From a virus, in the IMG/VR virus record IMGVR_UViG_3300047409_000361, positions 1 to 50,516 of that record: a stretch of 50,516 nt of DNA. One strand, written 5' to 3'. The notes beneath the pieces were generated by a model. The model was not told where the DNA came from. It was given only the letters and a program-made list of their open reading frames with translations, and did not search any database. The position numbers were made by a program, and so were the translations under genes. Shown here piece by piece: positions 1 through 50,516 of this stretch. Numbering within the stretch: the first letter of the stretch is position 1; the number at the start of each line of letters is the position of its first letter.

Positions 1-1259
1 CTCCGACCGAGGAGGTGCAGGTGGCCTTCGGGCTGCTTGAGTTCCCGCCCCTCGGTGCTCAGTTCTTCCTGCAGGAGCGTCCGGACGACGACTACGGAAT
101 GGCATTCCAGGTCTACGTGCTGGCGAAGAAGAAGTACGAGGTCGAGATCCGCGGCCTCTTGATGCTGGTCGAGGCCTACATCAAGGAGCACTCGATCTAC
201 CGCAACAAGGCCCTCATCGGGGTGGGTCGGATCGTGAACGGTCAGTACAAGGAGCCGGAGTTCTTCAACCCCTACACCGTCGACCGCAACAAGGTCGTGT
301 ACTCGACCGAGGTGCAGGAGGCGATGGAGGACGAGATCTGGGGTGTCATCGAGAACGCAGAGACCCTGCGTCAGCCCTGGACGGCTCATCACCATCTCGA
401 CATGGATGACCCCGACGACCTGGAGTTCCTGAACGGGCTCCGGGACGACGGGAAGGAGTACCTGGTCCAACACGACGAGGACGGGGCGTACGTCGAGATC
501 ACCTACCCGGGCGAGGACATCGGCAACAAGGTCCTCCTGCACGGCGAGAACGGCACCGGCAAGACGCTGGCTGCCGCTTGCACCGCGCAGATCTGCCTGG
601 AGCACGGCTGGTCGTTCATCCAGGCCAGGTGGGACGAGGACCTGAAGCACGTCATGCGCTTCGCTGAGCTCCTCGGCACTCCCACGGTCATCGTCATCGA
701 GGACATGGAGAAGCTCATCTCCACCAACCCGATGAAGATGGACCAGCTCCTCGAGCAGTTCGACGGCATGAGGACGAAGGGGCGCGAAGTGCTGCTCCTG
801 ATGACCTCGAACCACGTCGGCGAGCTGCCGAAGGCGATGACTCGTGCGGGTCGCATCAACCGCATGGTCTACGTCTCCGACCTGGACAGGGCCGGCGTGG
901 AGCGTCTGATCAACGTCCTGATCCCCTCGCACCAGCGTGAGGACCTGGACTACGAGGCCCTGCACGACGCCTACGAGGGGTTCGCTCCCTCCTGGATCGT
1001 GCAGGCTCTCAAGGGTGTCACCAAGCGTTCGGTGATCCGGACCGGGAAGCGCGGGGAGCCTCTGGCCACCCCGGACTTCGTGCGTTGCGCGAACGCGCTG
1101 CGCCCGGCTTGGAAGCTTCACACCGAGTCGGCTGACCGTCCGACCAAGCCGGAGCTGGAGAGCTCCATCCGGGCGATCATCCACGCCGAGGTGGACGAGG
1201 CACTGCAGCAGCACTTCGTCGACATCCACGACGATGGCCGCATCCTGGTCCGCGACTAG
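1..1259 (+). CDS. AAA+ ATPase (5'-truncated by the window edge)
   Basis: The frame is open to the window edge, so the true start probably lies upstream; a GTG at 15 is the first in-window start. Numbered from that codon, a Walker A loop GENGTGKT spans residues 177-184, a Walker B VIVIED spans 225-230, a sensor-1-like TSN lies near 264-266 and an RAGR segment near 277-280 fits an arginine-finger region. The order and spacing are those of a single AAA+ module. The roughly 170 residues before it match nothing I recognise. The protein should hydrolyse ATP to remodel a protein or nucleic-acid partner; the substrate is unknown. It heads a rightward block of small unknown genes, and its stop is followed seven bases later by a perfect 15-bp hairpin. 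Confidence 0.85.
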   Translation, partial: PTEEVQVAFGLLEFPPLGAQFFLQERPDDDYGMAFQVYVLAKKKYEVEIRGLLMLVEAYIKEHSIYRNKALIGVGRIVNGQYKEPEFFNPYTVDRNKVVYSTEVQEAMEDEIWGVIENAETLRQPWTAHHHLDMDDPDDLEFLNGLRDDGKEYLVQHDEDGAYVEITYPGEDIGNKVLLHGENGTGKTLAAACTAQICLEHGWSFIQARWDEDLKHVMRFAELLGTPTVIVIEDMEKLISTNPMKMDQLLEQFDGMRTKGREVLLLMTSNHVGELPKAMTRAGRINRMVYVSDLDRAGVERLINVLIPSHQREDLDYEALHDAYEGFAPSWIVQALKGVTKRSVIRTGKRGEPLATPDFVRCANALRPAWKLHTESADRPTKPELESSIRAIIHAEVDEALQQHFVDIHDDGRILVRD

Positions 1260-1268
1260 GTGAAGACT

Positions 1269-1311
1269 CCCCGGAGGGGAGGGGAAAGGGATATGACCCT
1301 CCCCTCCGGGG
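1269..1311 (+). terminator. Perfect 15-bp hairpin after the AAA+ gene
   Basis: The arm CCCCGGAGGGGAGGG (1269-1283) is exactly complementary to CCCTCCCCTCCGGGG (1297-1311), with a 13-base loop. No T-tract follows, so it is either a U-less terminator or attenuator of the kind proposed in actinobacteria, or an mRNA-stabilising 3' end. The next gene's Shine-Dalgarno (AAAGGA) starts only about ten bases downstream. Confidence 0.6.
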
Positions 1312-1332
1312 CCCACCGCGAAAGGACAGAGC

Positions 1333-1623
1333 ATGAAGATGGAAGACGCCTTCACGTCGGAGGCGATCGAACGGTACGACACCAACATCGACGACGAGGA
1401 CGAGCAGGGGCTACGGGATCTGATCACCACGATCTACAACTCCAACCAGCTCCCGCCGCCGAGCGACGACGACCTCAACGTCGCCGTGCTGTGCTTCATC
1501 GCCGGGCGGACCTACCAGTCCGACCTGGCTGCAGTGCTGACCGAACCGATCATCGAGATCCCGATGACGCCGGACGAGGTGCACGAGTACATCGCGTACC
1601 TGTCCAAGAAGGGAGCGTCATGA
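1333..1623 (+). CDS. Small acidic protein of unknown function
   Basis: This is a 96-aa protein with an AAAGGA Shine-Dalgarno six bases before its ATG. It has no recognised domain. The N-terminal half is very acidic (DDEDE), and the middle reads SNQLPPPSDDD followed by a hydrophobic stretch with FIAGRTY. The SNQL...FxxGxxY pattern recurs in the 89-aa protein at 3026-3295, suggesting the two are paralogues. Its stop overlaps the next ATG as ATGA, so translation is probably coupled. Function unknown. Confidence 0.75.
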   Translation: MKMEDAFTSEAIERYDTNIDDEDEQGLRDLITTIYNSNQLPPPSDDDLNVAVLCFIAGRTYQSDLAAVLTEPIIEIPMTPDEVHEYIAYLSKKGAS

Positions 1624-2333
1624 CCGATCTGGTCGACGAGATCAAGGCCTCGTTCGAGGGATCCAGGGACGAGGTGGTGGGAACGGATCACCCCGGGCCC
1701 ACCGTGCTCACCACCCAGGGCGACGAGCTCGCTCCTGGGTTCTCGGCGATGCGCGGCTACTACGAGGAGAAGCTGCTGCTGATCATGCGCCGTGCCTACC
1801 GGCACCACGCCGGCAGCAAGTTGCCCACCGATGGCGACGAGCTGATCAAGCTCACCGCCAAGTACCTGCAGCCACCGATGATCGCGGTGTCTCTGGGTGC
1901 GTTCGCGGACGGCGTGATGATCGGGCATCGCGACAACCACCTGGTCAAGATGATGTTCCACTTCGAGAACGTGGATCACCTCTTCCACGACGACGCCTTC
2001 CGAACGTCGTCTGTGCAGATGGCCAAGGGGTTCGCCGGCGACAAGGCGGTGTGCGACTACTTCAACGTCTACATCGACGGCGCGATGGTGCATATGGCAC
2101 ACACCACTGGCTTCGCCCACAGCGAGGTCAGGCCGCACAAGGTCTGGGATCTCTGGATCCTCGGCGGCACGGCGTGCGTCACCGCCAGCTTCCTGGCTGG
2201 CATCAAGTTGGGCACTTCCTGGCGGGAGCGCGACGTACTCGACGGAATCGAGATCGCAAGTGAGTCTGCAAGACAAGATGAACCGAACCAGCGAGCTGAT
2301 GATGGAGACCAAGGAGAGCTGGGTAGCCAGTGA
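1620..2333 (+). CDS. Hypothetical protein, 237 aa
   Basis: The ATG at 1620 lies in the ATGA overlap with the preceding gene, and I chose it for that coupling; the same frame runs open further upstream but crosses the preceding gene. I recognise no domain. The protein is mixed alpha-like with several His-rich patches (AYRHHAG, HFENVDHLFHDD) and a C-terminal hydrophobic stretch with FLAGIKLG, which resembles the Fh-GhxhG stretch of the small proteins on either side. The last 30 or so residues are polar and overlap the start of the next gene. Confidence 0.7.
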   Translation: MTDLVDEIKASFEGSRDEVVGTDHPGPTVLTTQGDELAPGFSAMRGYYEEKLLLIMRRAYRHHAGSKLPTDGDELIKLTAKYLQPPMIAVSLGAFADGVMIGHRDNHLVKMMFHFENVDHLFHDDAFRTSSVQMAKGFAGDKAVCDYFNVYIDGAMVHMAHTTGFAHSEVRPHKVWDLWILGGTACVTASFLAGIKLGTSWRERDVLDGIEIASESARQDEPNQRADDGDQGELGSQ

Positions 2334-3024
2334 GCCGGAGAACACCGACCTCGCGATCTACCTGCACTTCTGGCGTGGCGACGACATGATCGCCATGGTG
2401 CAGACCCCGCTGGACCGGGACACCGGTCTGGAGGTTGGCCTGATCGGAGCACAGGGGTTCGCAGCGACCACCATGGCGCTGACCTTCGAGTCCTACAACT
2501 CCACCCTCCCGGAGTCTCCCCTCACCGGGAAGCGCTGGGAACCGCACGAGATGCAGTACACCTTCGAGGCTGTTCCCGAGAACCGGGAGAAGCACTGGGT
2601 GACCGAGTGCCTCACCACCTCAGGGCACGAACGAGGTGGTGAGTTCGCTCTGATCTCGATGCCCTACCTCATCGAGGACGGGCTGGTCACCTGGCTGGAC
2701 GGGAAGATCACGCTCTCCAGCACGGTCGACGGCGAGGGCGGCGGTGGCGTGATGTTCGACTACCTGCAGAACGCCATGTCTCAGCCGACGATCGAGGAGA
2801 TCATGGCCGAGAAGGCCAAGGACAACAAGGTCGTGGCGATGATGGCCGGCCTGGTCACTGATCCGGAGACCAGGCTGTTCCACACCGACATGGCCACCTA
2901 CAAGGGCATGGAGGAGCGGAAGCTGATCAGCGCCGTCATGTTCACTGCCATGCCCGGGAGTCTCCGCGAGGAGCTGATCCGGGAGCGACTCGGCGACGAC
3001 GCCATGATCGTCGGGAAGGGCTGA
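2260..3024 (+). CDS. Hypothetical protein, up to 254 aa
   Basis: The frame opens with GTG at 2260, but ATGs at 2278 and 2299 are equally plausible; none has a strong Shine-Dalgarno, and all overlap the preceding gene by 35-74 bases. I recognise no domain. The N-terminal half is beta-like (LAIYLHFW, MALTFESYN) and the second half contains amphipathic helices around EEIMAEKAKDNK. The stop is one base from the next ATG. Function unknown; it belongs to the same small rightward operon. Confidence 0.65.
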   Translation: MSLQDKMNRTSELMMETKESWVASEPENTDLAIYLHFWRGDDMIAMVQTPLDRDTGLEVGLIGAQGFAATTMALTFESYNSTLPESPLTGKRWEPHEMQYTFEAVPENREKHWVTECLTTSGHERGGEFALISMPYLIEDGLVTWLDGKITLSSTVDGEGGGGVMFDYLQNAMSQPTIEEIMAEKAKDNKVVAMMAGLVTDPETRLFHTDMATYKGMEERKLISAVMFTAMPGSLREELIRERLGDDAMIVGKG

Positions 3025-3025
3025 C

Positions 3026-3295
3026 ATGCCGAACTGGCAGGCAACAACCCCGCAGGACGACCTCACCGAAGCCATCGGTAAGGCCTTGAAGGACCTGGAC
3101 CTGACCGGCGACCCGTCGTTCGATCAGGTCCTCGGGCTGTCCTTCGACCGCATCACCAAGCACGCGATGGAGGCCATCGCCGTGCTCGTCCAGAGCAACC
3201 AGCTGGACCTGAACGACCCCACCACGCTGATCCAGATCTACGTGTTGGGGTTCGTCGTCGGAACCAAGTACGGCGAGAAACGCGCACAACCATGA
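3026..3295 (+). CDS. Small protein, probable paralogue of the 1333-1623 product
   Basis: This 89-aa protein starts one base after the previous stop. It has an N-terminal polar half and a hydrophobic C-terminal half. The segment SNQLDLNDPTTL followed by FVVGTKYG aligns by eye with SNQLPPPSDDD...FIAGRTY in the 96-aa protein upstream. There is no catalytic motif and function is unknown. Confidence 0.75.
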   Translation: MPNWQATTPQDDLTEAIGKALKDLDLTGDPSFDQVLGLSFDRITKHAMEAIAVLVQSNQLDLNDPTTLIQIYVLGFVVGTKYGEKRAQP

Positions 3296-3304
3296 GGAGG
3301 AACA

Positions 3305-3394
3305 GTGGGACGGAAGAAGAAGCTCAAGAAGAAGGCCTGGAAGGTCTTCGACACGCTGCTCGATGAGTTCATCGACGGCATGCGCGGCAAGTAG
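3305..3394 (+). CDS. 29-aa lysine-rich mini-protein
   Basis: A strong Shine-Dalgarno (AGGAGG, beginning right after the previous stop) lies four bases before a GTG start. The product begins MGRKKKLKKKAW and ends in an amphipathic helix-like FDTLLDEFIDGMRGK. The Lys block could bind nucleic acid or an acidic partner. It is too short for domain assignment. The ribosome site and tight spacing to both neighbours support a real gene. Confidence 0.55.
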   Translation: MGRKKKLKKKAWKVFDTLLDEFIDGMRGK

Positions 3395-3408
3395 AAGGGA
3401 CTGCTGAG

Positions 3409-3579
3409 ATGGTTGTATTCATCGGCGCAGCAGGAGCGGCGGTCATCGCTGCTCTGCAGTGGGGCATCAGTGCCATGACCCTGGTGATCGAGCTACTGAC
3501 ACTGATCTCGGTCGGAGTCGGGCTCGTGATGATCATCAGGGACAAGAGTGGTGGCTACGGCATCACTGAGCTCAACTAG
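3409..3579 (+). CDS. 56-aa small membrane protein
   Basis: The ATG at 3409 opens a 56-residue frame with an N-terminal small-residue hydrophobic stretch (FIGAAGAAVIAALQW) and a second hydrophobic segment (LVIELLTLISVGVGLVMII) ending in the charged IRDK. Two transmembrane passes, or one long one, are likely. It is the last gene before the convergent terminator. It could be a small holin-like or superinfection-related membrane protein, but nothing in the sequence decides this. Confidence 0.55.
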   Translation: MVVFIGAAGAAVIAALQWGISAMTLVIELLTLISVGVGLVMIIRDKSGGYGITELN

Positions 3580-3591
3580 AAAGGACCCTCC

Positions 3592-3644
3592 GGGGCCCGT
3601 CTCTCCTTCGGGAGGGGCGGGCCCCGGGCCAAGGGCCCTTTTTT
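3592..3644 (+). terminator. Intrinsic terminator with a UUCG tetraloop
   Basis: A 15-bp stem (3592-3606 with 3611-3625, including two G-U pairs) is closed by the very stable loop cTTCGg. A second short GGGCC/GGCCC hairpin (3626-3638) runs into T6 at 3639-3644. It sits exactly between the rightward block (ending 3579) and the last leftward gene (ending 3655), so it terminates rightward transcription and the large stem could also act on leftward transcripts. Confidence 0.85.
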
Positions 3645-3654
3645 GTGCCCAAAA

Positions 3655-4020
3655 TCAGCCGAAGGAGATGACCAGCATCCGCTCGTGCAACGTGTAGCCC
3701 TTGCCGTTGAGCACCACCACCGGGTTCGGGAGCTCCCCGTACGCGCGCAGGATGCCCTTGTTCAGCGCGCTCCAGACGCCGAAGTAGGTCAGCTTGTTCT
3801 GCACCAGTCCCGTGAACCTGGCGTCGGTCATGGACCAGATCGCCCGGTTGGTGGGCTGGCTCCAGACCATCTTGTACCGCTGGTAGCCGCCCCCGGCGAT
3901 CTCCGCCCGGTCCGCTCCACCCAGCGCCGGGCTGTCGTAGTGCAGGCTGACCCAGCCCCCGTTCGCGATCTCCTGGAGCCAGAGGTGTACCTGCTCGTCG
4001 GTCAAGCTTCCATCGCTCAT
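3655..4020 (-). CDS. Distal minor tail protein, last leftward gene
   Basis: This 121-aa product is the final gene of the leftward structural run; its ATG overlaps the stop of the 755-aa tail protein by four bases. It has no Cys and is beta-rich by appearance (NGGWVSLHYDSP, YQRYKMVWSQ, VVVLNGKGY), consistent with a small tail-tip component. The pattern of alternating polar and hydrophobic residues with aliphatic turns resembles small tail-fibre domains of other actinophages, but I do not recognise the family. The role is inferred from position. Confidence 0.6.
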   Translation of the reverse strand: MSDGSLTDEQVHLWLQEIANGGWVSLHYDSPALGGADRAEIAGGGYQRYKMVWSQPTNRAIWSMTDARFTGLVQNKLTYFGVWSALNKGILRAYGELPNPVVVLNGKGYTLHERMLVISFG

Positions 4021-6284
4021 GTCTGTCCAGGCTCCTGCCTGATGAAGCGGCCCATGAAGTACACAGACTGATCATCCTGGTCGTCGCAGTAGATCATCAC
4101 GAAGAGCTGGCCGGCGTACTCATCGCGCAGGTTCAGCGCCTTGGAGTCGGTGCGGACGCTGATGTCGGTCAGGTCCCAGCCCCAGGTCGCGTCGTCGGAG
4201 AGCATCCCGGTCCGGGCTGCTCCCTTGGAGAACCTGCCCGGGCTGTACCCGGCAGGCTCGTAGAAGGTGCCCCAGCCCACCTTCGGGTCCACGTCCGGGA
4301 GCTGGGGCTCGCCGGTGGTGCCACCCCAGGGGAACTTCATCCCGTTCGGCTGCACTTTCTCCCAGCCGCCCTTGTAGAACGGGTGGGTCTGCAGCTTGGC
4401 CGGACCGTTGTTGCCCATGATCCCGGTCCCGTAGTGGGTGGTGATCACCGTGCCATCCACCCGGCGCGCGTGTAGGTACTCCGGGAAGTCGGTGTCGCCG
4501 GGCTTGCCCGGGAACTGCGGCATCCCGTCCACCGCGACCCCGTTGGTGTCGTAGACGCTCAGGTGGAACTTCACCGGCAGCACGTTGCCGTCCCGGTCGT
4601 AGGCAGCCAGCTGGCTCAGCCGGATGGTGCCGGCCTGGGACATCCGGATCGGGATCGCCATCAGCGGCTGTCCGTCCCTGCTCACACAGCTCCAGTTGGC
4701 GCTCGAGTTGTCCTGGTTCGTCTTCCCGATCTCGATGTAGTAGGGCCGGTACGCGGGGTTCTTCGGCGGGTACTTCCTGGTCCACGCCTCGAACGGGAAG
4801 GCCGCGTTGGGGTCGGTGATCTTCTCGTTGAAGAACTCCTTGGCCGGGGTCGGGATGATCCCGCTCCCCGCCTTGTAGGACCACGGCAGCACCAGGTCCT
4901 GGATGGTGTTGGAGAACTTCCCCACCTGCAGCGCGTGCACCGGGGTCAGCGCGTCCCGGGTCCGGGCCTGCACCTCGGAGACCGTGAGCTGGTCCCGGTA
5001 CTTGGTGTCGAAGGTCAGGGTGGAGGTGAGCGTGTCGAAGTCCGCGGAGACCTCGGTCAGGTGCGCCAGCACCCCCTCCTTGATCCCGAACAGCCCGTTG
5101 ATCCTGATCGTCTGCCCACCTCGGATCATCAGCCGCGGCACCAGCACGCCGGCGGAGGTGCGGGGGTCGGTGGTCAGGGTGATGGTGCCGGTGATCCCAG
5201 GCTCCGCGAACCGCTGGTACTGAGCCTGGGCGATCATCATCGCGCTCAGCTCGTCCACCCCGTCCACGAAGGTGAGCCGGCTCTCCTTGGGCTTCATGTC
5301 CCGGTCCAGGGACGGGTTGTGCTTCCTCGGGTACAGCCGTGGGTTGTAGGCGAAGGGCGCGAAGTGGGTGTCCCTGCCGTCCGGCGAGACCACGATGTTG
5401 GAGTAGGCGGTGCCCTCCTCGTCGACCCCGGACCCGTAGATCACCCCGGCCCGTTGGGTGAAGTCCCTCGAGCCGTCCATGTTGACCCCGGGAGCGCCCA
5501 GCTGGATCTCGATGATCCGGTCGTCGGTGGCCTCTGGGATCCTGCGCAGGAACAGCTCTGGCCGGCGGCGTCCCCGGTTCCTGATGCTCCACTGCCGTCC
5601 GCCCTCGTCGAACATCACCGCCAGCTTGGTCTGCACATGGCCGGTCAGCAGCGGCTCCCAGGACCCGCTGGACCTGGTGGTGATCCCGGTCCAGCGCTGT
5701 CCGGTCTTCACTCCCCACGGCTTCAGCGCGCTCAGGTAGTTGGGGTCTCCGAAGGGCGGCACCACCTTGGTCCAGTCGGAGGGGAACAGCACCCGGAACC
5801 TGCCCAGGTTCGCCGGGTGCTCGTCCTGGTCGAAGGCCTGGGCGATCAGGATCTCGTACGGGATCGGACGTTTCGGGAAGGAGGGGATCGCCAGGTAGTC
5901 GTCCAGGCCGTAGAAGGCCCCCTTCAGATCGGTGCTGAAGGAGGAGTCCTGACCGGACAGGCTGAAGGAGTAGGAGGCGATGTAGCCCTCCCAGCGCCAG
6001 TCGAAGTTGTAGCCACCCGCGTTCTGCCACACGATGTCGATGTTGCAGTCCGGCACCAGCCAGTCGCAGTCACCCGCGCCCGGGGTGTCGAAGACGGTGA
6101 TCTGCGGGAAGCTCAGGCTGGCGGTCCGCTCCCCGAACGGGTCCTGGGTGGAGACCGCTCCGATCTTCACCGGGGCTCCCCGGAACACCGTGATCTCCCG
6201 CTCCAGCCCACCGGGTGGGGTAGCGAAGATCCGGAAGTAGCCGAGCAGCTCCTGCTCGCTCGGGTAGGCGGTCAGGGTCTTCAT
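4017..6284 (-). CDS. Minor tail protein, probable tail-hub or baseplate component
   Basis: A 755-aa protein downstream of the tape measure. The N-terminal third (ITVFRGAPVKIG, ASLSFPQITVFD, WRWEGYIASYSFSLSG) has the beta-rich look of the domain that begins many siphovirus distal-tail and tail-hub proteins. The middle contains segments such as RAGVIYGSGVDEEG and a long beta region, and the C-terminus (FVMIYCDDQDDQSVYFMGR) looks like a carbohydrate-binding-type sandwich. No enzymatic motif is visible. It is coupled by ATGA overlaps on both sides. Its position as the largest protein after the tape measure supports a central tail-tip role. Confidence 0.65.
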   Translation of the reverse strand: MKTLTAYPSEQELLGYFRIFATPPGGLEREITVFRGAPVKIGAVSTQDPFGERTASLSFPQITVFDTPGAGDCDWLVPDCNIDIVWQNAGGYNFDWRWEGYIASYSFSLSGQDSSFSTDLKGAFYGLDDYLAIPSFPKRPIPYEILIAQAFDQDEHPANLGRFRVLFPSDWTKVVPPFGDPNYLSALKPWGVKTGQRWTGITTRSSGSWEPLLTGHVQTKLAVMFDEGGRQWSIRNRGRRRPELFLRRIPEATDDRIIEIQLGAPGVNMDGSRDFTQRAGVIYGSGVDEEGTAYSNIVVSPDGRDTHFAPFAYNPRLYPRKHNPSLDRDMKPKESRLTFVDGVDELSAMMIAQAQYQRFAEPGITGTITLTTDPRTSAGVLVPRLMIRGGQTIRINGLFGIKEGVLAHLTEVSADFDTLTSTLTFDTKYRDQLTVSEVQARTRDALTPVHALQVGKFSNTIQDLVLPWSYKAGSGIIPTPAKEFFNEKITDPNAAFPFEAWTRKYPPKNPAYRPYYIEIGKTNQDNSSANWSCVSRDGQPLMAIPIRMSQAGTIRLSQLAAYDRDGNVLPVKFHLSVYDTNGVAVDGMPQFPGKPGDTDFPEYLHARRVDGTVITTHYGTGIMGNNGPAKLQTHPFYKGGWEKVQPNGMKFPWGGTTGEPQLPDVDPKVGWGTFYEPAGYSPGRFSKGAARTGMLSDDATWGWDLTDISVRTDSKALNLRDEYAGQLFVMIYCDDQDDQSVYFMGRFIRQEPGQT

Positions 6285-7312
6285 CCGTCACCCCCGTAGA
6301 CGGTGCTCAGCTTGGTGATCTCTGCGACCACTTGAGCGGCACTCAGGGGGTTGGCGTAGATGCTCAGGTCGAACAACGCCATGTCCACGGTGCCCTGGTT
6401 GCTGAAGGCCCCCTTCCCGAGCCAGAAGTCGGTGCTCAGCGGCCCGGGAGCACCCTGGGCGACCAATGCCTTGGTGACCACGTTCGAGGCCCCTGAGCAG
6501 GCATATGTGGTCACCATCGGCCTGCCCGCTGGATCGGGTGGCCGGTTCACCACCAGCGCCAGGTAGGAGGGTGCGGTGCCGGCCAGCGCGTTCCCGAAGG
6601 CCACCCCCTTCTGCTGGTCGTGGGACTCGGTGGTCAGGTACACCGCCTTGTTCTCCAGCGTGAAGGCCACCCAGGCGGAGCCGGTGGGCTTGTGGGCCGG
6701 ATCCCACAGCGCGGCACCTGGGTCAGGCCCCCACAGGCCGTGCGAGAGGATCTGCGGGTCGTTGCCGTAGATCGAGTTCGGGCTCATCACCATGATCACC
6801 GTGTAGCCGCTGGTGCCACCCATGACCAGGCCCAGGTCGTTCCACATGTAGTCGGCGGTGTTGGAGTCGAAGTTGAGCGCGGTCATCTCCAGGAACCGCT
6901 CGTTGCCGTTGCGGTACTCGTAGTCGGTGACCAGGGTGGGCGCGTGGTCGGTGGAGGTCAGCCACGGGCTCACGTCTCCCTGCAGCGGGGTCCACTGGAA
7001 GCTGGTCTCGTCGTAGAAGTTCGAGTCCGCCACCCAGCGCCCGGTCGCGGCAGTGGTCAGTCCCAGCGGTGAGTCCCGGTTCCCCAGCAGGTTCCCCTCT
7101 GCGTTGACCAGGCACACGGCCCTGATGTCGCAGTCCGGGACCGGGACCGGCCAGCCCGCCATGATCCGGTACTCGTCGACCACGAAGGCCGCGCTCTTCA
7201 GCGGGAACAGCCCACCCGGCATCTCCGCCAGCAGCGGGGGCACCTTGTGACCTCGCCCGCTCGCCTTCAGCTGGACCTCGGTCCTCCCCGGAACGATCGG
7301 TACCGCGGCCAT
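6281..7312 (-). CDS. Minor tail protein with LamG/concanavalin-like fold
   Basis: In this 343-aa protein the C-terminal half reads like a LamG/concanavalin A-like jelly roll: YTVIMVMSPNS, WVAFTLENKAVYLTT, SYLALVVNRP, DFWLGKGAFSNQGTVDMAL and the final FDLSIYANPLSAAQVVAE, the usual ending of phage LamG domains. Such domains bind glycans, so a host-surface contact role is likely. The first 100 or so residues form a separate N-terminal domain that could attach to the tail. It overlaps its neighbours by 1 and 4 bases. Confidence 0.7.
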   Translation of the reverse strand: MAAVPIVPGRTEVQLKASGRGHKVPPLLAEMPGGLFPLKSAAFVVDEYRIMAGWPVPVPDCDIRAVCLVNAEGNLLGNRDSPLGLTTAATGRWVADSNFYDETSFQWTPLQGDVSPWLTSTDHAPTLVTDYEYRNGNERFLEMTALNFDSNTADYMWNDLGLVMGGTSGYTVIMVMSPNSIYGNDPQILSHGLWGPDPGAALWDPAHKPTGSAWVAFTLENKAVYLTTESHDQQKGVAFGNALAGTAPSYLALVVNRPPDPAGRPMVTTYACSGASNVVTKALVAQGAPGPLSTDFWLGKGAFSNQGTVDMALFDLSIYANPLSAAQVVAEITKLSTVYGGDG

Positions 7313-7755
7313 CAGCTGTCGTCATCCACCAGGTAGAACGGGCCCAGGACCATGCTCAGGTCACCCTCCTCGAGGGTCACCTGGTCCCCGGTCAGGATCA
7401 TCACCGGGTTCTCCAGGTCGCCGACGATGAAGTTGTTGCCGTCCACCAGGGCATCGGTCAGCGCCCAGTAGTTGATCCGGCCCCAGTCCGAGGTGGCGGT
7501 GATGAACTGGAAGGGCGCGATGTTGGAGATCTCCTGGGGCTGGGAGTCGTTGGACCAGTTCGCCAGGTCGTTAGGGATCGGGATCCGGGCGTAGTCGGGG
7601 GTGTCCGGCTCGTCCAGCTCGGTGCCGTCCATGTACGGGGTGGGCGGGATGGACCGGACCAGGGCCAGGTAGAAGTTCGCCGGCGGGGTGGTGCCCTGGG
7701 TGAAGTAGGTGGTGAGCAGCTGCTGGGCTCCCCACATCGTCAAGCGCCCGGCCAT
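7312..7755 (-). CDS. Minor tail protein, Gp80-like
   Basis: The start at 7755 is the ATG in a TGATG junction with the upstream gene and gives 147 aa. The pattern LALVRSIPPT, YARIPIP, FQFITATSDWGRINYWALTD, then GDLENPVMILTGDQVTLEEGD matches my memory of the small phage tail domain in which strands cover a sandwich and a conserved dWG.i..w.l motif precedes a final p..i..Gd strand. It probably adorns the tail tip or fibre. It lies between a 148-aa unknown and the LamG-like protein. Confidence 0.6.
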   Translation of the reverse strand: MAGRLTMWGAQQLLTTYFTQGTTPPANFYLALVRSIPPTPYMDGTELDEPDTPDYARIPIPNDLANWSNDSQPQEISNIAPFQFITATSDWGRINYWALTDALVDGNNFIVGDLENPVMILTGDQVTLEEGDLSMVLGPFYLVDDDS

Positions 7756-8201
7756 CAGATGTGCTCCGTTTCCACGTCCGGATAGCGCGGGATGTTGAAC
7801 TCGGCCCTGGCCATCAGGTTGTGGGTCCAGACCTGACCCCGGCTCATGGTCGAGTCGGCGAGCTGACAGCGCCAGTACTCCCGGTACTCGTCGAAGGTCC
7901 ACCGGAGCCGGTAGTCGTACTGCTCGAAGACCTCGACCAGCGTGAACAGGTTGTCGTTCACCTCGGTCTGGGTGGTCCCGTACACCCAGACCCCGAGCGT
8001 CTCCGCGACCATCTCCGGGACCGCGTGGATCAGGTAGTTCCCGCCCAGGATCGGGGACTCCGCGGTCACCTTCCGCCAGGTCTGCTGGGTGGAGTCCCGG
8101 GTCGCGTCACCGGCGATCTTGTAGACCTCGCCGTCGTTCAGGTTGATCCACCTGGAGCCCCAGGAGACCTCGACCGCCATGTAGTCCAGACCGGTCTTCA
8201 T
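7755..8201 (-). CDS. Tail protein of unknown family
   Basis: This 148-aa protein starts at an ATG in a four-base overlap with the upstream gene; an internal ATG at 8180 is an alternative. It is rich in Trp and Tyr (EYREYWRCQL, YDYRLRWTFDEY) and has an N-terminal VSWGSRWINLNDGEVYKI beta-hairpin-like segment. The layout of N-terminal hairpin, helix, then strands resembles a small tail-tube or tail-completion fold, but I cannot assign it. It sits between the tagged proteins that follow the tape measure and the minor tail proteins. Confidence 0.6.
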   Translation of the reverse strand: MKTGLDYMAVEVSWGSRWINLNDGEVYKIAGDATRDSTQQTWRKVTAESPILGGNYLIHAVPEMVAETLGVWVYGTTQTEVNDNLFTLVEVFEQYDYRLRWTFDEYREYWRCQLADSTMSRGQVWTHNLMARAEFNIPRYPDVETEHI

Positions 8202-8521
8202 GGCAGGTGCCGATCTGGTCGTCGTCTATTGATGTTCCCGATCGCAGTGACCTGAGACTGGGCCCGTCGCTTCCTTCGGGCCCCCGTGCGCTTCATCGAA
8301 GCGACAGTCATCGGATCTTTCGCCCACTTGGGACCACCCCCACGAGCCACCTCGCCAATCACCTTCGAGTCTTCAGTGGCACCGTGTCGCCACTGTCCAT
8401 AGTTCACCCTGAGTCGGTCCGACATCGTGTCCGTCGCCTTGGGTAGTCCGAAGGGCAGTTTCCTGGCCAGCTTGGTGTAGGACTTGGAGACCGTGTGCTC
8501 GACCCCAAACGCGCTGATCAT
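8198..8521 (-). CDS. Tagged basic protein (SAFGVEH motif), 107 aa
   Basis: The N-terminus reads MISAFGVEHTVSKS, a member of the recurring SAFGV(D/E)H...SK tag family; here the residues between H and SK are shortened. The rest is very basic (KLARKLPFG, ARRKRRAQSQ, NINRRRPDRHLP) with no visible membrane segment. It overlaps both neighbours as ATGA. The strong positive charge suggests contact with nucleic acid or an acidic scaffold. It lies directly after another tagged gene, downstream of the tape measure, so the family is not limited to the head module. Confidence 0.7.
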   Translation of the reverse strand: MISAFGVEHTVSKSYTKLARKLPFGLPKATDTMSDRLRVNYGQWRHGATEDSKVIGEVARGGGPKWAKDPMTVASMKRTGARRKRRAQSQVTAIGNINRRRPDRHLP

Positions 8522-8790
8522 GGCTGCTTCCTGTCGAAGAGTGGACCCAACGCCTTCTCCATGGCGTCATGGATGGCGTTCTCCAGACGGATCGCTTCCT
8601 TCTCGTTCATGTCGAAGTCCCGAGGCAGGTCCACACCCACGGTGACCTGACGAGAGCCGATCTTGGTGTGGTACATCGAGCCGGGTGTCTTGCAGTTGCT
8701 CCCGGTGGTGGCGAACCTGCCCCGCATGTCCCTCTTGTACTCATGGGACTTGGAGACCTCGCCGTGCTCGATGCCCCAGGCGCTGGTCAT
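8518..8790 (-). CDS. Tagged protein (SAWGIEHGEVSK motif), 90 aa
   Basis: The start at 8790 lies in an ATGA overlap with the tape measure stop, and the protein begins MTSAWGIEHGEVSKS. Trp replaces the Phe usual in the family. After the tag comes YKRDMRGRFATTG, similar to the GRF segments in MuF and in the 1320-aa protein (GYDGRFGTK, DPATGRFMV). The C-terminal 40 residues form a likely amphipathic helix (EKEAIRLENAIHDAMEKAL). No enzyme motif is visible. Confidence 0.72.
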   Translation of the reverse strand: MTSAWGIEHGEVSKSHEYKRDMRGRFATTGSNCKTPGSMYHTKIGSRQVTVGVDLPRDFDMNEKEAIRLENAIHDAMEKALGPLFDRKQP

Positions 8791-11700
8791 GCCGCTGATC
8801 CTGTCAGGGAGGGCCGGGACAGGGCCATCACGCGCTGCCTGGACTTGAGCTGGTTCAGCAGCTCGTGCGGGTTGTTGGCCGAGACCGTGATCGGACCGGA
8901 GAAGTTGGTGGAGTGGTCGACCTTGGTGTTGTAGACGTACACACCCCCGCCCATGGGTGTGCTGTGCAGCCCAATCCGGCGCGAGTCGGCCCCCATCAGC
9001 TGGGACATGAAGTCGGCCCCGTGGGCGTTCAGCGGGATCACCGCCTCCGGTCCCCGCTCGCCCACCACCAGCCGCTGAGCGCCCTTCACGATCGCTCCCT
9101 GGGCCGCGTACTTGTCGTAGACATCCTCGGCCTGGGTGACCCGGATCGGCTGCGGAGGTGGCTTGTGCCGCTCGTACTTCATCTCGAAGGCCCTCGCGGC
9201 CTCCTCCACCGAGCGAGCGTTGGCCAGCGCCATCCCGGCTGCACCCTCCGGGCTGGTGCCCCTGCCGGCCAGCTGCTGCCGGAGCGCGTTGATCTCGGTG
9301 GTGACCGAGGGCGCGTGCCCGTGCAGGTAGGGGGTCAGCTTGCTGCCCGGAGTCCATTGCACCAGGCCGTAGCCGCCATTCCCAGATGCGCCCGGGCTGG
9401 TCGAGCGTCCACCACCCTGGATGAGGAGCGGGTCGAAGGTGCTGTTCTCCGACATCATGTTGCCCATGATCCCGGCGGCTTGGATCTTGCTGAACCCGGC
9501 TCCGAGCAGGGCGGTCCAGACACCGTGGGCGTTGGCTCCGTACTTCGTGTGCGGGTCCAGGTTGTGCGTGGCGTCGCCCAGCGGAGTGCCGACCTCTGCC
9601 TCCGCGACCCCGTACTTCTTGTCGAGATGCTTCCAGGCCTTCCGCCCGAACCGGTTCAGCACCTTCGAGATGTCTCCGGGGTTCAACGGGTGCGCTCCGG
9701 TCATGTGCCAGGCCGAGTGCTCCGCCTTGTTGTAGATCGGCTGGAAGACATCCCAGAACTTCACCTGGGGCTTGCGTCCGCCGCTGCTGGTGCCGGCGGC
9801 AGCGGTGTCACCCAGGTTGATCTTGCCGCCCCGGATCTCGAAGTGCAGGTGCGAGGTGGGCGGGTTGCCGGTGTTGCCGTAGTCGCCGACGTAGCCGATC
9901 ACCTCGCCGGCCTGCACCTGCTTCCCGGCCAGGTTGGTCTTCACCTTGCTCATGTGCGCGTACAGCTCGCTCTGGTTCGCCTGCTCGATCACCTGGCCGC
10001 GACCGTAGGAGGTGTCCGCGTGGTAGTCGAAGGGCCTCGCGATACCGGCCTTCCAGGCGTGGATCGGGGCACCGTAGTCGGTACGACCGGGGTAGTTCAG
10101 GTCGCCGGCCCAGGTCGCGAACGAGTAGCCGGTGGTGTGCTGCTTGACCGAGGTGGCGTTCGTCAGCGGTAGCACGCCGCCGAGGAAGTACCCGCCGTGC
10201 CGGGCCTTGTGGTTCATCTGGTCGATGGTCTCCTTGCCCACCGCACGCGCCCACTCCGGACGCATGATCGCCTCGCCACCGGAGAGCTCGGCGTGCACCG
10301 TGTCCCGGCCCGGGGTCCAGCCCGGGATGATCCCGCCCTCTGCCCGTGTCGGAGTAGCGCCATGTGGGTCGTCCTGCAGACCGCCGTGCCCGCCTCCGCG
10401 AGTACCGGGAGCTCCTTGTGGGTTTCCCTGGAGAGCCAGGTAGCGACCCAGCCCCTTCGGGATCTTGTACTCGAACCCGTAGATGCTGGCCAGCTCCTGC
10501 ATGTGCGCGACCGCGATCGGGTTGGTGTCCGAGCGCAGGGTGTTCAGCGACTTCTTGACCTCGATCGCCTGCTGTTTGGCGTGCCCGGTCAGGGTGCTGA
10601 TCGACTTGTCCAGGATGTCGGTCAGGTTCCCGCTGATCTCGAGACCGGCGTCGGCGATGTCCTCCGCAGCACGCTGCATCGAGGTGTTGTAGGTGATCTG
10701 CATGTGGTCCATGGCCACGCCCTGGTCGTGGTCGGCCTGGGCCATCTGGATGTTGAACTCCTTCTGCTGCCGCTCCAGGCCGCGGAAGAAGTCGTCGTGA
10801 CCGATCTTCATCTGCCGCTCGTGGTCGTCCTGCGAGCGCTTCTCGTTGAGCCGGAAGTTCCTTCGGGTCTCCTCCCAGTCCAGGCTGGACGGGTCGGTGA
10901 CCAAGGCCTTGGCTGCCTTCACCCGCTCGGTGCCGGCCACCTTGTTGAACCGGGCCACCAGCTGCGGAGTCATCTCCGCGACCAGCCGTGCCGCCTCCTG
11001 GGCCTGGGCCGGGTCGGTCAGCTTCAGGGTCTGGATGGCCTGGTTGCTGAGCCCCTCCTCGCGCAGCTTCTTCAGGTTCGCCTCCTGCTCCTGCATCCGC
11101 TTCAGCTGGTCGGTGGCATTGGCGATCAGCCAGCTGGCCGAGGAGGTGCGCTGCTCCTGCACCCGGCTGTAGATGTCATAGACGCTGGTGGCCATCTGCT
11201 TGGCCTGCTGCATGATCTGGTGGTTGAAGTCGGCCTCCGCCCGGCTCCGCTGCAGGTTGTACTCGAAGTTGGCCCGGCGGACACCGCGGTTGTAGTCCTG
11301 GACGGCGTAGGCGCGCTGCCGGTTGAAGGAGGCCTCGGCACGGCTCCGCTGGAGCGCGTAGGCCTGCTCCTGCCACATCCGCTGCTGGTGGTAGTCGTCC
11401 TGGGCGCGCTTGCGCTGGATCTCGTACTGGTGCTGCATCAGCAGCATCTGCTTGAAGTAGTTCTCCTGGTCGGTCAGCTGCTGCGCCATGTTGTTCTTGG
11501 CGTCCTGCTGAGCCTGGTACTGCTCGTCGGTGACCGGTTTGATCGACTCGATGGCCTGGAACTGCTGGACCTGGGCCTGGAAGCCCTGGGCCCGGGTCAT
11601 GGTCGGCATCTTCAGGGCCAGGTCCTGCTGGGCCTGTCCGGAGATCATCCCGGCCAGGATGTAGTTCGGGTCCGAGGGATCGCCGAAGGTGGACTGGACC

Positions 11701-14700
11701 TTGCCCATCGCCTTGGTGATCTCCGGTGCGGACATCCCCGCGAGACGCATCGTGTTGAGCATCTCGTTGATGGCCTTGACGTTCTGTCCGACGTTCTGGG
11801 CCTCGGAGCCGAGAGCGGACCTGACCGCCTTGCTGTCCTCGAACATCTGCCCCGCTGGGCCCTGCTCACGGACTCGCCTCTGCAGGGTGCCGGAGGTCTT
11901 GTACAGACCTTCGCCCTTGGTGTCGAGCGTCTTCTGGAGCCGTCTGGTCAGGTCGTCCCCGGTGAGCCCCGCCGGGACGTTGAACTTGCCCCGCAGACCA
12001 GCTGCCTCCTCGTCCGAGGAGTTCTCGATCAGGTACCGGAGCTTCTCGGCCTCGCTCTTGCCCGCGAACGACTCCGAGGTCTCGAGCCCCTTCGCCTCCA
12101 TCGCCTTGACGCCGGCTTCGGTGACGTTGCCGGTCTCGTAGTAGCTCCGCTGGTGGATGTCCGCCAGACCCTGACCGAGGTCGACGCCGTAGGTCTTGTT
12201 CAGCTCGTTGAGAAGGTCCTTGTCGATGCCGGTAGGAGCCAGCGCTACCTGGGTGGCCATCCCGGCCACGCCCCGGGCCTGCTCCCGGTACGCGCCGGTC
12301 GCTCCGCCCTTGAGCATGGCCTGGCGGATCCGCGACGTGGCGATGTCCCCGACCATGCCGATGTTCTTGCCGGTGTCCTTCCCGGCCCGGATGTTGGCGT
12401 AGTAGCCACCGAGGTTGGTCGAGGTCACGGTCCCCATCTGGAGCTGGGACATCATGATCGCGGCTTGATCAGGGCCGTAGCGGTTGATGAAGTCGTCCCT
12501 GACCTGGCCTATGGCCTCGGGCTTGTGCTTGATCGAGTCCCATCTGGTGGAGGTCAGGGCCAGCGCCTGGTCCGAGTCCATGTCCTTCAGAGAGGGCTCG
12601 TTCAGCTTGTACTCCGGAGCCGTGGCCGCAGCGACGGTCAGCGGGTTCATCGCGAGGGCCTGAGCCCTGGTCTGCGGAGCGCCCCGAGCCTCCGCGACGA
12701 TCGCCGCGCTGCTGGTGTTCGGAGTGACCCCGGCGGTCTGCTGGTAGGTAGCCCCGAACCCGGAGTAGTTCTGGACGTTCTTGGACTCGTCCCCGAAGAT
12801 CTTGTTGCCCAGACCCTTGACCAACGGGATCAGCATCGGCAGCATCATCGCGCCCATGATCGTGGCGCTCACGCCACCACCCAGGGCTCCGATCAGACCG
12901 GCACCAGCCTTGACCGTTGTCTGGAGAGCGAACCTGCCGGCGGCGAGAGAGGCTTCGGCGAAGTTCCTCGCGAGGGCAACGGACTCCTCCCGTAGTGCCT
13001 CCATGGTGCCGACGACCTTCTTGACCTCCGTCGTCTCCAGCTCGGAGTCAGCCTTCTCCTTGGCAGCAGAGGAGACGAGCGCCGCCTCGTTCGCTACCAA
13101 CGTCTTGACGTGCGCCTGCAGCGCAGCGATGTCGGCCTCGAGGGACTTGACGTGTTGCGCAGTCTCCGGGCTCGTGTCACCCATCTTCTGGGCCCCGGCG
13201 TAGGCGAAGTGGGAGATCTGTTTGCTGGCCAACGTCGCGCGCGCCGCGTTGGTCTCAGTCATGGCCTGCTGGACTTCGGGGCCCCTGCCGCCGAAGTAGC
13301 GCTGCAGGAACTTGGTCCGGCCCTCGTCGGTCACACCGGGATAGCGCAGTGCCTCGAACTGCTGCCTCCACATGCTGCTGCCGAACTGGATCGCCCTGCC
13401 GCCGAAGCGAGATGCCTGGCTGGCCTCACCGCCAGGTCCGGAGGTCATCCAGGGCATGCCACCGATCCACTGCCCGGCGGTCCTCATCGAGGCACCTGCT
13501 GCCTGGCCACGGTTGTAGAAGAACCGAGAGCCCCAGGAGCCCTTCTCCGCGATCTGAGCACCCTGTGCACCCAGGTAGGCACCCTCACCGCCGGCGGCGA
13601 TGAACTGTCCGGTGGCTCGACCGCCGATCATCTGCGGGGTCATCGCGGCCCCGCCCTTGAGCCCCTCCCGGAGGCCGTACACCGGAGAGCTCCTCCAGAC
13701 CGCAGCGGCGGCAGCCACCTTGATCGTCGCCGCGGCCAGCAGCAGCATCGCTCCGGCAACAGCGGTGATCACGCCCACGGACCCGGTGAGCAGGGAGAAG
13801 AACTTGCCCAGTGGCCCCGACATCAGAGTCTGGAAGCCGCTGGCCAGCTTCTCGATGACGTTCAGTGTCTTCTCCACCGGTGGCCCGAACATCGAGCCCA
13901 CAGCCTCTGCCGTCTGCTGCATGTCCTGGCGCATCTTCGCCATGGTGATGCTCATGTTCTCCGCAGCATCCGCACCCTTGCTGGTGGAATCCGAGCCGTA
14001 GCCGATCTGGGCCTCACGGACCGCGTTCAAGGCCCCACCGGAGGCCTGCACGGTTCCGGTGATGGCCTTGCTCATCCGGATCCCGTCCAGGCCGAACCGG
14101 TTCAGCTCCATCGCGGCCTTGGGCCCGAGCCTGGCGATCTGGTCGAAGAAGCGAGCGACCTGCTCCTGGCCACCCATCTCCTTGAACTGGCTGACCGTGA
14201 CGCCCAGCAGGTTGGCGTACTTGTGCAGGTCCGGGGAGCCGGTCTGGACGGCCTGCAGGATGTCCTGGCTGATCTTGCCGAAGGCCGAGCCGGCTGCGAT
14301 CCCGTCCTGACCAGCCTTGGAGAACATGTTCGCGAAGCCGGTGACCTGGGTCTGGGACATCCCCATCGCACGACCCATCGGGGCCAGCTGGGCGGAGAAG
14401 TCGGCCAGGGCGGTGGCGCTGGTGTTGCTCTTCGCCGCCAGGTAGGTCAGCTGGTCCGCGTAGTTCCGGGTCTGGGACTGCGGGGTGCCCATGATCTTCT
14501 GCAGGTTCAGCAGGCTGTTGGCCAGGCCGGTGGAGGACTCACCGGTGGCGTGGCTCATGTCCGCGAAGACATCGGCCAGGCCCTTGATGCTCTTGGTGCT
14601 GTCGGACAGCTTCGCGATCTGCTGGGTCAGCGCAGCAGCCTCTTGAGTGGTGAACCCGAACTGGCTCCGGAGCTCCTTCACCGAGGCGGTGTAGGTCTTC

Positions 14701-15002
14701 ATCACCTTGACCTCGGCATCGCGGGTCCTGGTGGTGATGGCTGCCTGGGCGCTCAGCCGAGACATCTGCTTCTCGTAGCTGGCCCAGGCCGCAGTGGCTC
14801 CGGTGATCACCGCGACATCGGCAGCGGTGATGCCGAGCATCTTGCGCCCGGCGGACTTGGAGAGCGCGTTGATCTTCGCACCCAGCGAGTCAACGGACTT
14901 CCCCAGCTTGTCGGTCGACATCGACGACTGCTGCATCGCCTGGTCGTACTGGCTGTTGTCCGATGTCAGTACGACATTGGCCTCGACCGGCTGGGAGCTC
15001 AC
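8787..15002 (-). CDS. Tape measure protein with M23-like peptidase and tail lysozyme domains
   Basis: The GTG start yields 2071 aa, the longest gene here, as expected for a protein that sets tail length. Residues from about 80 to 330 look like the conserved TMP core. Hydrophobic segments lie near FFSLLTGSVGVITAVAG and GLIGALGGGVSATIMGAMM. Two aromatic/Arg/Gln-rich coiled coils occur near residues 1180-1270 and 1390-1450. An M23-type peptidase domain spans about 1640-1730, with H1718-L-H1720-F-E1722 matching the second metal motif; the first metal motif is atypical. A phage tail lysozyme-like domain follows, with candidate catalytic E1852 in NMMSENSTFDP and a conserved GYGLVQWTPG. Both should open peptidoglycan during DNA entry. 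It follows the frameshifted chaperones, the canonical order. Confidence 0.93.
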   Translation of the reverse strand: MSSQPVEANVVLTSDNSQYDQAMQQSSMSTDKLGKSVDSLGAKINALSKSAGRKMLGITAADVAVITGATAAWASYEKQMSRLSAQAAITTRTRDAEVKVMKTYTASVKELRSQFGFTTQEAAALTQQIAKLSDSTKSIKGLADVFADMSHATGESSTGLANSLLNLQKIMGTPQSQTRNYADQLTYLAAKSNTSATALADFSAQLAPMGRAMGMSQTQVTGFANMFSKAGQDGIAAGSAFGKISQDILQAVQTGSPDLHKYANLLGVTVSQFKEMGGQEQVARFFDQIARLGPKAAMELNRFGLDGIRMSKAITGTVQASGGALNAVREAQIGYGSDSTSKGADAAENMSITMAKMRQDMQQTAEAVGSMFGPPVEKTLNVIEKLASGFQTLMSGPLGKFFSLLTGSVGVITAVAGAMLLLAAATIKVAAAAAVWRSSPVYGLREGLKGGAAMTPQMIGGRATGQFIAAGGEGAYLGAQGAQIAEKGSWGSRFFYNRGQAAGASMRTAGQWIGGMPWMTSGPGGEASQASRFGGRAIQFGSSMWRQQFEALRYPGVTDEGRTKFLQRYFGGRGPEVQQAMTETNAARATLASKQISHFAYAGAQKMGDTSPETAQHVKSLEADIAALQAHVKTLVANEAALVSSAAKEKADSELETTEVKKVVGTMEALREESVALARNFAEASLAAGRFALQTTVKAGAGLIGALGGGVSATIMGAMMLPMLIPLVKGLGNKIFGDESKNVQNYSGFGATYQQTAGVTPNTSSAAIVAEARGAPQTRAQALAMNPLTVAAATAPEYKLNEPSLKDMDSDQALALTSTRWDSIKHKPEAIGQVRDDFINRYGPDQAAIMMSQLQMGTVTSTNLGGYYANIRAGKDTGKNIGMVGDIATSRIRQAMLKGGATGAYREQARGVAGMATQVALAPTGIDKDLLNELNKTYGVDLGQGLADIHQRSYYETGNVTEAGVKAMEAKGLETSESFAGKSEAEKLRYLIENSSDEEAAGLRGKFNVPAGLTGDDLTRRLQKTLDTKGEGLYKTSGTLQRRVREQGPAGQMFEDSKAVRSALGSEAQNVGQNVKAINEMLNTMRLAGMSAPEITKAMGKVQSTFGDPSDPNYILAGMISGQAQQDLALKMPTMTRAQGFQAQVQQFQAIESIKPVTDEQYQAQQDAKNNMAQQLTDQENYFKQMLLMQHQYEIQRKRAQDDYHQQRMWQEQAYALQRSRAEASFNRQRAYAVQDYNRGVRRANFEYNLQRSRAEADFNHQIMQQAKQMATSVYDIYSRVQEQRTSSASWLIANATDQLKRMQEQEANLKKLREEGLSNQAIQTLKLTDPAQAQEAARLVAEMTPQLVARFNKVAGTERVKAAKALVTDPSSLDWEETRRNFRLNEKRSQDDHERQMKIGHDDFFRGLERQQKEFNIQMAQADHDQGVAMDHMQITYNTSMQRAAEDIADAGLEISGNLTDILDKSISTLTGHAKQQAIEVKKSLNTLRSDTNPIAVAHMQELASIYGFEYKIPKGLGRYLALQGNPQGAPGTRGGGHGGLQDDPHGATPTRAEGGIIPGWTPGRDTVHAELSGGEAIMRPEWARAVGKETIDQMNHKARHGGYFLGGVLPLTNATSVKQHTTGYSFATWAGDLNYPGRTDYGAPIHAWKAGIARPFDYHADTSYGRGQVIEQANQSELYAHMSKVKTNLAGKQVQAGEVIGYVGDYGNTGNPPTSHLHFEIRGGKINLGDTAAAGTSSGGRKPQVKFWDVFQPIYNKAEHSAWHMTGAHPLNPGDISKVLNRFGRKAWKHLDKKYGVAEAEVGTPLGDATHNLDPHTKYGANAHGVWTALLGAGFSKIQAAGIMGNMMSENSTFDPLLIQGGGRSTSPGASGNGGYGLVQWTPGSKLTPYLHGHAPSVTTEINALRQQLAGRGTSPEGAAGMALANARSVEEAARAFEMKYERHKPPPQPIRVTQAEDVYDKYAAQGAIVKGAQRLVVGERGPEAVIPLNAHGADFMSQLMGADSRRIGLHSTPMGGGVYVYNTKVDHSTNFSGPITVSANNPHELLNQLKSRQRVMALSRPSLTGSAA

Positions 15003-15011
15003 ATCCTCGTC

Positions 15012-15799
15012 CTAATCCATCGACAGCCCACGACGCTTCGCGGCCTTCAGGGCCATCTGCGCGGTCAGCTGGGGCGTGGTTGGGATCAGTTTGACATTGG
15101 TCCCCGGCAGGGACGACCCCTGCGTGTCTCCGAAGACCGCCTTCTGGTAGCAGCCCTGGCAGAACTCATCGACCGGAGTGAAGGCGTACTTGTTCTCCTT
15201 CCACTCCCAGCCGGCGGTCCCGCACATGCTGCACCGCTCGGAGTTCTCCAGCAGGTAGGCGATCAGCTTGGACCGGTCCTCGGCCTCCCACTCCAGGTAC
15301 TCCGAGTGTGGGATCCCGTGCTCGGAGCAGTAGGACATCTCCAGGAAGAAGTTGCGATCCTTCCTCAGTCGTTTTCTGTGAAAGGGATGTCGAGCCCCCG
15401 GTTGTTCAGCTCCACCGCCTGCCGGAACAGCACCATCACGTCGCCACGCGACCAGTCGTCTGAGTCCCAGAGCTTCTTGGCCTCGGTGGGGCTGATCTCC
15501 GGGTCGACCGAGCAGGCAGCGATCAGTGCCGGCGCGAAGGTGTCCATGTCGAACGATGATCCCTCCGCACGCTGGTCGGGCTTGGGTGGGTGCTTGGACA
15601 CCAGCCGGTCGTAGGCCCGCATCCCGATCGCCTGGTACTTCAGCGTCACCTCGTTCGTGCCGCCGTTGCCGTCCGAGAGGAAGAGGGAGAACTCGGTGGT
15701 CGACCGGGGCTTGTTGATCAGCTGGTCGATCGTGGCGCGCTTGTCCGACTCGGACTGCTTCTGACGTGCTTCGGCGGTCTTCGCTGCAGAGGTTGGCAT
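15012..15799 (-). CDS. Tail assembly chaperone, long product by -1 frameshift, with zinc ribbon
   Basis: The open frame at 15012-15380 has no convincing start of its own but continues the short chaperone through a -1 slip on the heptamer C-CCT-TTC (15386-15380). The fusion has 140 residues of the 144-residue short form plus 122 new residues, 262 aa in all. The extension holds CSMC and, about 20 residues later, CQGC, a likely four-Cys zinc ribbon. Siphoviruses generally make a short and a long chaperone by programmed frameshifting just upstream of the tape measure, exactly this position. The only internal ATG (15338) has a Shine-Dalgarno too close to work well. Confidence 0.75.
15365..15799 (-). 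CDS. Tail assembly chaperone, short product
   Basis: This 144-aa protein ends four codons after the slippery site. It begins with a charged Ala/Lys-rich helix (AAKTAEARQKQSESDK) and continues with a beta-hairpin (TEFSLFLSDGN...TNEVTLKYQAIG) and helices, typical of siphovirus G-type chaperones that hold the tape measure during tail assembly. It lies between the tail tube gene and the tape measure. An AGGAAG Shine-Dalgarno sits seven bases before the ATG, and a small stem-loop precedes it. Confidence 0.85.
   Translation of the reverse strand: MPTSAAKTAEARQKQSESDKRATIDQLINKPRSTTEFSLFLSDGNGGTNEVTLKYQAIGMRAYDRLVSKHPPKPDQRAEGSSFDMDTFAPALIAACSVDPEISPTEAKKLWDSDDWSRGDVMVLFRQAVELNNRGLDIPFTEND
15380..15386 (-). 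promoter_or_regulatory. Programmed -1 frameshift site CCCTTTC
   Basis: On the coding strand the heptamer fits XXXYYYZ in frame (C CCT TTC). A one-base backward slip re-pairs the P-site CCC and A-site TTT and joins the short chaperone (codons 139-140) to the frame ending at 15012. No obvious strong downstream pseudoknot is visible by eye. Confidence 0.72.
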
Positions 15800-15811
15800 C
15801 GGGTACTTCCT

Positions 15812-15832
15812 GATCGACGGCTGTAGTCGATC
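15812..15832 (-). other. Stem-loop in the chaperone leader
   Basis: A perfect 7-bp inverted repeat, GATCGAC/GTCGATC, with a 7-base loop lies between the tail tube stop (15847) and the chaperone start. It has no T-tract. It may lower chaperone expression relative to tail tube protein or protect the tail tube mRNA 3' end. Confidence 0.4.
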
Positions 15833-15846
15833 CGATGCTATCCCTG

Positions 15847-16335
15847 TTACGCGACGGTGTACGCCTCATTGGGCTCGATGTTGACCGAGCACGACGCGGT
15901 GAAGGTGAGCACCGTGTTGGAGCTCATGTTCGCCATCGTCCTCGAGGTGATCATCACCGTCCACACCTCCACGATGTCGCCCGCGATCGGCATGTTCGAC
16001 CCAGTACCTGGACGACCGAAGCGGGAGATGATGAAGGTGCCACGAGCGCCGCGGTACAGCGTCTTCCAAGCGATGTCACCGGTGAGGCCCACAGCGTCGT
16101 CACGGTAGAAGTCCGCGTCGAAGGTCGCTGCCGAGGTGCCGGCGGTGCTGGTCTCGAAGAGGCTGTCGAAGGCCGGAGTGGGCACCGTGTTGCCGCGCGC
16201 GGAGGCGTTGAGGCTGATGCAGTACCCGGTCAGGTCCACCGCGCCCGCGATCTGCGCGACGGTGGGCTTCTGGTCGGTGATCGCGGTAGGCGTGAACCCG
16301 ATCCAGGTGTTCTCATTCGGGATGATTCTGGCCAT
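15847..16335 (-). CDS. Major tail (tube) protein
   Basis: This 162-aa protein lies directly upstream of the frameshifted chaperones, the standard place for the tail tube subunit. Its sequence is beta-rich with balanced charge: MARIIPNENTWIGFTP, DLTGYCISLNASARGN, FIISRFGRPG, DIVEVWTVMITSR, VLTFTASCSVN. The ATFDADFYRD segment followed by a glycine-rich loop is typical of tube proteins that hexamerise. It should be one of the most abundant virion proteins. Confidence 0.8.
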   Translation of the reverse strand: MARIIPNENTWIGFTPTAITDQKPTVAQIAGAVDLTGYCISLNASARGNTVPTPAFDSLFETSTAGTSAATFDADFYRDDAVGLTGDIAWKTLYRGARGTFIISRFGRPGTGSNMPIAGDIVEVWTVMITSRTMANMSSNTVLTFTASCSVNIEPNEAYTVA

Positions 16336-16340
16336 CGTGG

Positions 16341-16541
16341 TCAGCCTTCCTTCGTGGTCTTCTTCTTCGTAGCCTCGACCTGCGTCTCGATCGGATGGTC
16401 AGCTACGTCTTGGGCTTCTTCGCTACTTCCATCATCTGCAAGCGTCCAGCCGAGCTCGGCGTAGGCCTCAGCTGCTTCCTCGCTCACGTAGGCCTCGTCA
16501 CCGGTCTCGCCGTGGACGATCTTGACTTCCTGCACTCCCAT
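16341..16541 (-). CDS. Small acidic protein between tail terminator and tail tube genes
   Basis: This 66-aa protein has an N-terminal beta-like MGVQEVKIVHGETGDEAYVS, an acidic middle (EEAAEAYAELGW, DDGSSEEAQDV) and a short basic end (KKKTTKEG). The EEAAEAYAELGW helix is reminiscent of short regulatory or decoration peptides carried next to tail genes. GATAGGGAC precedes the ATG as a plausible Shine-Dalgarno. Function unknown. Confidence 0.6.
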   Translation of the reverse strand: MGVQEVKIVHGETGDEAYVSEEAAEAYAELGWTLADDGSSEEAQDVADHPIETQVEATKKKTTKEG

Positions 16542-16545
16542 GTCC

Positions 16546-17013
16546 CTATCCCTTCGTGACCCAGACCTCGAACGAGTCTGCCTGTGTGAAGTAGTCCGGA
16601 TAGGCGGAGCCGATCCGGGTCGTGTTCCCGATGGTGATACAGGTGCACTTCTGGATGTACCACTCCCCGGTATTGGTGGTGACGAACTCCCTGTTGATGT
16701 TCGTCAGGTTCATCCTCATTCGATCCGCCAGCGCCTCCGTCTGCTTCCGGGAGATGCCGGCGTACATCACCGAGTAGGCCAACCGCCACTCGGACTGTGA
16801 GTCCCCCATGGCCCCCGAAGGGTTCTGTAGTGAGGCTGCTCCTGGAGAGAGCGAGAGCCATGGGGTGAACGTGGTGCCGGGTGCGTTCGGCTCTCCCTGC
16901 CAGCCGAACGCCACCGATGGCTGGGCGTTGTCGCCCACGGGGAAGCCCTCGGTCACCAGCTCGTCCAGAAGACGGTTGGTGATCGGTCCACGCGAGATGG
17001 AGCTAGGGGGCAT
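16546..17013 (-). CDS. Tail terminator protein
   Basis: The ATG at 17013 overlaps the upstream stop by 11 bases and gives 155 aa. Segments such as ITNRLLDELVTEGFPVGDN, WRLAYSVMYAGISRKQTEALAD and FEVWVTKG fit the small alpha/beta fold of siphovirus tail terminators, which cap the tube and bind the head connector. The assignment rests largely on gene order: adaptor, stopper, HK97 gp10-like, then this protein, then tail tube. Confidence 0.65.
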   Translation of the reverse strand: MPPSSISRGPITNRLLDELVTEGFPVGDNAQPSVAFGWQGEPNAPGTTFTPWLSLSPGAASLQNPSGAMGDSQSEWRLAYSVMYAGISRKQTEALADRMRMNLTNINREFVTTNTGEWYIQKCTCITIGNTTRIGSAYPDYFTQADSFEVWVTKG

Positions 17014-17461
17014 TGTGCCTCCAGACCTGGACGTTGGCTTCTGCTGCCATCGTCCCAAGGGAGTCCACCCATGCCTCGAACGCGGGCTGCACGTACGGCT
17101 GTGGCTGGGTGCCCGGGTGGTTCACCTTGCGGGTCACGATCTTCTTCCCGCCGATGTAGAACACCAGCACCCCGTGCACGCTCTTGGGCTTGATGACGTG
17201 CGGCTTGGTCCCGAACTCCACGTACCCGGCGTACGGAGCCTGGTTCTCGTTCGGGCCGATGATCACGGTGTCGGTGTGCACCTGGATCCGCAGGGAGCCC
17301 TTGAGCTTCCCGGTCTTCACCGGCACCCTGGCCTCCATCTCGGCCAGGATGTGGTTGGCGCTCTGGATCATCACCTGCTGGGTGGTGAACCCGGACATCT
17401 TGGAGGTCTCCCGCAGCGCCTGCGCCAGCTGGGAGATATCGGCCTGTCCTACCGCGCCCAT
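17003..17461 (-). CDS. HK97 gp10-like head-tail/tail completion protein
   Basis: This protein starts at the ATG in a TGATG junction and is 152 aa. The MEARVPVKTGKLKGSLRI segment, followed by APYAGYVEFGTKPHVI and the late PYVQPAFEAWV, is the characteristic signature of the HK97 gp10 family (VPVdTGrLrdSi...YA.yvEfGt...pP.l.pAf). These proteins act in head-tail joining or tail completion. It lies two genes after the stopper. Confidence 0.85.
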   Translation of the reverse strand: MGAVGQADISQLAQALRETSKMSGFTTQQVMIQSANHILAEMEARVPVKTGKLKGSLRIQVHTDTVIIGPNENQAPYAGYVEFGTKPHVIKPKSVHGVLVFYIGGKKIVTRKVNHPGTQPQPYVQPAFEAWVDSLGTMAAEANVQVWRHNAP

Positions 17462-18024
17462 CAGGGGAGTACCCGCTTGCCTTCTCGACGGACCAGGTTG
17501 TGGTGGCCCTTCAGGGCTGCCTTGGACCAAGCAGCCTCTCGTTCACCCAGATCACGCTCGCCTTCACGACCCCACTCAGCAGCCCTGGCTCTACCTCCGA
17601 GGTAGTGAAGCTTGAGCTTTCCGCGCATGGTGTCGTTCGCCTTGATAGCGCGATCTCCATGCATCGCCTTCCGGGCACTGATGACGTTGGGCCGATAGGC
17701 CTTGGAGACCTCGCGAGCTCTGGTCTTGCCACCAGAGTCATCGGAGAACTTCACGCCCGGCTTCAGCTCCTTGCGGTCGGTGATCGTGTGCCACGTTGCG
17801 CCTTTGATCTGAGCACCGGTGGTGTGCTTAAGCGTCTTCTTGTCCCGATCTCGAACGTGCTCGTAGACCCCGGTCTTGTCATCCAGGTAGCCGACGTGGT
17901 GCACGTTCACCCGACCGTGCTTGGGATGCTGGTAGGTGGTGTGCGGATGGTCGTACCAGGCGTAGCCCTCGTGCACACCCTTGCTGACGATCCCGTGGTC
18001 GATGCCGAAGGCGCTCTCCATCAC
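17461..18024 (-). CDS. Tagged basic protein (SAFGIDHGIVSK motif), 187 aa
   Basis: The N-terminus MMESAFGIDHGIVSKG carries the recurring tag. The next 60 residues are rich in His, Tyr and Asp (YAWYDHPHTTYQHPKHG), then the protein becomes strongly basic to the end (HHNLVRREGKRVLP). The terminal KRVLP is shared with the 88-aa tagged protein at 47688-47954 (QKRVLP), further evidence of common ancestry. It lies between the stopper and the gp10-like gene, with 1- and 4-base overlaps. Enzymatic function is not evident. Confidence 0.72.
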   Translation of the reverse strand: MMESAFGIDHGIVSKGVHEGYAWYDHPHTTYQHPKHGRVNVHHVGYLDDKTGVYEHVRDRDKKTLKHTTGAQIKGATWHTITDRKELKPGVKFSDDSGGKTRAREVSKAYRPNVISARKAMHGDRAIKANDTMRGKLKLHYLGGRARAAEWGREGERDLGEREAAWSKAALKGHHNLVRREGKRVLP

Positions 18025-18434
18025 ATGATCCCGGTGACCTCGAAGCGGCGAGTGGCCCTCAGCTCACCCGCCTTGGCGATGGTCGCGATCTCATACCGCT
18101 TCCCCACCATCTGGGAGTCCTGGGGTGCGGTCAGGATGGTCACCTCGTCGTAGCGCAGGATCACCTGCGGGGCGTCCCAGGGGATCGAGAGGTTCGTGGA
18201 CATCTGGTAGATGTCGGTGTCCGCGACCACGAACGAGCTGGCGTTGGCCACCTCCCAGATCCGGCAGGGGCCCTCGTAGACGACCTCGCCGAGTCCCTGT
18301 GGGGTGTAGACCAGGCTGTCCTCGTCGTAGCCCCCTGGGCGCTCACCTCGCACGATCCGGCAGGTGTACTCCATCACCGCTGTGGCCCGGGCCCGGACGT
18401 AGGCCCGCGACTCGGCGGTGATCGGGCTGGTCAC
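18021..18434 (-). CDS. Head-tail stopper protein
   Basis: The GTG at 18434 lies in a GTGA overlap with the adaptor stop and gives 137 aa. The sequence contains YEGPCRIWEV and later YDEVTILTAP and KRYEIATIAKAGELRATRR, the pattern of small beta-barrel stopper proteins found after the head-tail adaptor in actinophages. It would plug the connector after packaging. Position between adaptor and gp10-like gene supports this. Confidence 0.7.
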   Translation of the reverse strand: MTSPITAESRAYVRARATAVMEYTCRIVRGERPGGYDEDSLVYTPQGLGEVVYEGPCRIWEVANASSFVVADTDIYQMSTNLSIPWDAPQVILRYDEVTILTAPQDSQMVGKRYEIATIAKAGELRATRRFEVTGIM

Positions 18435-18943
18435 GGCTCGACGATCTTCTCGGAGTCCGGCACGTTCTGGTTCCCGGTGACCGGGATGTCCGGCGGGTAG
18501 ACCCCGCCCCACTCCTGCGCGCCGGCCTCGAGGTTGTCGTGCATGCCCTTGCCGAAGGAGAACGGCTTCGTGTCGGGCAGGAGACCCTCGTTGGGGGCGA
18601 TCCCGCCTACATCAGGCATACCCCCAACGAGAGTGCTCTTGTGCTGCTCGCGGAGCGAGGCAGCCAGCATCCGGTACTGATCCCCCACCGGCCCGAGCGA
18701 CACGCTCACGCCATCAGCCGAGTAGGACGCCTCACGTGCGTAACGCGCTGCGATCGTATCCGCTAGAACCGCAGCGACATACTCGTGGGAGTTGTACAGC
18801 GGGAACCAGGTCTCATAGGCGTACTGGATCTCCTCGTCGGTGATCAGCCACTCGCCGGCATCGTGGGGATCGGTGTCCTGGATCAGGAACCTGATCGTGT
18901 CCTTGTCGGTGACTCCTGGCGCGTCATAGGTGTAGGCCATCAC
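18431..18943 (-). CDS. Head-tail adaptor protein
   Basis: This 170-aa protein opens with YTYDAPGVTDKDTIRFLIQDTDP, continues with LITDEEIQYAYETWFP and an AAVLADTIAARYA helix, the typical start of helical connector adaptors of the gp6/gp15 type that bind the portal. The C-terminal third is an extended Pro/Gly-rich tail. It is the first connector gene downstream of two tagged glycine-zipper genes, with an ATGA overlap on each side. Confidence 0.78.
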   Translation of the reverse strand: MMAYTYDAPGVTDKDTIRFLIQDTDPHDAGEWLITDEEIQYAYETWFPLYNSHEYVAAVLADTIAARYAREASYSADGVSVSLGPVGDQYRMLAASLREQHKSTLVGGMPDVGGIAPNEGLLPDTKPFSFGKGMHDNLEAGAQEWGGVYPPDIPVTGNQNVPDSEKIVEP

Positions 18944-19314
18944 TCCGCCGTCTTCTTGCGGTTGCGCTTGGGCTCCTTGTCGCTCAGGAGCTTGTAGCCG
19001 AGCGCGCCTCCCCCTCCCACCGTTGCCGTACCGGTGATCCCGGGGTGTCGCGCCATGAAGGCGCTGGTGAGTCCTGCGGCGGTGCCCATCTTCCTACCGA
19101 CGCCCTTGATCGAGACATCCGCCTCGCCGGCCCGGTTCAGCGCACCCCTGACCCCGCGCTGGGAGCCCGGTACGACCGGACCCGTGCCGGCGGTCCGCCG
19201 CTGGGCAGCAGAGCCTCGCCTGCGCAGGACGCGCGTGAGCGACCTCGGGGGTCGCGGCGCACTGGCTCTGACCTTGGAGATCTCCCCGTGGTCAACCCCA
19301 AACGCGCTGTACAT
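18940..19314 (-). CDS. Tagged protein with C-terminal glycine-zipper anchor, 124 aa
   Basis: The protein begins MYSAFGVDHGEISKV, a consensus tag. A highly basic middle follows (RPPRSLTRVLRRRGSAAQRR). Near residues 93-111 comes the Gly-rich hydrophobic segment GITGTATVGGGGALGYKLL, followed by the basic tail KEPKRNRKKTAE. Tag, basic body, glycine-zipper and positive tail recur in the genes at 19320 and 46263. The hydrophobic part may insert in a membrane or self-associate. Located between the adaptor and another tagged gene. Confidence 0.75.
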   Translation of the reverse strand: MYSAFGVDHGEISKVRASAPRPPRSLTRVLRRRGSAAQRRTAGTGPVVPGSQRGVRGALNRAGEADVSIKGVGRKMGTAAGLTSAFMARHPGITGTATVGGGGALGYKLLSDKEPKRNRKKTAE

Positions 19315-19319
19315 CAGCC

Positions 19320-19673
19320 CTACCGCCTACGGTTGCTGTAGAGACCAGCACCAGCCGCACCCACTCCGGCAGCTCCTACACCAGTCGCGATGGCTCCGGT
19401 CTTGATGGGGTTCGCGGCCATGTTCGTGCTCAGCTTCCGGAGGCCTCCTCCGACCTTCCCCAACCCGGCTCCGACGTTCTGCATCGGCTTGTTGACCTTC
19501 CCCGGGGTCGCCATCCGAGCTCCGGTGCCAGGCTGGGCGGCACGGCGCAGGCCGGCACCCTTCCGGCTCAGGGCGGAGCCGACGTTCCTGGTCATGCTGG
19601 CCAGACCGGTACCGAGCCCCTCGAACTTCTCGATCTCGTCGTAGCCGTGGTCGATCCCGAAGGCGCTCTCCAT
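19320..19673 (-). CDS. Tagged protein with C-terminal glycine-zipper anchor, 117 aa
   Basis: The start MESAFGIDHGYDEIEKF carries the tag in its longer form, with YDEIEK replacing GEISK. The body is basic and rich in Gly and Ala (GSALSRKGAGLRRAAQPG). Residues about 93-112 form an extreme small-residue hydrophobic segment made of repeated GxxxG-type steps (GVGAAGVGAAGAG), followed by SNRRR at the C-terminus. This is the clearest tail-anchor-like member of the family. Function unknown; likely virion-associated by context. Confidence 0.75.
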   Translation of the reverse strand: MESAFGIDHGYDEIEKFEGLGTGLASMTRNVGSALSRKGAGLRRAAQPGTGARMATPGKVNKPMQNVGAGLGKVGGGLRKLSTNMAANPIKTGAIATGVGAAGVGAAGAGLYSNRRR

Positions 19674-19674
19674 G

Positions 19675-20187
19675 TCAGTCTCCTACGATCCCCTTGCGGC
19701 CACGGCCAGCCTCTTCGGCTGCGACTACACGATCATGATCCTCGGGGTGCTCCGCCAGGTAGGCCTCCACCTCGGACACCGTGTGGTCACCGGGGTCGAA
19801 GGTCGGCTCGTTCGGGTCCTCTTCCTCGAGCTCCGGAGCGGGCTCATTCTCAGGCTCCGGAGTCGTCTCGGGGTGGGTCAGGACCTCCAGGTCCACGACC
19901 TCATCGGAGTCGTACTCGTGCGGCATCCTCAGCTGCACCCGATCACGGGCCAGCCGCTCGAGCACCTCGTCCTTGGGCCGGATGTGCTGGTGCCAGTGCC
20001 GGATGTGGGTCTTGTCCGCGATGTCCTCGACGACGGGGACCACGTACCGGGCCCGGACGAAGACCTCGATGTCGCGTGCATCCTCCTGCGGGAAGTCGTC
20101 TCCGACCTCGTAGTCCTTCCCACGCGAGGAGAAGCTCCGACACGCGACGAAGGAGATCTTGTCGTTCTTCAGCAGCTGGCTGACCAT
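19675..20187 (-). CDS. Head-module protein with C-terminal helical domain
   Basis: In this 170-aa protein the N-terminal 80 residues look like a compact beta-containing domain (FVACRSFSSRGKDYEVGDDF). An acidic Pro/Glu linker (TPEPENEPAPELEEEDP) leads to TVSEVEAYLAEHPEDHDRV and AEEAGRGRKGI, a short helical domain often seen at the end of phage head or head-tail proteins. It lies between two tagged genes downstream of the capsid gene. Its structural role is inferred. Confidence 0.65.
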   Translation of the reverse strand: MVSQLLKNDKISFVACRSFSSRGKDYEVGDDFPQEDARDIEVFVRARYVVPVVEDIADKTHIRHWHQHIRPKDEVLERLARDRVQLRMPHEYDSDEVVDLEVLTHPETTPEPENEPAPELEEEDPNEPTFDPGDHTVSEVEAYLAEHPEDHDRVVAAEEAGRGRKGIVGD

Positions 20188-20453
20188 CAGACTGCCCGTC
20201 GCTTCCCGCCGCCACCGAACGGGTTGAACGACTTCGCCTTGAGCGTGCCCCGATGTGACCCGGGTGCCCGGTGGGCTCCACCGCTGCGCATCCCGGTCTT
20301 GGCTGCCAGGGAGTCATACATCGGGCTGGCCTCGCCGACGTGCCTCCCGGCCTGGGCTACCTTCTTGCCGCCGCCGAACAGACCACGGACAGCACTGCCG
20401 ATGCCCTTCTCGACCTCTTCGTACCCGTGGTCGACACCGAATGCTGAGTACAT
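20187..20453 (-). CDS. Tagged basic protein (SAFGVDHGYEEVEK motif), 88 aa
   Basis: The N-terminus MYSAFGVDHGYEEVEKG carries the tag. The rest is Gly/Lys/Arg-rich (AVRGLFGGGKKVAQAG, FNPFGGGGKRRAV) without a long hydrophobic segment. An AGGAGG Shine-Dalgarno four bases before the ATG suggests strong translation. It is the first gene after the major capsid protein and its terminator-like hairpin, so its level may depend on read-through. Confidence 0.74.
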   Translation of the reverse strand: MYSAFGVDHGYEEVEKGIGSAVRGLFGGGKKVAQAGRHVGEASPMYDSLAAKTGMRSGGAHRAPGSHRGTLKAKSFNPFGGGGKRRAV

Positions 20454-20468
20454 CTTTCCTCCTGACGA

Positions 20469-20502
20469 AGACGGGCCATGGGCCTCAACCCACAGCCCGT
20501 CT
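20469..20502 (-). terminator. Hairpin immediately after the capsid gene
   Basis: A 14-bp stem (20489-20502 with 20469-20482, including two G-U pairs) with a 6-base loop lies 14 bases after the major capsid stop codon. There is no T-tract; the next Shine-Dalgarno follows within ten bases. It probably stabilises capsid mRNA or partly terminates transcription, favouring capsid over downstream connector genes. Confidence 0.6.
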
Positions 20503-20516
20503 CAGAGTAGATCGAC

Positions 20517-21515
20517 CTACGCCACCGCGTTGGCGAGGAAGATGCCCATGTCCTTGGCGATGATCCGCATGTCGTAGGTCATCTCGCCCTCGATGCGGTC
20601 CGCGGCGATCGGCTCCATCCGGAAGTTCTTCATCCGGATCCCGTAGCTGTTGCCAGCCAGGTATCCGTTCCAGGTGAAGCAGTAGCCACCAGCCGGGGTC
20701 ATCAGGGACGGCGAGCTGGGGGTGTAGACCAGCAGTGCCGACTTCGAGTTGCTCATGAACCGGTAGGTCGCAGCAGCGTCCTGGGCCTTCGCGTCGTTGA
20801 TCTCCGCCACGTCGGTCACGGTCGCGTAGCTGACCAGGATCTTCTCCACGTCGAACAGCGACGCGAGCAGGTCGGTGGTCACCACGCCACGCTGGGTGTA
20901 CTTGATCCGGTCGATGATGTCCGGGTGGTTCTTCAGCTGGGTGATCGCCCTGGCTCCGAGGACCAGCGTGTTGGCCTTGCGGCCCGACTGCTCCACGAAG
21001 TTGGTCTGCAGGTCCGCGAACTGCACGATCGGGTCGGAGTTCGGGTCCTGCCACTGCAGGAACTGCCCGGCACCCACGGTCCCGGCAGTACCGGTGAGGT
21101 CGGTGCCCCACTGGCCGGTCTTGAAGAACGTGTCGTTCCAGTCCAGGTCACGACGCAGCAGCAGCTGGTTGGTGACGAAGGTGGTGGCGTCCGAGTCCAG
21201 CCTCCAGTTGGAGTCCGCGTTCGCACGGATCTGGTCGTCGATGTCCTTGTGGACCGCCCAGACCTGAGCGAAGTACTGCCCCGTGTCGACCTTCCAGCCG
21301 ACACCAGCCGACTCGGTGCCGGGCGCACGCTTCTGCGCGTCCGTCCTGCGCCAGTCGGACTTGGAGTACTTCCAGTACAGATCGCTCTGCTTCTGCACCG
21401 GCACCCGCGGGAACACCTTGTCCGCGATGAACTGCGCCTTGTCCTGCATGTAGGCGACAGAGACGTTGGTGAGCGGAACATTGACGTGGAGATCGCTCTG
21501 AGTGGGGTTCGGCAT
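20517..21515 (-). CDS. Major capsid protein
   Basis: The 332-aa product begins MPNPTQSDLHVNVPLTNVSV and includes FIADKVFPRVPVQKQSDLYW and DWRRTDAQKRAPG, then DLDWNDTFFKTGQWGTDLTG. This N-arm-like region with FIADKVFPxVPV is typical of the HK97-fold capsid proteins of many actinophages. Upstream are the decoration and scaffold genes, downstream a strong hairpin. An AGAGGAGAG Shine-Dalgarno precedes the ATG. No N-terminal delta domain is visible, which agrees with a separate scaffold gene. Confidence 0.9.
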   Translation of the reverse strand: MPNPTQSDLHVNVPLTNVSVAYMQDKAQFIADKVFPRVPVQKQSDLYWKYSKSDWRRTDAQKRAPGTESAGVGWKVDTGQYFAQVWAVHKDIDDQIRANADSNWRLDSDATTFVTNQLLLRRDLDWNDTFFKTGQWGTDLTGTAGTVGAGQFLQWQDPNSDPIVQFADLQTNFVEQSGRKANTLVLGARAITQLKNHPDIIDRIKYTQRGVVTTDLLASLFDVEKILVSYATVTDVAEINDAKAQDAAATYRFMSNSKSALLVYTPSSPSLMTPAGGYCFTWNGYLAGNSYGIRMKNFRMEPIAADRIEGEMTYDMRIIAKDMGIFLANAVA

Positions 21516-21528
21516 GGCTTCTCTCCTC

Positions 21529-21930
21529 TCAGATCGTCAGGAGAACGTTGACGAGTTCTCCGGCGTTGGCGGTGGTGGACAGGGCGATGCCGACTGTCGG
21601 GCCGGCTCCGGTCTTGGCCGCTTGGCCATCTGCGCTGCACTTGATCGCATCGCCGGCGGTGAGCGGCACATCGGAGACCACCCGGGAGACCCCGTGGATG
21701 GCCACCGTGGCTGCCTGACCGGTGCCCTGCGGCTTGTTCTGCAGGACGCCGATGATCACTGCCGCGGCGTCACCCAGACCGACCTGGTGCACCCCGGTCA
21801 CCTTCACGAAGTGGTACTGCTTCCCTCCGTGAGGATCGGGGGAGCCGGGCTGACCCGGGACTCCCGTGTAGACGCCCAGGGACGCATCCGCGTTCAGCGA
21901 GATGGACCGTAGGCTCTCTTCGTAGGCCAT
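21529..21930 (-). CDS. Head decoration protein (DUF2190-like)
   Basis: This 133-aa protein is beta-rich with Gly/Ala/Val repeats: VKVTGVHQVGLGDAAAVIIG, GVSRVVSDVPLTAGDAIKCS, GPTVGIALSTTANAGELVNV. The phrase v.g.a.v...plTaGd.vk...dG...ta g.......GiAl..a.aGe.v.v.l is typical of the DUF2190 family and other capsid stabilising proteins. It sits between scaffold and capsid genes, with a strong AGGAGGGG Shine-Dalgarno. It should bind the outside of the mature capsid. Confidence 0.78.
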   Translation of the reverse strand: MAYEESLRSISLNADASLGVYTGVPGQPGSPDPHGGKQYHFVKVTGVHQVGLGDAAAVIIGVLQNKPQGTGQAATVAIHGVSRVVSDVPLTAGDAIKCSADGQAAKTGAGPTVGIALSTTANAGELVNVLLTI

Positions 21931-21945
21931 GAGCTAGTTCCCCTC

Positions 21946-22752
21946 CTACCGGGCCTGCTGCGAGCGCAGGTACTCGTCGTAGGCGTCCGGATTCTGGTCG
22001 AACACCGTATTGACTGCTGAGACAGCGTTGAAGTCCTCCGACTTGCCGAACGTGTCGTAGGCGTGCTGCTCGACCTGGCTGTAGATGTCAGCGTTGTCGC
22101 CGCCACCGGTGTAGCCGGTCTCCTCGAAGATGATCTCGCCCGCCGTCTCCAGGCACTTCGCGATCACCGCGCAGTCGTCGTAGCTCATCGTCTCGGCCAT
22201 CCGGTAGAGCACCGGACCGAGCTCCTCGGGGGAGATCGGCAGGTTGTACTCGGCGGACTTGGCGATGTACTCACGGGTCAGACGCAGGTCGCGCTCGGAC
22301 TTGGCGATGAGCTCGGCGTTGTACTGAGCCGCCTCGAGCTCCTCGACCCGGCCAAGCGCCTTCGCGATCACCGCGTCTCGATCCGAGTCCGTGAACGCCT
22401 TGGAGAGCTCCTGCATCACCGACTGGCTGAAGCTGCCCACCTGGGGCTGGAAGAACGCACTCTTCCCGACTTCGGCCATCTCGAGCTGACCTTCGTCCTC
22501 GTACTCACCGTCGTCCTCGTCATCGTCCTCGACGAACTCATAGGCAGCGCCCTGGTCGTCGTACACGATGTCGCCGAACTCCAGCTGATCCTCATCGAGG
22601 GGCTGACCCTCCTGGTTGTAGAGCTGGGGCATCTCTTCCTCCTCTGGAGCCCTCTTCGCGATGACGAACCGGCTGTACTGGTTCGCAGCCTTGTCGACGG
22701 TGGAGATCTCGTCGATCTCCATGTCCGTCAGGTTCTTGATCGGCCTTGGCAT
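21946..22752 (-). CDS. Probable scaffolding protein
   Basis: This 268-aa protein is acidic and mostly helical. It begins MPRPIKNLTDMEIDEISTVD with KAANQYSRFVIAKR, similar to the start of many phage scaffold and prohead protease proteins (eiSlVdkgAN). An acidic stretch (EFVEDDDEDDGEYEDEG) and long helices follow. Eight of its ten lysines occur in the context hydrophobic-(A/S/G)-K, seven of them followed by A, S, C or R (for example VIAKR, ELSKA, LIAKS, YIAKS). The regular distribution suggests repeated protease sites for scaffold removal. It lies immediately upstream of decoration and capsid genes. Confidence 0.75.
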   Translation of the reverse strand: MPRPIKNLTDMEIDEISTVDKAANQYSRFVIAKRAPEEEEMPQLYNQEGQPLDEDQLEFGDIVYDDQGAAYEFVEDDDEDDGEYEDEGQLEMAEVGKSAFFQPQVGSFSQSVMQELSKAFTDSDRDAVIAKALGRVEELEAAQYNAELIAKSERDLRLTREYIAKSAEYNLPISPEELGPVLYRMAETMSYDDCAVIAKCLETAGEIIFEETGYTGGGDNADIYSQVEQHAYDTFGKSEDFNAVSAVNTVFDQNPDAYDEYLRSQQAR

Positions 22753-22796
22753 CTCATCTACCTCTAGTTCTCAGTCTCACGGTGCTGTCCACTCGG

Positions 22797-24275
22797 CTAC
22801 AGGAAGGCCTGCTCGTTCGCCTTCATCTTCTTGGTCTTCACCCGTGAGGTGATCGGTCCCCTCATCCCGACCGGGGCTGGCTTGGAGGCCGGAAGGTTCT
22901 GTGCCGACTGGACTCGTTGGTTCCATCCGGTGTTGGCGTGGTACTGGGCTCCGTAGCCCTGCACATCTCCGTTGGCCGCGTAGTGCCTACTCGCCAGCTT
23001 CCCCAGCTTCTTGGCCTGCGCCCGGTGCGCACCATAGGCGAAAGACGAGGGGTGTCTGGCCGGGCCCATGCCTTCGCCCAGCTTCGCCGCGGCGATCCCT
23101 CCGGCTCCGGCCTCGTGGGCCAGCCTGCTGCCCTGACCAAGGATCGAGGCCTTGCTCACCTCGTGATCGACACCGAACGCGCTCTTGGAGACCTTGCCCT
23201 TCCCGTACTTGCCCTGCATCGCCATCAGCTGGGCCGCGTCCTGGTCGCTGACGTTCCCGATCTTCCTGAAGCCGGGCTTGCGCTTCTTCCCGAAGAGCTT
23301 GGACACGTCGTCGCGCTTGGCGTACGACTGCCAGCTCGAGTTCTTCTTCCGCTTCAGGTGCATCCCAGCAGCCACCGACCCGCCCAGCACCGCGGCTCCG
23401 ACCGCCGCCTTCCCGCCGTGCTTCAGGGCAGGGGACAGGTGCTCGGTGCGGATCGCACGGGTGATCCCCTTCGCGTCGGGCCTCAGGTGTGCCGCCCGTG
23501 CCTTCACCTCCGCCTTGCCTGGGATCTCCGCCTGCTCCGGGATGGCATCCCTCTTGGGCCGATGCGGCACATACCCGGGGTCGCCCTTCCTACCCACCCT
23601 CTTCTGGTAGTCCTGTGCCGGCTTCCCCGGCTTGAACGGGACGTGCTTCACCTCGGGCTCGTGCGGACGGTCCGGGACGTGCACGGTCGGGGCCATCTGC
23701 TCGGACTTGATCTTCCGACCGTGCCTGACCGCCTGGATCCCGTGGTGCCCGCCGTACGCCGCACCCGCGCCACCGGTCACCAGGGCACCGGCGGAGTAGG
23801 CGTCGCCCCGCTTCTTCCGGCTCCGCTCGGAGTCGAAGTTGGAGGCCGAGGGCGTCCACGCCTTCTCGATCTCGAACTCGATCTCCTCGTGGGTGAGGGG
23901 AGTCCCCTCCTCGCCGTAGTAGCCCATCTCCATGCCGAGGTCCTTCTTCACCGGTGTCGCCTGCTTCCGTCGTCTCGACTCTGCCGAGTAGATGCTCGCC
24001 TGGTTGAACCCGCCCACACCGCCGATGCCACCGGAGACGATCCCGGACTTGATCGCAGTCCGCTCCATCTTCTCGGGAGTGGTCTTCTTCAGCCCGGGGA
24101 TCTTGCGGATCATGCCCAGCGTCTTCTCGCCGGCAGGACCCTTCCGGGCAGCCAGCGCCGCCGCCCCGGTCACGCCCAGCGCGGAGAGACCCATCGTGGA
24201 GGTGGTGCGCCCGATCTGGCTCTGCAGCTTCTGACGACGCCGCTGCTCGGCCTCGGACATGATCCGCTTGGTCAT
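22797..24275 (-). CDS. Glycine-zipper basic protein with internal SAFGVDH motif, 492 aa
   Basis: This large basic protein contains several small-residue hydrophobic segments, for example GLSALGVTGAAALAARKG near the N-terminus, IVSGGIGGVGGFNQASIY, ALVTGGAGAAYGGHHG and AAVGAAVLGGSVAAGMHL, each flanked by Arg/Lys. At residues 365-371 it carries SAFGVDH followed by EVSKAS, identical to the N-terminal tags of other proteins but internal, as if an upstream glycine-zipper protein had fused to a former stand-alone tagged protein. No enzyme motif is visible. It starts at a TGATG junction just after a gene ending in the same motif. Probably a virion-internal, membrane-active protein. Confidence 0.7.
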   Translation of the reverse strand: MTKRIMSEAEQRRRQKLQSQIGRTTSTMGLSALGVTGAAALAARKGPAGEKTLGMIRKIPGLKKTTPEKMERTAIKSGIVSGGIGGVGGFNQASIYSAESRRRKQATPVKKDLGMEMGYYGEEGTPLTHEEIEFEIEKAWTPSASNFDSERSRKKRGDAYSAGALVTGGAGAAYGGHHGIQAVRHGRKIKSEQMAPTVHVPDRPHEPEVKHVPFKPGKPAQDYQKRVGRKGDPGYVPHRPKRDAIPEQAEIPGKAEVKARAAHLRPDAKGITRAIRTEHLSPALKHGGKAAVGAAVLGGSVAAGMHLKRKKNSSWQSYAKRDDVSKLFGKKRKPGFRKIGNVSDQDAAQLMAMQGKYGKGKVSKSAFGVDHEVSKASILGQGSRLAHEAGAGGIAAAKLGEGMGPARHPSSFAYGAHRAQAKKLGKLASRHYAANGDVQGYGAQYHANTGWNQRVQSAQNLPASKPAPVGMRGPITSRVKTKKMKANEQAFL

Positions 24276-25336
24276 CAGTGCTCCACCCCGAACGCACTCA
24301 TCCGTGGGTTCCAGGACTTCTTCATCCTGTCCCGATACATCCGGTGGCCCTCGGTCGCGGCCAGCCCGGCAGCCCCGACGCCGGCGACTGCCAGGGCGGG
24401 CTTGATGCCCTTCCCGGCCAGCTTCGCGTGGACGTGGTGCACCCTTCCGAAGTAGGCCTCCTGCTTCGATGCGCCATACAGCTTCCCGGCTGCCTCAGCC
24501 GCTTCGGGGCCCTTGCCGTGGAAGCCCTCCCTCACTGCCTTGGAGGCGTTCTTCTCCGGAATCAGCTTGCCGTGCAGCTTCTCGTACTCTCGGTACATCC
24601 CGCTGCCCAGACCGGGCTCGATCTTGGCTGCCTCTCTGGTGCTGTGCCGAGCCTTTCCTTCCCACTTGCGCTCCTGGGACCGGAAGATCTTCTTGCCGGC
24701 GTAGAGACCTCCGGCGGTCGCCCCACCGACGCCGATCGCCGCGCCCGAGGCACCCTCCACCTGGCGATCACTCGGCGTGAGCTTCTGCTTGGCCCTGGTC
24801 AGAGCGGGATGCGCGTCGCGCTTGTTCAGCTCGTGCTTCTTCTTGCCGTGGTGGGCCAGGGCCACACCACCAGCAGTGAGCGCGAGGCCACCGGCCAGGG
24901 CCTTGTGACCACCACGGCGCAGCCCCGTCATCTGCCGCATGATCACGCGCTCGGGCGGGATCTTCCCCGCGGCCTCGCCGTGTCGGAACGCCTTCATGTG
25001 GGACATCTCAGACACCGGAGTCTTGGCAGCTTCGTGTACCTTCCCGGCCTCGCTGGACTCGACGATGTAGTGCGCGCTCTGCCGGAACCCGCCCATCCCT
25101 CCTTGCCACCCCTTGCGCGACTTCGGGATGTTGCGTACGAACTCCTTGACCTTCTTGGGCTTGGTCTCGGCGTGCTTGATCTTCTCGTTCTCCGTCACAT
25201 GCCTCAGTGCGATGGAGTCGACCTTGGCCCTGGGGATGCCACCCGCAGCCAGGCCACCGACCGTAGTCACACCACCCGCACCGGCTACAGCAGCGCCGGT
25301 CGGTGTCTGCCAGTCGCGCTTCTTCTTCGCGGTCAT
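24275..25336 (-). CDS. Glycine-zipper basic protein ending in SAFGVEH, 353 aa
   Basis: This protein has four glycine-zipper-like segments: about residues 14-33 (GAAVAGAGGVTTVGGLAAGG), 147-163, 197-213 and 314-329 (ALAVAGVGAAGLAATE), separated by basic linkers. The start MTAKKKRDW plus a Gly/Ala run resembles the N-terminal KSKRDWAIGLGTATVGG of the 1320-aa protein. The last eight residues are MSAFGVEH, the family motif truncated before its usual SK end, directly at the junction with the next glycine-zipper gene. It follows the protease by ATGA overlap. Likely head-associated; function unknown. Confidence 0.7.
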   Translation of the reverse strand: MTAKKKRDWQTPTGAAVAGAGGVTTVGGLAAGGIPRAKVDSIALRHVTENEKIKHAETKPKKVKEFVRNIPKSRKGWQGGMGGFRQSAHYIVESSEAGKVHEAAKTPVSEMSHMKAFRHGEAAGKIPPERVIMRQMTGLRRGGHKALAGGLALTAGGVALAHHGKKKHELNKRDAHPALTRAKQKLTPSDRQVEGASGAAIGVGGATAGGLYAGKKIFRSQERKWEGKARHSTREAAKIEPGLGSGMYREYEKLHGKLIPEKNASKAVREGFHGKGPEAAEAAGKLYGASKQEAYFGRVHHVHAKLAGKGIKPALAVAGVGAAGLAATEGHRMYRDRMKKSWNPRMSAFGVEH

Positions 25337-26601
25337 GTGCGCCTCCCGTGACCGTGGATGCTGAACCCGGTCCGCTCACCGCTCTTCACCATGTCCCAGA
25401 CGCTCGGGTCCTGGACCTTGAACCCGACCCACCAGCCAGAGGGCACCGAGTCCGGGAGACCCATCGCCTCCCGCTTCTCCGGGGTCACGATGAAGGACTC
25501 GATCATCTCGGACTTCTGGATCGGCTCCCAGTTGTTCCGCAGGTGCATGTCCCCGCCCTTGCGGGACTTCATCACGTACTCGTAGCCCGCCTTCTCCATC
25601 TCGTCGATGGAGATCTGGTCACCCTGCAGGTCCACGATCGGCTCGCCGTTGACCTCCACCACCGACGCCCAGCCGAAGATCTGCTGCTTGTCCGCGTCGG
25701 CCTTGGAGATCTCCGCATCCCAGATCACGTCGATCTCGTCGTCGTCACGCTTCGCGACCTTCTTCGGGGCAGGCTTCGGACCCTTCTTCTTCGGGTGGGT
25801 CACCGGCTTCCCCGCGCCATACGCAGCTCCGAGCGCAGCCCCGCCACCGATCATGGCGAGGTGGGCCTTGGAGCCCTTGTGGTTCCAGGTGACGACGGTG
25901 GCCGGGAGAGAGGAGATGCCAGCCCCGGCGGCGGCGTTGTACCCGATGCTCTCCGCCCGGCTCCTGGTCTTGACCTTCTTCTCCACCTCGTTGGAGGTGC
26001 TGATCGGGTTCGGGAGCTTCTTCAGCGCGCCCTTGCTCTTCCGGGTGTACTCGACCGCCTTCTTCCGGTTCGAGCTCTTCAGCATCGCCCGGGTCATGGA
26101 GCGCTTGCTCGGCACGTCCGAGGAGTTGTTGATGATGTCGCCCAGGTCCTTCTGGACCAGAGTGCCCTTCTTCTTCGCGTCCCCGTGCAGGATCTTGGTG
26201 GCCATCACCTCACCACCCAGGCCCGCCACCTCCAGCGGCAGCAGCGCGGTCGCCAGCTTCTCCTTGCCCGCCGCGTGCTTGAGCGCAGCGATCCGGCCCA
26301 TGGTCGGCTTGGCGGAGGTCGCCGCGTGCTTGGCCGCTCGGGCTGCCCTACCGCCCTTGGCCCCGAACCGAGCCACCTGGTAGGACCGGGCGATGTTGTG
26401 CCCGCCCAACGCCAGACCTGCCGCACCCGCCGTGGCACCCACCGCGCTCAGGCCGGCGGTCATCGCGCGCTTCTTCCGGTCCGAGATCTTGGGCTTGGCG
26501 TGGGTGGCCAGATCGGACTGGGTGGGCTCCATCTTGGAGATCAGCTCGGAGCCGGGTCCGTAGAGGAGCTCGACCACCTCTGCGAAGATCTCATCGCTCA
26601 T
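25333..26601 (-). CDS. Capsid maturation protease (XkdF-like) fused to glycine-zipper region
   Basis: The start at 26601 follows a GGAG Shine-Dalgarno and gives 422 aa. Residues about 305-420 (FGWASVVEVNGEPIVDLQGD, DMHLRNNWEPIQKSEMIES, GWWVGFKVQD, ERTGFSIHGHGRR) match the XkdF-like putative serine protease domain (Peptidase S78_2), the usual prohead protease of such phages. The N-terminal 300 residues are unusual: two glycine-zipper segments (AGLSAVGATAGAAGLALGG; AMIGGGAALGAAYGAG) in a Lys-rich background. Potential self-cleavage contexts ELISKM, KVAKRD and AEISKA lie around and before the protease domain. Neighbours are MuF and glycine-zipper proteins. Confidence 0.82.
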   Translation of the reverse strand: MSDEIFAEVVELLYGPGSELISKMEPTQSDLATHAKPKISDRKKRAMTAGLSAVGATAGAAGLALGGHNIARSYQVARFGAKGGRAARAAKHAATSAKPTMGRIAALKHAAGKEKLATALLPLEVAGLGGEVMATKILHGDAKKKGTLVQKDLGDIINNSSDVPSKRSMTRAMLKSSNRKKAVEYTRKSKGALKKLPNPISTSNEVEKKVKTRSRAESIGYNAAAGAGISSLPATVVTWNHKGSKAHLAMIGGGAALGAAYGAGKPVTHPKKKGPKPAPKKVAKRDDDEIDVIWDAEISKADADKQQIFGWASVVEVNGEPIVDLQGDQISIDEMEKAGYEYVMKSRKGGDMHLRNNWEPIQKSEMIESFIVTPEKREAMGLPDSVPSGWWVGFKVQDPSVWDMVKSGERTGFSIHGHGRRT

Positions 26602-26623
26602 GTCTCCATGATCCTTCCGGTGA

Positions 26624-28573
26624 CTAGTCGCGCTTGGGCAGCGGCGTGGCTCGCATCGGCTTGGCCTCCAGATGCAGGGCGTTGAACTCCTGTCCCGTCG
26701 CCCAGCCCCTCTCCCTGGCCCGGTAGTTGCCCTCGAACTCGGGGACCGGCTTGAAGTACCTGTCGTCCAGCTCGGAGTCTGCCCGCTTCGGAGTGTGGCC
26801 CAGGCTCCGGTCGATCGACACGATCGGGACCGCGAAGTCCTCGTCTCGCAGAGATAGCTGGCTCCTGAGCACCGGCAGCGAGAACCCGGCCACGATCGGA
26901 TTGCCCCTCTCGTCGTAGGCCTGCTCACCAGAGGCGTCGAGCTCCCGCACCCGCAGCGGCATGGTGATGTCCATCCCCGGAGGGTCCAAGGTGGTGGCAG
27001 CGTCGATCTGAGCCCGTCGCGCCGCGTACTCCGCGACCTCGTTGACCTGCTTCGGATGCAGCGCGTACTGGTGCCCTCGGTAGTCGGTGAAGGTCGCACC
27101 GGCCTCGACGATCTGAGCGACCCTGGCATCGACCCGAGCCCGGATCTCCTCCGAGGCAGCCGCCTCAGCCTGCTGTCTGGTGGCGTAGGTGATGTCCGAT
27201 CGGTTCAGCTGGATCTTCCGACCGTCCGCGTCGTACATCTCGTAGCTGGGCACCGCCCAGCGCATCAGCCCGAGCTTGGTCTTGACCTGGACCGGAGTGA
27301 TCGGCTTCAGCGCGGGCTTCGCCGGAGCACGGGTTCTGGCCGGAGCCTTGGTCTTCACCTCGGTGGTCACCTCGGTCTTCGGCTCGACCACCGGCGTCCA
27401 GACCTCGGTCTCCACCGGAGCCTCGGTTCCGACCACGGCGTACGTGGCCGGCAGCGAAGGGGTTGCCCGAGCTCGAGCCGGAGGCAGCCACGAGTACTGG
27501 GCGATCTCGGCGAACTTCAGGTCCTGCTGTGGGTCGGTGTCCGGCATCGTCATGCCCTGGGTGAGCCGGTCGAACTCCTCATCCACATCCAGGACTCCCA
27601 CCCTGGTCCTGGTCTTGGTCCCGAACCTCCCGTCGTACCCGCGCGGGTGCTCCTGGTTGAACTCGTACAGGTCGGCCCCACCCAGCGCCTTCGCCAGGGT
27701 GAACCTGTTCTCGATCAGTCGGACCACGCACCGGCAGTTGGGGTGCAGTCCGGGTGACCAGAAGTCACCGTGCGCGGTCTTGAACTGCTCGTTGACCAGC
27801 ACCTTCCGACCGTGCAGCGGGCCGCACACCGGGCACACCCGCTCGTCGCGCGCGGTGATCCAGAGCTTCTGTGCACGCTCGTTCAGCTGGCCCTTGTCCT
27901 GGAGCCACATCCAGGCGAACTGCTTCGCCTGCTCGTCGATGTTGTGCTCCTCCTGCCGGCTCAGCTTCCTGGTCCGCTGGGTGAAGGCCCGGTCGACGTA
28001 GGCGCGAGCACGCTCCTTCAGAGCCCGGGGCACGATGTCCATGATCGGCGTGTTGAACTGCTTGTTCGCCACGAACCCACGCATCTGCCGTGGGGTCAGC
28101 CCGTAGGCATCCAGCACCCGGTCCGCCGCCACCCGGGCCGGGATCTGCCGGTTCACCATCGAGTTGAAGCCCTCGGACAGCGCCTGCCGTGAGGTCTCGT
28201 GGAAGTACATCCCGACCTTCTCGGCGTGCTTGTCGGCCAGGTCGTAGATCACCGACATCGGCACATCACCCGCGTCAGCGGCCTGGTAGGCGTGCAGGTA
28301 GGCATCCGCGATGATCGGAGCCGACACCTTGCGGAACCGCCAGAACCCGGCCTGCCAGGCCAGGTCGGCGATCCGCATCAGCTGGTAGTGGGTGGGCTGA
28401 CCGATGCCCCTGATCTCGCCCTTCATCTGGTCCACCATCGCCGCCCTGGTCATCGCCAGGGCAGCCTCGATGGCATCCGCGGGGGTGCCCAGGAACTCGC
28501 CCGCCTTCGGCAGGTCACCTGGCCGCAGGTCGGTCGGGTTGACCCGTAGCTCGACATACGGGGCAGTGGTCAT
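26624..28573 (-). CDS. MuF-like minor head protein
   Basis: This 649-aa protein has near residues 240-285 the classic signature of the SPP1 gp7/Mu gpF family: WITARDERVCPVCGPLHGRK, then FWSPGLHPNCRC, a probable zinc site. The N-terminal 230 residues are helical. After the MuF domain comes LYEFNQEHPRGYDGRFGTK and a long Val/Thr/Lys/Ala/Pro-rich tail (TEVTTEVKTKAPARTRAPAK). MuF proteins sit inside the head near the portal and some are ejected with DNA. It follows the 1320-aa protein by an ATGA overlap. Confidence 0.85.
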   Translation of the reverse strand: MTTAPYVELRVNPTDLRPGDLPKAGEFLGTPADAIEAALAMTRAAMVDQMKGEIRGIGQPTHYQLMRIADLAWQAGFWRFRKVSAPIIADAYLHAYQAADAGDVPMSVIYDLADKHAEKVGMYFHETSRQALSEGFNSMVNRQIPARVAADRVLDAYGLTPRQMRGFVANKQFNTPIMDIVPRALKERARAYVDRAFTQRTRKLSRQEEHNIDEQAKQFAWMWLQDKGQLNERAQKLWITARDERVCPVCGPLHGRKVLVNEQFKTAHGDFWSPGLHPNCRCVVRLIENRFTLAKALGGADLYEFNQEHPRGYDGRFGTKTRTRVGVLDVDEEFDRLTQGMTMPDTDPQQDLKFAEIAQYSWLPPARARATPSLPATYAVVGTEAPVETEVWTPVVEPKTEVTTEVKTKAPARTRAPAKPALKPITPVQVKTKLGLMRWAVPSYEMYDADGRKIQLNRSDITYATRQQAEAAASEEIRARVDARVAQIVEAGATFTDYRGHQYALHPKQVNEVAEYAARRAQIDAATTLDPPGMDITMPLRVRELDASGEQAYDERGNPIVAGFSLPVLRSQLSLRDEDFAVPIVSIDRSLGHTPKRADSELDDRYFKPVPEFEGNYRARERGWATGQEFNALHLEAKPMRATPLPKRD

Positions 28574-31500
28574 GGGCTGCTATTCAACTGCGGACCCGCG
28601 AGTGGGGTAGGCGACAGATCCCGCAGGTCGTAGATCCGCAGCACCCCTCTGCGGAGGTCCTCGTTGGGGGTCTTCGAGGTGATCAGATCGAAGATCTCCT
28701 GCCGGGTGGTCTCGGCTGGCATCGTGTGCAGCAGGTGCGCGATCCTGTCCGCCTGCGACGACTCCTCCTGCATCCTGCGTGCCGCATTCGGGGTCAGCGT
28801 GCCGCTCCCGTTCCGCTTCGCCTCCTCGTGCCGTGCGAGCCGGAGCTTCTGATACGTGTTCGCCTTGGCCCCTGCCTCCATCGCCTGGGACTTCTCCTTG
28901 CCCAGCTTCTCGTGCAGTGGCGTGGTGTCCACCGGCTTGATCCGGCCCCTGACCTGCGCGTTGGTGGCACGAGCCGGTCCGCCCGGTCCTCCGGGCGGGT
29001 TGACGACGGGCACGCTGGTCGGACCGGTGGGCGGCGTGGTGGGACCGGTGGGCCCGGGCGCAGGCGTGGGCGGAGCCGCCGGCGGTGTGGTGGGACCGGT
29101 GCCCGGCGTTGGGGTGGTGGGCCCGCCTCGACCCGGCTGAGCCGGTGGAGGCACGTTGGCGAGCTTCTCCATCGACCGCAAGTACCGGGACTGGTGGATC
29201 TTGTCCAGGTGCTTGGCCATCGACTCGTCGCTCTCGAAGATCGACTCGAGCTGGCGGGGCGAGGGCGCGTCCGGGCTGAAGTCGCGGTTGGTGGTCAGCA
29301 GCTCGTCGGTGCTCTGCCCCTGAGTCTTCAGCCGGCGCAGTGAGTCCAACCGTCCGATCTCCGTGCGCATCTCGTCGTCGGTGAGCTCGGAGAGCTGCTT
29401 GCGTGAGGTGAGCAGGTTGGTGGAGCGGTCCAGCTTCCGCAGCGCTGCGCTGATCTCCGCCGGACGCGCCTTCGCGTGGTAGGCGCGCTCATCCTCGCCC
29501 TCACCTTCACCCGTGAAGGAGTACGGAACCGCTGGGAAGTTCGTGGCCTTGTCCCGGTGGTAGGGGTTCGAGGTCGCCTGACCCGCCGCGTTCTTGTACC
29601 GCTCGTACTTGTCCGCGAATCCGCCGATGCCACCCGCGCCATTCTGGGACCAGACCCCCGCGTTGTCCTCCAGGAACCTGTTGAACTTGTCGATGTTGGC
29701 AGAGTCCTCCTTCATCCAGACCCGGAACCGGTCGTCGTCCATGCTCATGAAGCCAGGCTGCTGACCACCCACGTAGTTGCGATCGGGGACTCCCAGCCTG
29801 ATGTCCGCGCGCAGCCGAACAGCGTGCTCGACGGCCTCCCTGATCGAGCCCTCTCGCGCCAGTGTGTCGTTGCGCTGCTGTCGACGGCGGGCCTCCTCGT
29901 CGGGCGTACCCGCTCCGCCAGCTCCCTCGGTGCCCTCGGGTGTGGTCTCCGGAGCAGCCGCCGTGCCCTCCCCGGTCTTCGTCTTCTGCTTCTTCCCGCG
30001 CTGGTAGTCGACCTGGGAGGCGGACAGGAACTTCTGTCCCTTGTTCTCCTTGGTCCCGTAGTAGCCGGCGTTGGCCGCGGTCGGACGGTTCCGGCCCGGC
30101 TCCACGTAGCCGTCGTCCAGGGTGAACTCGAGCAGCTCCTCGTCCCTCTGGGGCTTGGTCTCGACCTTCTTGATGTAGTACGGGAACTGCTCCTGGAGTG
30201 ACTTCAGGGCAGCCTCGTAGCCGATCCCGTTCAGCCGGAACCGAACCTCCTTCATGTTGTAGAGCTCGTTGAAGACCTGGGTCCGGTAGTCCTTGGCGTC
30301 CTGGGTGGAGACCTCTCCGCGCGCCGCCCGCTCCTCGAAGGCCTGGGCCATGTGCTCGGCCCGCTCCTCGTCCCGGCCCTCGATCTTCGGGTGCTCCTTG
30401 AACTCCTTCAGACGAGCCTCGATCTCGTCCTGCTGGACCTCCTTGCGCGCGTTCCGGAAGTACTCGTCGCTCAGCACCTCCTGCTTGATCTCTTCCTTCC
30501 AGGCCTTCGGGACCTGCTGCCGGTCCACCTGCCCGGACTGCACCGCGTCCAGCAGCGCCTCGTACCGGGCGGTCATCCGCTTGGCCTTGTCGTTGTGCCG
30601 GCGTCCACCCCGGAAGTCCGGCTCGAACTCCATCGAGAACGTGCCCGAGCGCGAGACCACGGTGACCCGTCGCGCGCCCGTGATCAGCCCGGTGTAGACA
30701 TCCTCGGAGGTCAGCCCGCCCACCGAGCGGTTCCGGATGTACTCCCCGCCCTTCAGCGCACCGAGGTGCTTGAGGTTGAACGGCAGGTAGTGGTCATCGC
30801 CGTAGCCGACCGCCTGGACAGCCAGCTGACCCTCGGAGTTGATGATCACGCCCTCGGACGGTGGCGTGTTCCCAGCCGAGACGTGCAGCTTGTAGAGGTG
30901 CTTGTCCGGGAGCCGGCGGTGCAGGTAGTCGGCCACGATCGCGGTGCCCGCCCCACGCTCTGCCCAGGACGGCTCGCGCATCATCATCTGAGCCTCGCCG
31001 GCACGGTCCTGGCTCATCTGGTGGATCGACGGCGTGTACCCCTGCTCACGCACCTCGCGCGCGCCCGTGGGACGACGAGAGCCCATCGAGGTGAAGTCCC
31101 CACGGTTCTGCTCGCGCAGGGTTCCGAACCCGGGCTTCCCGTCCCTGGCCATCAGCCGCTTGTCTGCCTCGGGCTCGGTGATGCCGTACTTCTTGGCGTC
31201 CTGGATCTCCCGACCGTAGACAGAGATCAGCGCCTCGTCCGGTGCCTTCTCGGTGCCCCGGTACCGGTAGGCGGTCTTCCGGGCACTGGGCCCGATCACC
31301 TTCTCCGCCTCGGGACCGTACTGGCCCACCACCTGCGCGAACTTCCCGGCCAGCTGGGCCTTGCTCCCCGGAGGAGCTGCCTGGTTCAGGAAGGTGCCAC
31401 CGGCGTTCAGCCGACCGAACAGCCGACCGGTCCCCTCGGGAGTGGTACCGGCATCCGACCACTTGGTCGCGAGTGTGGTGGCCCAGGCGTCGCCGTGCTG

Positions 31501-32532
31501 AGTCTGGGGCTTGAAGATGTTGTTGGTCCGCTCGATCGCCTCCGGTGACATCCCGCCCAGCAGCCCGTACGCCGCACCACCGGCAGTCAGTGTCTTCGGC
31601 TTGGCCTCCATCGCCACCAGCGAGAAGTTGGGGTCGTCCAGGAACGTCGTGGGCGGCTTCAGGTCACCACTCGGAGCGAGGTGGGTGAAGTTGTTACCGG
31701 CCCGGTCCCGCAGGTGGTAGATCACATCGACATCGCCGGTCTGACCGCTGATGCCCTTCACCCCGCCCAGGAACGAGGCCACCTGCCGGTACTCGTCCTG
31801 GTATCGGGCCCGCTGCTCCCGGTTCAGGTGTGCCGGAGCCGTGGTCCCGATGATCGTCTCCTCCTGCTTCCCGGACAGCGGGTGGGTCATGGTGTGCTTC
31901 ACCTTGACCATGAACCGTCCGGTGGCGGGGTCACGGCGGAAGTCCGCGGGATCCCAGTCGTAGCCGTAGAACTGCGGAGTGTGCGACGGGTCCGTCTCCT
32001 TGGAGATCTCCTCCAGGACCGCGTGCGCCTTGGCGAAGGTCTCCAGCTGATCCACCGGTGAGTTCAGGGCAGCCCGGACCAGGGCCCTCTCCAGCTGCTC
32101 GGCACGCTTGGCGAAGACCTGGTTCAGCGACTTCTGGATGGTCTCCAGGTTGTTGTTGATGTCGTCCTCGAACAGGTCCGAGACCACGATCGTGGTGAAC
32201 ATCTCCGCGGTCGGCATGTCCATCTTCATCACCAGGTTGAACGCCGCCTCAGCAGCCCGGTGGTTGAAGTAGGGGTCGGTCGAGGTCGGGGTGTAGTAGG
32301 CCTTCTTCACCTTGCCCTTGCTCTTGTCCTTGTCCTTCTTCCGGCGGAACCGAGCCGCCGGGACCTGGTTGGCGAGCGCACCACCCACGGTGGCGGTACC
32401 CAGGCCGATGGCCCAGTCCCGCTTGGACTTGGAGACCTTCTTCTTGCCCCGGATCTCCGAGTCCCACTTCGCCGCGATGCCCGGGTGCTGGGCGTGCATG
32501 AACCGGCGCTGCTTGTCCGACTTGTAGGGCAC
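28570..32532 (-). CDS. Very large head-module protein of unknown function, 1320 aa
   Basis: This protein lies between portal and MuF, an unusual place for so long a gene. It begins MPYKSDKQRRFMHAQHPG, a start I recognise from small phage proteins, followed by KSKRDWAIGLGTATVGGALA and a Lys-rich stretch. Regions with apparent folded character run through about residues 240-720, with Tyr/Phe-rich segments such as ISVYGREIQDAKKYG and VQAVGYGDDHYLPFNLKHLG. A long helical charged region (about 700-780) and a Pro/Thr/Gly-rich linker (about 1125-1180) precede a helical C-terminus. No catalytic motif stands out. An internal or portal-proximal virion protein, possibly ejected, is the most economical reading. 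Confidence 0.7.
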   Translation of the reverse strand: MPYKSDKQRRFMHAQHPGIAAKWDSEIRGKKKVSKSKRDWAIGLGTATVGGALANQVPAARFRRKKDKDKSKGKVKKAYYTPTSTDPYFNHRAAEAAFNLVMKMDMPTAEMFTTIVVSDLFEDDINNNLETIQKSLNQVFAKRAEQLERALVRAALNSPVDQLETFAKAHAVLEEISKETDPSHTPQFYGYDWDPADFRRDPATGRFMVKVKHTMTHPLSGKQEETIIGTTAPAHLNREQRARYQDEYRQVASFLGGVKGISGQTGDVDVIYHLRDRAGNNFTHLAPSGDLKPPTTFLDDPNFSLVAMEAKPKTLTAGGAAYGLLGGMSPEAIERTNNIFKPQTQHGDAWATTLATKWSDAGTTPEGTGRLFGRLNAGGTFLNQAAPPGSKAQLAGKFAQVVGQYGPEAEKVIGPSARKTAYRYRGTEKAPDEALISVYGREIQDAKKYGITEPEADKRLMARDGKPGFGTLREQNRGDFTSMGSRRPTGAREVREQGYTPSIHQMSQDRAGEAQMMMREPSWAERGAGTAIVADYLHRRLPDKHLYKLHVSAGNTPPSEGVIINSEGQLAVQAVGYGDDHYLPFNLKHLGALKGGEYIRNRSVGGLTSEDVYTGLITGARRVTVVSRSGTFSMEFEPDFRGGRRHNDKAKRMTARYEALLDAVQSGQVDRQQVPKAWKEEIKQEVLSDEYFRNARKEVQQDEIEARLKEFKEHPKIEGRDEERAEHMAQAFEERAARGEVSTQDAKDYRTQVFNELYNMKEVRFRLNGIGYEAALKSLQEQFPYYIKKVETKPQRDEELLEFTLDDGYVEPGRNRPTAANAGYYGTKENKGQKFLSASQVDYQRGKKQKTKTGEGTAAAPETTPEGTEGAGGAGTPDEEARRRQQRNDTLAREGSIREAVEHAVRLRADIRLGVPDRNYVGGQQPGFMSMDDDRFRVWMKEDSANIDKFNRFLEDNAGVWSQNGAGGIGGFADKYERYKNAAGQATSNPYHRDKATNFPAVPYSFTGEGEGEDERAYHAKARPAEISAALRKLDRSTNLLTSRKQLSELTDDEMRTEIGRLDSLRRLKTQGQSTDELLTTNRDFSPDAPSPRQLESIFESDESMAKHLDKIHQSRYLRSMEKLANVPPPAQPGRGGPTTPTPGTGPTTPPAAPPTPAPGPTGPTTPPTGPTSVPVVNPPGGPGGPARATNAQVRGRIKPVDTTPLHEKLGKEKSQAMEAGAKANTYQKLRLARHEEAKRNGSGTLTPNAARRMQEESSQADRIAHLLHTMPAETTRQEIFDLITSKTPNEDLRRGVLRIYDLRDLSPTPLAGPQLNSSP

Positions 32533-32533
32533 G

Positions 32534-34435
32534 TCAGCGTCCCTTCTTCTTCGGCGGGAGCTTCTTGGCGGTCTTCTTCGCAGCCGCCTTCTTCGGCGGG
32601 GCTGCTGTCTTCTTGGCCGCGACCTTCTGCTGCTGGAGCTTCAGTTTGGCATTGGTCGCCGCCGAGCGGTCCTTGTGCTTGAGCGCCTCCAGGGAGCGCT
32701 TGTGCTCCCGGCTGCTCATCGTGTCCTGGAGCCGCATCCGCTCCTTCTCCCGCGAGTGGGTCTTGTCCGCGGTCTTGTCCTCGAGCTGCATCTTCTCCTT
32801 GTCCCGGAAGTGCTGCTTCTCGGCGTTCGGGTCCTCGGGCGGGGGCTGCTGCTGGATCTGGGCCTGCTGCATCGCCTGCTCGTTCTGCAGGTCCATCTGC
32901 CCGGCCTGCTGCTGGAGCTCGGACTCCTGGGTCGCCGGGTGCGGGGACTCGGAGTGCAGCTGGGCCTGCTCCGGGGTCATCCCCTGAGCCGTCATCTCGG
33001 CCTTCTGCTTCATCCCGAGCAGGTCCATCTGGCCGGTGGCGTACTCGGTCATCTGCTGCTGCTGCAGCATGATCCGCTTGTAGTCCACGTCCTCGTCGGT
33101 CATCTCCGGGAGGCGGGCGATCTCGCGGATGTACTTCTCCAGCTCCGGGTCCGGGAACCACTGCATGCCGGCACCGGCGGTCGAGGAGATGAAGGCGGCG
33201 AGCTGGTCGAGTGCCGGCGGGTCCACGTTGGTGGGCTCGAAGCGCGGCAGCTCGTCCAGCTTCCACCCGTTGACCGCGAACAGGCGGGGGACTGCATAGC
33301 GGTTCAACGTGTCTGCGATCGCCTTCGTGATCGCGTTCAGGGCAGCCCGGAAGATGCCGGTCTTGTCGGTGTGCAGGGAGTAGGAGCCGGTGTCCTGGTG
33401 CCCGACCAGGATGAAGTCGGCCAGCACGCTCATCAGGATCCGCTGCTCGTAGCGGGTGATGATCGCGTTGGTGTCGAACTGACGGGTGCCACCGGAGCTC
33501 ATCAGCTCGAAGTCGAAGAGCGGCTGCTTGGTGTCCGGGTCGTACTGGGTGGGGAGGACCAAGCCCTCGTTCTCGTCACGCCGTACGCCGCGCACCATCT
33601 TCTTGAAGGCCTCCACGGTCTTCGCCTGGGGCGTGCCCTTGGCCGCGGTCAGGTAGTCGGCAGGCACCTTGCCCACCGGCATCCCGGCCAGGTCCCGCTC
33701 GACACCGATCGCCTCGAACTCCTCCAGCCGCTTCTTGAAGTACCAGGAGCGGTAGGAGGTGCGGAGCAGGGACATCCCCTCCGGGTTGCCCTTGGCGATG
33801 GAGGTGCGGAACAGGACGCTCTTCTCGATCGGGATCACCGTGGTCTGGTACCGCGGCGGTGCCATCTGCACCATCGACCTGATCCCGCCGGTCTCGTCGA
33901 AGGACCAGCGCAGCAGCGTCTCCTGCGCGCGGATCGGCATCTTCCGCCAGCCGATCAGACCGTCGTTGTGCTTGGACCGCCTCTTCGGGTCCTTCTGCCA
34001 GGGGCCGAGCCGGCGCTTGTAGACGATCTCGTGCCAGGACCATCCGTAGATGATCATGGACAGGACCTCGCCGATGAAGTCGTCCCAGCTGTGGGACATG
34101 TCCTCCATGCAGCTCTCCAGGAACTCCTGGGCCTCGTTCCCCTGGTCGGACTGTTCGGGCGGGAGCACCTTCCACTCCACCTCGCGCAGCAGCTTGTCGA
34201 TGCTGAACAGCAGGGCCCCGACCATCGAGTCGTTGGCCGACATCTCCCGGTAGACCCGGACCGCCTTGCGGCCCCGGAGCGCCGGCAGGAACTCCTCGTC
34301 GACGTAGCCCGACATCCGCTTGACGCCGGTGACACCCAGCTCCTCCATGGGCCCGACGCGCTTGGGAACCTCGTCCCCGGCGTTGTCCTCGTCCCAGGTC
34401 GAGATGTCGCCCTGGGGAAGCCGCACGTCTGCCAT
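32534..34435 (-). CDS. Portal protein with Gln-rich coiled coil and lysine-rich tail
   Basis: This 633-aa protein is next to TerL. The core (MSANDSMVGALLFSIDKLLR, YGWSWHEIVYKRR, TSIAKGNPEGMSLLRTSYRS, ILVGHQDTGSYSLHTD) matches the Mu gp29/DUF935-type portal family. From about residue 445 it changes into Gln-rich helices (QQQQMTEYATGQMD, QQAGQMDLQNEQAMQQAQIQ) and charged coiled coil (EKERMRLQDTMSSREHKRS), ending in a Lys/Ala/Pro block (KKAAAKKTAKKLPPKKKGR) that resembles histone H1-type tails. This extension could face DNA inside the head. Twelve-subunit ring assumed from family. Confidence 0.88.
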   Translation of the reverse strand: MADVRLPQGDISTWDEDNAGDEVPKRVGPMEELGVTGVKRMSGYVDEEFLPALRGRKAVRVYREMSANDSMVGALLFSIDKLLREVEWKVLPPEQSDQGNEAQEFLESCMEDMSHSWDDFIGEVLSMIIYGWSWHEIVYKRRLGPWQKDPKRRSKHNDGLIGWRKMPIRAQETLLRWSFDETGGIRSMVQMAPPRYQTTVIPIEKSVLFRTSIAKGNPEGMSLLRTSYRSWYFKKRLEEFEAIGVERDLAGMPVGKVPADYLTAAKGTPQAKTVEAFKKMVRGVRRDENEGLVLPTQYDPDTKQPLFDFELMSSGGTRQFDTNAIITRYEQRILMSVLADFILVGHQDTGSYSLHTDKTGIFRAALNAITKAIADTLNRYAVPRLFAVNGWKLDELPRFEPTNVDPPALDQLAAFISSTAGAGMQWFPDPELEKYIREIARLPEMTDEDVDYKRIMLQQQQMTEYATGQMDLLGMKQKAEMTAQGMTPEQAQLHSESPHPATQESELQQQAGQMDLQNEQAMQQAQIQQQPPPEDPNAEKQHFRDKEKMQLEDKTADKTHSREKERMRLQDTMSSREHKRSLEALKHKDRSAATNAKLKLQQQKVAAKKTAAPPKKAAAKKTAKKLPPKKKGR

Positions 34436-34461
34436 ACCCTCAGTCTCCCCGCTCTGTCAGG

Positions 34462-35964
34462 TCACACCATCAGGTCGAGTTCCTCCGCGACCTGCTCGGA
34501 CTTGTTCTGCACCGAGCCCACCACCCAGTTGCCGGGCTTCCGGGCAGCGTCCTTGTTGTACTTCATCTCCTCCTCGATGAAGGTCGGACCGTGGTCTCCG
34601 GGGATCACCACCGGGTTGGCCGGGATCGCACGCTTGGAGACCAGCCGATAGCACAGCGCCATCGAGCACACCTCGTCCGGCAGGTGGAACTCCTTCCCGC
34701 GCGCGTAGAGCATGTCCACCGAGGCGTACAGGTGGTTCTTGTAGAAGACCGGCACCCGGGGTGCCCGCCAGCGATCGTTCTCGATCGAGCTCACGTACTC
34801 GCTCAGCATGTTGTCACGCTGGGCTCCGGTCATCAGGAAGCCCCGCGCGCGCCGGTCGATGTAGTCCGCGACCACAGCACCCAGCCCGGTGGCGTCGTGG
34901 ATGCCCTCGGCGTTGTAGGCCTGCATCAGCTTGTTGAACTCCCCGATCATCACCGGGTAGGGCAGCCGGCGCATCCGGGACCAGTGCACGACCCGGATCG
35001 GGAACCGGGTCACGTCGACCACGGTGATCACCGTCCAGTCCTGCTCCTTGGCCCAGTCCGCTCCGATCACGTACTCCGCGTCCTGCTTGGGCTCCTCGAA
35101 GCGGTAGACCTGACGCTCCTTGGACACGCTCTGCCGGATGCTCTGCTCGGGCAGCGAGAACATCTTCTCCACGCTGGCGGAGTCGATGGCACGGGATCCG
35201 ATGCTGGGCTCACCCAGGTCGTACTCCACCCGCCACATCTCGGCGGGGATCTCCCGGCGCTTCTGGTCGATGGTCTCCTGCTCGAGCCAGCCGTCGATCG
35301 GGTTCGAGGTGTCCTTGTAGCACCAGGTGTAGATCGGCAGCCCCTCCTCCTGGAACCGCAGGTACTCGTGCGCGAAGGTCTTGTCCGGGTACTGCCAGGT
35401 CGAGGACATCGCCGTCATCGGGCGGATGGTGTCGCCCTTCCAGTTCTTCTGCGGCATCGGCTGGCCCTTGGCCGCGTCGAAGATGGCCTGGTCCATCTCG
35501 TCGATCTCGTCCAGCAGCAGGGTCGGCGGGTGCGGGCCACGGACCGTCTTCTGGCTGGCCGTCAGCGGCATGATCGTGGCCAGGTTGGTCAGCTTGATCC
35601 TGGTGGCGCTCTCCTCGCGCACCAGGTAGGACGGGGCGTTGCCGTGCTCCCAGGCGTCCCGGATCGTGTTGTGGATGTTGATCGACTGGTTCAGGGAGCC
35701 GCCCACGATGTTCACATCGGAGCCGGTGATGGCTGCCTTGGTCAGTCCCAGGATGGAGAGCAGTCTCGACTTCCCGGACAGACCACGAGAGCCGTGGATG
35801 AGGATCTGCGGCTCTCGGTTGAAGTAGGCGGTGGCGAAGGCGTCGAAGGGGGCGTCGTGGTCGGAGCAGACCTTGTGCCGGGGGATGGTGATCCCCCACA
35901 GGGCCTTGACCGTCTCGTAGAGCTCGTCGTCGCTACGTGGTGCGCGACCCAGGATGATGGACAC
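34462..35964 (-). CDS. Terminase large subunit
   Basis: The GTG start, seven bases after AGGGG, gives 500 aa. Walker A GSRGLSGKS spans residues 58-66 and Walker B LLLDEID spans about 149-155. D303 in VIGADWAKEQDWTVITVVD and D357 in EGIHDATGLG are the expected nuclease acids. This ATPase/nuclease packages DNA through the portal encoded next. The small subunit is not adjacent; the best candidate is the HTH protein at 47977. It overlaps the upstream 107-aa gene by 32 bases. Confidence 0.93.
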   Translation of the reverse strand: MSIILGRAPRSDDELYETVKALWGITIPRHKVCSDHDAPFDAFATAYFNREPQILIHGSRGLSGKSRLLSILGLTKAAITGSDVNIVGGSLNQSINIHNTIRDAWEHGNAPSYLVREESATRIKLTNLATIMPLTASQKTVRGPHPPTLLLDEIDEMDQAIFDAAKGQPMPQKNWKGDTIRPMTAMSSTWQYPDKTFAHEYLRFQEEGLPIYTWCYKDTSNPIDGWLEQETIDQKRREIPAEMWRVEYDLGEPSIGSRAIDSASVEKMFSLPEQSIRQSVSKERQVYRFEEPKQDAEYVIGADWAKEQDWTVITVVDVTRFPIRVVHWSRMRRLPYPVMIGEFNKLMQAYNAEGIHDATGLGAVVADYIDRRARGFLMTGAQRDNMLSEYVSSIENDRWRAPRVPVFYKNHLYASVDMLYARGKEFHLPDEVCSMALCYRLVSKRAIPANPVVIPGDHGPTFIEEEMKYNKDAARKPGNWVVGSVQNKSEQVAEELDLMV

Positions 35965-36256
35965 CGACCAGCCCCTTCAGCGTGTGCCCCACCTCATTGT
36001 GGGGGATGGAGACCTCCCACCAGCCGGCAGGCGTCTCGATCAGGTACCGCCACCAGATCGGATCGACATCGGTGGGGGTCACCTCCACCGCGAAGCTGCC
36101 GTCCTGCGAGAGGCGAACCTCGGGAGCCAGACAGGCCCAGGCGATGCCGTCGCACACCACCCAGAGCCTGCTGGGAGTGAACCGGATCAGGCCCTGGACC
36201 GGGAGCCCGCCCCGGTGCTGAAGACTGCCTGTGACGGTGACCGTAGTGGGTTGCAT
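35933..36256 (-). CDS. Small beta-rich protein, probably translated from a leaderless mRNA
   Basis: This 107-aa protein begins MQPTTVTVTGSLQHRGGLPV and includes LIRFTPSRLWVV and SFAVEVTPTDVDP, a beta-sandwich-like pattern similar to carboxypeptidase-regulatory-type domains in minor tail proteins. Its ATG has no Shine-Dalgarno and lies about seven bases after a good -10 hexamer, so initiation from a leaderless transcript is likely. It is the first gene of the run that continues into terminase, portal and capsid genes. Function unknown. Confidence 0.6.
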   Translation of the reverse strand: MQPTTVTVTGSLQHRGGLPVQGLIRFTPSRLWVVCDGIAWACLAPEVRLSQDGSFAVEVTPTDVDPIWWRYLIETPAGWWEVSIPHNEVGHTLKGLVGVHHPGSRTT

Positions 36257-36262
36257 GACCCG

Positions 36263-36292
36263 ATACTATCCACTACACCGCAGGTGGTTCAA
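36263..36292 (-). promoter_or_regulatory. Candidate sigma70-type promoter before the head module
   Basis: On the coding strand TTGAAC (36292-36287) and TAGTAT (36268-36263) are separated by 18 bases, close to the TTGACA/TATAAT consensus. The predicted start falls at about 36256, on the A of the next gene's ATG. The -35 lies inside the holin's last codons. It would give the terminase-capsid genes their own transcription. Confidence 0.55.
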
Positions 36293-36482
36293 CGGGAGCG
36301 TCCGGCAGCTTGTTGTTGGGAGTCACGAACATCCGAGCGAGGATCGCCAGGATGACGGCGGTGATCGCCATGATCGAGCCGGTCTGGGCGTCGGTCAGGT
36401 CGATGCCGAAGGCCAGCAGCAGCCCCAGGATCGCCTGGATGAGTCCCTGGATCAGGACCGGTTCGTTCTTCACGATGTCCAT
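36273..36482 (-). CDS. Holin
   Basis: The ATG at 36482 comes five bases after the endolysin stop (a GTG at 36491 in a GTGA overlap is an alternative) and gives 69 aa. Two hydrophobic segments are visible (LIQGLIQAILGLLLAFGIDL and GSIMAITAVILAILARMFV) with a short polar turn containing LTDAQTG, and the C-terminus is Pro-rich (NNKLPDAPVEPPAV). Two passes, small size and direct adjacency to the endolysin support a holin that releases the lysin. Confidence 0.8.
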   Translation of the reverse strand: MDIVKNEPVLIQGLIQAILGLLLAFGIDLTDAQTGSIMAITAVILAILARMFVTPNNKLPDAPVEPPAV

Positions 36483-36487
36483 GACGC

Positions 36488-36892
36488 TCACTTCCCGTGA
36501 TGCTTGTCCCACCAGAGATGGGGGATGGTGACCTCGTTCAGGTCCCAGGCCCAGCCGGCGTAGGTCTCATGCCAGTTGCGCTCGATGTAGCCCAGGTCGA
36601 CCGTGGCCACGTTCCCGGCTCCACCGATGTCGGTGGACCGGATCTTCCCGTTCCCGAGACTGAGCGCGATGTGCCCGAACCCGTGTGAGCCACCGGTCCA
36701 GAACACCGGAGCCCCGCGCGGTGGGTTCCGGTCCTTGGGGAACCGCTGGTTGGTGTTGAACCAGGCGATCGCCGCGGTGCCGTACCGAGCGTTGATGCCG
36801 GCCCAGGTGCGGACCTGGACCAGGCACATCCCGGGCACGTTCGACCGGTCGTTCTCCGCGTTCCTAGCTACCCGTGCCGCGCGGTAGACCAT
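36488..36892 (-). CDS. Endolysin, CHAP/NlpC-P60-like single domain
   Basis: This 134-aa protein contains GMCLVQVRTWAGI with candidate nucleophile C23, then GAPVFWTGGSHGFGHIALSLG with candidate H74, the Cys-His order of papain-like peptidoglycan hydrolases. NGKIRSTDIGG fits the third polar residue. There is no separate cell-wall-binding domain, and the protein is short for an actinophage lysin. An AGGAG Shine-Dalgarno precedes the ATG and the holin follows directly. Confidence 0.78.
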   Translation of the reverse strand: MVYRAARVARNAENDRSNVPGMCLVQVRTWAGINARYGTAAIAWFNTNQRFPKDRNPPRGAPVFWTGGSHGFGHIALSLGNGKIRSTDIGGAGNVATVDLGYIERNWHETYAGWAWDLNEVTIPHLWWDKHHGK

Positions 36893-36894
36893 CG

Positions 36895-37077
36895 CTACTC
36901 CTCGTGCTTGTTCTGCTCGGGGATCTCTGTGCCCTCGGGATCCTGGTCCAGATCTTCGACCTCAGGCTCGGGAGCGTCGACCGGCTCGTTGTCAGGTTCC
37001 GTAGAGAGCTCGGGAATGTCCTCTGCTTCCGTCTCCTCGGCCTCCGTCGAGTCCCCGAGCGGTGACTCACTCGTCAT
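36895..37077 (-). CDS. 60-aa acidic protein
   Basis: The product is almost entirely Glu/Asp/Pro/Thr/Ser (TEAEETEAEDIPELSTEPDN, VEDLDQDPEGTEIPEQNK), with Lys only near its C-terminus. It overlaps the upstream acidic protein by 11 bases. The ATG at 37077 was chosen because it lies at the end of the preceding gene; an in-frame upstream ATG extends slightly. Probably unstructured. Function unknown. Confidence 0.55.
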   Translation of the reverse strand: MTSESPLGDSTEAEETEAEDIPELSTEPDNEPVDAPEPEVEDLDQDPEGTEIPEQNKHEE

Positions 37078-37258
37078 CCTCGTCCTCATCTTCCTCGGGC
37101 TCGAGGGTGTCGTACTTGCCGCCCGCGAACCCAGCGGCACGCTCGGCGTCGACCGAGCGGTCCGGGTACAGGATCTGTCCGGGCACGCCGGCGTCGGCCA
37201 CCTGGGTGTTGTCCTCTGACTCCGCGTTCGGGTTCGTGGTCTCTTCTTTCTTCGCCAT
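37067..37258 (-). CDS. 63-aa acidic protein
   Basis: The ATG at 37258 has GAGGA seven bases upstream and opens MAKKEETTNPNAESEDN. A short ordered-looking middle (VPGQILYPDRSVDAERAAGF) is followed by a very acidic end (LEPEEDEDEDDE). Together with the neighbouring 60-aa and the 75-aa protein at 43373 it forms a set of small acidic proteins beside the tail fibre genes. Confidence 0.6.
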   Translation of the reverse strand: MAKKEETTNPNAESEDNTQVADAGVPGQILYPDRSVDAERAAGFAGGKYDTLEPEEDEDEDDE

Positions 37259-37287
37259 GTCTTCATCCTCACTAGTTGGGCCAGTCA

Positions 37288-38409
37288 CTACGTCTTCTCC
37301 TCCCACACCAGGTGGATCTCACCAACACGCACGTTGTCCGCGATGGACATGATGCGGGAGTAGTCGTCGGGGTTGGCGTCGGCCTTGATCGGACTCTTCC
37401 AGTCCAGACCGATCCCCTTGATGGTGCCTGCCTTGAGGTCGTCCCAGAACGAGGCCGGGATGTTGAACCACTTCCCCTGGCCCTTGGCCAGGGTAGTGCC
37501 GAACGCATGGATGTCGTGCTTGACCAGCGAGGTCCCGGCGTTCGGCAGTCCGCTCACCGCCCCGTAGGTGGTCCAGAACGGATAGAGGTTGGCGGCGGCA
37601 GCACCGCTGTCGGTGGCGTCTCGCTGGATGAAGATCTGGGCCAGCTTGATGGTGATGTCCGCCGGCTTGGCCGTGAAGTTGTCGTTGAACTGATTGCCGT
37701 AGAACCAGTGCCCCACCGAGCGCGGGGACTTCTGCTGGATCAGGTCGCCACCGTGGTATCCATCGCCGCGCCAGCTGCCGCCGCTGTTCGGCTGGATCCG
37801 GGCCTCCTTGGTGATGATGTTGGGGGCGTACACCGAGTCCTTCGGGACGTGGATCTGGGATGCCGTGCCGGCGCTCCAGAGCTGCTCGTCCTCGGTCGAC
37901 CAGGCGGTGAAGTAGTAGTCCTTGTCCCCTGGGATGGTGGTGCCGGCCTCGGCGTTGACCGTCCACTGCTTGTACTGGAACGCCGAGCTGTCGCCGTGCC
38001 CGCCGTACTGGTTGTACCGCCAGTCGCTCCAGGGCTCGTTCGGGAAGGTCTTGTCCGGTGTCGAGCTGTAGGTGTTCCCGCGCGGGCCCGTGGGCGGCTT
38101 TCCGGCATAGGTGGTCAGCACCCGGATCAGCTTCAGGGAGTCGTCGTTCTGCAGCCCCGGCAGCCTGACCCCGACCTTGATCCAGCGGGTCTGCAGCTTC
38201 TTCACGCCGTTGACCGTGTTGAAGTCCTCGATGATCTCGAGGCTGAGCTCGGGCGGATCGGGAGGCACGATGCTGACGTTGTAGGCCTGCTTCCAGACTC
38301 CGCCGCTCTTCACCCAGGCCTGCTCGCAGGCGACCCAGACCCCGTTCCGCTTCACGTACGGGCGCGAGGCAGCGACGTAGCTGGTCCCGTTGTGCTGGTA
38401 GATCGCCAC
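37288..38409 (-). CDS. Minor tail protein, 373 aa
   Basis: GTG start seven bases after AGGGG. The N-terminus MAIYQHNGTSYVAASRPYVK with VWVACEQAWVKSGGVWKQAY is a short Trp-rich repeat region common at the start of actinophage fibre proteins. A beta-rich middle (TLQTRWIKVGVRLPG type segments) and a C-terminal domain with IHAFGTTLAKGQGKWFNIPA and MSIADNVRVGEIHLVWEE follow, the latter resembling a sugar-binding sandwich. Between the collar-domain fibre and lysis genes. No enzyme motif. Confidence 0.65.
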   Translation of the reverse strand: MAIYQHNGTSYVAASRPYVKRNGVWVACEQAWVKSGGVWKQAYNVSIVPPDPPELSLEIIEDFNTVNGVKKLQTRWIKVGVRLPGLQNDDSLKLIRVLTTYAGKPPTGPRGNTYSSTPDKTFPNEPWSDWRYNQYGGHGDSSAFQYKQWTVNAEAGTTIPGDKDYYFTAWSTEDEQLWSAGTASQIHVPKDSVYAPNIITKEARIQPNSGGSWRGDGYHGGDLIQQKSPRSVGHWFYGNQFNDNFTAKPADITIKLAQIFIQRDATDSGAAAANLYPFWTTYGAVSGLPNAGTSLVKHDIHAFGTTLAKGQGKWFNIPASFWDDLKAGTIKGIGLDWKSPIKADANPDDYSRIMSIADNVRVGEIHLVWEEKT

Positions 38410-38418
38410 CTAGATCCC

Positions 38419-38757
38419 CTAGATCTTGAAGAACACGTCGCCGTTTCTGCCCGAGGAGTTCGGCGGCACCGAGGTACCGGAGCTGATGTCGGGCGCTATC
38501 GGCGGGAAGACGGCCCAGGCCAGGGGTGCGCCGGTGTAGCAGTAGAGGGTGTCGTTGCCCAGCACGTAGGCGAACTGCCCCTCGGTCGGCGCGGTGATCT
38601 TGGCGTCCCGGTCCGCGGTGGTGGTGTAGGTCCCCACCACCTTCTTCTCGATGGCCTTGGCCAGCGCGGCCATGTCCCCGGGGATGTCCGGGTCGTCGCC
38701 GTTGACCGGGATCGGCCAGCCCTGCAGCGGGGTGGTAGCTACGGTGTTGCCTGCCAT
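38419..38757 (-). CDS. Small minor tail protein, 112 aa
   Basis: AGGAGG lies five bases before the ATG. The sequence has the form GNTVATTPLQGWPIPVNGDD, IPGDMAALAKAIEKKVVGTY, DRDAKITAPTEGQFAYVLGN, LYCYTGAPLAWAVF. The GWPxPxxxDxxDVPxD...l...iE motif followed by a short coil and an t..dRda.i..P..G...yv.d....y.y.g..W segment is familiar from phage fibre and neck domains. Probably fibre-associated. Confidence 0.68.
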   Translation of the reverse strand: MAGNTVATTPLQGWPIPVNGDDPDIPGDMAALAKAIEKKVVGTYTTTADRDAKITAPTEGQFAYVLGNDTLYCYTGAPLAWAVFPPIAPDISSGTSVPPNSSGRNGDVFFKI

Positions 38758-38789
38758 GTCTGCCTCCTAGTCAGATCGTCTCATCCTCG

Positions 38790-41700
38790 TCACGCCTTGA
38801 TGATGTAGTGCAGCGACACGAACGGTGGCCGGTTCTCATCCGGCGTTGTACCACTACCCGAAGCGCCGGTGGAGTTGTTGCTCGGCCCATCGGTGCCCGC
38901 ACCACCGTTCGGAGAGGCGGTACGCCCAGAGACCGGGTGGGTGTGGGTCGGAGCCGCCGCGATCGGCGTGGTGCCAGCCGTCGAGGTACCCGACCCACGG
39001 GACACCGTGCTGGTGGTGCCTGCGGAGTTGGTCAGGTCCAGGGCGTGGTTGTGGTTGCCGTCAGCCGTTGCGGACAGGGTGCCGCCGGTGCTGCCGGTCC
39101 ATGCAGGCGCGGTGATCGCGTTGTGGGTGTGGTCGAAGAGGTGAGAGTGGTTGGCCAGCGTGTGTCCGTGCGTGGGTGAGGTGGCCTGGCCACCGGTAGC
39201 ACCGGCGTTGGTGGTACCGAAGGGGACGCCCTGGATGAACTGCGAGGTCAGGTTCGGCAGGTTGAAGGTGCCGCCGGCCACGTTCACCCCGTACGGAGAG
39301 AGCGACCCGCCGAGCGCGTTGTACAGGTTGGTGTACGTGCTGATCTGCAAGGTGCCGCCCGCGCACTGGAACCACCCGGACGGGATGGTGGTGGACGCTC
39401 CTGGCCACATCACGATGGAGCCAGATGGAGCAGCTATCGTCACCGCAGCGGTGACGAACGCCGTGGTCGCGAGTTGGGTGGTGCTGGTGCCAGCCGCAGC
39501 CGTGGGCGCGGTGGGAGTGCCGGTGAATGCGGGAGTACCGGTGAACGTAGGCGAGTCCACGGTCATCGTCCCGGCGCTGTTCCAGGACGCCTGTCCGAGC
39601 CGGCCAGAGCCGTCTCCACCCAGCTTGATGATCGGGTTCGCCCCGCCGCCGTCAGCCGCGCTGCTCTGGAGCAGGGCTGGGCTGGAGGCCAGGAACTGGT
39701 TGGCCGTGATCGTGGGATCCAGCGGCGGTGCCGAGCTGAAGTTGGGCGTGGTGATCGGCGGTAGCGCCACACCGGTCACCGGGATCCCGAGTGTGGAGAC
39801 GCCCTGGAAGTGGTAGTCGGTCCGGGTCGGATTGGTGACCTTGGTCAGGTAGAGCGGCATCTGGGTCGGGTCACCTGATCCGGTGATCAGCAGCGGAGTG
39901 GTGGCCAGCGTCAGTCGCGCCCGGTTCGACATGGTGAAGGTGACCGGGTTGGACATCGGGGTCTCGTGCGGGGTCGCGTCCCGGTAGGTGCTGGTGGCCT
40001 TCCAGGTCTGGGTCTGGGCTCCCAGCACGTTCCCGCCCTCGTGCTTGTACAGGGTGAGGTTGGTGGCCAGCGTCCAGAAGTTCCCATCCCCGCCGTAGTC
40101 CATCCCCGCCGGGGTCTGGGACGGCAGCGGGAAGTCCTTGTTCAGGTCCTCGGTCTTGGTCGCATCCGAGCAGACCCGGGCCATGTTCCCGTTGGTGGTG
40201 CCGACGATGTAGTGCTTGGCCCCGAAGTCTCCGGAGCCGACGTACAGCGAGTTCACCGGGCTCACGCCAAGGTTCATGAACAGCTGGTCGATGCCGACGT
40301 AGTTGATCGCGGCGGGGGTGTTACTGGTCACCGTGTCGATCTGGTAGGTGGTCGTCTGGGTGGCCGTACTGCAGGTGAACGAGATCGCAGCCTGGGTGGC
40401 GTTGATCGGCGCGGTGCCGGAGCCGCTGATGGTCTGGGTGTTCGCGGCCAGCAGGTTCGAGGAGCTCTGGCCCCTCTCGATCTCGACCCCACCAACGGTG
40501 TAGTAGACGAGCTCCAGGAGGAAGGTGGGGACCGCGACCGAGGCCCGGACCTTCAGGCTGAAGTTGTACATCTGGCGTGGGGTGACCGCGAACTTGGTGC
40601 CGGTGATCGTGGTGCTGCCACTGGCGGAGGCGGTGACCAGCATCGACCCGAGCCCGGTGATCGGGGTGGCACTGCTCCAGGCGATGGCACCCGCACCGGT
40701 CTTGGACCAGCCGGTGATGTTGGCCTCGAAGTCCCCGTTGCTGACCAGGCTCGATCCCGACGAGAACCCGTCGTTGTACCTGGTGAGCTCGATCTGGTCA
40801 GACAAGTTGTTGTTCCAGTACTCCCCGATCACCACGCTCGTGCCGTCCCAGTCCATCGAGAAGACGCTGTTGCTGTTCCGTGCACGGAGCAGCACCTGAG
40901 CGGAGAGCTGGTTGTCGGCGACCCGGGACAGCCAGATGCTGCCGGAGATCCTCATCAGGTACCAGTTGCCGGTGGGGCCTCTGACCGCGCTCAGGATCGT
41001 CTGGGTGGTGCCGCCGTTCTTGCCGTAGCCGACCGATGCGCCACCCGAGATGTAGACGCCGGCTGCGTTGAACGGCAAGATCGACGCGCTGGTGGTGCCC
41101 TGAGCGCTGTAGACCATCGACACCAGCCAGCGGTTGTTGGCTGCGTCCCAGCTCAGGTCGATAGGCGTCTGACCCGTGAGGTCGATACCAGACAGCGCGA
41201 TCGCCTGGTTGTCGACGGTCGGCACCGGGGCGGAGCTGGGAGCGGTCACTCCGTTGCTCATCGTCAGCTTCGCCCCACGCGAGATCTCGCTGTTCTGGCG
41301 CAGGGTGGCCGAGGCACCAGTCGAGTCGCCCTTGACCGTGAGCGTGCTGACCTCGGCACTGCCCTTGAACACGCTCAGTCCGGGCTGCAGTGTGGTGGTG
41401 GTGTCATCGGTGGTGCCGATGATCTTGATCCCGGTCTGGTCGAACTCCACCCCGGGCGATCCCTCTGGACCCGGAGTCCGCAGCTTCGCCGCGATCCCGA
41501 GCCCGAAGCTGATGCTCCCGGTGTGGATCTGCTTGGCGTCGATGTCACCCGCGTAGATGTAGTTGGTACTGATCTGATCCGCGGTGAGTGTGTTGAGGGC
41601 GATCTCGTTGGCGGTGATCGTCTTGCCGGCGATCTCGTTGGCGGTGATGGTCAGGGCCTTCACCTGCTGAGCGGTGACCGCGCCATCGGCGATCTTCACC

Positions 41701-43373
41701 GTGGTGATCCGGTGACCCATCTCCACGTTGTCCCAGTAGGTAGTCGCGGTGGAGGTAGTGAGCAGCACCGGAGCGCAGTACAGCGCACCAGTCGGGATCA
41801 CCCCGGTGTACTGGATGTAGTTCGGGGTGGTGGTGCAGTCCCCGATGTCGTAGTCCTCGGCGAGGAAGTTCTTGTTCACGTCGAAGAACCAGACCCCGAT
41901 CCCCAGGGTCTGAAGCGAGGCGGCGGAGGCGTAGACCAGCGCGGATGCGTAGAAGTCCTCGCCGTAGCGACAGGGCACGTACTGGCCGTAGACCAGTGCT
42001 CGCTGGCCGGCGCTGGCCGTCATCTTCAGGGACCTGGTGCCGCTGATCTGGGAGGCCGTCTCGAGCGCGTAGACCGCTCCGGTGTACCCGGTGTTGGGCG
42101 GGGAGGTGACCCTGGTCCAACAGGTCACCCAGGTCGAGTCCGCAGGGTCCAGCTCCTCAAAGTACGGGTTCAGGGCGATGTTCGAGGTGTACGAGCCGAT
42201 CCCCAGCTTGTCCGCAGTGACCGCTCCAGCGGACAGCTTGTTGGCGGTGATGTTGCCGGCCAGGATCTTGCTGGTCACCACCGAGTCGGCCTTGAGCTGC
42301 AGGGTGTCCACAGCGTCGGCGTCGATCTTCCCCGCCTTCACCGCCAGCGCCTTGATCTGCAGAGCGTCCACCGCACCGTCCGCGATCTTGACGGTGGTGA
42401 CCCGATGACCCACCTCTACGTTGTCCCAGTAGACCGCTGCAGTAGCCGTGGTCAGCAGCACCGGCACCGCGTACGCGATCCCCACCGGGACCACTCCGGT
42501 GTACTGGATGAAGGTGACCCCGGTGGTCACATCGCTGGTCTTCTGGGCACCGGAGACGAAGGTGCCCGAGGCGTTGTAGTACCAGACCCCGATGGCCGCG
42601 GTCTGCGAGGACGGAGAGGTTCCCCGGATCGCAGCCGAGAAGTAGAAGTCCTCGGTGGGTGTGACCGGGACCTGCTTCCCGATCACCGCCGCGCTGTTGC
42701 CAGCCGAGGCAGTCAGCTTGATGCTGCGGCCCCCACTGATCGGTGTGGCGGTCTCCAGGGCATAGCCGGCCCCGACGTACCCGGTTCCGGTCACCTTCGT
42801 CCAGCAGGTCACCCAGGTGTTGTCAGCCGGGTCGAGCTCCTCGAAGTAGGGGTTGAGCGCCAGGTTGGAGGTGTAGGCACCGATCCCGAGCTTGTCGGCT
42901 GTCACCGCGCCCGCGGAGAGCCGGTCTGCTGTGACCGCTCCAGCTACCAGCTCCGAGGTGTTGACCGAGCCGGCCTGCAGCTCTCGGGCGCTGATCGCGT
43001 CCGCGTTGATCTTGCCCGCGACCACAGCATCGGCAGCCAGCTGCTTGGCCTGGATCTGGTTGGCACCGATCGAGTTGGCCAGGATCGAGTCGTTCACGAT
43101 CAGCGAGCCCTCGACCACCGTGGTGTTGATCGCGCAGAGCCCGATCCCACCCTTGTTCAGGAACAACAGACAGTCGTTCACCCAGTCGAAGGTGGTTGGG
43201 ATGTCCGGGCCGCTCTCCACCACCGGAGCTCCACCGTTGTAGCGCCACCAGGTGAACTTGAGGGTGGTGCTGCCCGCGCTGACCAGGGTGTCGACTCCCT
43301 GGTAGACCATGTGGAACGCGGTCCAGGTGATCCCGCCCGGAGGTGTGTTCTGGGTGATGACCGGGGCCGACAT
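38790..43373 (-). CDS. Tail fibre protein with tandem sandwich modules and tail-collar domain, 1527 aa
   Basis: The N-terminus TQNTPPGGITWTAFHMVYQG is shared with the 309-aa tail protein at 43609 and probably forms an attachment domain. A helical/beta-solenoid region with repeated (A/S)DAVxxxKIxADxI-like steps follows, then two tandem modules of about 227 residues containing LNPYFEELDPAD and YWDNVE(V/M)GHR. A further sandwich domain lies near 880-990. The C-terminal 200 residues are a phage tail-collar domain (PSGSIVMWPGASTTIPSGW, FNLPNLTSQFIQG) with many His pairs (HGHTLANHSHLFDHTHN) and the classic end PPFVSLHYIIKA. The His pairs probably bind metal along a trimeric fibre shaft. A receptor-binding role is likely. 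Confidence 0.85.
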   Translation of the reverse strand: MSAPVITQNTPPGGITWTAFHMVYQGVDTLVSAGSTTLKFTWWRYNGGAPVVESGPDIPTTFDWVNDCLLFLNKGGIGLCAINTTVVEGSLIVNDSILANSIGANQIQAKQLAADAVVAGKINADAISARELQAGSVNTSELVAGAVTADRLSAGAVTADKLGIGAYTSNLALNPYFEELDPADNTWVTCWTKVTGTGYVGAGYALETATPISGGRSIKLTASAGNSAAVIGKQVPVTPTEDFYFSAAIRGTSPSSQTAAIGVWYYNASGTFVSGAQKTSDVTTGVTFIQYTGVVPVGIAYAVPVLLTTATAAVYWDNVEVGHRVTTVKIADGAVDALQIKALAVKAGKIDADAVDTLQLKADSVVTSKILAGNITANKLSAGAVTADKLGIGSYTSNIALNPYFEELDPADSTWVTCWTRVTSPPNTGYTGAVYALETASQISGTRSLKMTASAGQRALVYGQYVPCRYGEDFYASALVYASAASLQTLGIGVWFFDVNKNFLAEDYDIGDCTTTPNYIQYTGVIPTGALYCAPVLLTTSTATTYWDNVEMGHRITTVKIADGAVTAQQVKALTITANEIAGKTITANEIALNTLTADQISTNYIYAGDIDAKQIHTGSISFGLGIAAKLRTPGPEGSPGVEFDQTGIKIIGTTDDTTTTLQPGLSVFKGSAEVSTLTVKGDSTGASATLRQNSEISRGAKLTMSNGVTAPSSAPVPTVDNQAIALSGIDLTGQTPIDLSWDAANNRWLVSMVYSAQGTTSASILPFNAAGVYISGGASVGYGKNGGTTQTILSAVRGPTGNWYLMRISGSIWLSRVADNQLSAQVLLRARNSNSVFSMDWDGTSVVIGEYWNNNLSDQIELTRYNDGFSSGSSLVSNGDFEANITGWSKTGAGAIAWSSATPITGLGSMLVTASASGSTTITGTKFAVTPRQMYNFSLKVRASVAVPTFLLELVYYTVGGVEIERGQSSSNLLAANTQTISGSGTAPINATQAAISFTCSTATQTTTYQIDTVTSNTPAAINYVGIDQLFMNLGVSPVNSLYVGSGDFGAKHYIVGTTNGNMARVCSDATKTEDLNKDFPLPSQTPAGMDYGGDGNFWTLATNLTLYKHEGGNVLGAQTQTWKATSTYRDATPHETPMSNPVTFTMSNRARLTLATTPLLITGSGDPTQMPLYLTKVTNPTRTDYHFQGVSTLGIPVTGVALPPITTPNFSSAPPLDPTITANQFLASSPALLQSSAADGGGANPIIKLGGDGSGRLGQASWNSAGTMTVDSPTFTGTPAFTGTPTAPTAAAGTSTTQLATTAFVTAAVTIAAPSGSIVMWPGASTTIPSGWFQCAGGTLQISTYTNLYNALGGSLSPYGVNVAGGTFNLPNLTSQFIQGVPFGTTNAGATGGQATSPTHGHTLANHSHLFDHTHNAITAPAWTGSTGGTLSATADGNHNHALDLTNSAGTTSTVSRGSGTSTAGTTPIAAAPTHTHPVSGRTASPNGGAGTDGPSNNSTGASGSGTTPDENRPPFVSLHYIIKA
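41640..42918 (-). repeat. Tandem duplicated module inside the tail fibre gene
   Basis: Two copies, about 42237-42918 (first in translation) and about 41640-42236, share SAGAVTADKLGIG, a stretch around NPYFEELDPAD, WVTCWT, IQYTGV(V/I)P, VLLTT(A/S)TA and YWDNVE(V/M)GHR. The copies are clearly similar but diverged. Edges are approximate. Confidence 0.75.
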
Positions 43374-43600
43374 CAGCCCTCCGTAGCGGCAGCGCCCTGC
43401 TCACTCTGAGGCATCGGGAACACCACGCGCTCACCGGACTCAGCAGCCACCAGCATCGGGGAGACGTACGCCTCGCCCTCCTCGGGCTCCACCGGCTCGG
43501 GAAGGTCTACCTGCTCCTCCGGTGCTGTCTCCTCCACGGCGTCGGCTACCACCTCGATCGGCTCTTCCTGCGGGTCGTCGACGGTCGGTGTCTTGGCCAC
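43373..43600 (-). CDS. 75-aa acidic protein
   Basis: GTG start six bases after AGGAG. The sequence is Glu/Pro/Val-rich (EEPIEVVADAVEETAPEEQV, DLPEPVEPEEGEAYVSPMLV) with a short less acidic end (GERVVFPMPQSEQGAAATEG). It is located between two fibre genes that share an N-terminal domain. It could be an assembly chaperone or a linker protein; nothing decides this. Confidence 0.65.
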   Translation of the reverse strand: MAKTPTVDDPQEEPIEVVADAVEETAPEEQVDLPEPVEPEEGEAYVSPMLVAAESGERVVFPMPQSEQGAAATEG

Positions 43601-43608
43601 AGCTGCTC

Positions 43609-44538
43609 CTAGTAGATGACGTGCGAGAGGACGCTGAGCTTGGGAGCCGAGACCGCGCCGCCGTTCAGCTGTGCGCCCGTGATGGTGAGGTTCGCCAGCT
43701 GAGTTCCCGTGATGTTCGCGGTCGGACTGATCTGAGTGGTGGTGAGCGTGTTGTTGGCCAGCTGGGTGCCGACGATGTTGGCGGTCGAGGAGATCTGCCC
43801 GCCCGCGATGTTCGCGGTCGCAGAGAGCTGGGAGCCAGTGATGTTTGCGGTGTTGCTGATCTGCGTCGTGGTCAGGGTGTTGTTGGCCAGCTGAGTGCCC
43901 ACCAGCCCGGCAGTACTAGAGAGCTGAGAGCCGGCGATGTTCGCTCCAGCCGCCAGCTGGGCTCCGACCAGGCCGGCGTTGGCAGCCAGCTGTGAGCCGG
44001 CGATGTTCGCCGAGCTGTTGATCTCGTTGGCGAAGATCGTGCCGTCCAGGATCTTCACCCCGGTCACCGCACCGTCCTGCATGGCCAGGGTGTCGATGGA
44101 GTTGTTCGCCACCACCTGCGGGATGGAGTTGGACTCCAGGACGCTGACCGGAACGCCGGAGTTGTTGATGAAGACCAGACAGGCGTTGCCCGCCAGGGTC
44201 GGCTTGGTGTTGTTGACCTGCAGCACCGTGGTGGAGACCGCTGCGTCGAACCAGATGTACTTCAGCAGGGTGTTGGCACCGGTGATCGTGTAGTCGACAC
44301 CGTTGTAGACGATGTGCAGGTTGGCCCAGGTGATCCCGCCGGGCGGGGTGTTGGCGGTGACTGTGTAGCCGGTGACCCGATGGATGTTGTCGTGGATGTC
44401 CTCGGCGTAGACGTACCCGCGCCCGTTCTCGCGCGCCAGCTCATAGGTCTGGCCCAGTCGTCTCTCGATGTCGGTGAGGAAGTGGTCGAGCTCGTCGTAC
44501 AGGATCGACTTGATCTCTGCGCGGGTGTCCTCATCCAT
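43609..44538 (-). CDS. Tail fibre protein with beta-helix-like repeats, 309 aa
   Basis: After a helical start (EIKSILYDELDHFLTDIERR) comes TANTPPGGITWANLHIVYNG, the domain shared with the 1527-aa fibre. The second half consists of repeats of the type AN(I/L)xGxQLxxTAN (for instance ANIAGSQLSSTAG, ANITGSQLSATAN) about 12-18 residues long, likely a beta-solenoid or trimeric shaft. The protein ends LSVLSHVIY, close to the TTTHMIY end of the next gene upstream. Start supported by GGAAGGG eight bases before ATG. Confidence 0.75.
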   Translation of the reverse strand: MDEDTRAEIKSILYDELDHFLTDIERRLGQTYELARENGRGYVYAEDIHDNIHRVTGYTVTANTPPGGITWANLHIVYNGVDYTITGANTLLKYIWFDAAVSTTVLQVNNTKPTLAGNACLVFINNSGVPVSVLESNSIPQVVANNSIDTLAMQDGAVTGVKILDGTIFANEINSSANIAGSQLAANAGLVGAQLAAGANIAGSQLSSTAGLVGTQLANNTLTTTQISNTANITGSQLSATANIAGGQISSTANIVGTQLANNTLTTTQISPTANITGTQLANLTITGAQLNGGAVSAPKLSVLSHVIY

Positions 44539-44553
44539 GCTCTGACCCTTCCG

Positions 44554-45573
44554 TCAGTAGATCATATGGGTAGTCGTCATCATCTTGTGGACAGGAACGG
44601 CGAAGTCGCCGATCTGGAAGGTGCCAACAGCGCCGATGTCGATCTGCGGGGTCTTGATCGCGTGGTCCACGATGTTGATCGTATCCACTGCACCGGGTGC
44701 TAGCTCGGCCTGCGTGACCTGCAGGGAGAGCCAGTCCGAGCCGGTCCAGCCGTGCAACAGCCCAGCGCCATCGGTCCACAGGTCTCCGATGTCCTCGCCG
44801 GCCATATCCGTGGGCGCGTCGGCCTGGTAGTACAGGACGATCTGCGCATCCGTGATCGACTGCTGGTCGGAGACCAGCACGATCGAGTTCACGATGCTCG
44901 AGTCCATCACCTGGTTCCAGGTCACCCCGTCGTAGCGGTACAGGTCGTAGCCCTGCACCCACAGGTCGTTGACCTCAGCCGAGGGAGCGCTGGATAGGTA
45001 CCAGATCACGATCCTGGAGTCGGTTCCTGGAGGGACCAGGGCGTTCACGGCCTTGGCCAGGTCCACCGAGGCCTTGTTGTCCAGGTCCGCCTTGGGGACC
45101 TTCATCGGCTTCCAGCCGGTGTCGTCCCAGACGTAGGACTGCCAGTCGTCCACGTCTACCCAGATGTCACCGACGATCGGCACCAGCGGAGGACGTGGCG
45201 CAGGGGTGATCGTGGCTCCGCCCCCGGCAGCAGCAGGCTGCCATGCCTCGCCATCCCAGACGTACTGCTTGTAGTGGGCGTCGTCGTCGAACCAGGTGTC
45301 GCCGATGCTGATGTCGGAAGCGGTCGGTGCCTCGGGGCCGACGAAGGTCAGGTGGCCGGCGATCCCTCCCGCCACGTCCTGCCAGGCAGCATGGTCGGAG
45401 TCGTAGACGTACAGCTGTGAGGTGTCCGACCGGTAGATCAGCATCCCGGGATAGGCAGCCTCCACCAGGTCGGCTGTGGGCGTGTCGGGGTCGACATCGA
45501 AGATCTGGACGTAGGTGGACTCGACCGGTACCCGCTGACCCAGGCGAGGACTCTGAGCCTGGTCGTACACCAT
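44554..45573 (-). CDS. Minor tail/fibre protein with Trp-rich WDG repeats, 339 aa
   Basis: This protein contains a series of short repeats with GDTWFDDDAHYKQYVWDGEA, GDIWVDVDDWQSYVWDDTGW, DLWVQGYDLYRYDGVTWNQ and DLWTDGAGLLHGWTGSDW, each pairing a GD(I/L/T)W start with a Y/W-D-G-xx-W end. Such repeats form small three-stranded units in phage fibres. The C-terminus ends VHKMMTTTHMIY, similar to the end of the 309-aa fibre. No Shine-Dalgarno is visible; the gene starts nine bases after the preceding stop. Confidence 0.72.
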   Translation of the reverse strand: MVYDQAQSPRLGQRVPVESTYVQIFDVDPDTPTADLVEAAYPGMLIYRSDTSQLYVYDSDHAAWQDVAGGIAGHLTFVGPEAPTASDISIGDTWFDDDAHYKQYVWDGEAWQPAAAGGGATITPAPRPPLVPIVGDIWVDVDDWQSYVWDDTGWKPMKVPKADLDNKASVDLAKAVNALVPPGTDSRIVIWYLSSAPSAEVNDLWVQGYDLYRYDGVTWNQVMDSSIVNSIVLVSDQQSITDAQIVLYYQADAPTDMAGEDIGDLWTDGAGLLHGWTGSDWLSLQVTQAELAPGAVDTINIVDHAIKTPQIDIGAVGTFQIGDFAVPVHKMMTTTHMIY

Positions 45574-45582
45574 GACCAGAGA

Positions 45583-46266
45583 CTAGTGCGGTAGCAGCTG
45601 GGTGTACGTAGTGAATCCCGAGGTAGCCGCGTTCCCACCCGGTCCGGCGACACCCTGGAGGCCCTGGATGCCCGGAGGACCGATGGGTCCGACCGGTCCG
45701 ATCGGGCCCTGCGGACCGGAGCCGATCCGGTTCACCGTGATCGCTCCCTGACCGACGTTGGTGGCCTGGGTGGAGCGCACCCAGACGTTCACGGTGTCTC
45801 CGCCCGCCGCGCGGTACGGGTGCGCGATGTCGACGAAGAAGGGCTGGCCGACCTGAGAGGTGCGCGAGGAGCGAGCCACCGTGGCCCCACCAGAGGTGAA
45901 CCAGATCTCCCGCAGGCCGGCCACCGCGTCGTCGAACCTGACCCAGGCGCTGATGCAGTAGTCACCGGGCACGGTCAGCACCACGTTGGAGCTCGAGATG
46001 AAGGTGCTCAGGTCGTCGTAGGCCACCGCTCCCCAGACCGCCGTGGTGTCGGTGTTGGCTGCCACCGGGAAGGTCGAGGCCACGCTCGCACGGGCCATCG
46101 ACTGCAGGATCTGCCCCATCGGGCCGGTCTCGCCGATGCTCCCCTGATCGCCCTGCGGACCCTGTGGGCCGGCTGGACCTGTGGCTCCGCGGGGACCGAT
46201 GCCCTGCATCACACCGGTTCTGACCTGGATGCTCCCGCCGTTGACCAGGCGTACCACGTTGCTCAT
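45583..46266 (-). CDS. Collagen-like tail fibre protein with C1q-like domain
   Basis: In this 227-aa protein residues about 24-50 are G-X-Y triplets (GPRGATGPAGPQGPQGDQG), and a second collagen-like run lies near the C-terminus (GPQGPIGPVGPIGPPGIQG). Between them, a domain with GDYCISAWVRFDD and GDTVNVWVRSTQ resembles the trimeric C1q/TNF jelly roll seen in phage fibres. A trimeric fibre is expected. The second collagen run after the globular domain is less common. It overlaps the tagged gene upstream by ATGA. Confidence 0.8.
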   Translation of the reverse strand: MSNVVRLVNGGSIQVRTGVMQGIGPRGATGPAGPQGPQGDQGSIGETGPMGQILQSMARASVASTFPVAANTDTTAVWGAVAYDDLSTFISSSNVVLTVPGDYCISAWVRFDDAVAGLREIWFTSGGATVARSSRTSQVGQPFFVDIAHPYRAAGGDTVNVWVRSTQATNVGQGAITVNRIGSGPQGPIGPVGPIGPPGIQGLQGVAGPGGNAATSGFTTYTQLLPH

Positions 46267-46907
46267 GCTGTCCTCGGCTTCCGGTTGGCGTAGAGAGCAC
46301 CACCGCCCGTGGCAGCAGCGCCAGCACCCAAGGTGCCTAGCATGACCTTGCCGCTGAGCAGAGGCGAGTGCTCCGGCTTGGCGGCTCGCTCGGTGGCACC
46401 GACCCCACCCATCGGTCGGGCCACGTTGGCAGCCGAGCGCTCGCTCACCATCTTCTTGGCCCCCTGAGCCGAGGCAGTACCGGTTCGCTTCTCCGCCGCC
46501 GCAGCCTGGTAGAGCTGGGTCTGGGCACCCTTGCGTGCTCTCCCGCTACCACTGAACCGACCGATCCCCCGAGTGTCCGGGACCGCCTTGGCTGCCTGGA
46601 TGTGCTGGGCGACCTTCTTGCCCTGCGCGCCTGCCGCCAGCCGTTGTGCGGCGTACGCATCGCCCTTGGCCGCAGCTGCCATCAGCCTGGGTGCGATCTT
46701 GGCGTAGGACTTCTTGACCCCGAACCAGGAGTCCACATGCTCGTGGGGCTTGGCCACGATCTCCCCTGATCTCTTCTTGGCCATCGCCTTGATCCGCTTC
46801 TTCTTGTCCTTGGCGATGTCGCTGATGGCCGCTCGGTTGTTCCCGTAGGCCATCGAGTACTTGGAGAACAGGTCTCCGTGGTCCACCCCGAACGCGCTCT
46901 GCATCAC
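46263..46907 (-). CDS. Tagged protein with C-terminal glycine-zipper anchor, 214 aa
   Basis: The N-terminus MMQSAFGVDHGDLFSKYS carries the tag. The body is basic and Ala-rich (KDKKKRIKAMAKKRSGEIV, GRFSGSGRARKGAQ). Near residues 189-207 lies VMLGTLGAGAAATGGGALY, followed by ANRKPRTA. The architecture of tag, basic body, Gly-zipper and basic end equals that of the 117- and 124-aa proteins in the head module 27 kb away, although this gene sits among fibre genes. A second ATG directly follows the first; both start the same protein. Confidence 0.75.
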   Translation of the reverse strand: MMQSAFGVDHGDLFSKYSMAYGNNRAAISDIAKDKKKRIKAMAKKRSGEIVAKPHEHVDSWFGVKKSYAKIAPRLMAAAAKGDAYAAQRLAAGAQGKKVAQHIQAAKAVPDTRGIGRFSGSGRARKGAQTQLYQAAAAEKRTGTASAQGAKKMVSERSAANVARPMGGVGATERAAKPEHSPLLSGKVMLGTLGAGAAATGGGALYANRKPRTA

Positions 46908-47290
46908 ATCACCGTGGTCCTCTGGTTGATGGTGACCTCGCCCCGGATCAGGCGCTGGACCTGGTTGCCGGCGAACTCGTTACCATCGTTGACCGTGATG
47001 AACAGGTCGTACTTGTACTGGCCTGGCACCAGCGCTCCAGTCACCAGGTCCTCGATATGGAGCTGGATCAGCCCCTCCTCCGAGGACAGGTTGATCTCCG
47101 GGATCTCCCCGTCGATGAACACATCTGGCGTGGTCAGGGACAGCTGGGTCGCGCCCTGCATGTTCTTGATGTCCAACCGGCACGGAGGGATCACGTTGTA
47201 GGGCTTGTCCATCTCGTCGGTGTAGACGATGGTGGCGGTCCAGTCCTCGCCCTGGTCGATGTCCAGCGGGACGTAGGCGGCACCCATCAC
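46904..47290 (-). CDS. Ig-like/BppU-type baseplate or fibre domain protein, 128 aa
   Basis: The start is GTG at 47290 in a GTGA overlap, or ATG at 47287. The form AAYVPLDIDQGEDWTATIVY, PPCRLDIKNMQG, VFIDGEIPEINLSSEEGLIQ, HIEDLVTGALVPGQYKYDLF, RLIRGEVTINQRTT matches my memory of the small Ig-like domain seen in BppU/LtfC-type phage proteins (idqGe.f...i......G.p..l.......a........GN......d...i...l......l..G.Y.yDl......g....l..G.v.v...vT). It probably bridges tail fibres and baseplate. Confidence 0.62.
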   Translation of the reverse strand: MMGAAYVPLDIDQGEDWTATIVYTDEMDKPYNVIPPCRLDIKNMQGATQLSLTTPDVFIDGEIPEINLSSEEGLIQLHIEDLVTGALVPGQYKYDLFITVNDGNEFAGNQVQRLIRGEVTINQRTTVM

Positions 47291-47691
47291 GCGCTCCAGG
47301 ACTTGGATCGACCCGAGTACCCGCTCGGACCTCTACCGAAGATCTTGGGCCCGGGCCGGTAGCGGTCCACGGATGCAGCAGCTGTGGTGCTGATCGCCGG
47401 TTCCCTGACCTGCTCGAGCGTCGACCTGGACGCGGTGCGAGCCGAGCGACCAGATGACTTCGGGGTCTGACCCCCGAACACGTTGCCCCTCTCCTGGGGC
47501 AGCCGAGCAGCGGTTCTGCCCGCCTTGTGGGCCTTCAACCGCTCAGCGGCGTAGGCGATCTTCTTCTCCCCTGGGGCCATCGAGCGGTTCGCGGGTATGC
47601 GCATGTGCTCGTACTTCCCGGCTACTGCGGCCAGGCCCTTGGGCACGCCCTTGCTGATCTCGCCATGGTCGACACCGAACGGACTGATCAC
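47287..47691 (-). CDS. Tagged basic protein (SPFGVDHGEISK motif), 134 aa
   Basis: The GTG at 47691 lies in a GTGA overlap with the preceding stop and places the tag (MISPFGVDHGEISKG) at the N-terminus; Pro replaces the usual Ala. The alternative upstream ATG would bury the tag. The remaining sequence is very basic and Ser/Arg-rich (SGRSARTASRSTLEQVREPA; GRGPSGYSGRSKSWSA) with GEKKIAYAAERLKAHKAGR in the middle. No hydrophobic anchor. It forms a pair with the next tagged gene upstream. Confidence 0.74.
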   Translation of the reverse strand: MISPFGVDHGEISKGVPKGLAAVAGKYEHMRIPANRSMAPGEKKIAYAAERLKAHKAGRTAARLPQERGNVFGGQTPKSSGRSARTASRSTLEQVREPAISTTAAASVDRYRPGPKIFGRGPSGYSGRSKSWSA

Positions 47692-47954
47692 GGCAGCACC
47701 CTCTTCTGACGACTGACGTTGCCCTGCATCTCCTGCAGCTTCCACCGTGAGGCACCCCGGAAGCCGTGACCGAACTCCTCACCGGACTTGCGGCCTCTCC
47801 GCCCGGCCAGGTGCGCGGTCTTGCGCGCGGTCATGTAGTCCCGGCGGTTGAAGGCCTTGGGACCGGCCAGCCTGCCTACAGCTCCACCCTCACGCAGCGC
47901 ACCGGGGATGCCCTTGCTGATCTCCCCGTGCTCTACACCGAAGGCGCTCCTCAT
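47688..47954 (-). CDS. Tagged basic protein (SAFGVEHGEISK motif), 88 aa
   Basis: The protein begins MRSAFGVEHGEISKGIPG, the consensus form of the tag. It is strikingly basic (RRDYMTARKTAHLAGRRGRK) and ends RQKRVLP, nearly identical to the RVLP ending of the 187-aa tagged protein at 17461. No hydrophobic segment. It is the first tagged gene in transcription order. Confidence 0.75.
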   Translation of the reverse strand: MRSAFGVEHGEISKGIPGALREGGAVGRLAGPKAFNRRDYMTARKTAHLAGRRGRKSGEEFGHGFRGASRWKLQEMQGNVSRQKRVLP

Positions 47955-47976
47955 GTCTCCAGTCTCCCGACCCGCG

Positions 47977-48456
47977 CTAGTCGCTGTTGGTGGCCTTGAG
48001 AGCGGCGATGAAGTCCTCTTCCTTCTCCCCCATCACCAGCACCAGGTTCTTGTTCACCGTGGGATCTGCCATCTCGAGCTGGGTCAGCCTGGACTCCTTC
48101 ATCACCAGCTCACCCGCCTCGTGCACGCTCTTGGGATCACCCATCATGGCGCTCGGCCAGACCGCGGCCAAGAGCTTCTCCAGGCGTAGCAGCTGCAGCC
48201 CCAGAACGGTGTCCCGCTGCAGGTTGGTCAGGTAGGAGGCGTCGTGGTTGAGCTGCTCGTCCATCAGCTGATGGACTTCCTTGTCGCTGTTGATCCCGAG
48301 GGTCTCGGCGATCTCAGACGGCAGCTTCCCGCCGGCCCTCATCTCGAAGACCAGCTGTACCAGCTCCCGATGCTCCTGGGCCTTCACCAAGGAGGTCTTG
48401 GACCGTGTGCGACGGCCCGCCTGGTGGGAGCCGATAGGTGTCACCTCGTCCTTCAC
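47977..48456 (-). CDS. HTH protein, candidate terminase small subunit
   Basis: GTG start six bases after GGAGG gives 159 aa. GGKLPSEIAETLGINSDKEV is a probable helix-turn-helix; long helices follow (TVLGLQLLRLEKLLAAVWPS, GELVMKESRLTQLEMADPTV) and a terminal FIAALKATNSD. Small terminase subunits combine an N-terminal HTH with an oligomerisation helix, and none other is visible; but it lies about 12 kb from TerL, so another DNA-binding role remains possible. The gene overlaps the 3' end of whiB by 143 bases. Confidence 0.6.
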   Translation of the reverse strand: MKDEVTPIGSHQAGRRTRSKTSLVKAQEHRELVQLVFEMRAGGKLPSEIAETLGINSDKEVHQLMDEQLNHDASYLTNLQRDTVLGLQLLRLEKLLAAVWPSAMMGDPKSVHEAGELVMKESRLTQLEMADPTVNKNLVLVMGEKEEDFIAALKATNSD

Positions 48457-48886
48457 GGAAGTCCTCCACTACCTCTGCGACGGTGCGCTCACCGTCATCC
48501 AGCTTCTTGAAGATACGCCTGCGGACCCGCCCCGAGGTGCCTGCCCAGACGCCGTACTCCTCGCGCGTGGACAACGCCCACGTCAGGCACTCAACGTACA
48601 CAGGGCAGACATCGCAGAGCTTCGAGGCGGCTCGCACCTGCCTGATCGACATGGTGGGCTGCTCGTCATCATCCCCGAAGTAGTAGTTGACCCCTACGCC
48701 GCGGCAGTGAGCTTGCTGTTGCCAGTCGGGGTAGAGGTCGTCGATGTGGTAGCTGACCCACCGTTCAGAGTCCTGATCGGGGACGAACTGACCGGACTCG
48801 GTGATCCAGTCGTCAAGGCTCCAGCTTGAGGGCGATGGCCTGCTCCATGGTCTGCCGTCCGTAGAGGGCGATGCAACAGGCGTCAT
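48314..48886 (-). CDS. WhiB-family iron-sulfur transcription regulator
   Basis: The ATG at 48886 has AGGA five bases upstream and gives 190 aa. Four Cys (61, 91, 94, 100) in AHCRGVG, KLCDVCPVYVEC and the GVWAG turn (112-116) followed by TSGRVRRRIFKK are the hallmarks of WhiB proteins, which bind a 4Fe-4S cluster and work with the host's primary sigma factor. The N-terminal 55 residues are longer than usual. The C-terminal 45 or so residues beyond the family core overlap the next gene. It may redirect host or late phage transcription. Confidence 0.92.
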   Translation of the reverse strand: MTPVASPSTDGRPWSRPSPSSWSLDDWITESGQFVPDQDSERWVSYHIDDLYPDWQQQAHCRGVGVNYYFGDDDEQPTMSIRQVRAASKLCDVCPVYVECLTWALSTREEYGVWAGTSGRVRRRIFKKLDDGERTVAEVVEDFREGRGDTYRLPPGGPSHTVQDLLGEGPGASGAGTAGLRDEGRREAAV

Positions 48887-49289
48887 AGAGGTCCTGGTCG
48901 TCCCCACACAGCGGAGCATACGCACCGTGAGTCACATGGATGTAGTCCTTCACCGAATCTTTGTTCGCATGGCCATCTCCCACGACGTGCTTCTTCCAGG
49001 TCCCCACGTTCACCAGATGCACGCTCACATGGCTCGCCAGGTAGGCCATCACAGCACCCTTGAGCTCGCTCAGGGCCATCGAGTACTTCACGTTGTTGCC
49101 CAGCAGCGTGTCCTCGATCCACACCGCATCGGCATCGTGGAAGGTGGCCAGATCACGCACCTGGCCGGCGATCGCATGCAGCTGGTTGGGACGCGCGTAG
49201 TCCTCGGGAGCATTCCAGGACCAGACGTAGGGCAGCTCCTCGTCCCACCCGAAGCAGGCCACCTTGTGGACGCCCAGGTCCACGCCCAT
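48813..49289 (-). CDS. RuvC-like Holliday junction resolvase
   Basis: The ATG at 49289 gives 158 aa and places MGVDLGVHKVACFGW at the N-terminus, as in the RuvC family; a longer frame upstream is open. D4, E59 (VWIEDTLLG) and the acidic cluster GDDQDLYDACCIALYG (D130/131, D133, D136) form the expected catalytic tetrad. It should cleave four-way junctions before packaging, by analogy with other phage RuvC-like enzymes. It overlaps whiB by 74 bases. Confidence 0.85.
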   Translation of the reverse strand: MGVDLGVHKVACFGWDEELPYVWSWNAPEDYARPNQLHAIAGQVRDLATFHDADAVWIEDTLLGNNVKYSMALSELKGAVMAYLASHVSVHLVNVGTWKKHVVGDGHANKDSVKDYIHVTHGAYAPLCGDDQDLYDACCIALYGRQTMEQAIALKLEP

Positions 49290-49294
49290 CAGGT

Positions 49295-49375
49295 TCAACG
49301 TCTGGTCCGATGGGTCATCACGTAGACCACCAGCCCTACGGCCAGCAGGATCACGATCAGCCACAGGACGCTCAT
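49295..49375 (-). CDS. 26-aa single-pass membrane mini-protein
   Basis: The ATG lies in an ATGA overlap with the previous stop. The product MSVLWLIVILLAVGLVVYVM and THRTRR has one transmembrane helix with a basic cytoplasmic end. A similar tiny protein is encoded 0.7 kb upstream. Coupling overlap and composition support a true gene. Confidence 0.5.
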   Translation of the reverse strand: MSVLWLIVILLAVGLVVYVMTHRTRR

Positions 49376-49536
49376 GTTTGCTCCACCTCTACTGAGTGGT
49401 CGTGCTCGGTGGGCTCAACCTCACGGTCACGACGCAGACGCATGAGTGTGGTGATGAAGCCGGGGACGTGGCAGTCCGGGTCGTCACACTCATGGATCAA
49501 ACCATCGAGGCTCACATCAGTACGCATCACGCTCAT
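49372..49536 (-). CDS. 54-aa protein with CxxxxC motif
   Basis: The start lies in the ATGA overlap after the RTX gene. The sequence contains IHECDDPDCHVPGFITTLMR, so two Cys and two His in a short span that could bind metal, then a basic RLRRDRE and an acidic/His end (EHDHSVEVEQT). Function unknown. Confidence 0.55.
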   Translation of the reverse strand: MSVMRTDVSLDGLIHECDDPDCHVPGFITTLMRLRRDREVEPTEHDHSVEVEQT

Positions 49537-49952
49537 AGCAGCACGATGATGGTCTCGCAGTTCTTCACGATGTCGTTGCGGTTCACGATGCAGCGGTCAC
49601 GTCCAGGCCCGCCGTTCACGAGGTCACGGCTGTGGTCCACGGAGCGGATCACGTCGTTGCCGCGCATCCCGTAGAGGGCATCTGCTCCGCCTCTACCGAA
49701 GATCCGGTCGTTGCCACCGAAGCCGAAGATCGCATCCCGACCTGCAGTACCAGGGAGCCGGTCCGCGTTGCGGCCACCGAAGATCAGGTTGAACCCAGAG
49801 GGAACAGGCACAGGCGGCGGAGGCGGCTGACAGTGGTGGTCACCGTGGTGCTCACCGTTGTCGCAGGGATGGTCATCTGCCGAAGCGGCAGGAATGGTGA
49901 ACAGCCCGATGGCTGCCACGGACGCGGCAACAGCCGCCAGCTTGATCATCAT
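49533..49952 (-). CDS. Secreted protein with RTX (haemolysin-type) calcium-binding repeats
   Basis: This 139-aa protein starts with a signal peptide (MIKLAAVAASVAAIGLF, Ala-rich cleavage region ASADDHP). A His/Pro-rich segment (HHGDHHCQPPPPPVPVPS) leads to about five RTX-type nonapeptides (GRDAIFGFGGNDRIFGRGG, ADALYGMRGND), and the end GGPGRDRCIVNRND with KNCE matches secreted RTX proteins encoded in actinobacterial chromosomes. Gene size is short. It is likely host-acquired. It should be exported and fold with calcium outside the membrane. What it does for the phage is not evident. Confidence 0.82.
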   Translation of the reverse strand: MMIKLAAVAASVAAIGLFTIPAASADDHPCDNGEHHGDHHCQPPPPPVPVPSGFNLIFGGRNADRLPGTAGRDAIFGFGGNDRIFGRGGADALYGMRGNDVIRSVDHSRDLVNGGPGRDRCIVNRNDIVKNCETIIVLL

Positions 49953-49967
49953 GGCTGGACCGTACCC

Positions 49968-50060
49968 CTATCGCACGCGCCCGCGTAGGGGCAGCGCGAG
50001 CAGGATGATGATCACCAACAGCTCGATCACCACGATCCACTGGAAGACTTCTCGGCTCAT
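49968..50060 (-). CDS. 30-aa single-pass membrane mini-protein
   Basis: The ATG overlaps the stop of the nuclease-like gene (ATGA). The product MSREVFQWIVVIELLVIIIL and LALPLRGRVR contains one transmembrane helix flanked by charged ends. No domain. Its arrangement next to a secreted protein suggests an envelope role. Confidence 0.5.
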   Translation of the reverse strand: MSREVFQWIVVIELLVIIILLALPLRGRVR

Positions 50061-50516
50061 AGCACTTCTCCTCCTGCTTCACCGGTGGCGACCTCATCGC
50101 CCTTGCTGAAGTACATCTCGTCGACCATGGTGTCCCCGAAGCCCCACCATGCGTCGCCATGGAACACGTTCCCATATCCGTTGACGTACACACTCGCGCT
50201 CTGCCCCACCTCGCCAGGGCCCTTCTTCTTCTTGTCCGTGGCCTTGGCCTTGGCCGGGTGTCCTGCAGCAGAGGCGAACTGGAACTTCTCGGTGTAGGGC
50301 CTGTGGTCGCTCGAGCTCACCCTGCCCATCAGGGTTGGCCCACCTGTGATGTCCAGGCCGTTGAACAGGGAGCCGTCGATGATGTGGTCGACATGGGTCT
50401 GTCCTGGTGAGCTGGTAGTTCCGCCATGCACGGTCCCGCCGGCTGTGGGCATGTTCCGCCAGGCGATGTCGTACTCGTTCCCCCAGTGGCCCATCAGGAT
50501 CTGCCTGAACCACTGG
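50057..50516 (-). CDS. Endonuclease/exonuclease/phosphatase-like protein (5'-truncated by window edge)
   Basis: The frame is open to position 50516, so the start is outside; an internal ATG at 50494 exists. The visible part includes WFRQILMGHWGNEYDIAWRN, then QTHVDHIIDGSLFNG and SSSDHRPY, which fit the end of the EEP family (..vDhI......sSDHrPv) with candidate catalytic D and H. After the usual EEP end comes a further roughly 75 residues including DKKKKGPGEVG and WWGFGDTMVDEMYF. The N-terminal catalytic residues are not in the window, so the assignment rests on the C-terminal signature only. Confidence 0.5.
   Translation of the reverse strand, partial: QWFRQILMGHWGNEYDIAWRNMPTAGGTVHGGTTSSPGQTHVDHIIDGSLFNGLDITGGPTLMGRVSSSDHRPYTEKFQFASAAGHPAKAKATDKKKKGPGEVGQSASVYVNGYGNVFHGDAWWGFGDTMVDEMYFSKGDEVATGEAGGEVL

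Follow-up and report, generated by a model that had tools for sequence, protein, structure and literature searches.

Short cleavage codes are known from several phage heads. In HK97, head cleavage occurs at K103/S104 (PMC10275583). The gp21 protease of T4 reads the code L/I-x-E, and in the T4 protein Alt both termini are shortened (PMC9026906). For phiKZ gp175 and SPN3US gp245, one short motif is found in many head proteins, with redundant propeptide sites (PMC10052503, PMC5694885, PMC9026906). In phage P1, the DarB capsid localisation signal directs a protein to the inside of the head, and foreign proteins can be delivered by it too (PMC9024508).

The DNA analysed here, a 50,516-nucleotide stretch of a soil virus (IMG/VR record IMGVR_UViG_3300047409_000361) called the window, encodes a putative scaffold, a prohead protease and a recurring peptide tag, in or next to which lysines sit in a similar short context.

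Lysine sites in the scaffold and its relatives

The putative scaffold has the features of a separate scaffolding protein: its gene lies between those of the protease and the MCP, and its product is acidic and predicted to be helical in its C-terminal half. The gene order protease-scaffold-cement-MCP is common to CRP-6, RHph_Y60 and marine contigs. The initial annotation had claimed that 8 of the 10 scaffold lysines fit a hydrophobic-(A/S/G)-K context, and all eight quoted contexts are present, compared with 0.7 expected from shuffles. The two lysines outside the motif are K6 and K21. None of 1000 shuffles reached eight motif lysines, and the same held in each of 21 homologues.

Is the motif a property of the family, and is it specific for lysine? 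The homologous scaffolds comprise 47 distinct proteins, and in 19 representatives of these (<72% identity) the motif [ILVFMY][ASGTHQ]K[ASGC] occurred 139 times against an expectation of 5.2. The same motif with arginine in place of lysine occurred once (5.3 expected), and with glutamate 8 times (15.3 expected). In other words, lysine was the sole enriched residue among those tested, and the predicted excess of lysine contexts in scaffolds was borne out in this genome and its relatives, with no arginine or glutamate counterpart. Conservation points to the same specificity. Of 376 site cells in the scaffold alignment, 364 held lysine and none held arginine, whereas scaffold lysines outside the sites do interchange with arginine. 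Wherever a site is lost, in 12 cells, another has arisen at a distance of 2-4 residues. K151 is replaced by Q in 6 of 47 scaffolds, each with (E/Q)(V/I)AK-A four residues upstream; likewise, K165 is replaced by V in 6 of 47, each with EVAK two residues downstream. At the level of sequence, these data establish a lysine-specific code whose lost sites are replaced. A hydrophobic-x-K-(R/S) at the K33 position is found also in the scaffolds of Arthrobacter, Rhizobium, Roseobacter and gut phages; in Arthrobacter phage Kovu the N-terminal domain is followed by VVCK-S. No isolated phage with this scaffold or with the tag was present in INPHARED, and in a host search the scaffold was encoded by no cellular genome and the strict tag pattern had no match.

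Features of the window related to the lysine code
Feature	Position	Strand	Remark
Putative scaffold, 268 aa	21946..22752	(-)	acidic; helices predicted in C-terminal half; flanked by protease genes and cement/MCP
Predicted cleavage after K33 (VIAK-R)	22654..22656	(-)	N-terminal domain end; K in 47/47 scaffolds
Predicted cleavage after K97 (EVGK-SAFF)	22462..22464	(-)	K in 47/47 scaffolds
Predicted cleavage after K118 (ELSK-A)	22399..22401	(-)	K in 47/47 scaffolds
Predicted cleavage after K131 (VIAK-A)	22360..22362	(-)	K in 47/47 scaffolds
Predicted cleavage after K151 (LIAK-S)	22300..22302	(-)	K in 41/47 scaffolds
Predicted cleavage after K165 (YIAK-S)	22258..22260	(-)	K in 41/47 scaffolds
Predicted cleavage after K199 (VIAK-C)	22156..22158	(-)	K in 47/47 scaffolds
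Predicted cleavage after K237 (TFGK-S)	22042..22044	(-)	K in 47/47 scaffolds
Prohead protease, 422 aa	25333..26601	(-)	XkdF-type catalytic domain, residues 297-421, behind long basic N-terminal part
Predicted autocleavage after K23 (ELISK-M)	26533..26535	(-)	hydrophobic-x-K before QSD motif, most relatives
Predicted autocleavage after K300 (AEISK-A)	25702..25704	(-)	just ahead of catalytic domain
Predicted cleavage after MuF K295 (TLAK-A)	27689..27691	(-)	MuF domain end; junction site in many relatives
Predicted cleavage after K178 of 1320-aa protein (EEISK-E)	31999..32001	(-)	
N-terminal tag MISAFGVEHTVSK-S	8483..8521	(-)	
N-terminal tag MTSAWGIEHGEVSK-S	8749..8790	(-)	gene start probably 8790
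N-terminal tag MMESAFGIDHGIVSK-G	17980..18024	(-)	
N-terminal tag MYSAFGVDHGEISK-V	19273..19314	(-)	
N-terminal tag MESAFGIDHGYDEIEK-F	19626..19673	(-)	
N-terminal tag MYSAFGVDHGYEEVEK-G	20406..20453	(-)	
Internal tag VSK-SAFGVDH-EVSK-A	23151..23192	(-)	lysine either side
C-terminal tag MKK-SWNPRM-SAFGVEH-stop	24278..24325	(-)	lysine ahead
N-terminal tag MMQSAFGVDHGDLFSK-Y	46860..46907	(-)	
N-terminal tag VISPFGVDHGEISK-G	47650..47691	(-)	GTG start
N-terminal tag MRSAFGVEHGEISK-G	47913..47954	(-)	

The recurring tag and the other head proteins

The tag S-A-F-G-[VI]-[DE]-H is found at the N-terminus, at the C-terminus and inside proteins. All 169 N-terminal copies carry [IVFL]xK within 10 residues, while their shuffles gave a mean of 30 and a maximum of 44. 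A hydrophobic-x-K lies ahead of the tag in 29 of 29 C-terminal copies, and true internal copies have the lysine motif on both flanks. Since the lysine comes after N-terminal tags and before C-terminal ones, it always lies between tag and body. The bodies themselves are basic in 168 of 168 cases and belong to 66 unrelated families. The suggestion that one lysine code unites scaffold removal with tag clipping is supported by this position, as far as sequence can speak to it, and the quoted tag contexts ISK-G and VSK-S are present. In tags, P2 may also be E, Y or T, and P1' varies widely; the code is better written as hydrophobic-x-K, in which small residues are favoured at P2 and P1'. A DNA-level basis of the tag, such as a repeat or a regulatory site, was ruled out because both serine codon families are used (TCN vs AGY, 99 vs 114) and 213 tag copies comprise 185 different 21-mers. 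The tag is conserved as a peptide, not as DNA.

The protease matches PF14550, Peptidase_S78_2 (XkdF), over residues 297-421 (E=4.1e-17), and candidate catalytic residues H66 (MH) and S127 (FSI) of the domain alignment are invariant in 25 sequences. A hydrophobic-x-K is always ahead of the protease domain in the 25 aligned proteases, and the lysine of the K300 site (K13 of alignment A2) is invariant in them. The hydrophobic-x-K before the QSD motif survives length changes, as in LLTQIASVSK-MNPTQSD. No S1 pocket was identifiable in the predicted protease structure, a moderate model (pLDDT 75), and a comparison with solved structures in the PDB gave nothing significant by fold or by sequence; for both reasons no claim is made about the pocket.

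Further contexts had been quoted from the protease (ELISK-M, KVAK-R and EISK-A), the MuF protein (TLAK-A) and the 1320-aa protein (VSK-S, FAK-R and FAK-A). All of them are present, but the motif counts are not raised (3 vs 4.1, 1 vs 2.1 and 7 vs 6.1 expected, respectively), and these counts were discarded as evidence because they do not exceed expectation. Support for predicted sites outside the scaffold is confined to places where relatives keep a lysine at the same junction or a tag adjoins. At the MuF domain end, a sliding hydrophobic-x-K is found in many relatives, not all; near K178 of the 1320-aa protein it is found in most, with shifts.

Candidate readers of the code

A prohead-protease code that reads hydrophobic-x-K, followed by a small residue, very probably has the lysines of scaffold, protease and tags at P1. 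Within the assembled prohead the XkdF-type protease would cut after them; the scaffold, with at least eight such sites, would be shredded into pieces able to exit. The protease probably releases its own catalytic domain, and a cut between tag and basic body would let mature internal proteins stay with the DNA. We infer from the sequences that cleavage takes place, that the S78_2 protease is its agent and that the tag steers proteins into the prohead.

Alternatively, the motif could be a binding element that docks the scaffold onto the capsid protein or holds helices together, with the tag lysine as part of a docking peptide. Several scaffold sites do fall within predicted helices, and K97 is followed in many scaffolds by SAFF or SAFG. 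As this resembles the tag core, docking of the K97 segment is possible in any case. As a general account, binding is unlikely. C-terminal tags carry the lysine on the opposite side, so that it does not belong to one constant docking peptide, and the chemically similar arginine is never used at scaffold sites. Helical tape-measure proteins lack the motif; both they and the MuF controls were flat for its enrichment. Furthermore, the same residue test recovers known cut codes. Run blind for the residue enriched in a hydrophobic-x-X-small context, it returned E for T4 gp22, matching L/I-x-E, and K for the HK97 delta domain (4 vs 0.8 expected), matching the known cut at K103/S104. It returned no residue for lambda Nu3, T7 gp9 or P22 gp8.

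A second alternative accepts the cleavage code and assigns it to a host protease or another phage protein. An S78_2 match is missing in 8 of 23 tag-bearing contigs, including a 71-kb contig with 8 tags; such contigs may be incomplete or have a diverged protease. Against this assignment, which is improbable, six further phages with an S78_2 protease, as well as marine contigs, have scaffolds with the same code, and every lysine-code scaffold tested outside the clade came from a record that also has an S78_2 protease. The sequences thus place the code across S78_2 phages. Characterised tailed phages with prohead cleavage use their own protease (PMC9026906, PMC10052503). Two candidate further examples were dropped: phage P1 was ruled out as a lysine case, with glutamate preceding the mature capsid end (MLE before SVAAEM), and phage D3, which carries MPR ahead of SAIT close to where a cut is expected, was set aside for want of an exact cut position.

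Slightly less probable still is that the lysines serve as targets for modification or cross-linking, for example by isopeptide bonds or, in an actinobacterial host, by that host's Pup ligation. A requirement for lysine would account for the failure of arginine to substitute, yet it would explain neither why the lysine always stands between tag and body nor why a hydrophobic residue precedes it by two positions in 169 of 169 tags, and no modifying enzyme was noticed within the head module. An origin of the pattern in composition, or in chance within a single unusual protein, for which the mere ten lysines of the window's scaffold might speak, is already refuted by the count of 139 vs 5.2 in representatives, by new sites replacing lost ones and by the independent families.

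Precedents and implications

Cleavage by the phage's own S78_2 protease would supply a testable rule for a widespread, uncharacterised family of phage head proteases. It would also single out probable internal head proteins, at present without annotation, and offer a candidate portable peptide, distinct from the T4 one, by which proteins could be loaded into phage heads. On balance we favour the wider picture of an uncultured soil phage clade in which a modular, position-independent tag, excised by a lysine-specific protease, loads many unrelated basic proteins into the head, with a code that spans all S78_2 phages to HK97. If the lysine code does extend through S78_2 phages back to HK97, the P1 residue would be readable from scaffold sequence alone. 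A simple general method is suggested, in which the P1 residue accepted by a protease is predicted from the residue in excess in the hydrophobic-x-X-small context of its scaffold. The method was right for T4 and HK97 and silent for lambda Nu3, T7 and P22.

The HK97 cut-site sequence, TFNK-S, fits hydrophobic-x-K-small, and the delta domain is enriched for the motif. However, in HK97 the scaffold forms part of the capsid protein, as one of its domains, and a single mature cut is documented, whereas the window virus has a separate scaffold protein with eight or more predicted sites. The HK97 gp4 protease belongs to Pfam S78, not S78_2, and HK97 is not known to have tagged internal proteins. phiKZ gp175 and SPN3US gp245 differ in cutting after glutamate (A-x-E, S/A-x-E). 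In phage P1 the MCP is likewise cut after glutamate, and a repeated tag of this kind has not been described.

T4 has a separate helical scaffold that is chopped at short-motif sites, and its capsid targeting sequence (CTS) is a short N-terminal peptide on diverse basic internal proteins in which targeting and processing parts are adjacent (PMC9026906). The tag is comparable, being one terminal peptide on unrelated basic proteins with the protease motif between peptide and body. Unlike in T4, where the code ends in glutamate, every tag copy here has lysine, and the tag is also C-terminal and internal. The sequences showed no homology to those of T4. The tag would function like the CTS and yet not be the T4 CTS, because lysine replaces L/I-x-E throughout. 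The likeness to T4 drawn in the initial annotation therefore holds for the tag, for which T4 is the closer precedent, while for the lysine itself the closer precedent is HK97, with its cut at K103/S104.

Head genes and the putative scaffold

The window is a single virus record of 50.5 kb with 65% GC, and its head and tail genes lie on the minus strand. The order protease, scaffold, cement, capsid protein is common to Roseobacter phage CRP-6, Rhizobium phage RHph_Y60, and marine contigs. This gene order, a strongly acidic composition (-15 charges per 100 residues), and a low-confidence predicted model with a helical C-terminal half point to a putative scaffold.

Head genes of the window in transcription order
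Feature	Coordinates	Strand	Place in order
Terminase	34462-35964	(-)	first in head module
Mu-type portal	32534-34435	(-)	after terminase
1320-aa protein		(-)	between portal and MuF gene
MuF protein	26624-28573	(-)	after 1320-aa protein
Protease, C-terminal Peptidase_S78_2 (XkdF) domain	25333-26601	(-)	after MuF
Two basic proteins	24275-25336 and 22797-24275	(-)	between protease and scaffold
Putative scaffold	21946-22752	(-)	after two basic proteins
Cement-like protein, then major capsid protein of PHROG 1005		(-)	after scaffold

The label of PHROG 1530, 'DNA methyltransferase', is misleading, as this PHROG matches the S78_2 protease domain (E=9e-19). Towards its C-terminus, the tape measure protein (8787-15002) has segments resembling peptidases and endolysins.

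A lysine motif under selection

The initial annotation proposed that cleavage after the lysine of hydrophobic-(A/S/G)-K, before a small residue, would unite scaffold removal with the clipping of a recurrent peptide tag. Every lysine context it quoted is present in the window proteins, and eight of ten scaffold lysines lie in [ILVFMYT][ASG]K, against 0.7 in shuffles (0 of 1000 reached eight). The same enrichment was found in all of the first 21 IMG/VR homologues, with 8 to 11 sites apiece, and in more distant homologues from a profile scan, some of which hold all their lysines in hydrophobic-x-K (scaffolds L264, 11/11; L268, 9/9; L253, 11/11). Among 19 representatives of <72% identity, [ILVFMY][ASGTHQ]K[ASGC] occurred 139 times versus 5.2 expected, whereas the motif was not enriched when K was replaced by R (1 versus 5.3), E (8 versus 15.3), or D (5 versus 11.1).

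Eight site columns in 47 distinct scaffolds gave 376 cells, of which 364 hold lysine and none arginine, although scaffolds within the clade are related and such counts are not independent events. The 12 exceptions are confined to two columns. K151 is glutamine in six scaffolds, all with (E/Q)(V/I)AK-A four residues upstream, and K165 is valine in six others, all with EVAK two residues downstream. Lysines outside the sites exchange freely with arginine, as in VDK/VDR (31 to 12). Arginine would be tolerated if the role were structural or one of charge, and no nearby replacement site would be needed. The replacement sites and the other phage families are better evidence than counts within the clade.

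Scaffolds of Arthrobacter phages Kovu and Ottawa, Microbacterium phage ValentiniPuff, RHph_Y60, CRP-6, a gut phage, and marine contigs are likewise enriched in hydrophobic-x-K-small (8 to 14 versus 1.2 to 2.7 expected, each beyond 400 shuffles), with no enrichment of the R or E version. In the suggested comparison with tail proteins, scaffolds were enriched and tape-measure and MuF controls were flat. All records with lysine-coded scaffolds from these phages carry a Peptidase_S78_2 match. Their sites align poorly between families, except at the end of the N-terminal domain, indicating that most arose separately or moved. In Kovu (PQ184785.1, 14773-15126) and Ottawa (OQ938580.1, 53620-53970) the protease lies within genes labelled 'RNA ligase', and in Kovu a MuF-like gene is labelled 'capsid maturation protease'; these labels are likely misannotations.

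For calibration, every residue was scanned in the same hydrophobic/small context. The scan picked E in T4 gp22 (z 4.2; [LI]xE 16 versus 5.8 expected), K in the HK97 delta domain (z 3.9), and K in every S78_2 scaffold tested (z 4.8 to 9.3); no residue exceeded z 2.3 in lambda Nu3, T7 gp9, or P22 gp8. T4 gp21 cleaves after L/I-x-E (PMC9026906), and HK97 is cleaved at K103/S104 (PMC10275583), where the sequence is TFNK-SLGS. The test thus recovers the cleaved residue for T4 and for HK97 and gives no signal for Nu3, gp9, or gp8.

Sites in tagged proteins and the protease

The tag S-A-F-G-[VI]-[DE]-H recurs in the phage clade of the window, for which no isolate (INPHARED) or host (cellular genomes) was found. 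Its 213 copies use both serine codon families (99 to 114) and comprise 185 different 21-mers, so the tag is conserved as a peptide. Within each contig the tags are confined to one strand. An S78_2 domain was seen in 15 of 23 tag-bearing contigs; several of the eight without a match are short. In one 71-kb contig with eight tags and no match (IMG/VR 3300012971_000020, L179), the protease gene is either absent from the contig or diverged. The basic protein at 24275-25336 ends in SAFGVEH exactly at a stop codon that overlaps the next gene's start, and the tag likewise terminates at the stop in sequences L002, L004, and L007.

The proposed link between tags and lysines held: all 169 distinct N-terminal tags have [I/V/F/L]-x-K within 10 residues, though not at a fixed distance; when the following 60 residues were shuffled 200 times, on average 30 and at most 44 tags did so. 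The lysine was not part of the search pattern for additional copies. All 29 distinct C-terminal tags are preceded by hydrophobic-x-K, as in YAK-RDTA-SAFGVDH; the residue after this lysine is mostly S, R, or N, and a lysine site downstream of the tag is not normally seen. True internal tags have a site on either side, as in VSK-SAFGVDH-EVSK-A (23151-23192). A lysine thus separates tag from body in either orientation, which fits an excisable tag and is not predicted by a fixed binding peptide.

The protease has two candidate autocleavage sites. One is a hydrophobic-x-K ahead of the catalytic domain, present in 25 of 25 aligned relatives; the other lies near residue 23 and persists in most relatives even where the length varies. 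Many relatives also have a site of shifting position in two other proteins, one where the MuF domain ends and one around residue 178 of the 1320-aa protein. The sites that the initial annotation quoted in these three proteins are present; the proteins are not enriched by count, making the sites lower-weight predictions. No lysine pocket was identified in a predicted model of the protease or by comparison with solved structures.

A proposed model of processing and its likeness to T4

How would the code act? The code and its placement are read directly from the sequences, and from them we infer where the proteins reside, that they are cut, and by which enzyme. The scaffold would assemble inside the prohead together with the protease and the tagged proteins. 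SAFF or SAFG, resembling the tag core, directly follows the K97 site of the scaffold (about 22430-22465; also L264, L268, and L272). The tag may copy this docking segment and, as a guess, may dock where the segment, found in many relatives, docks. The protease would then cut after the lysine of hydrophobic-x-K. Judged from the spacing of the eight sites, this would leave scaffold fragments of about 13 to 64 residues that are able to escape, and it would release the basic proteins from the tag.

The tag bodies, about 97 residues long, form 66 families without detectable relation. All 168 carry a net positive charge (median +14 per 100 residues), whereas the untagged proteins of the window are mostly acidic or neutral and some are mildly basic. 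Gly/Ala-rich hydrophobic stretches are found in many of the bodies, and several such stretches also occur in the very basic N-terminal part of the protease and the two basic proteins. All of these are possibly DNA-binding or membrane-active ejection proteins. The T4 internal proteins are basic and diverse and have in common a capsid targeting sequence of ten residues, of which the first part serves targeting and the last part is processed; in T4 Alt, both termini are trimmed (PMC9026906). The tagged proteins resemble them in being basic and diverse and in sharing a short peptide.
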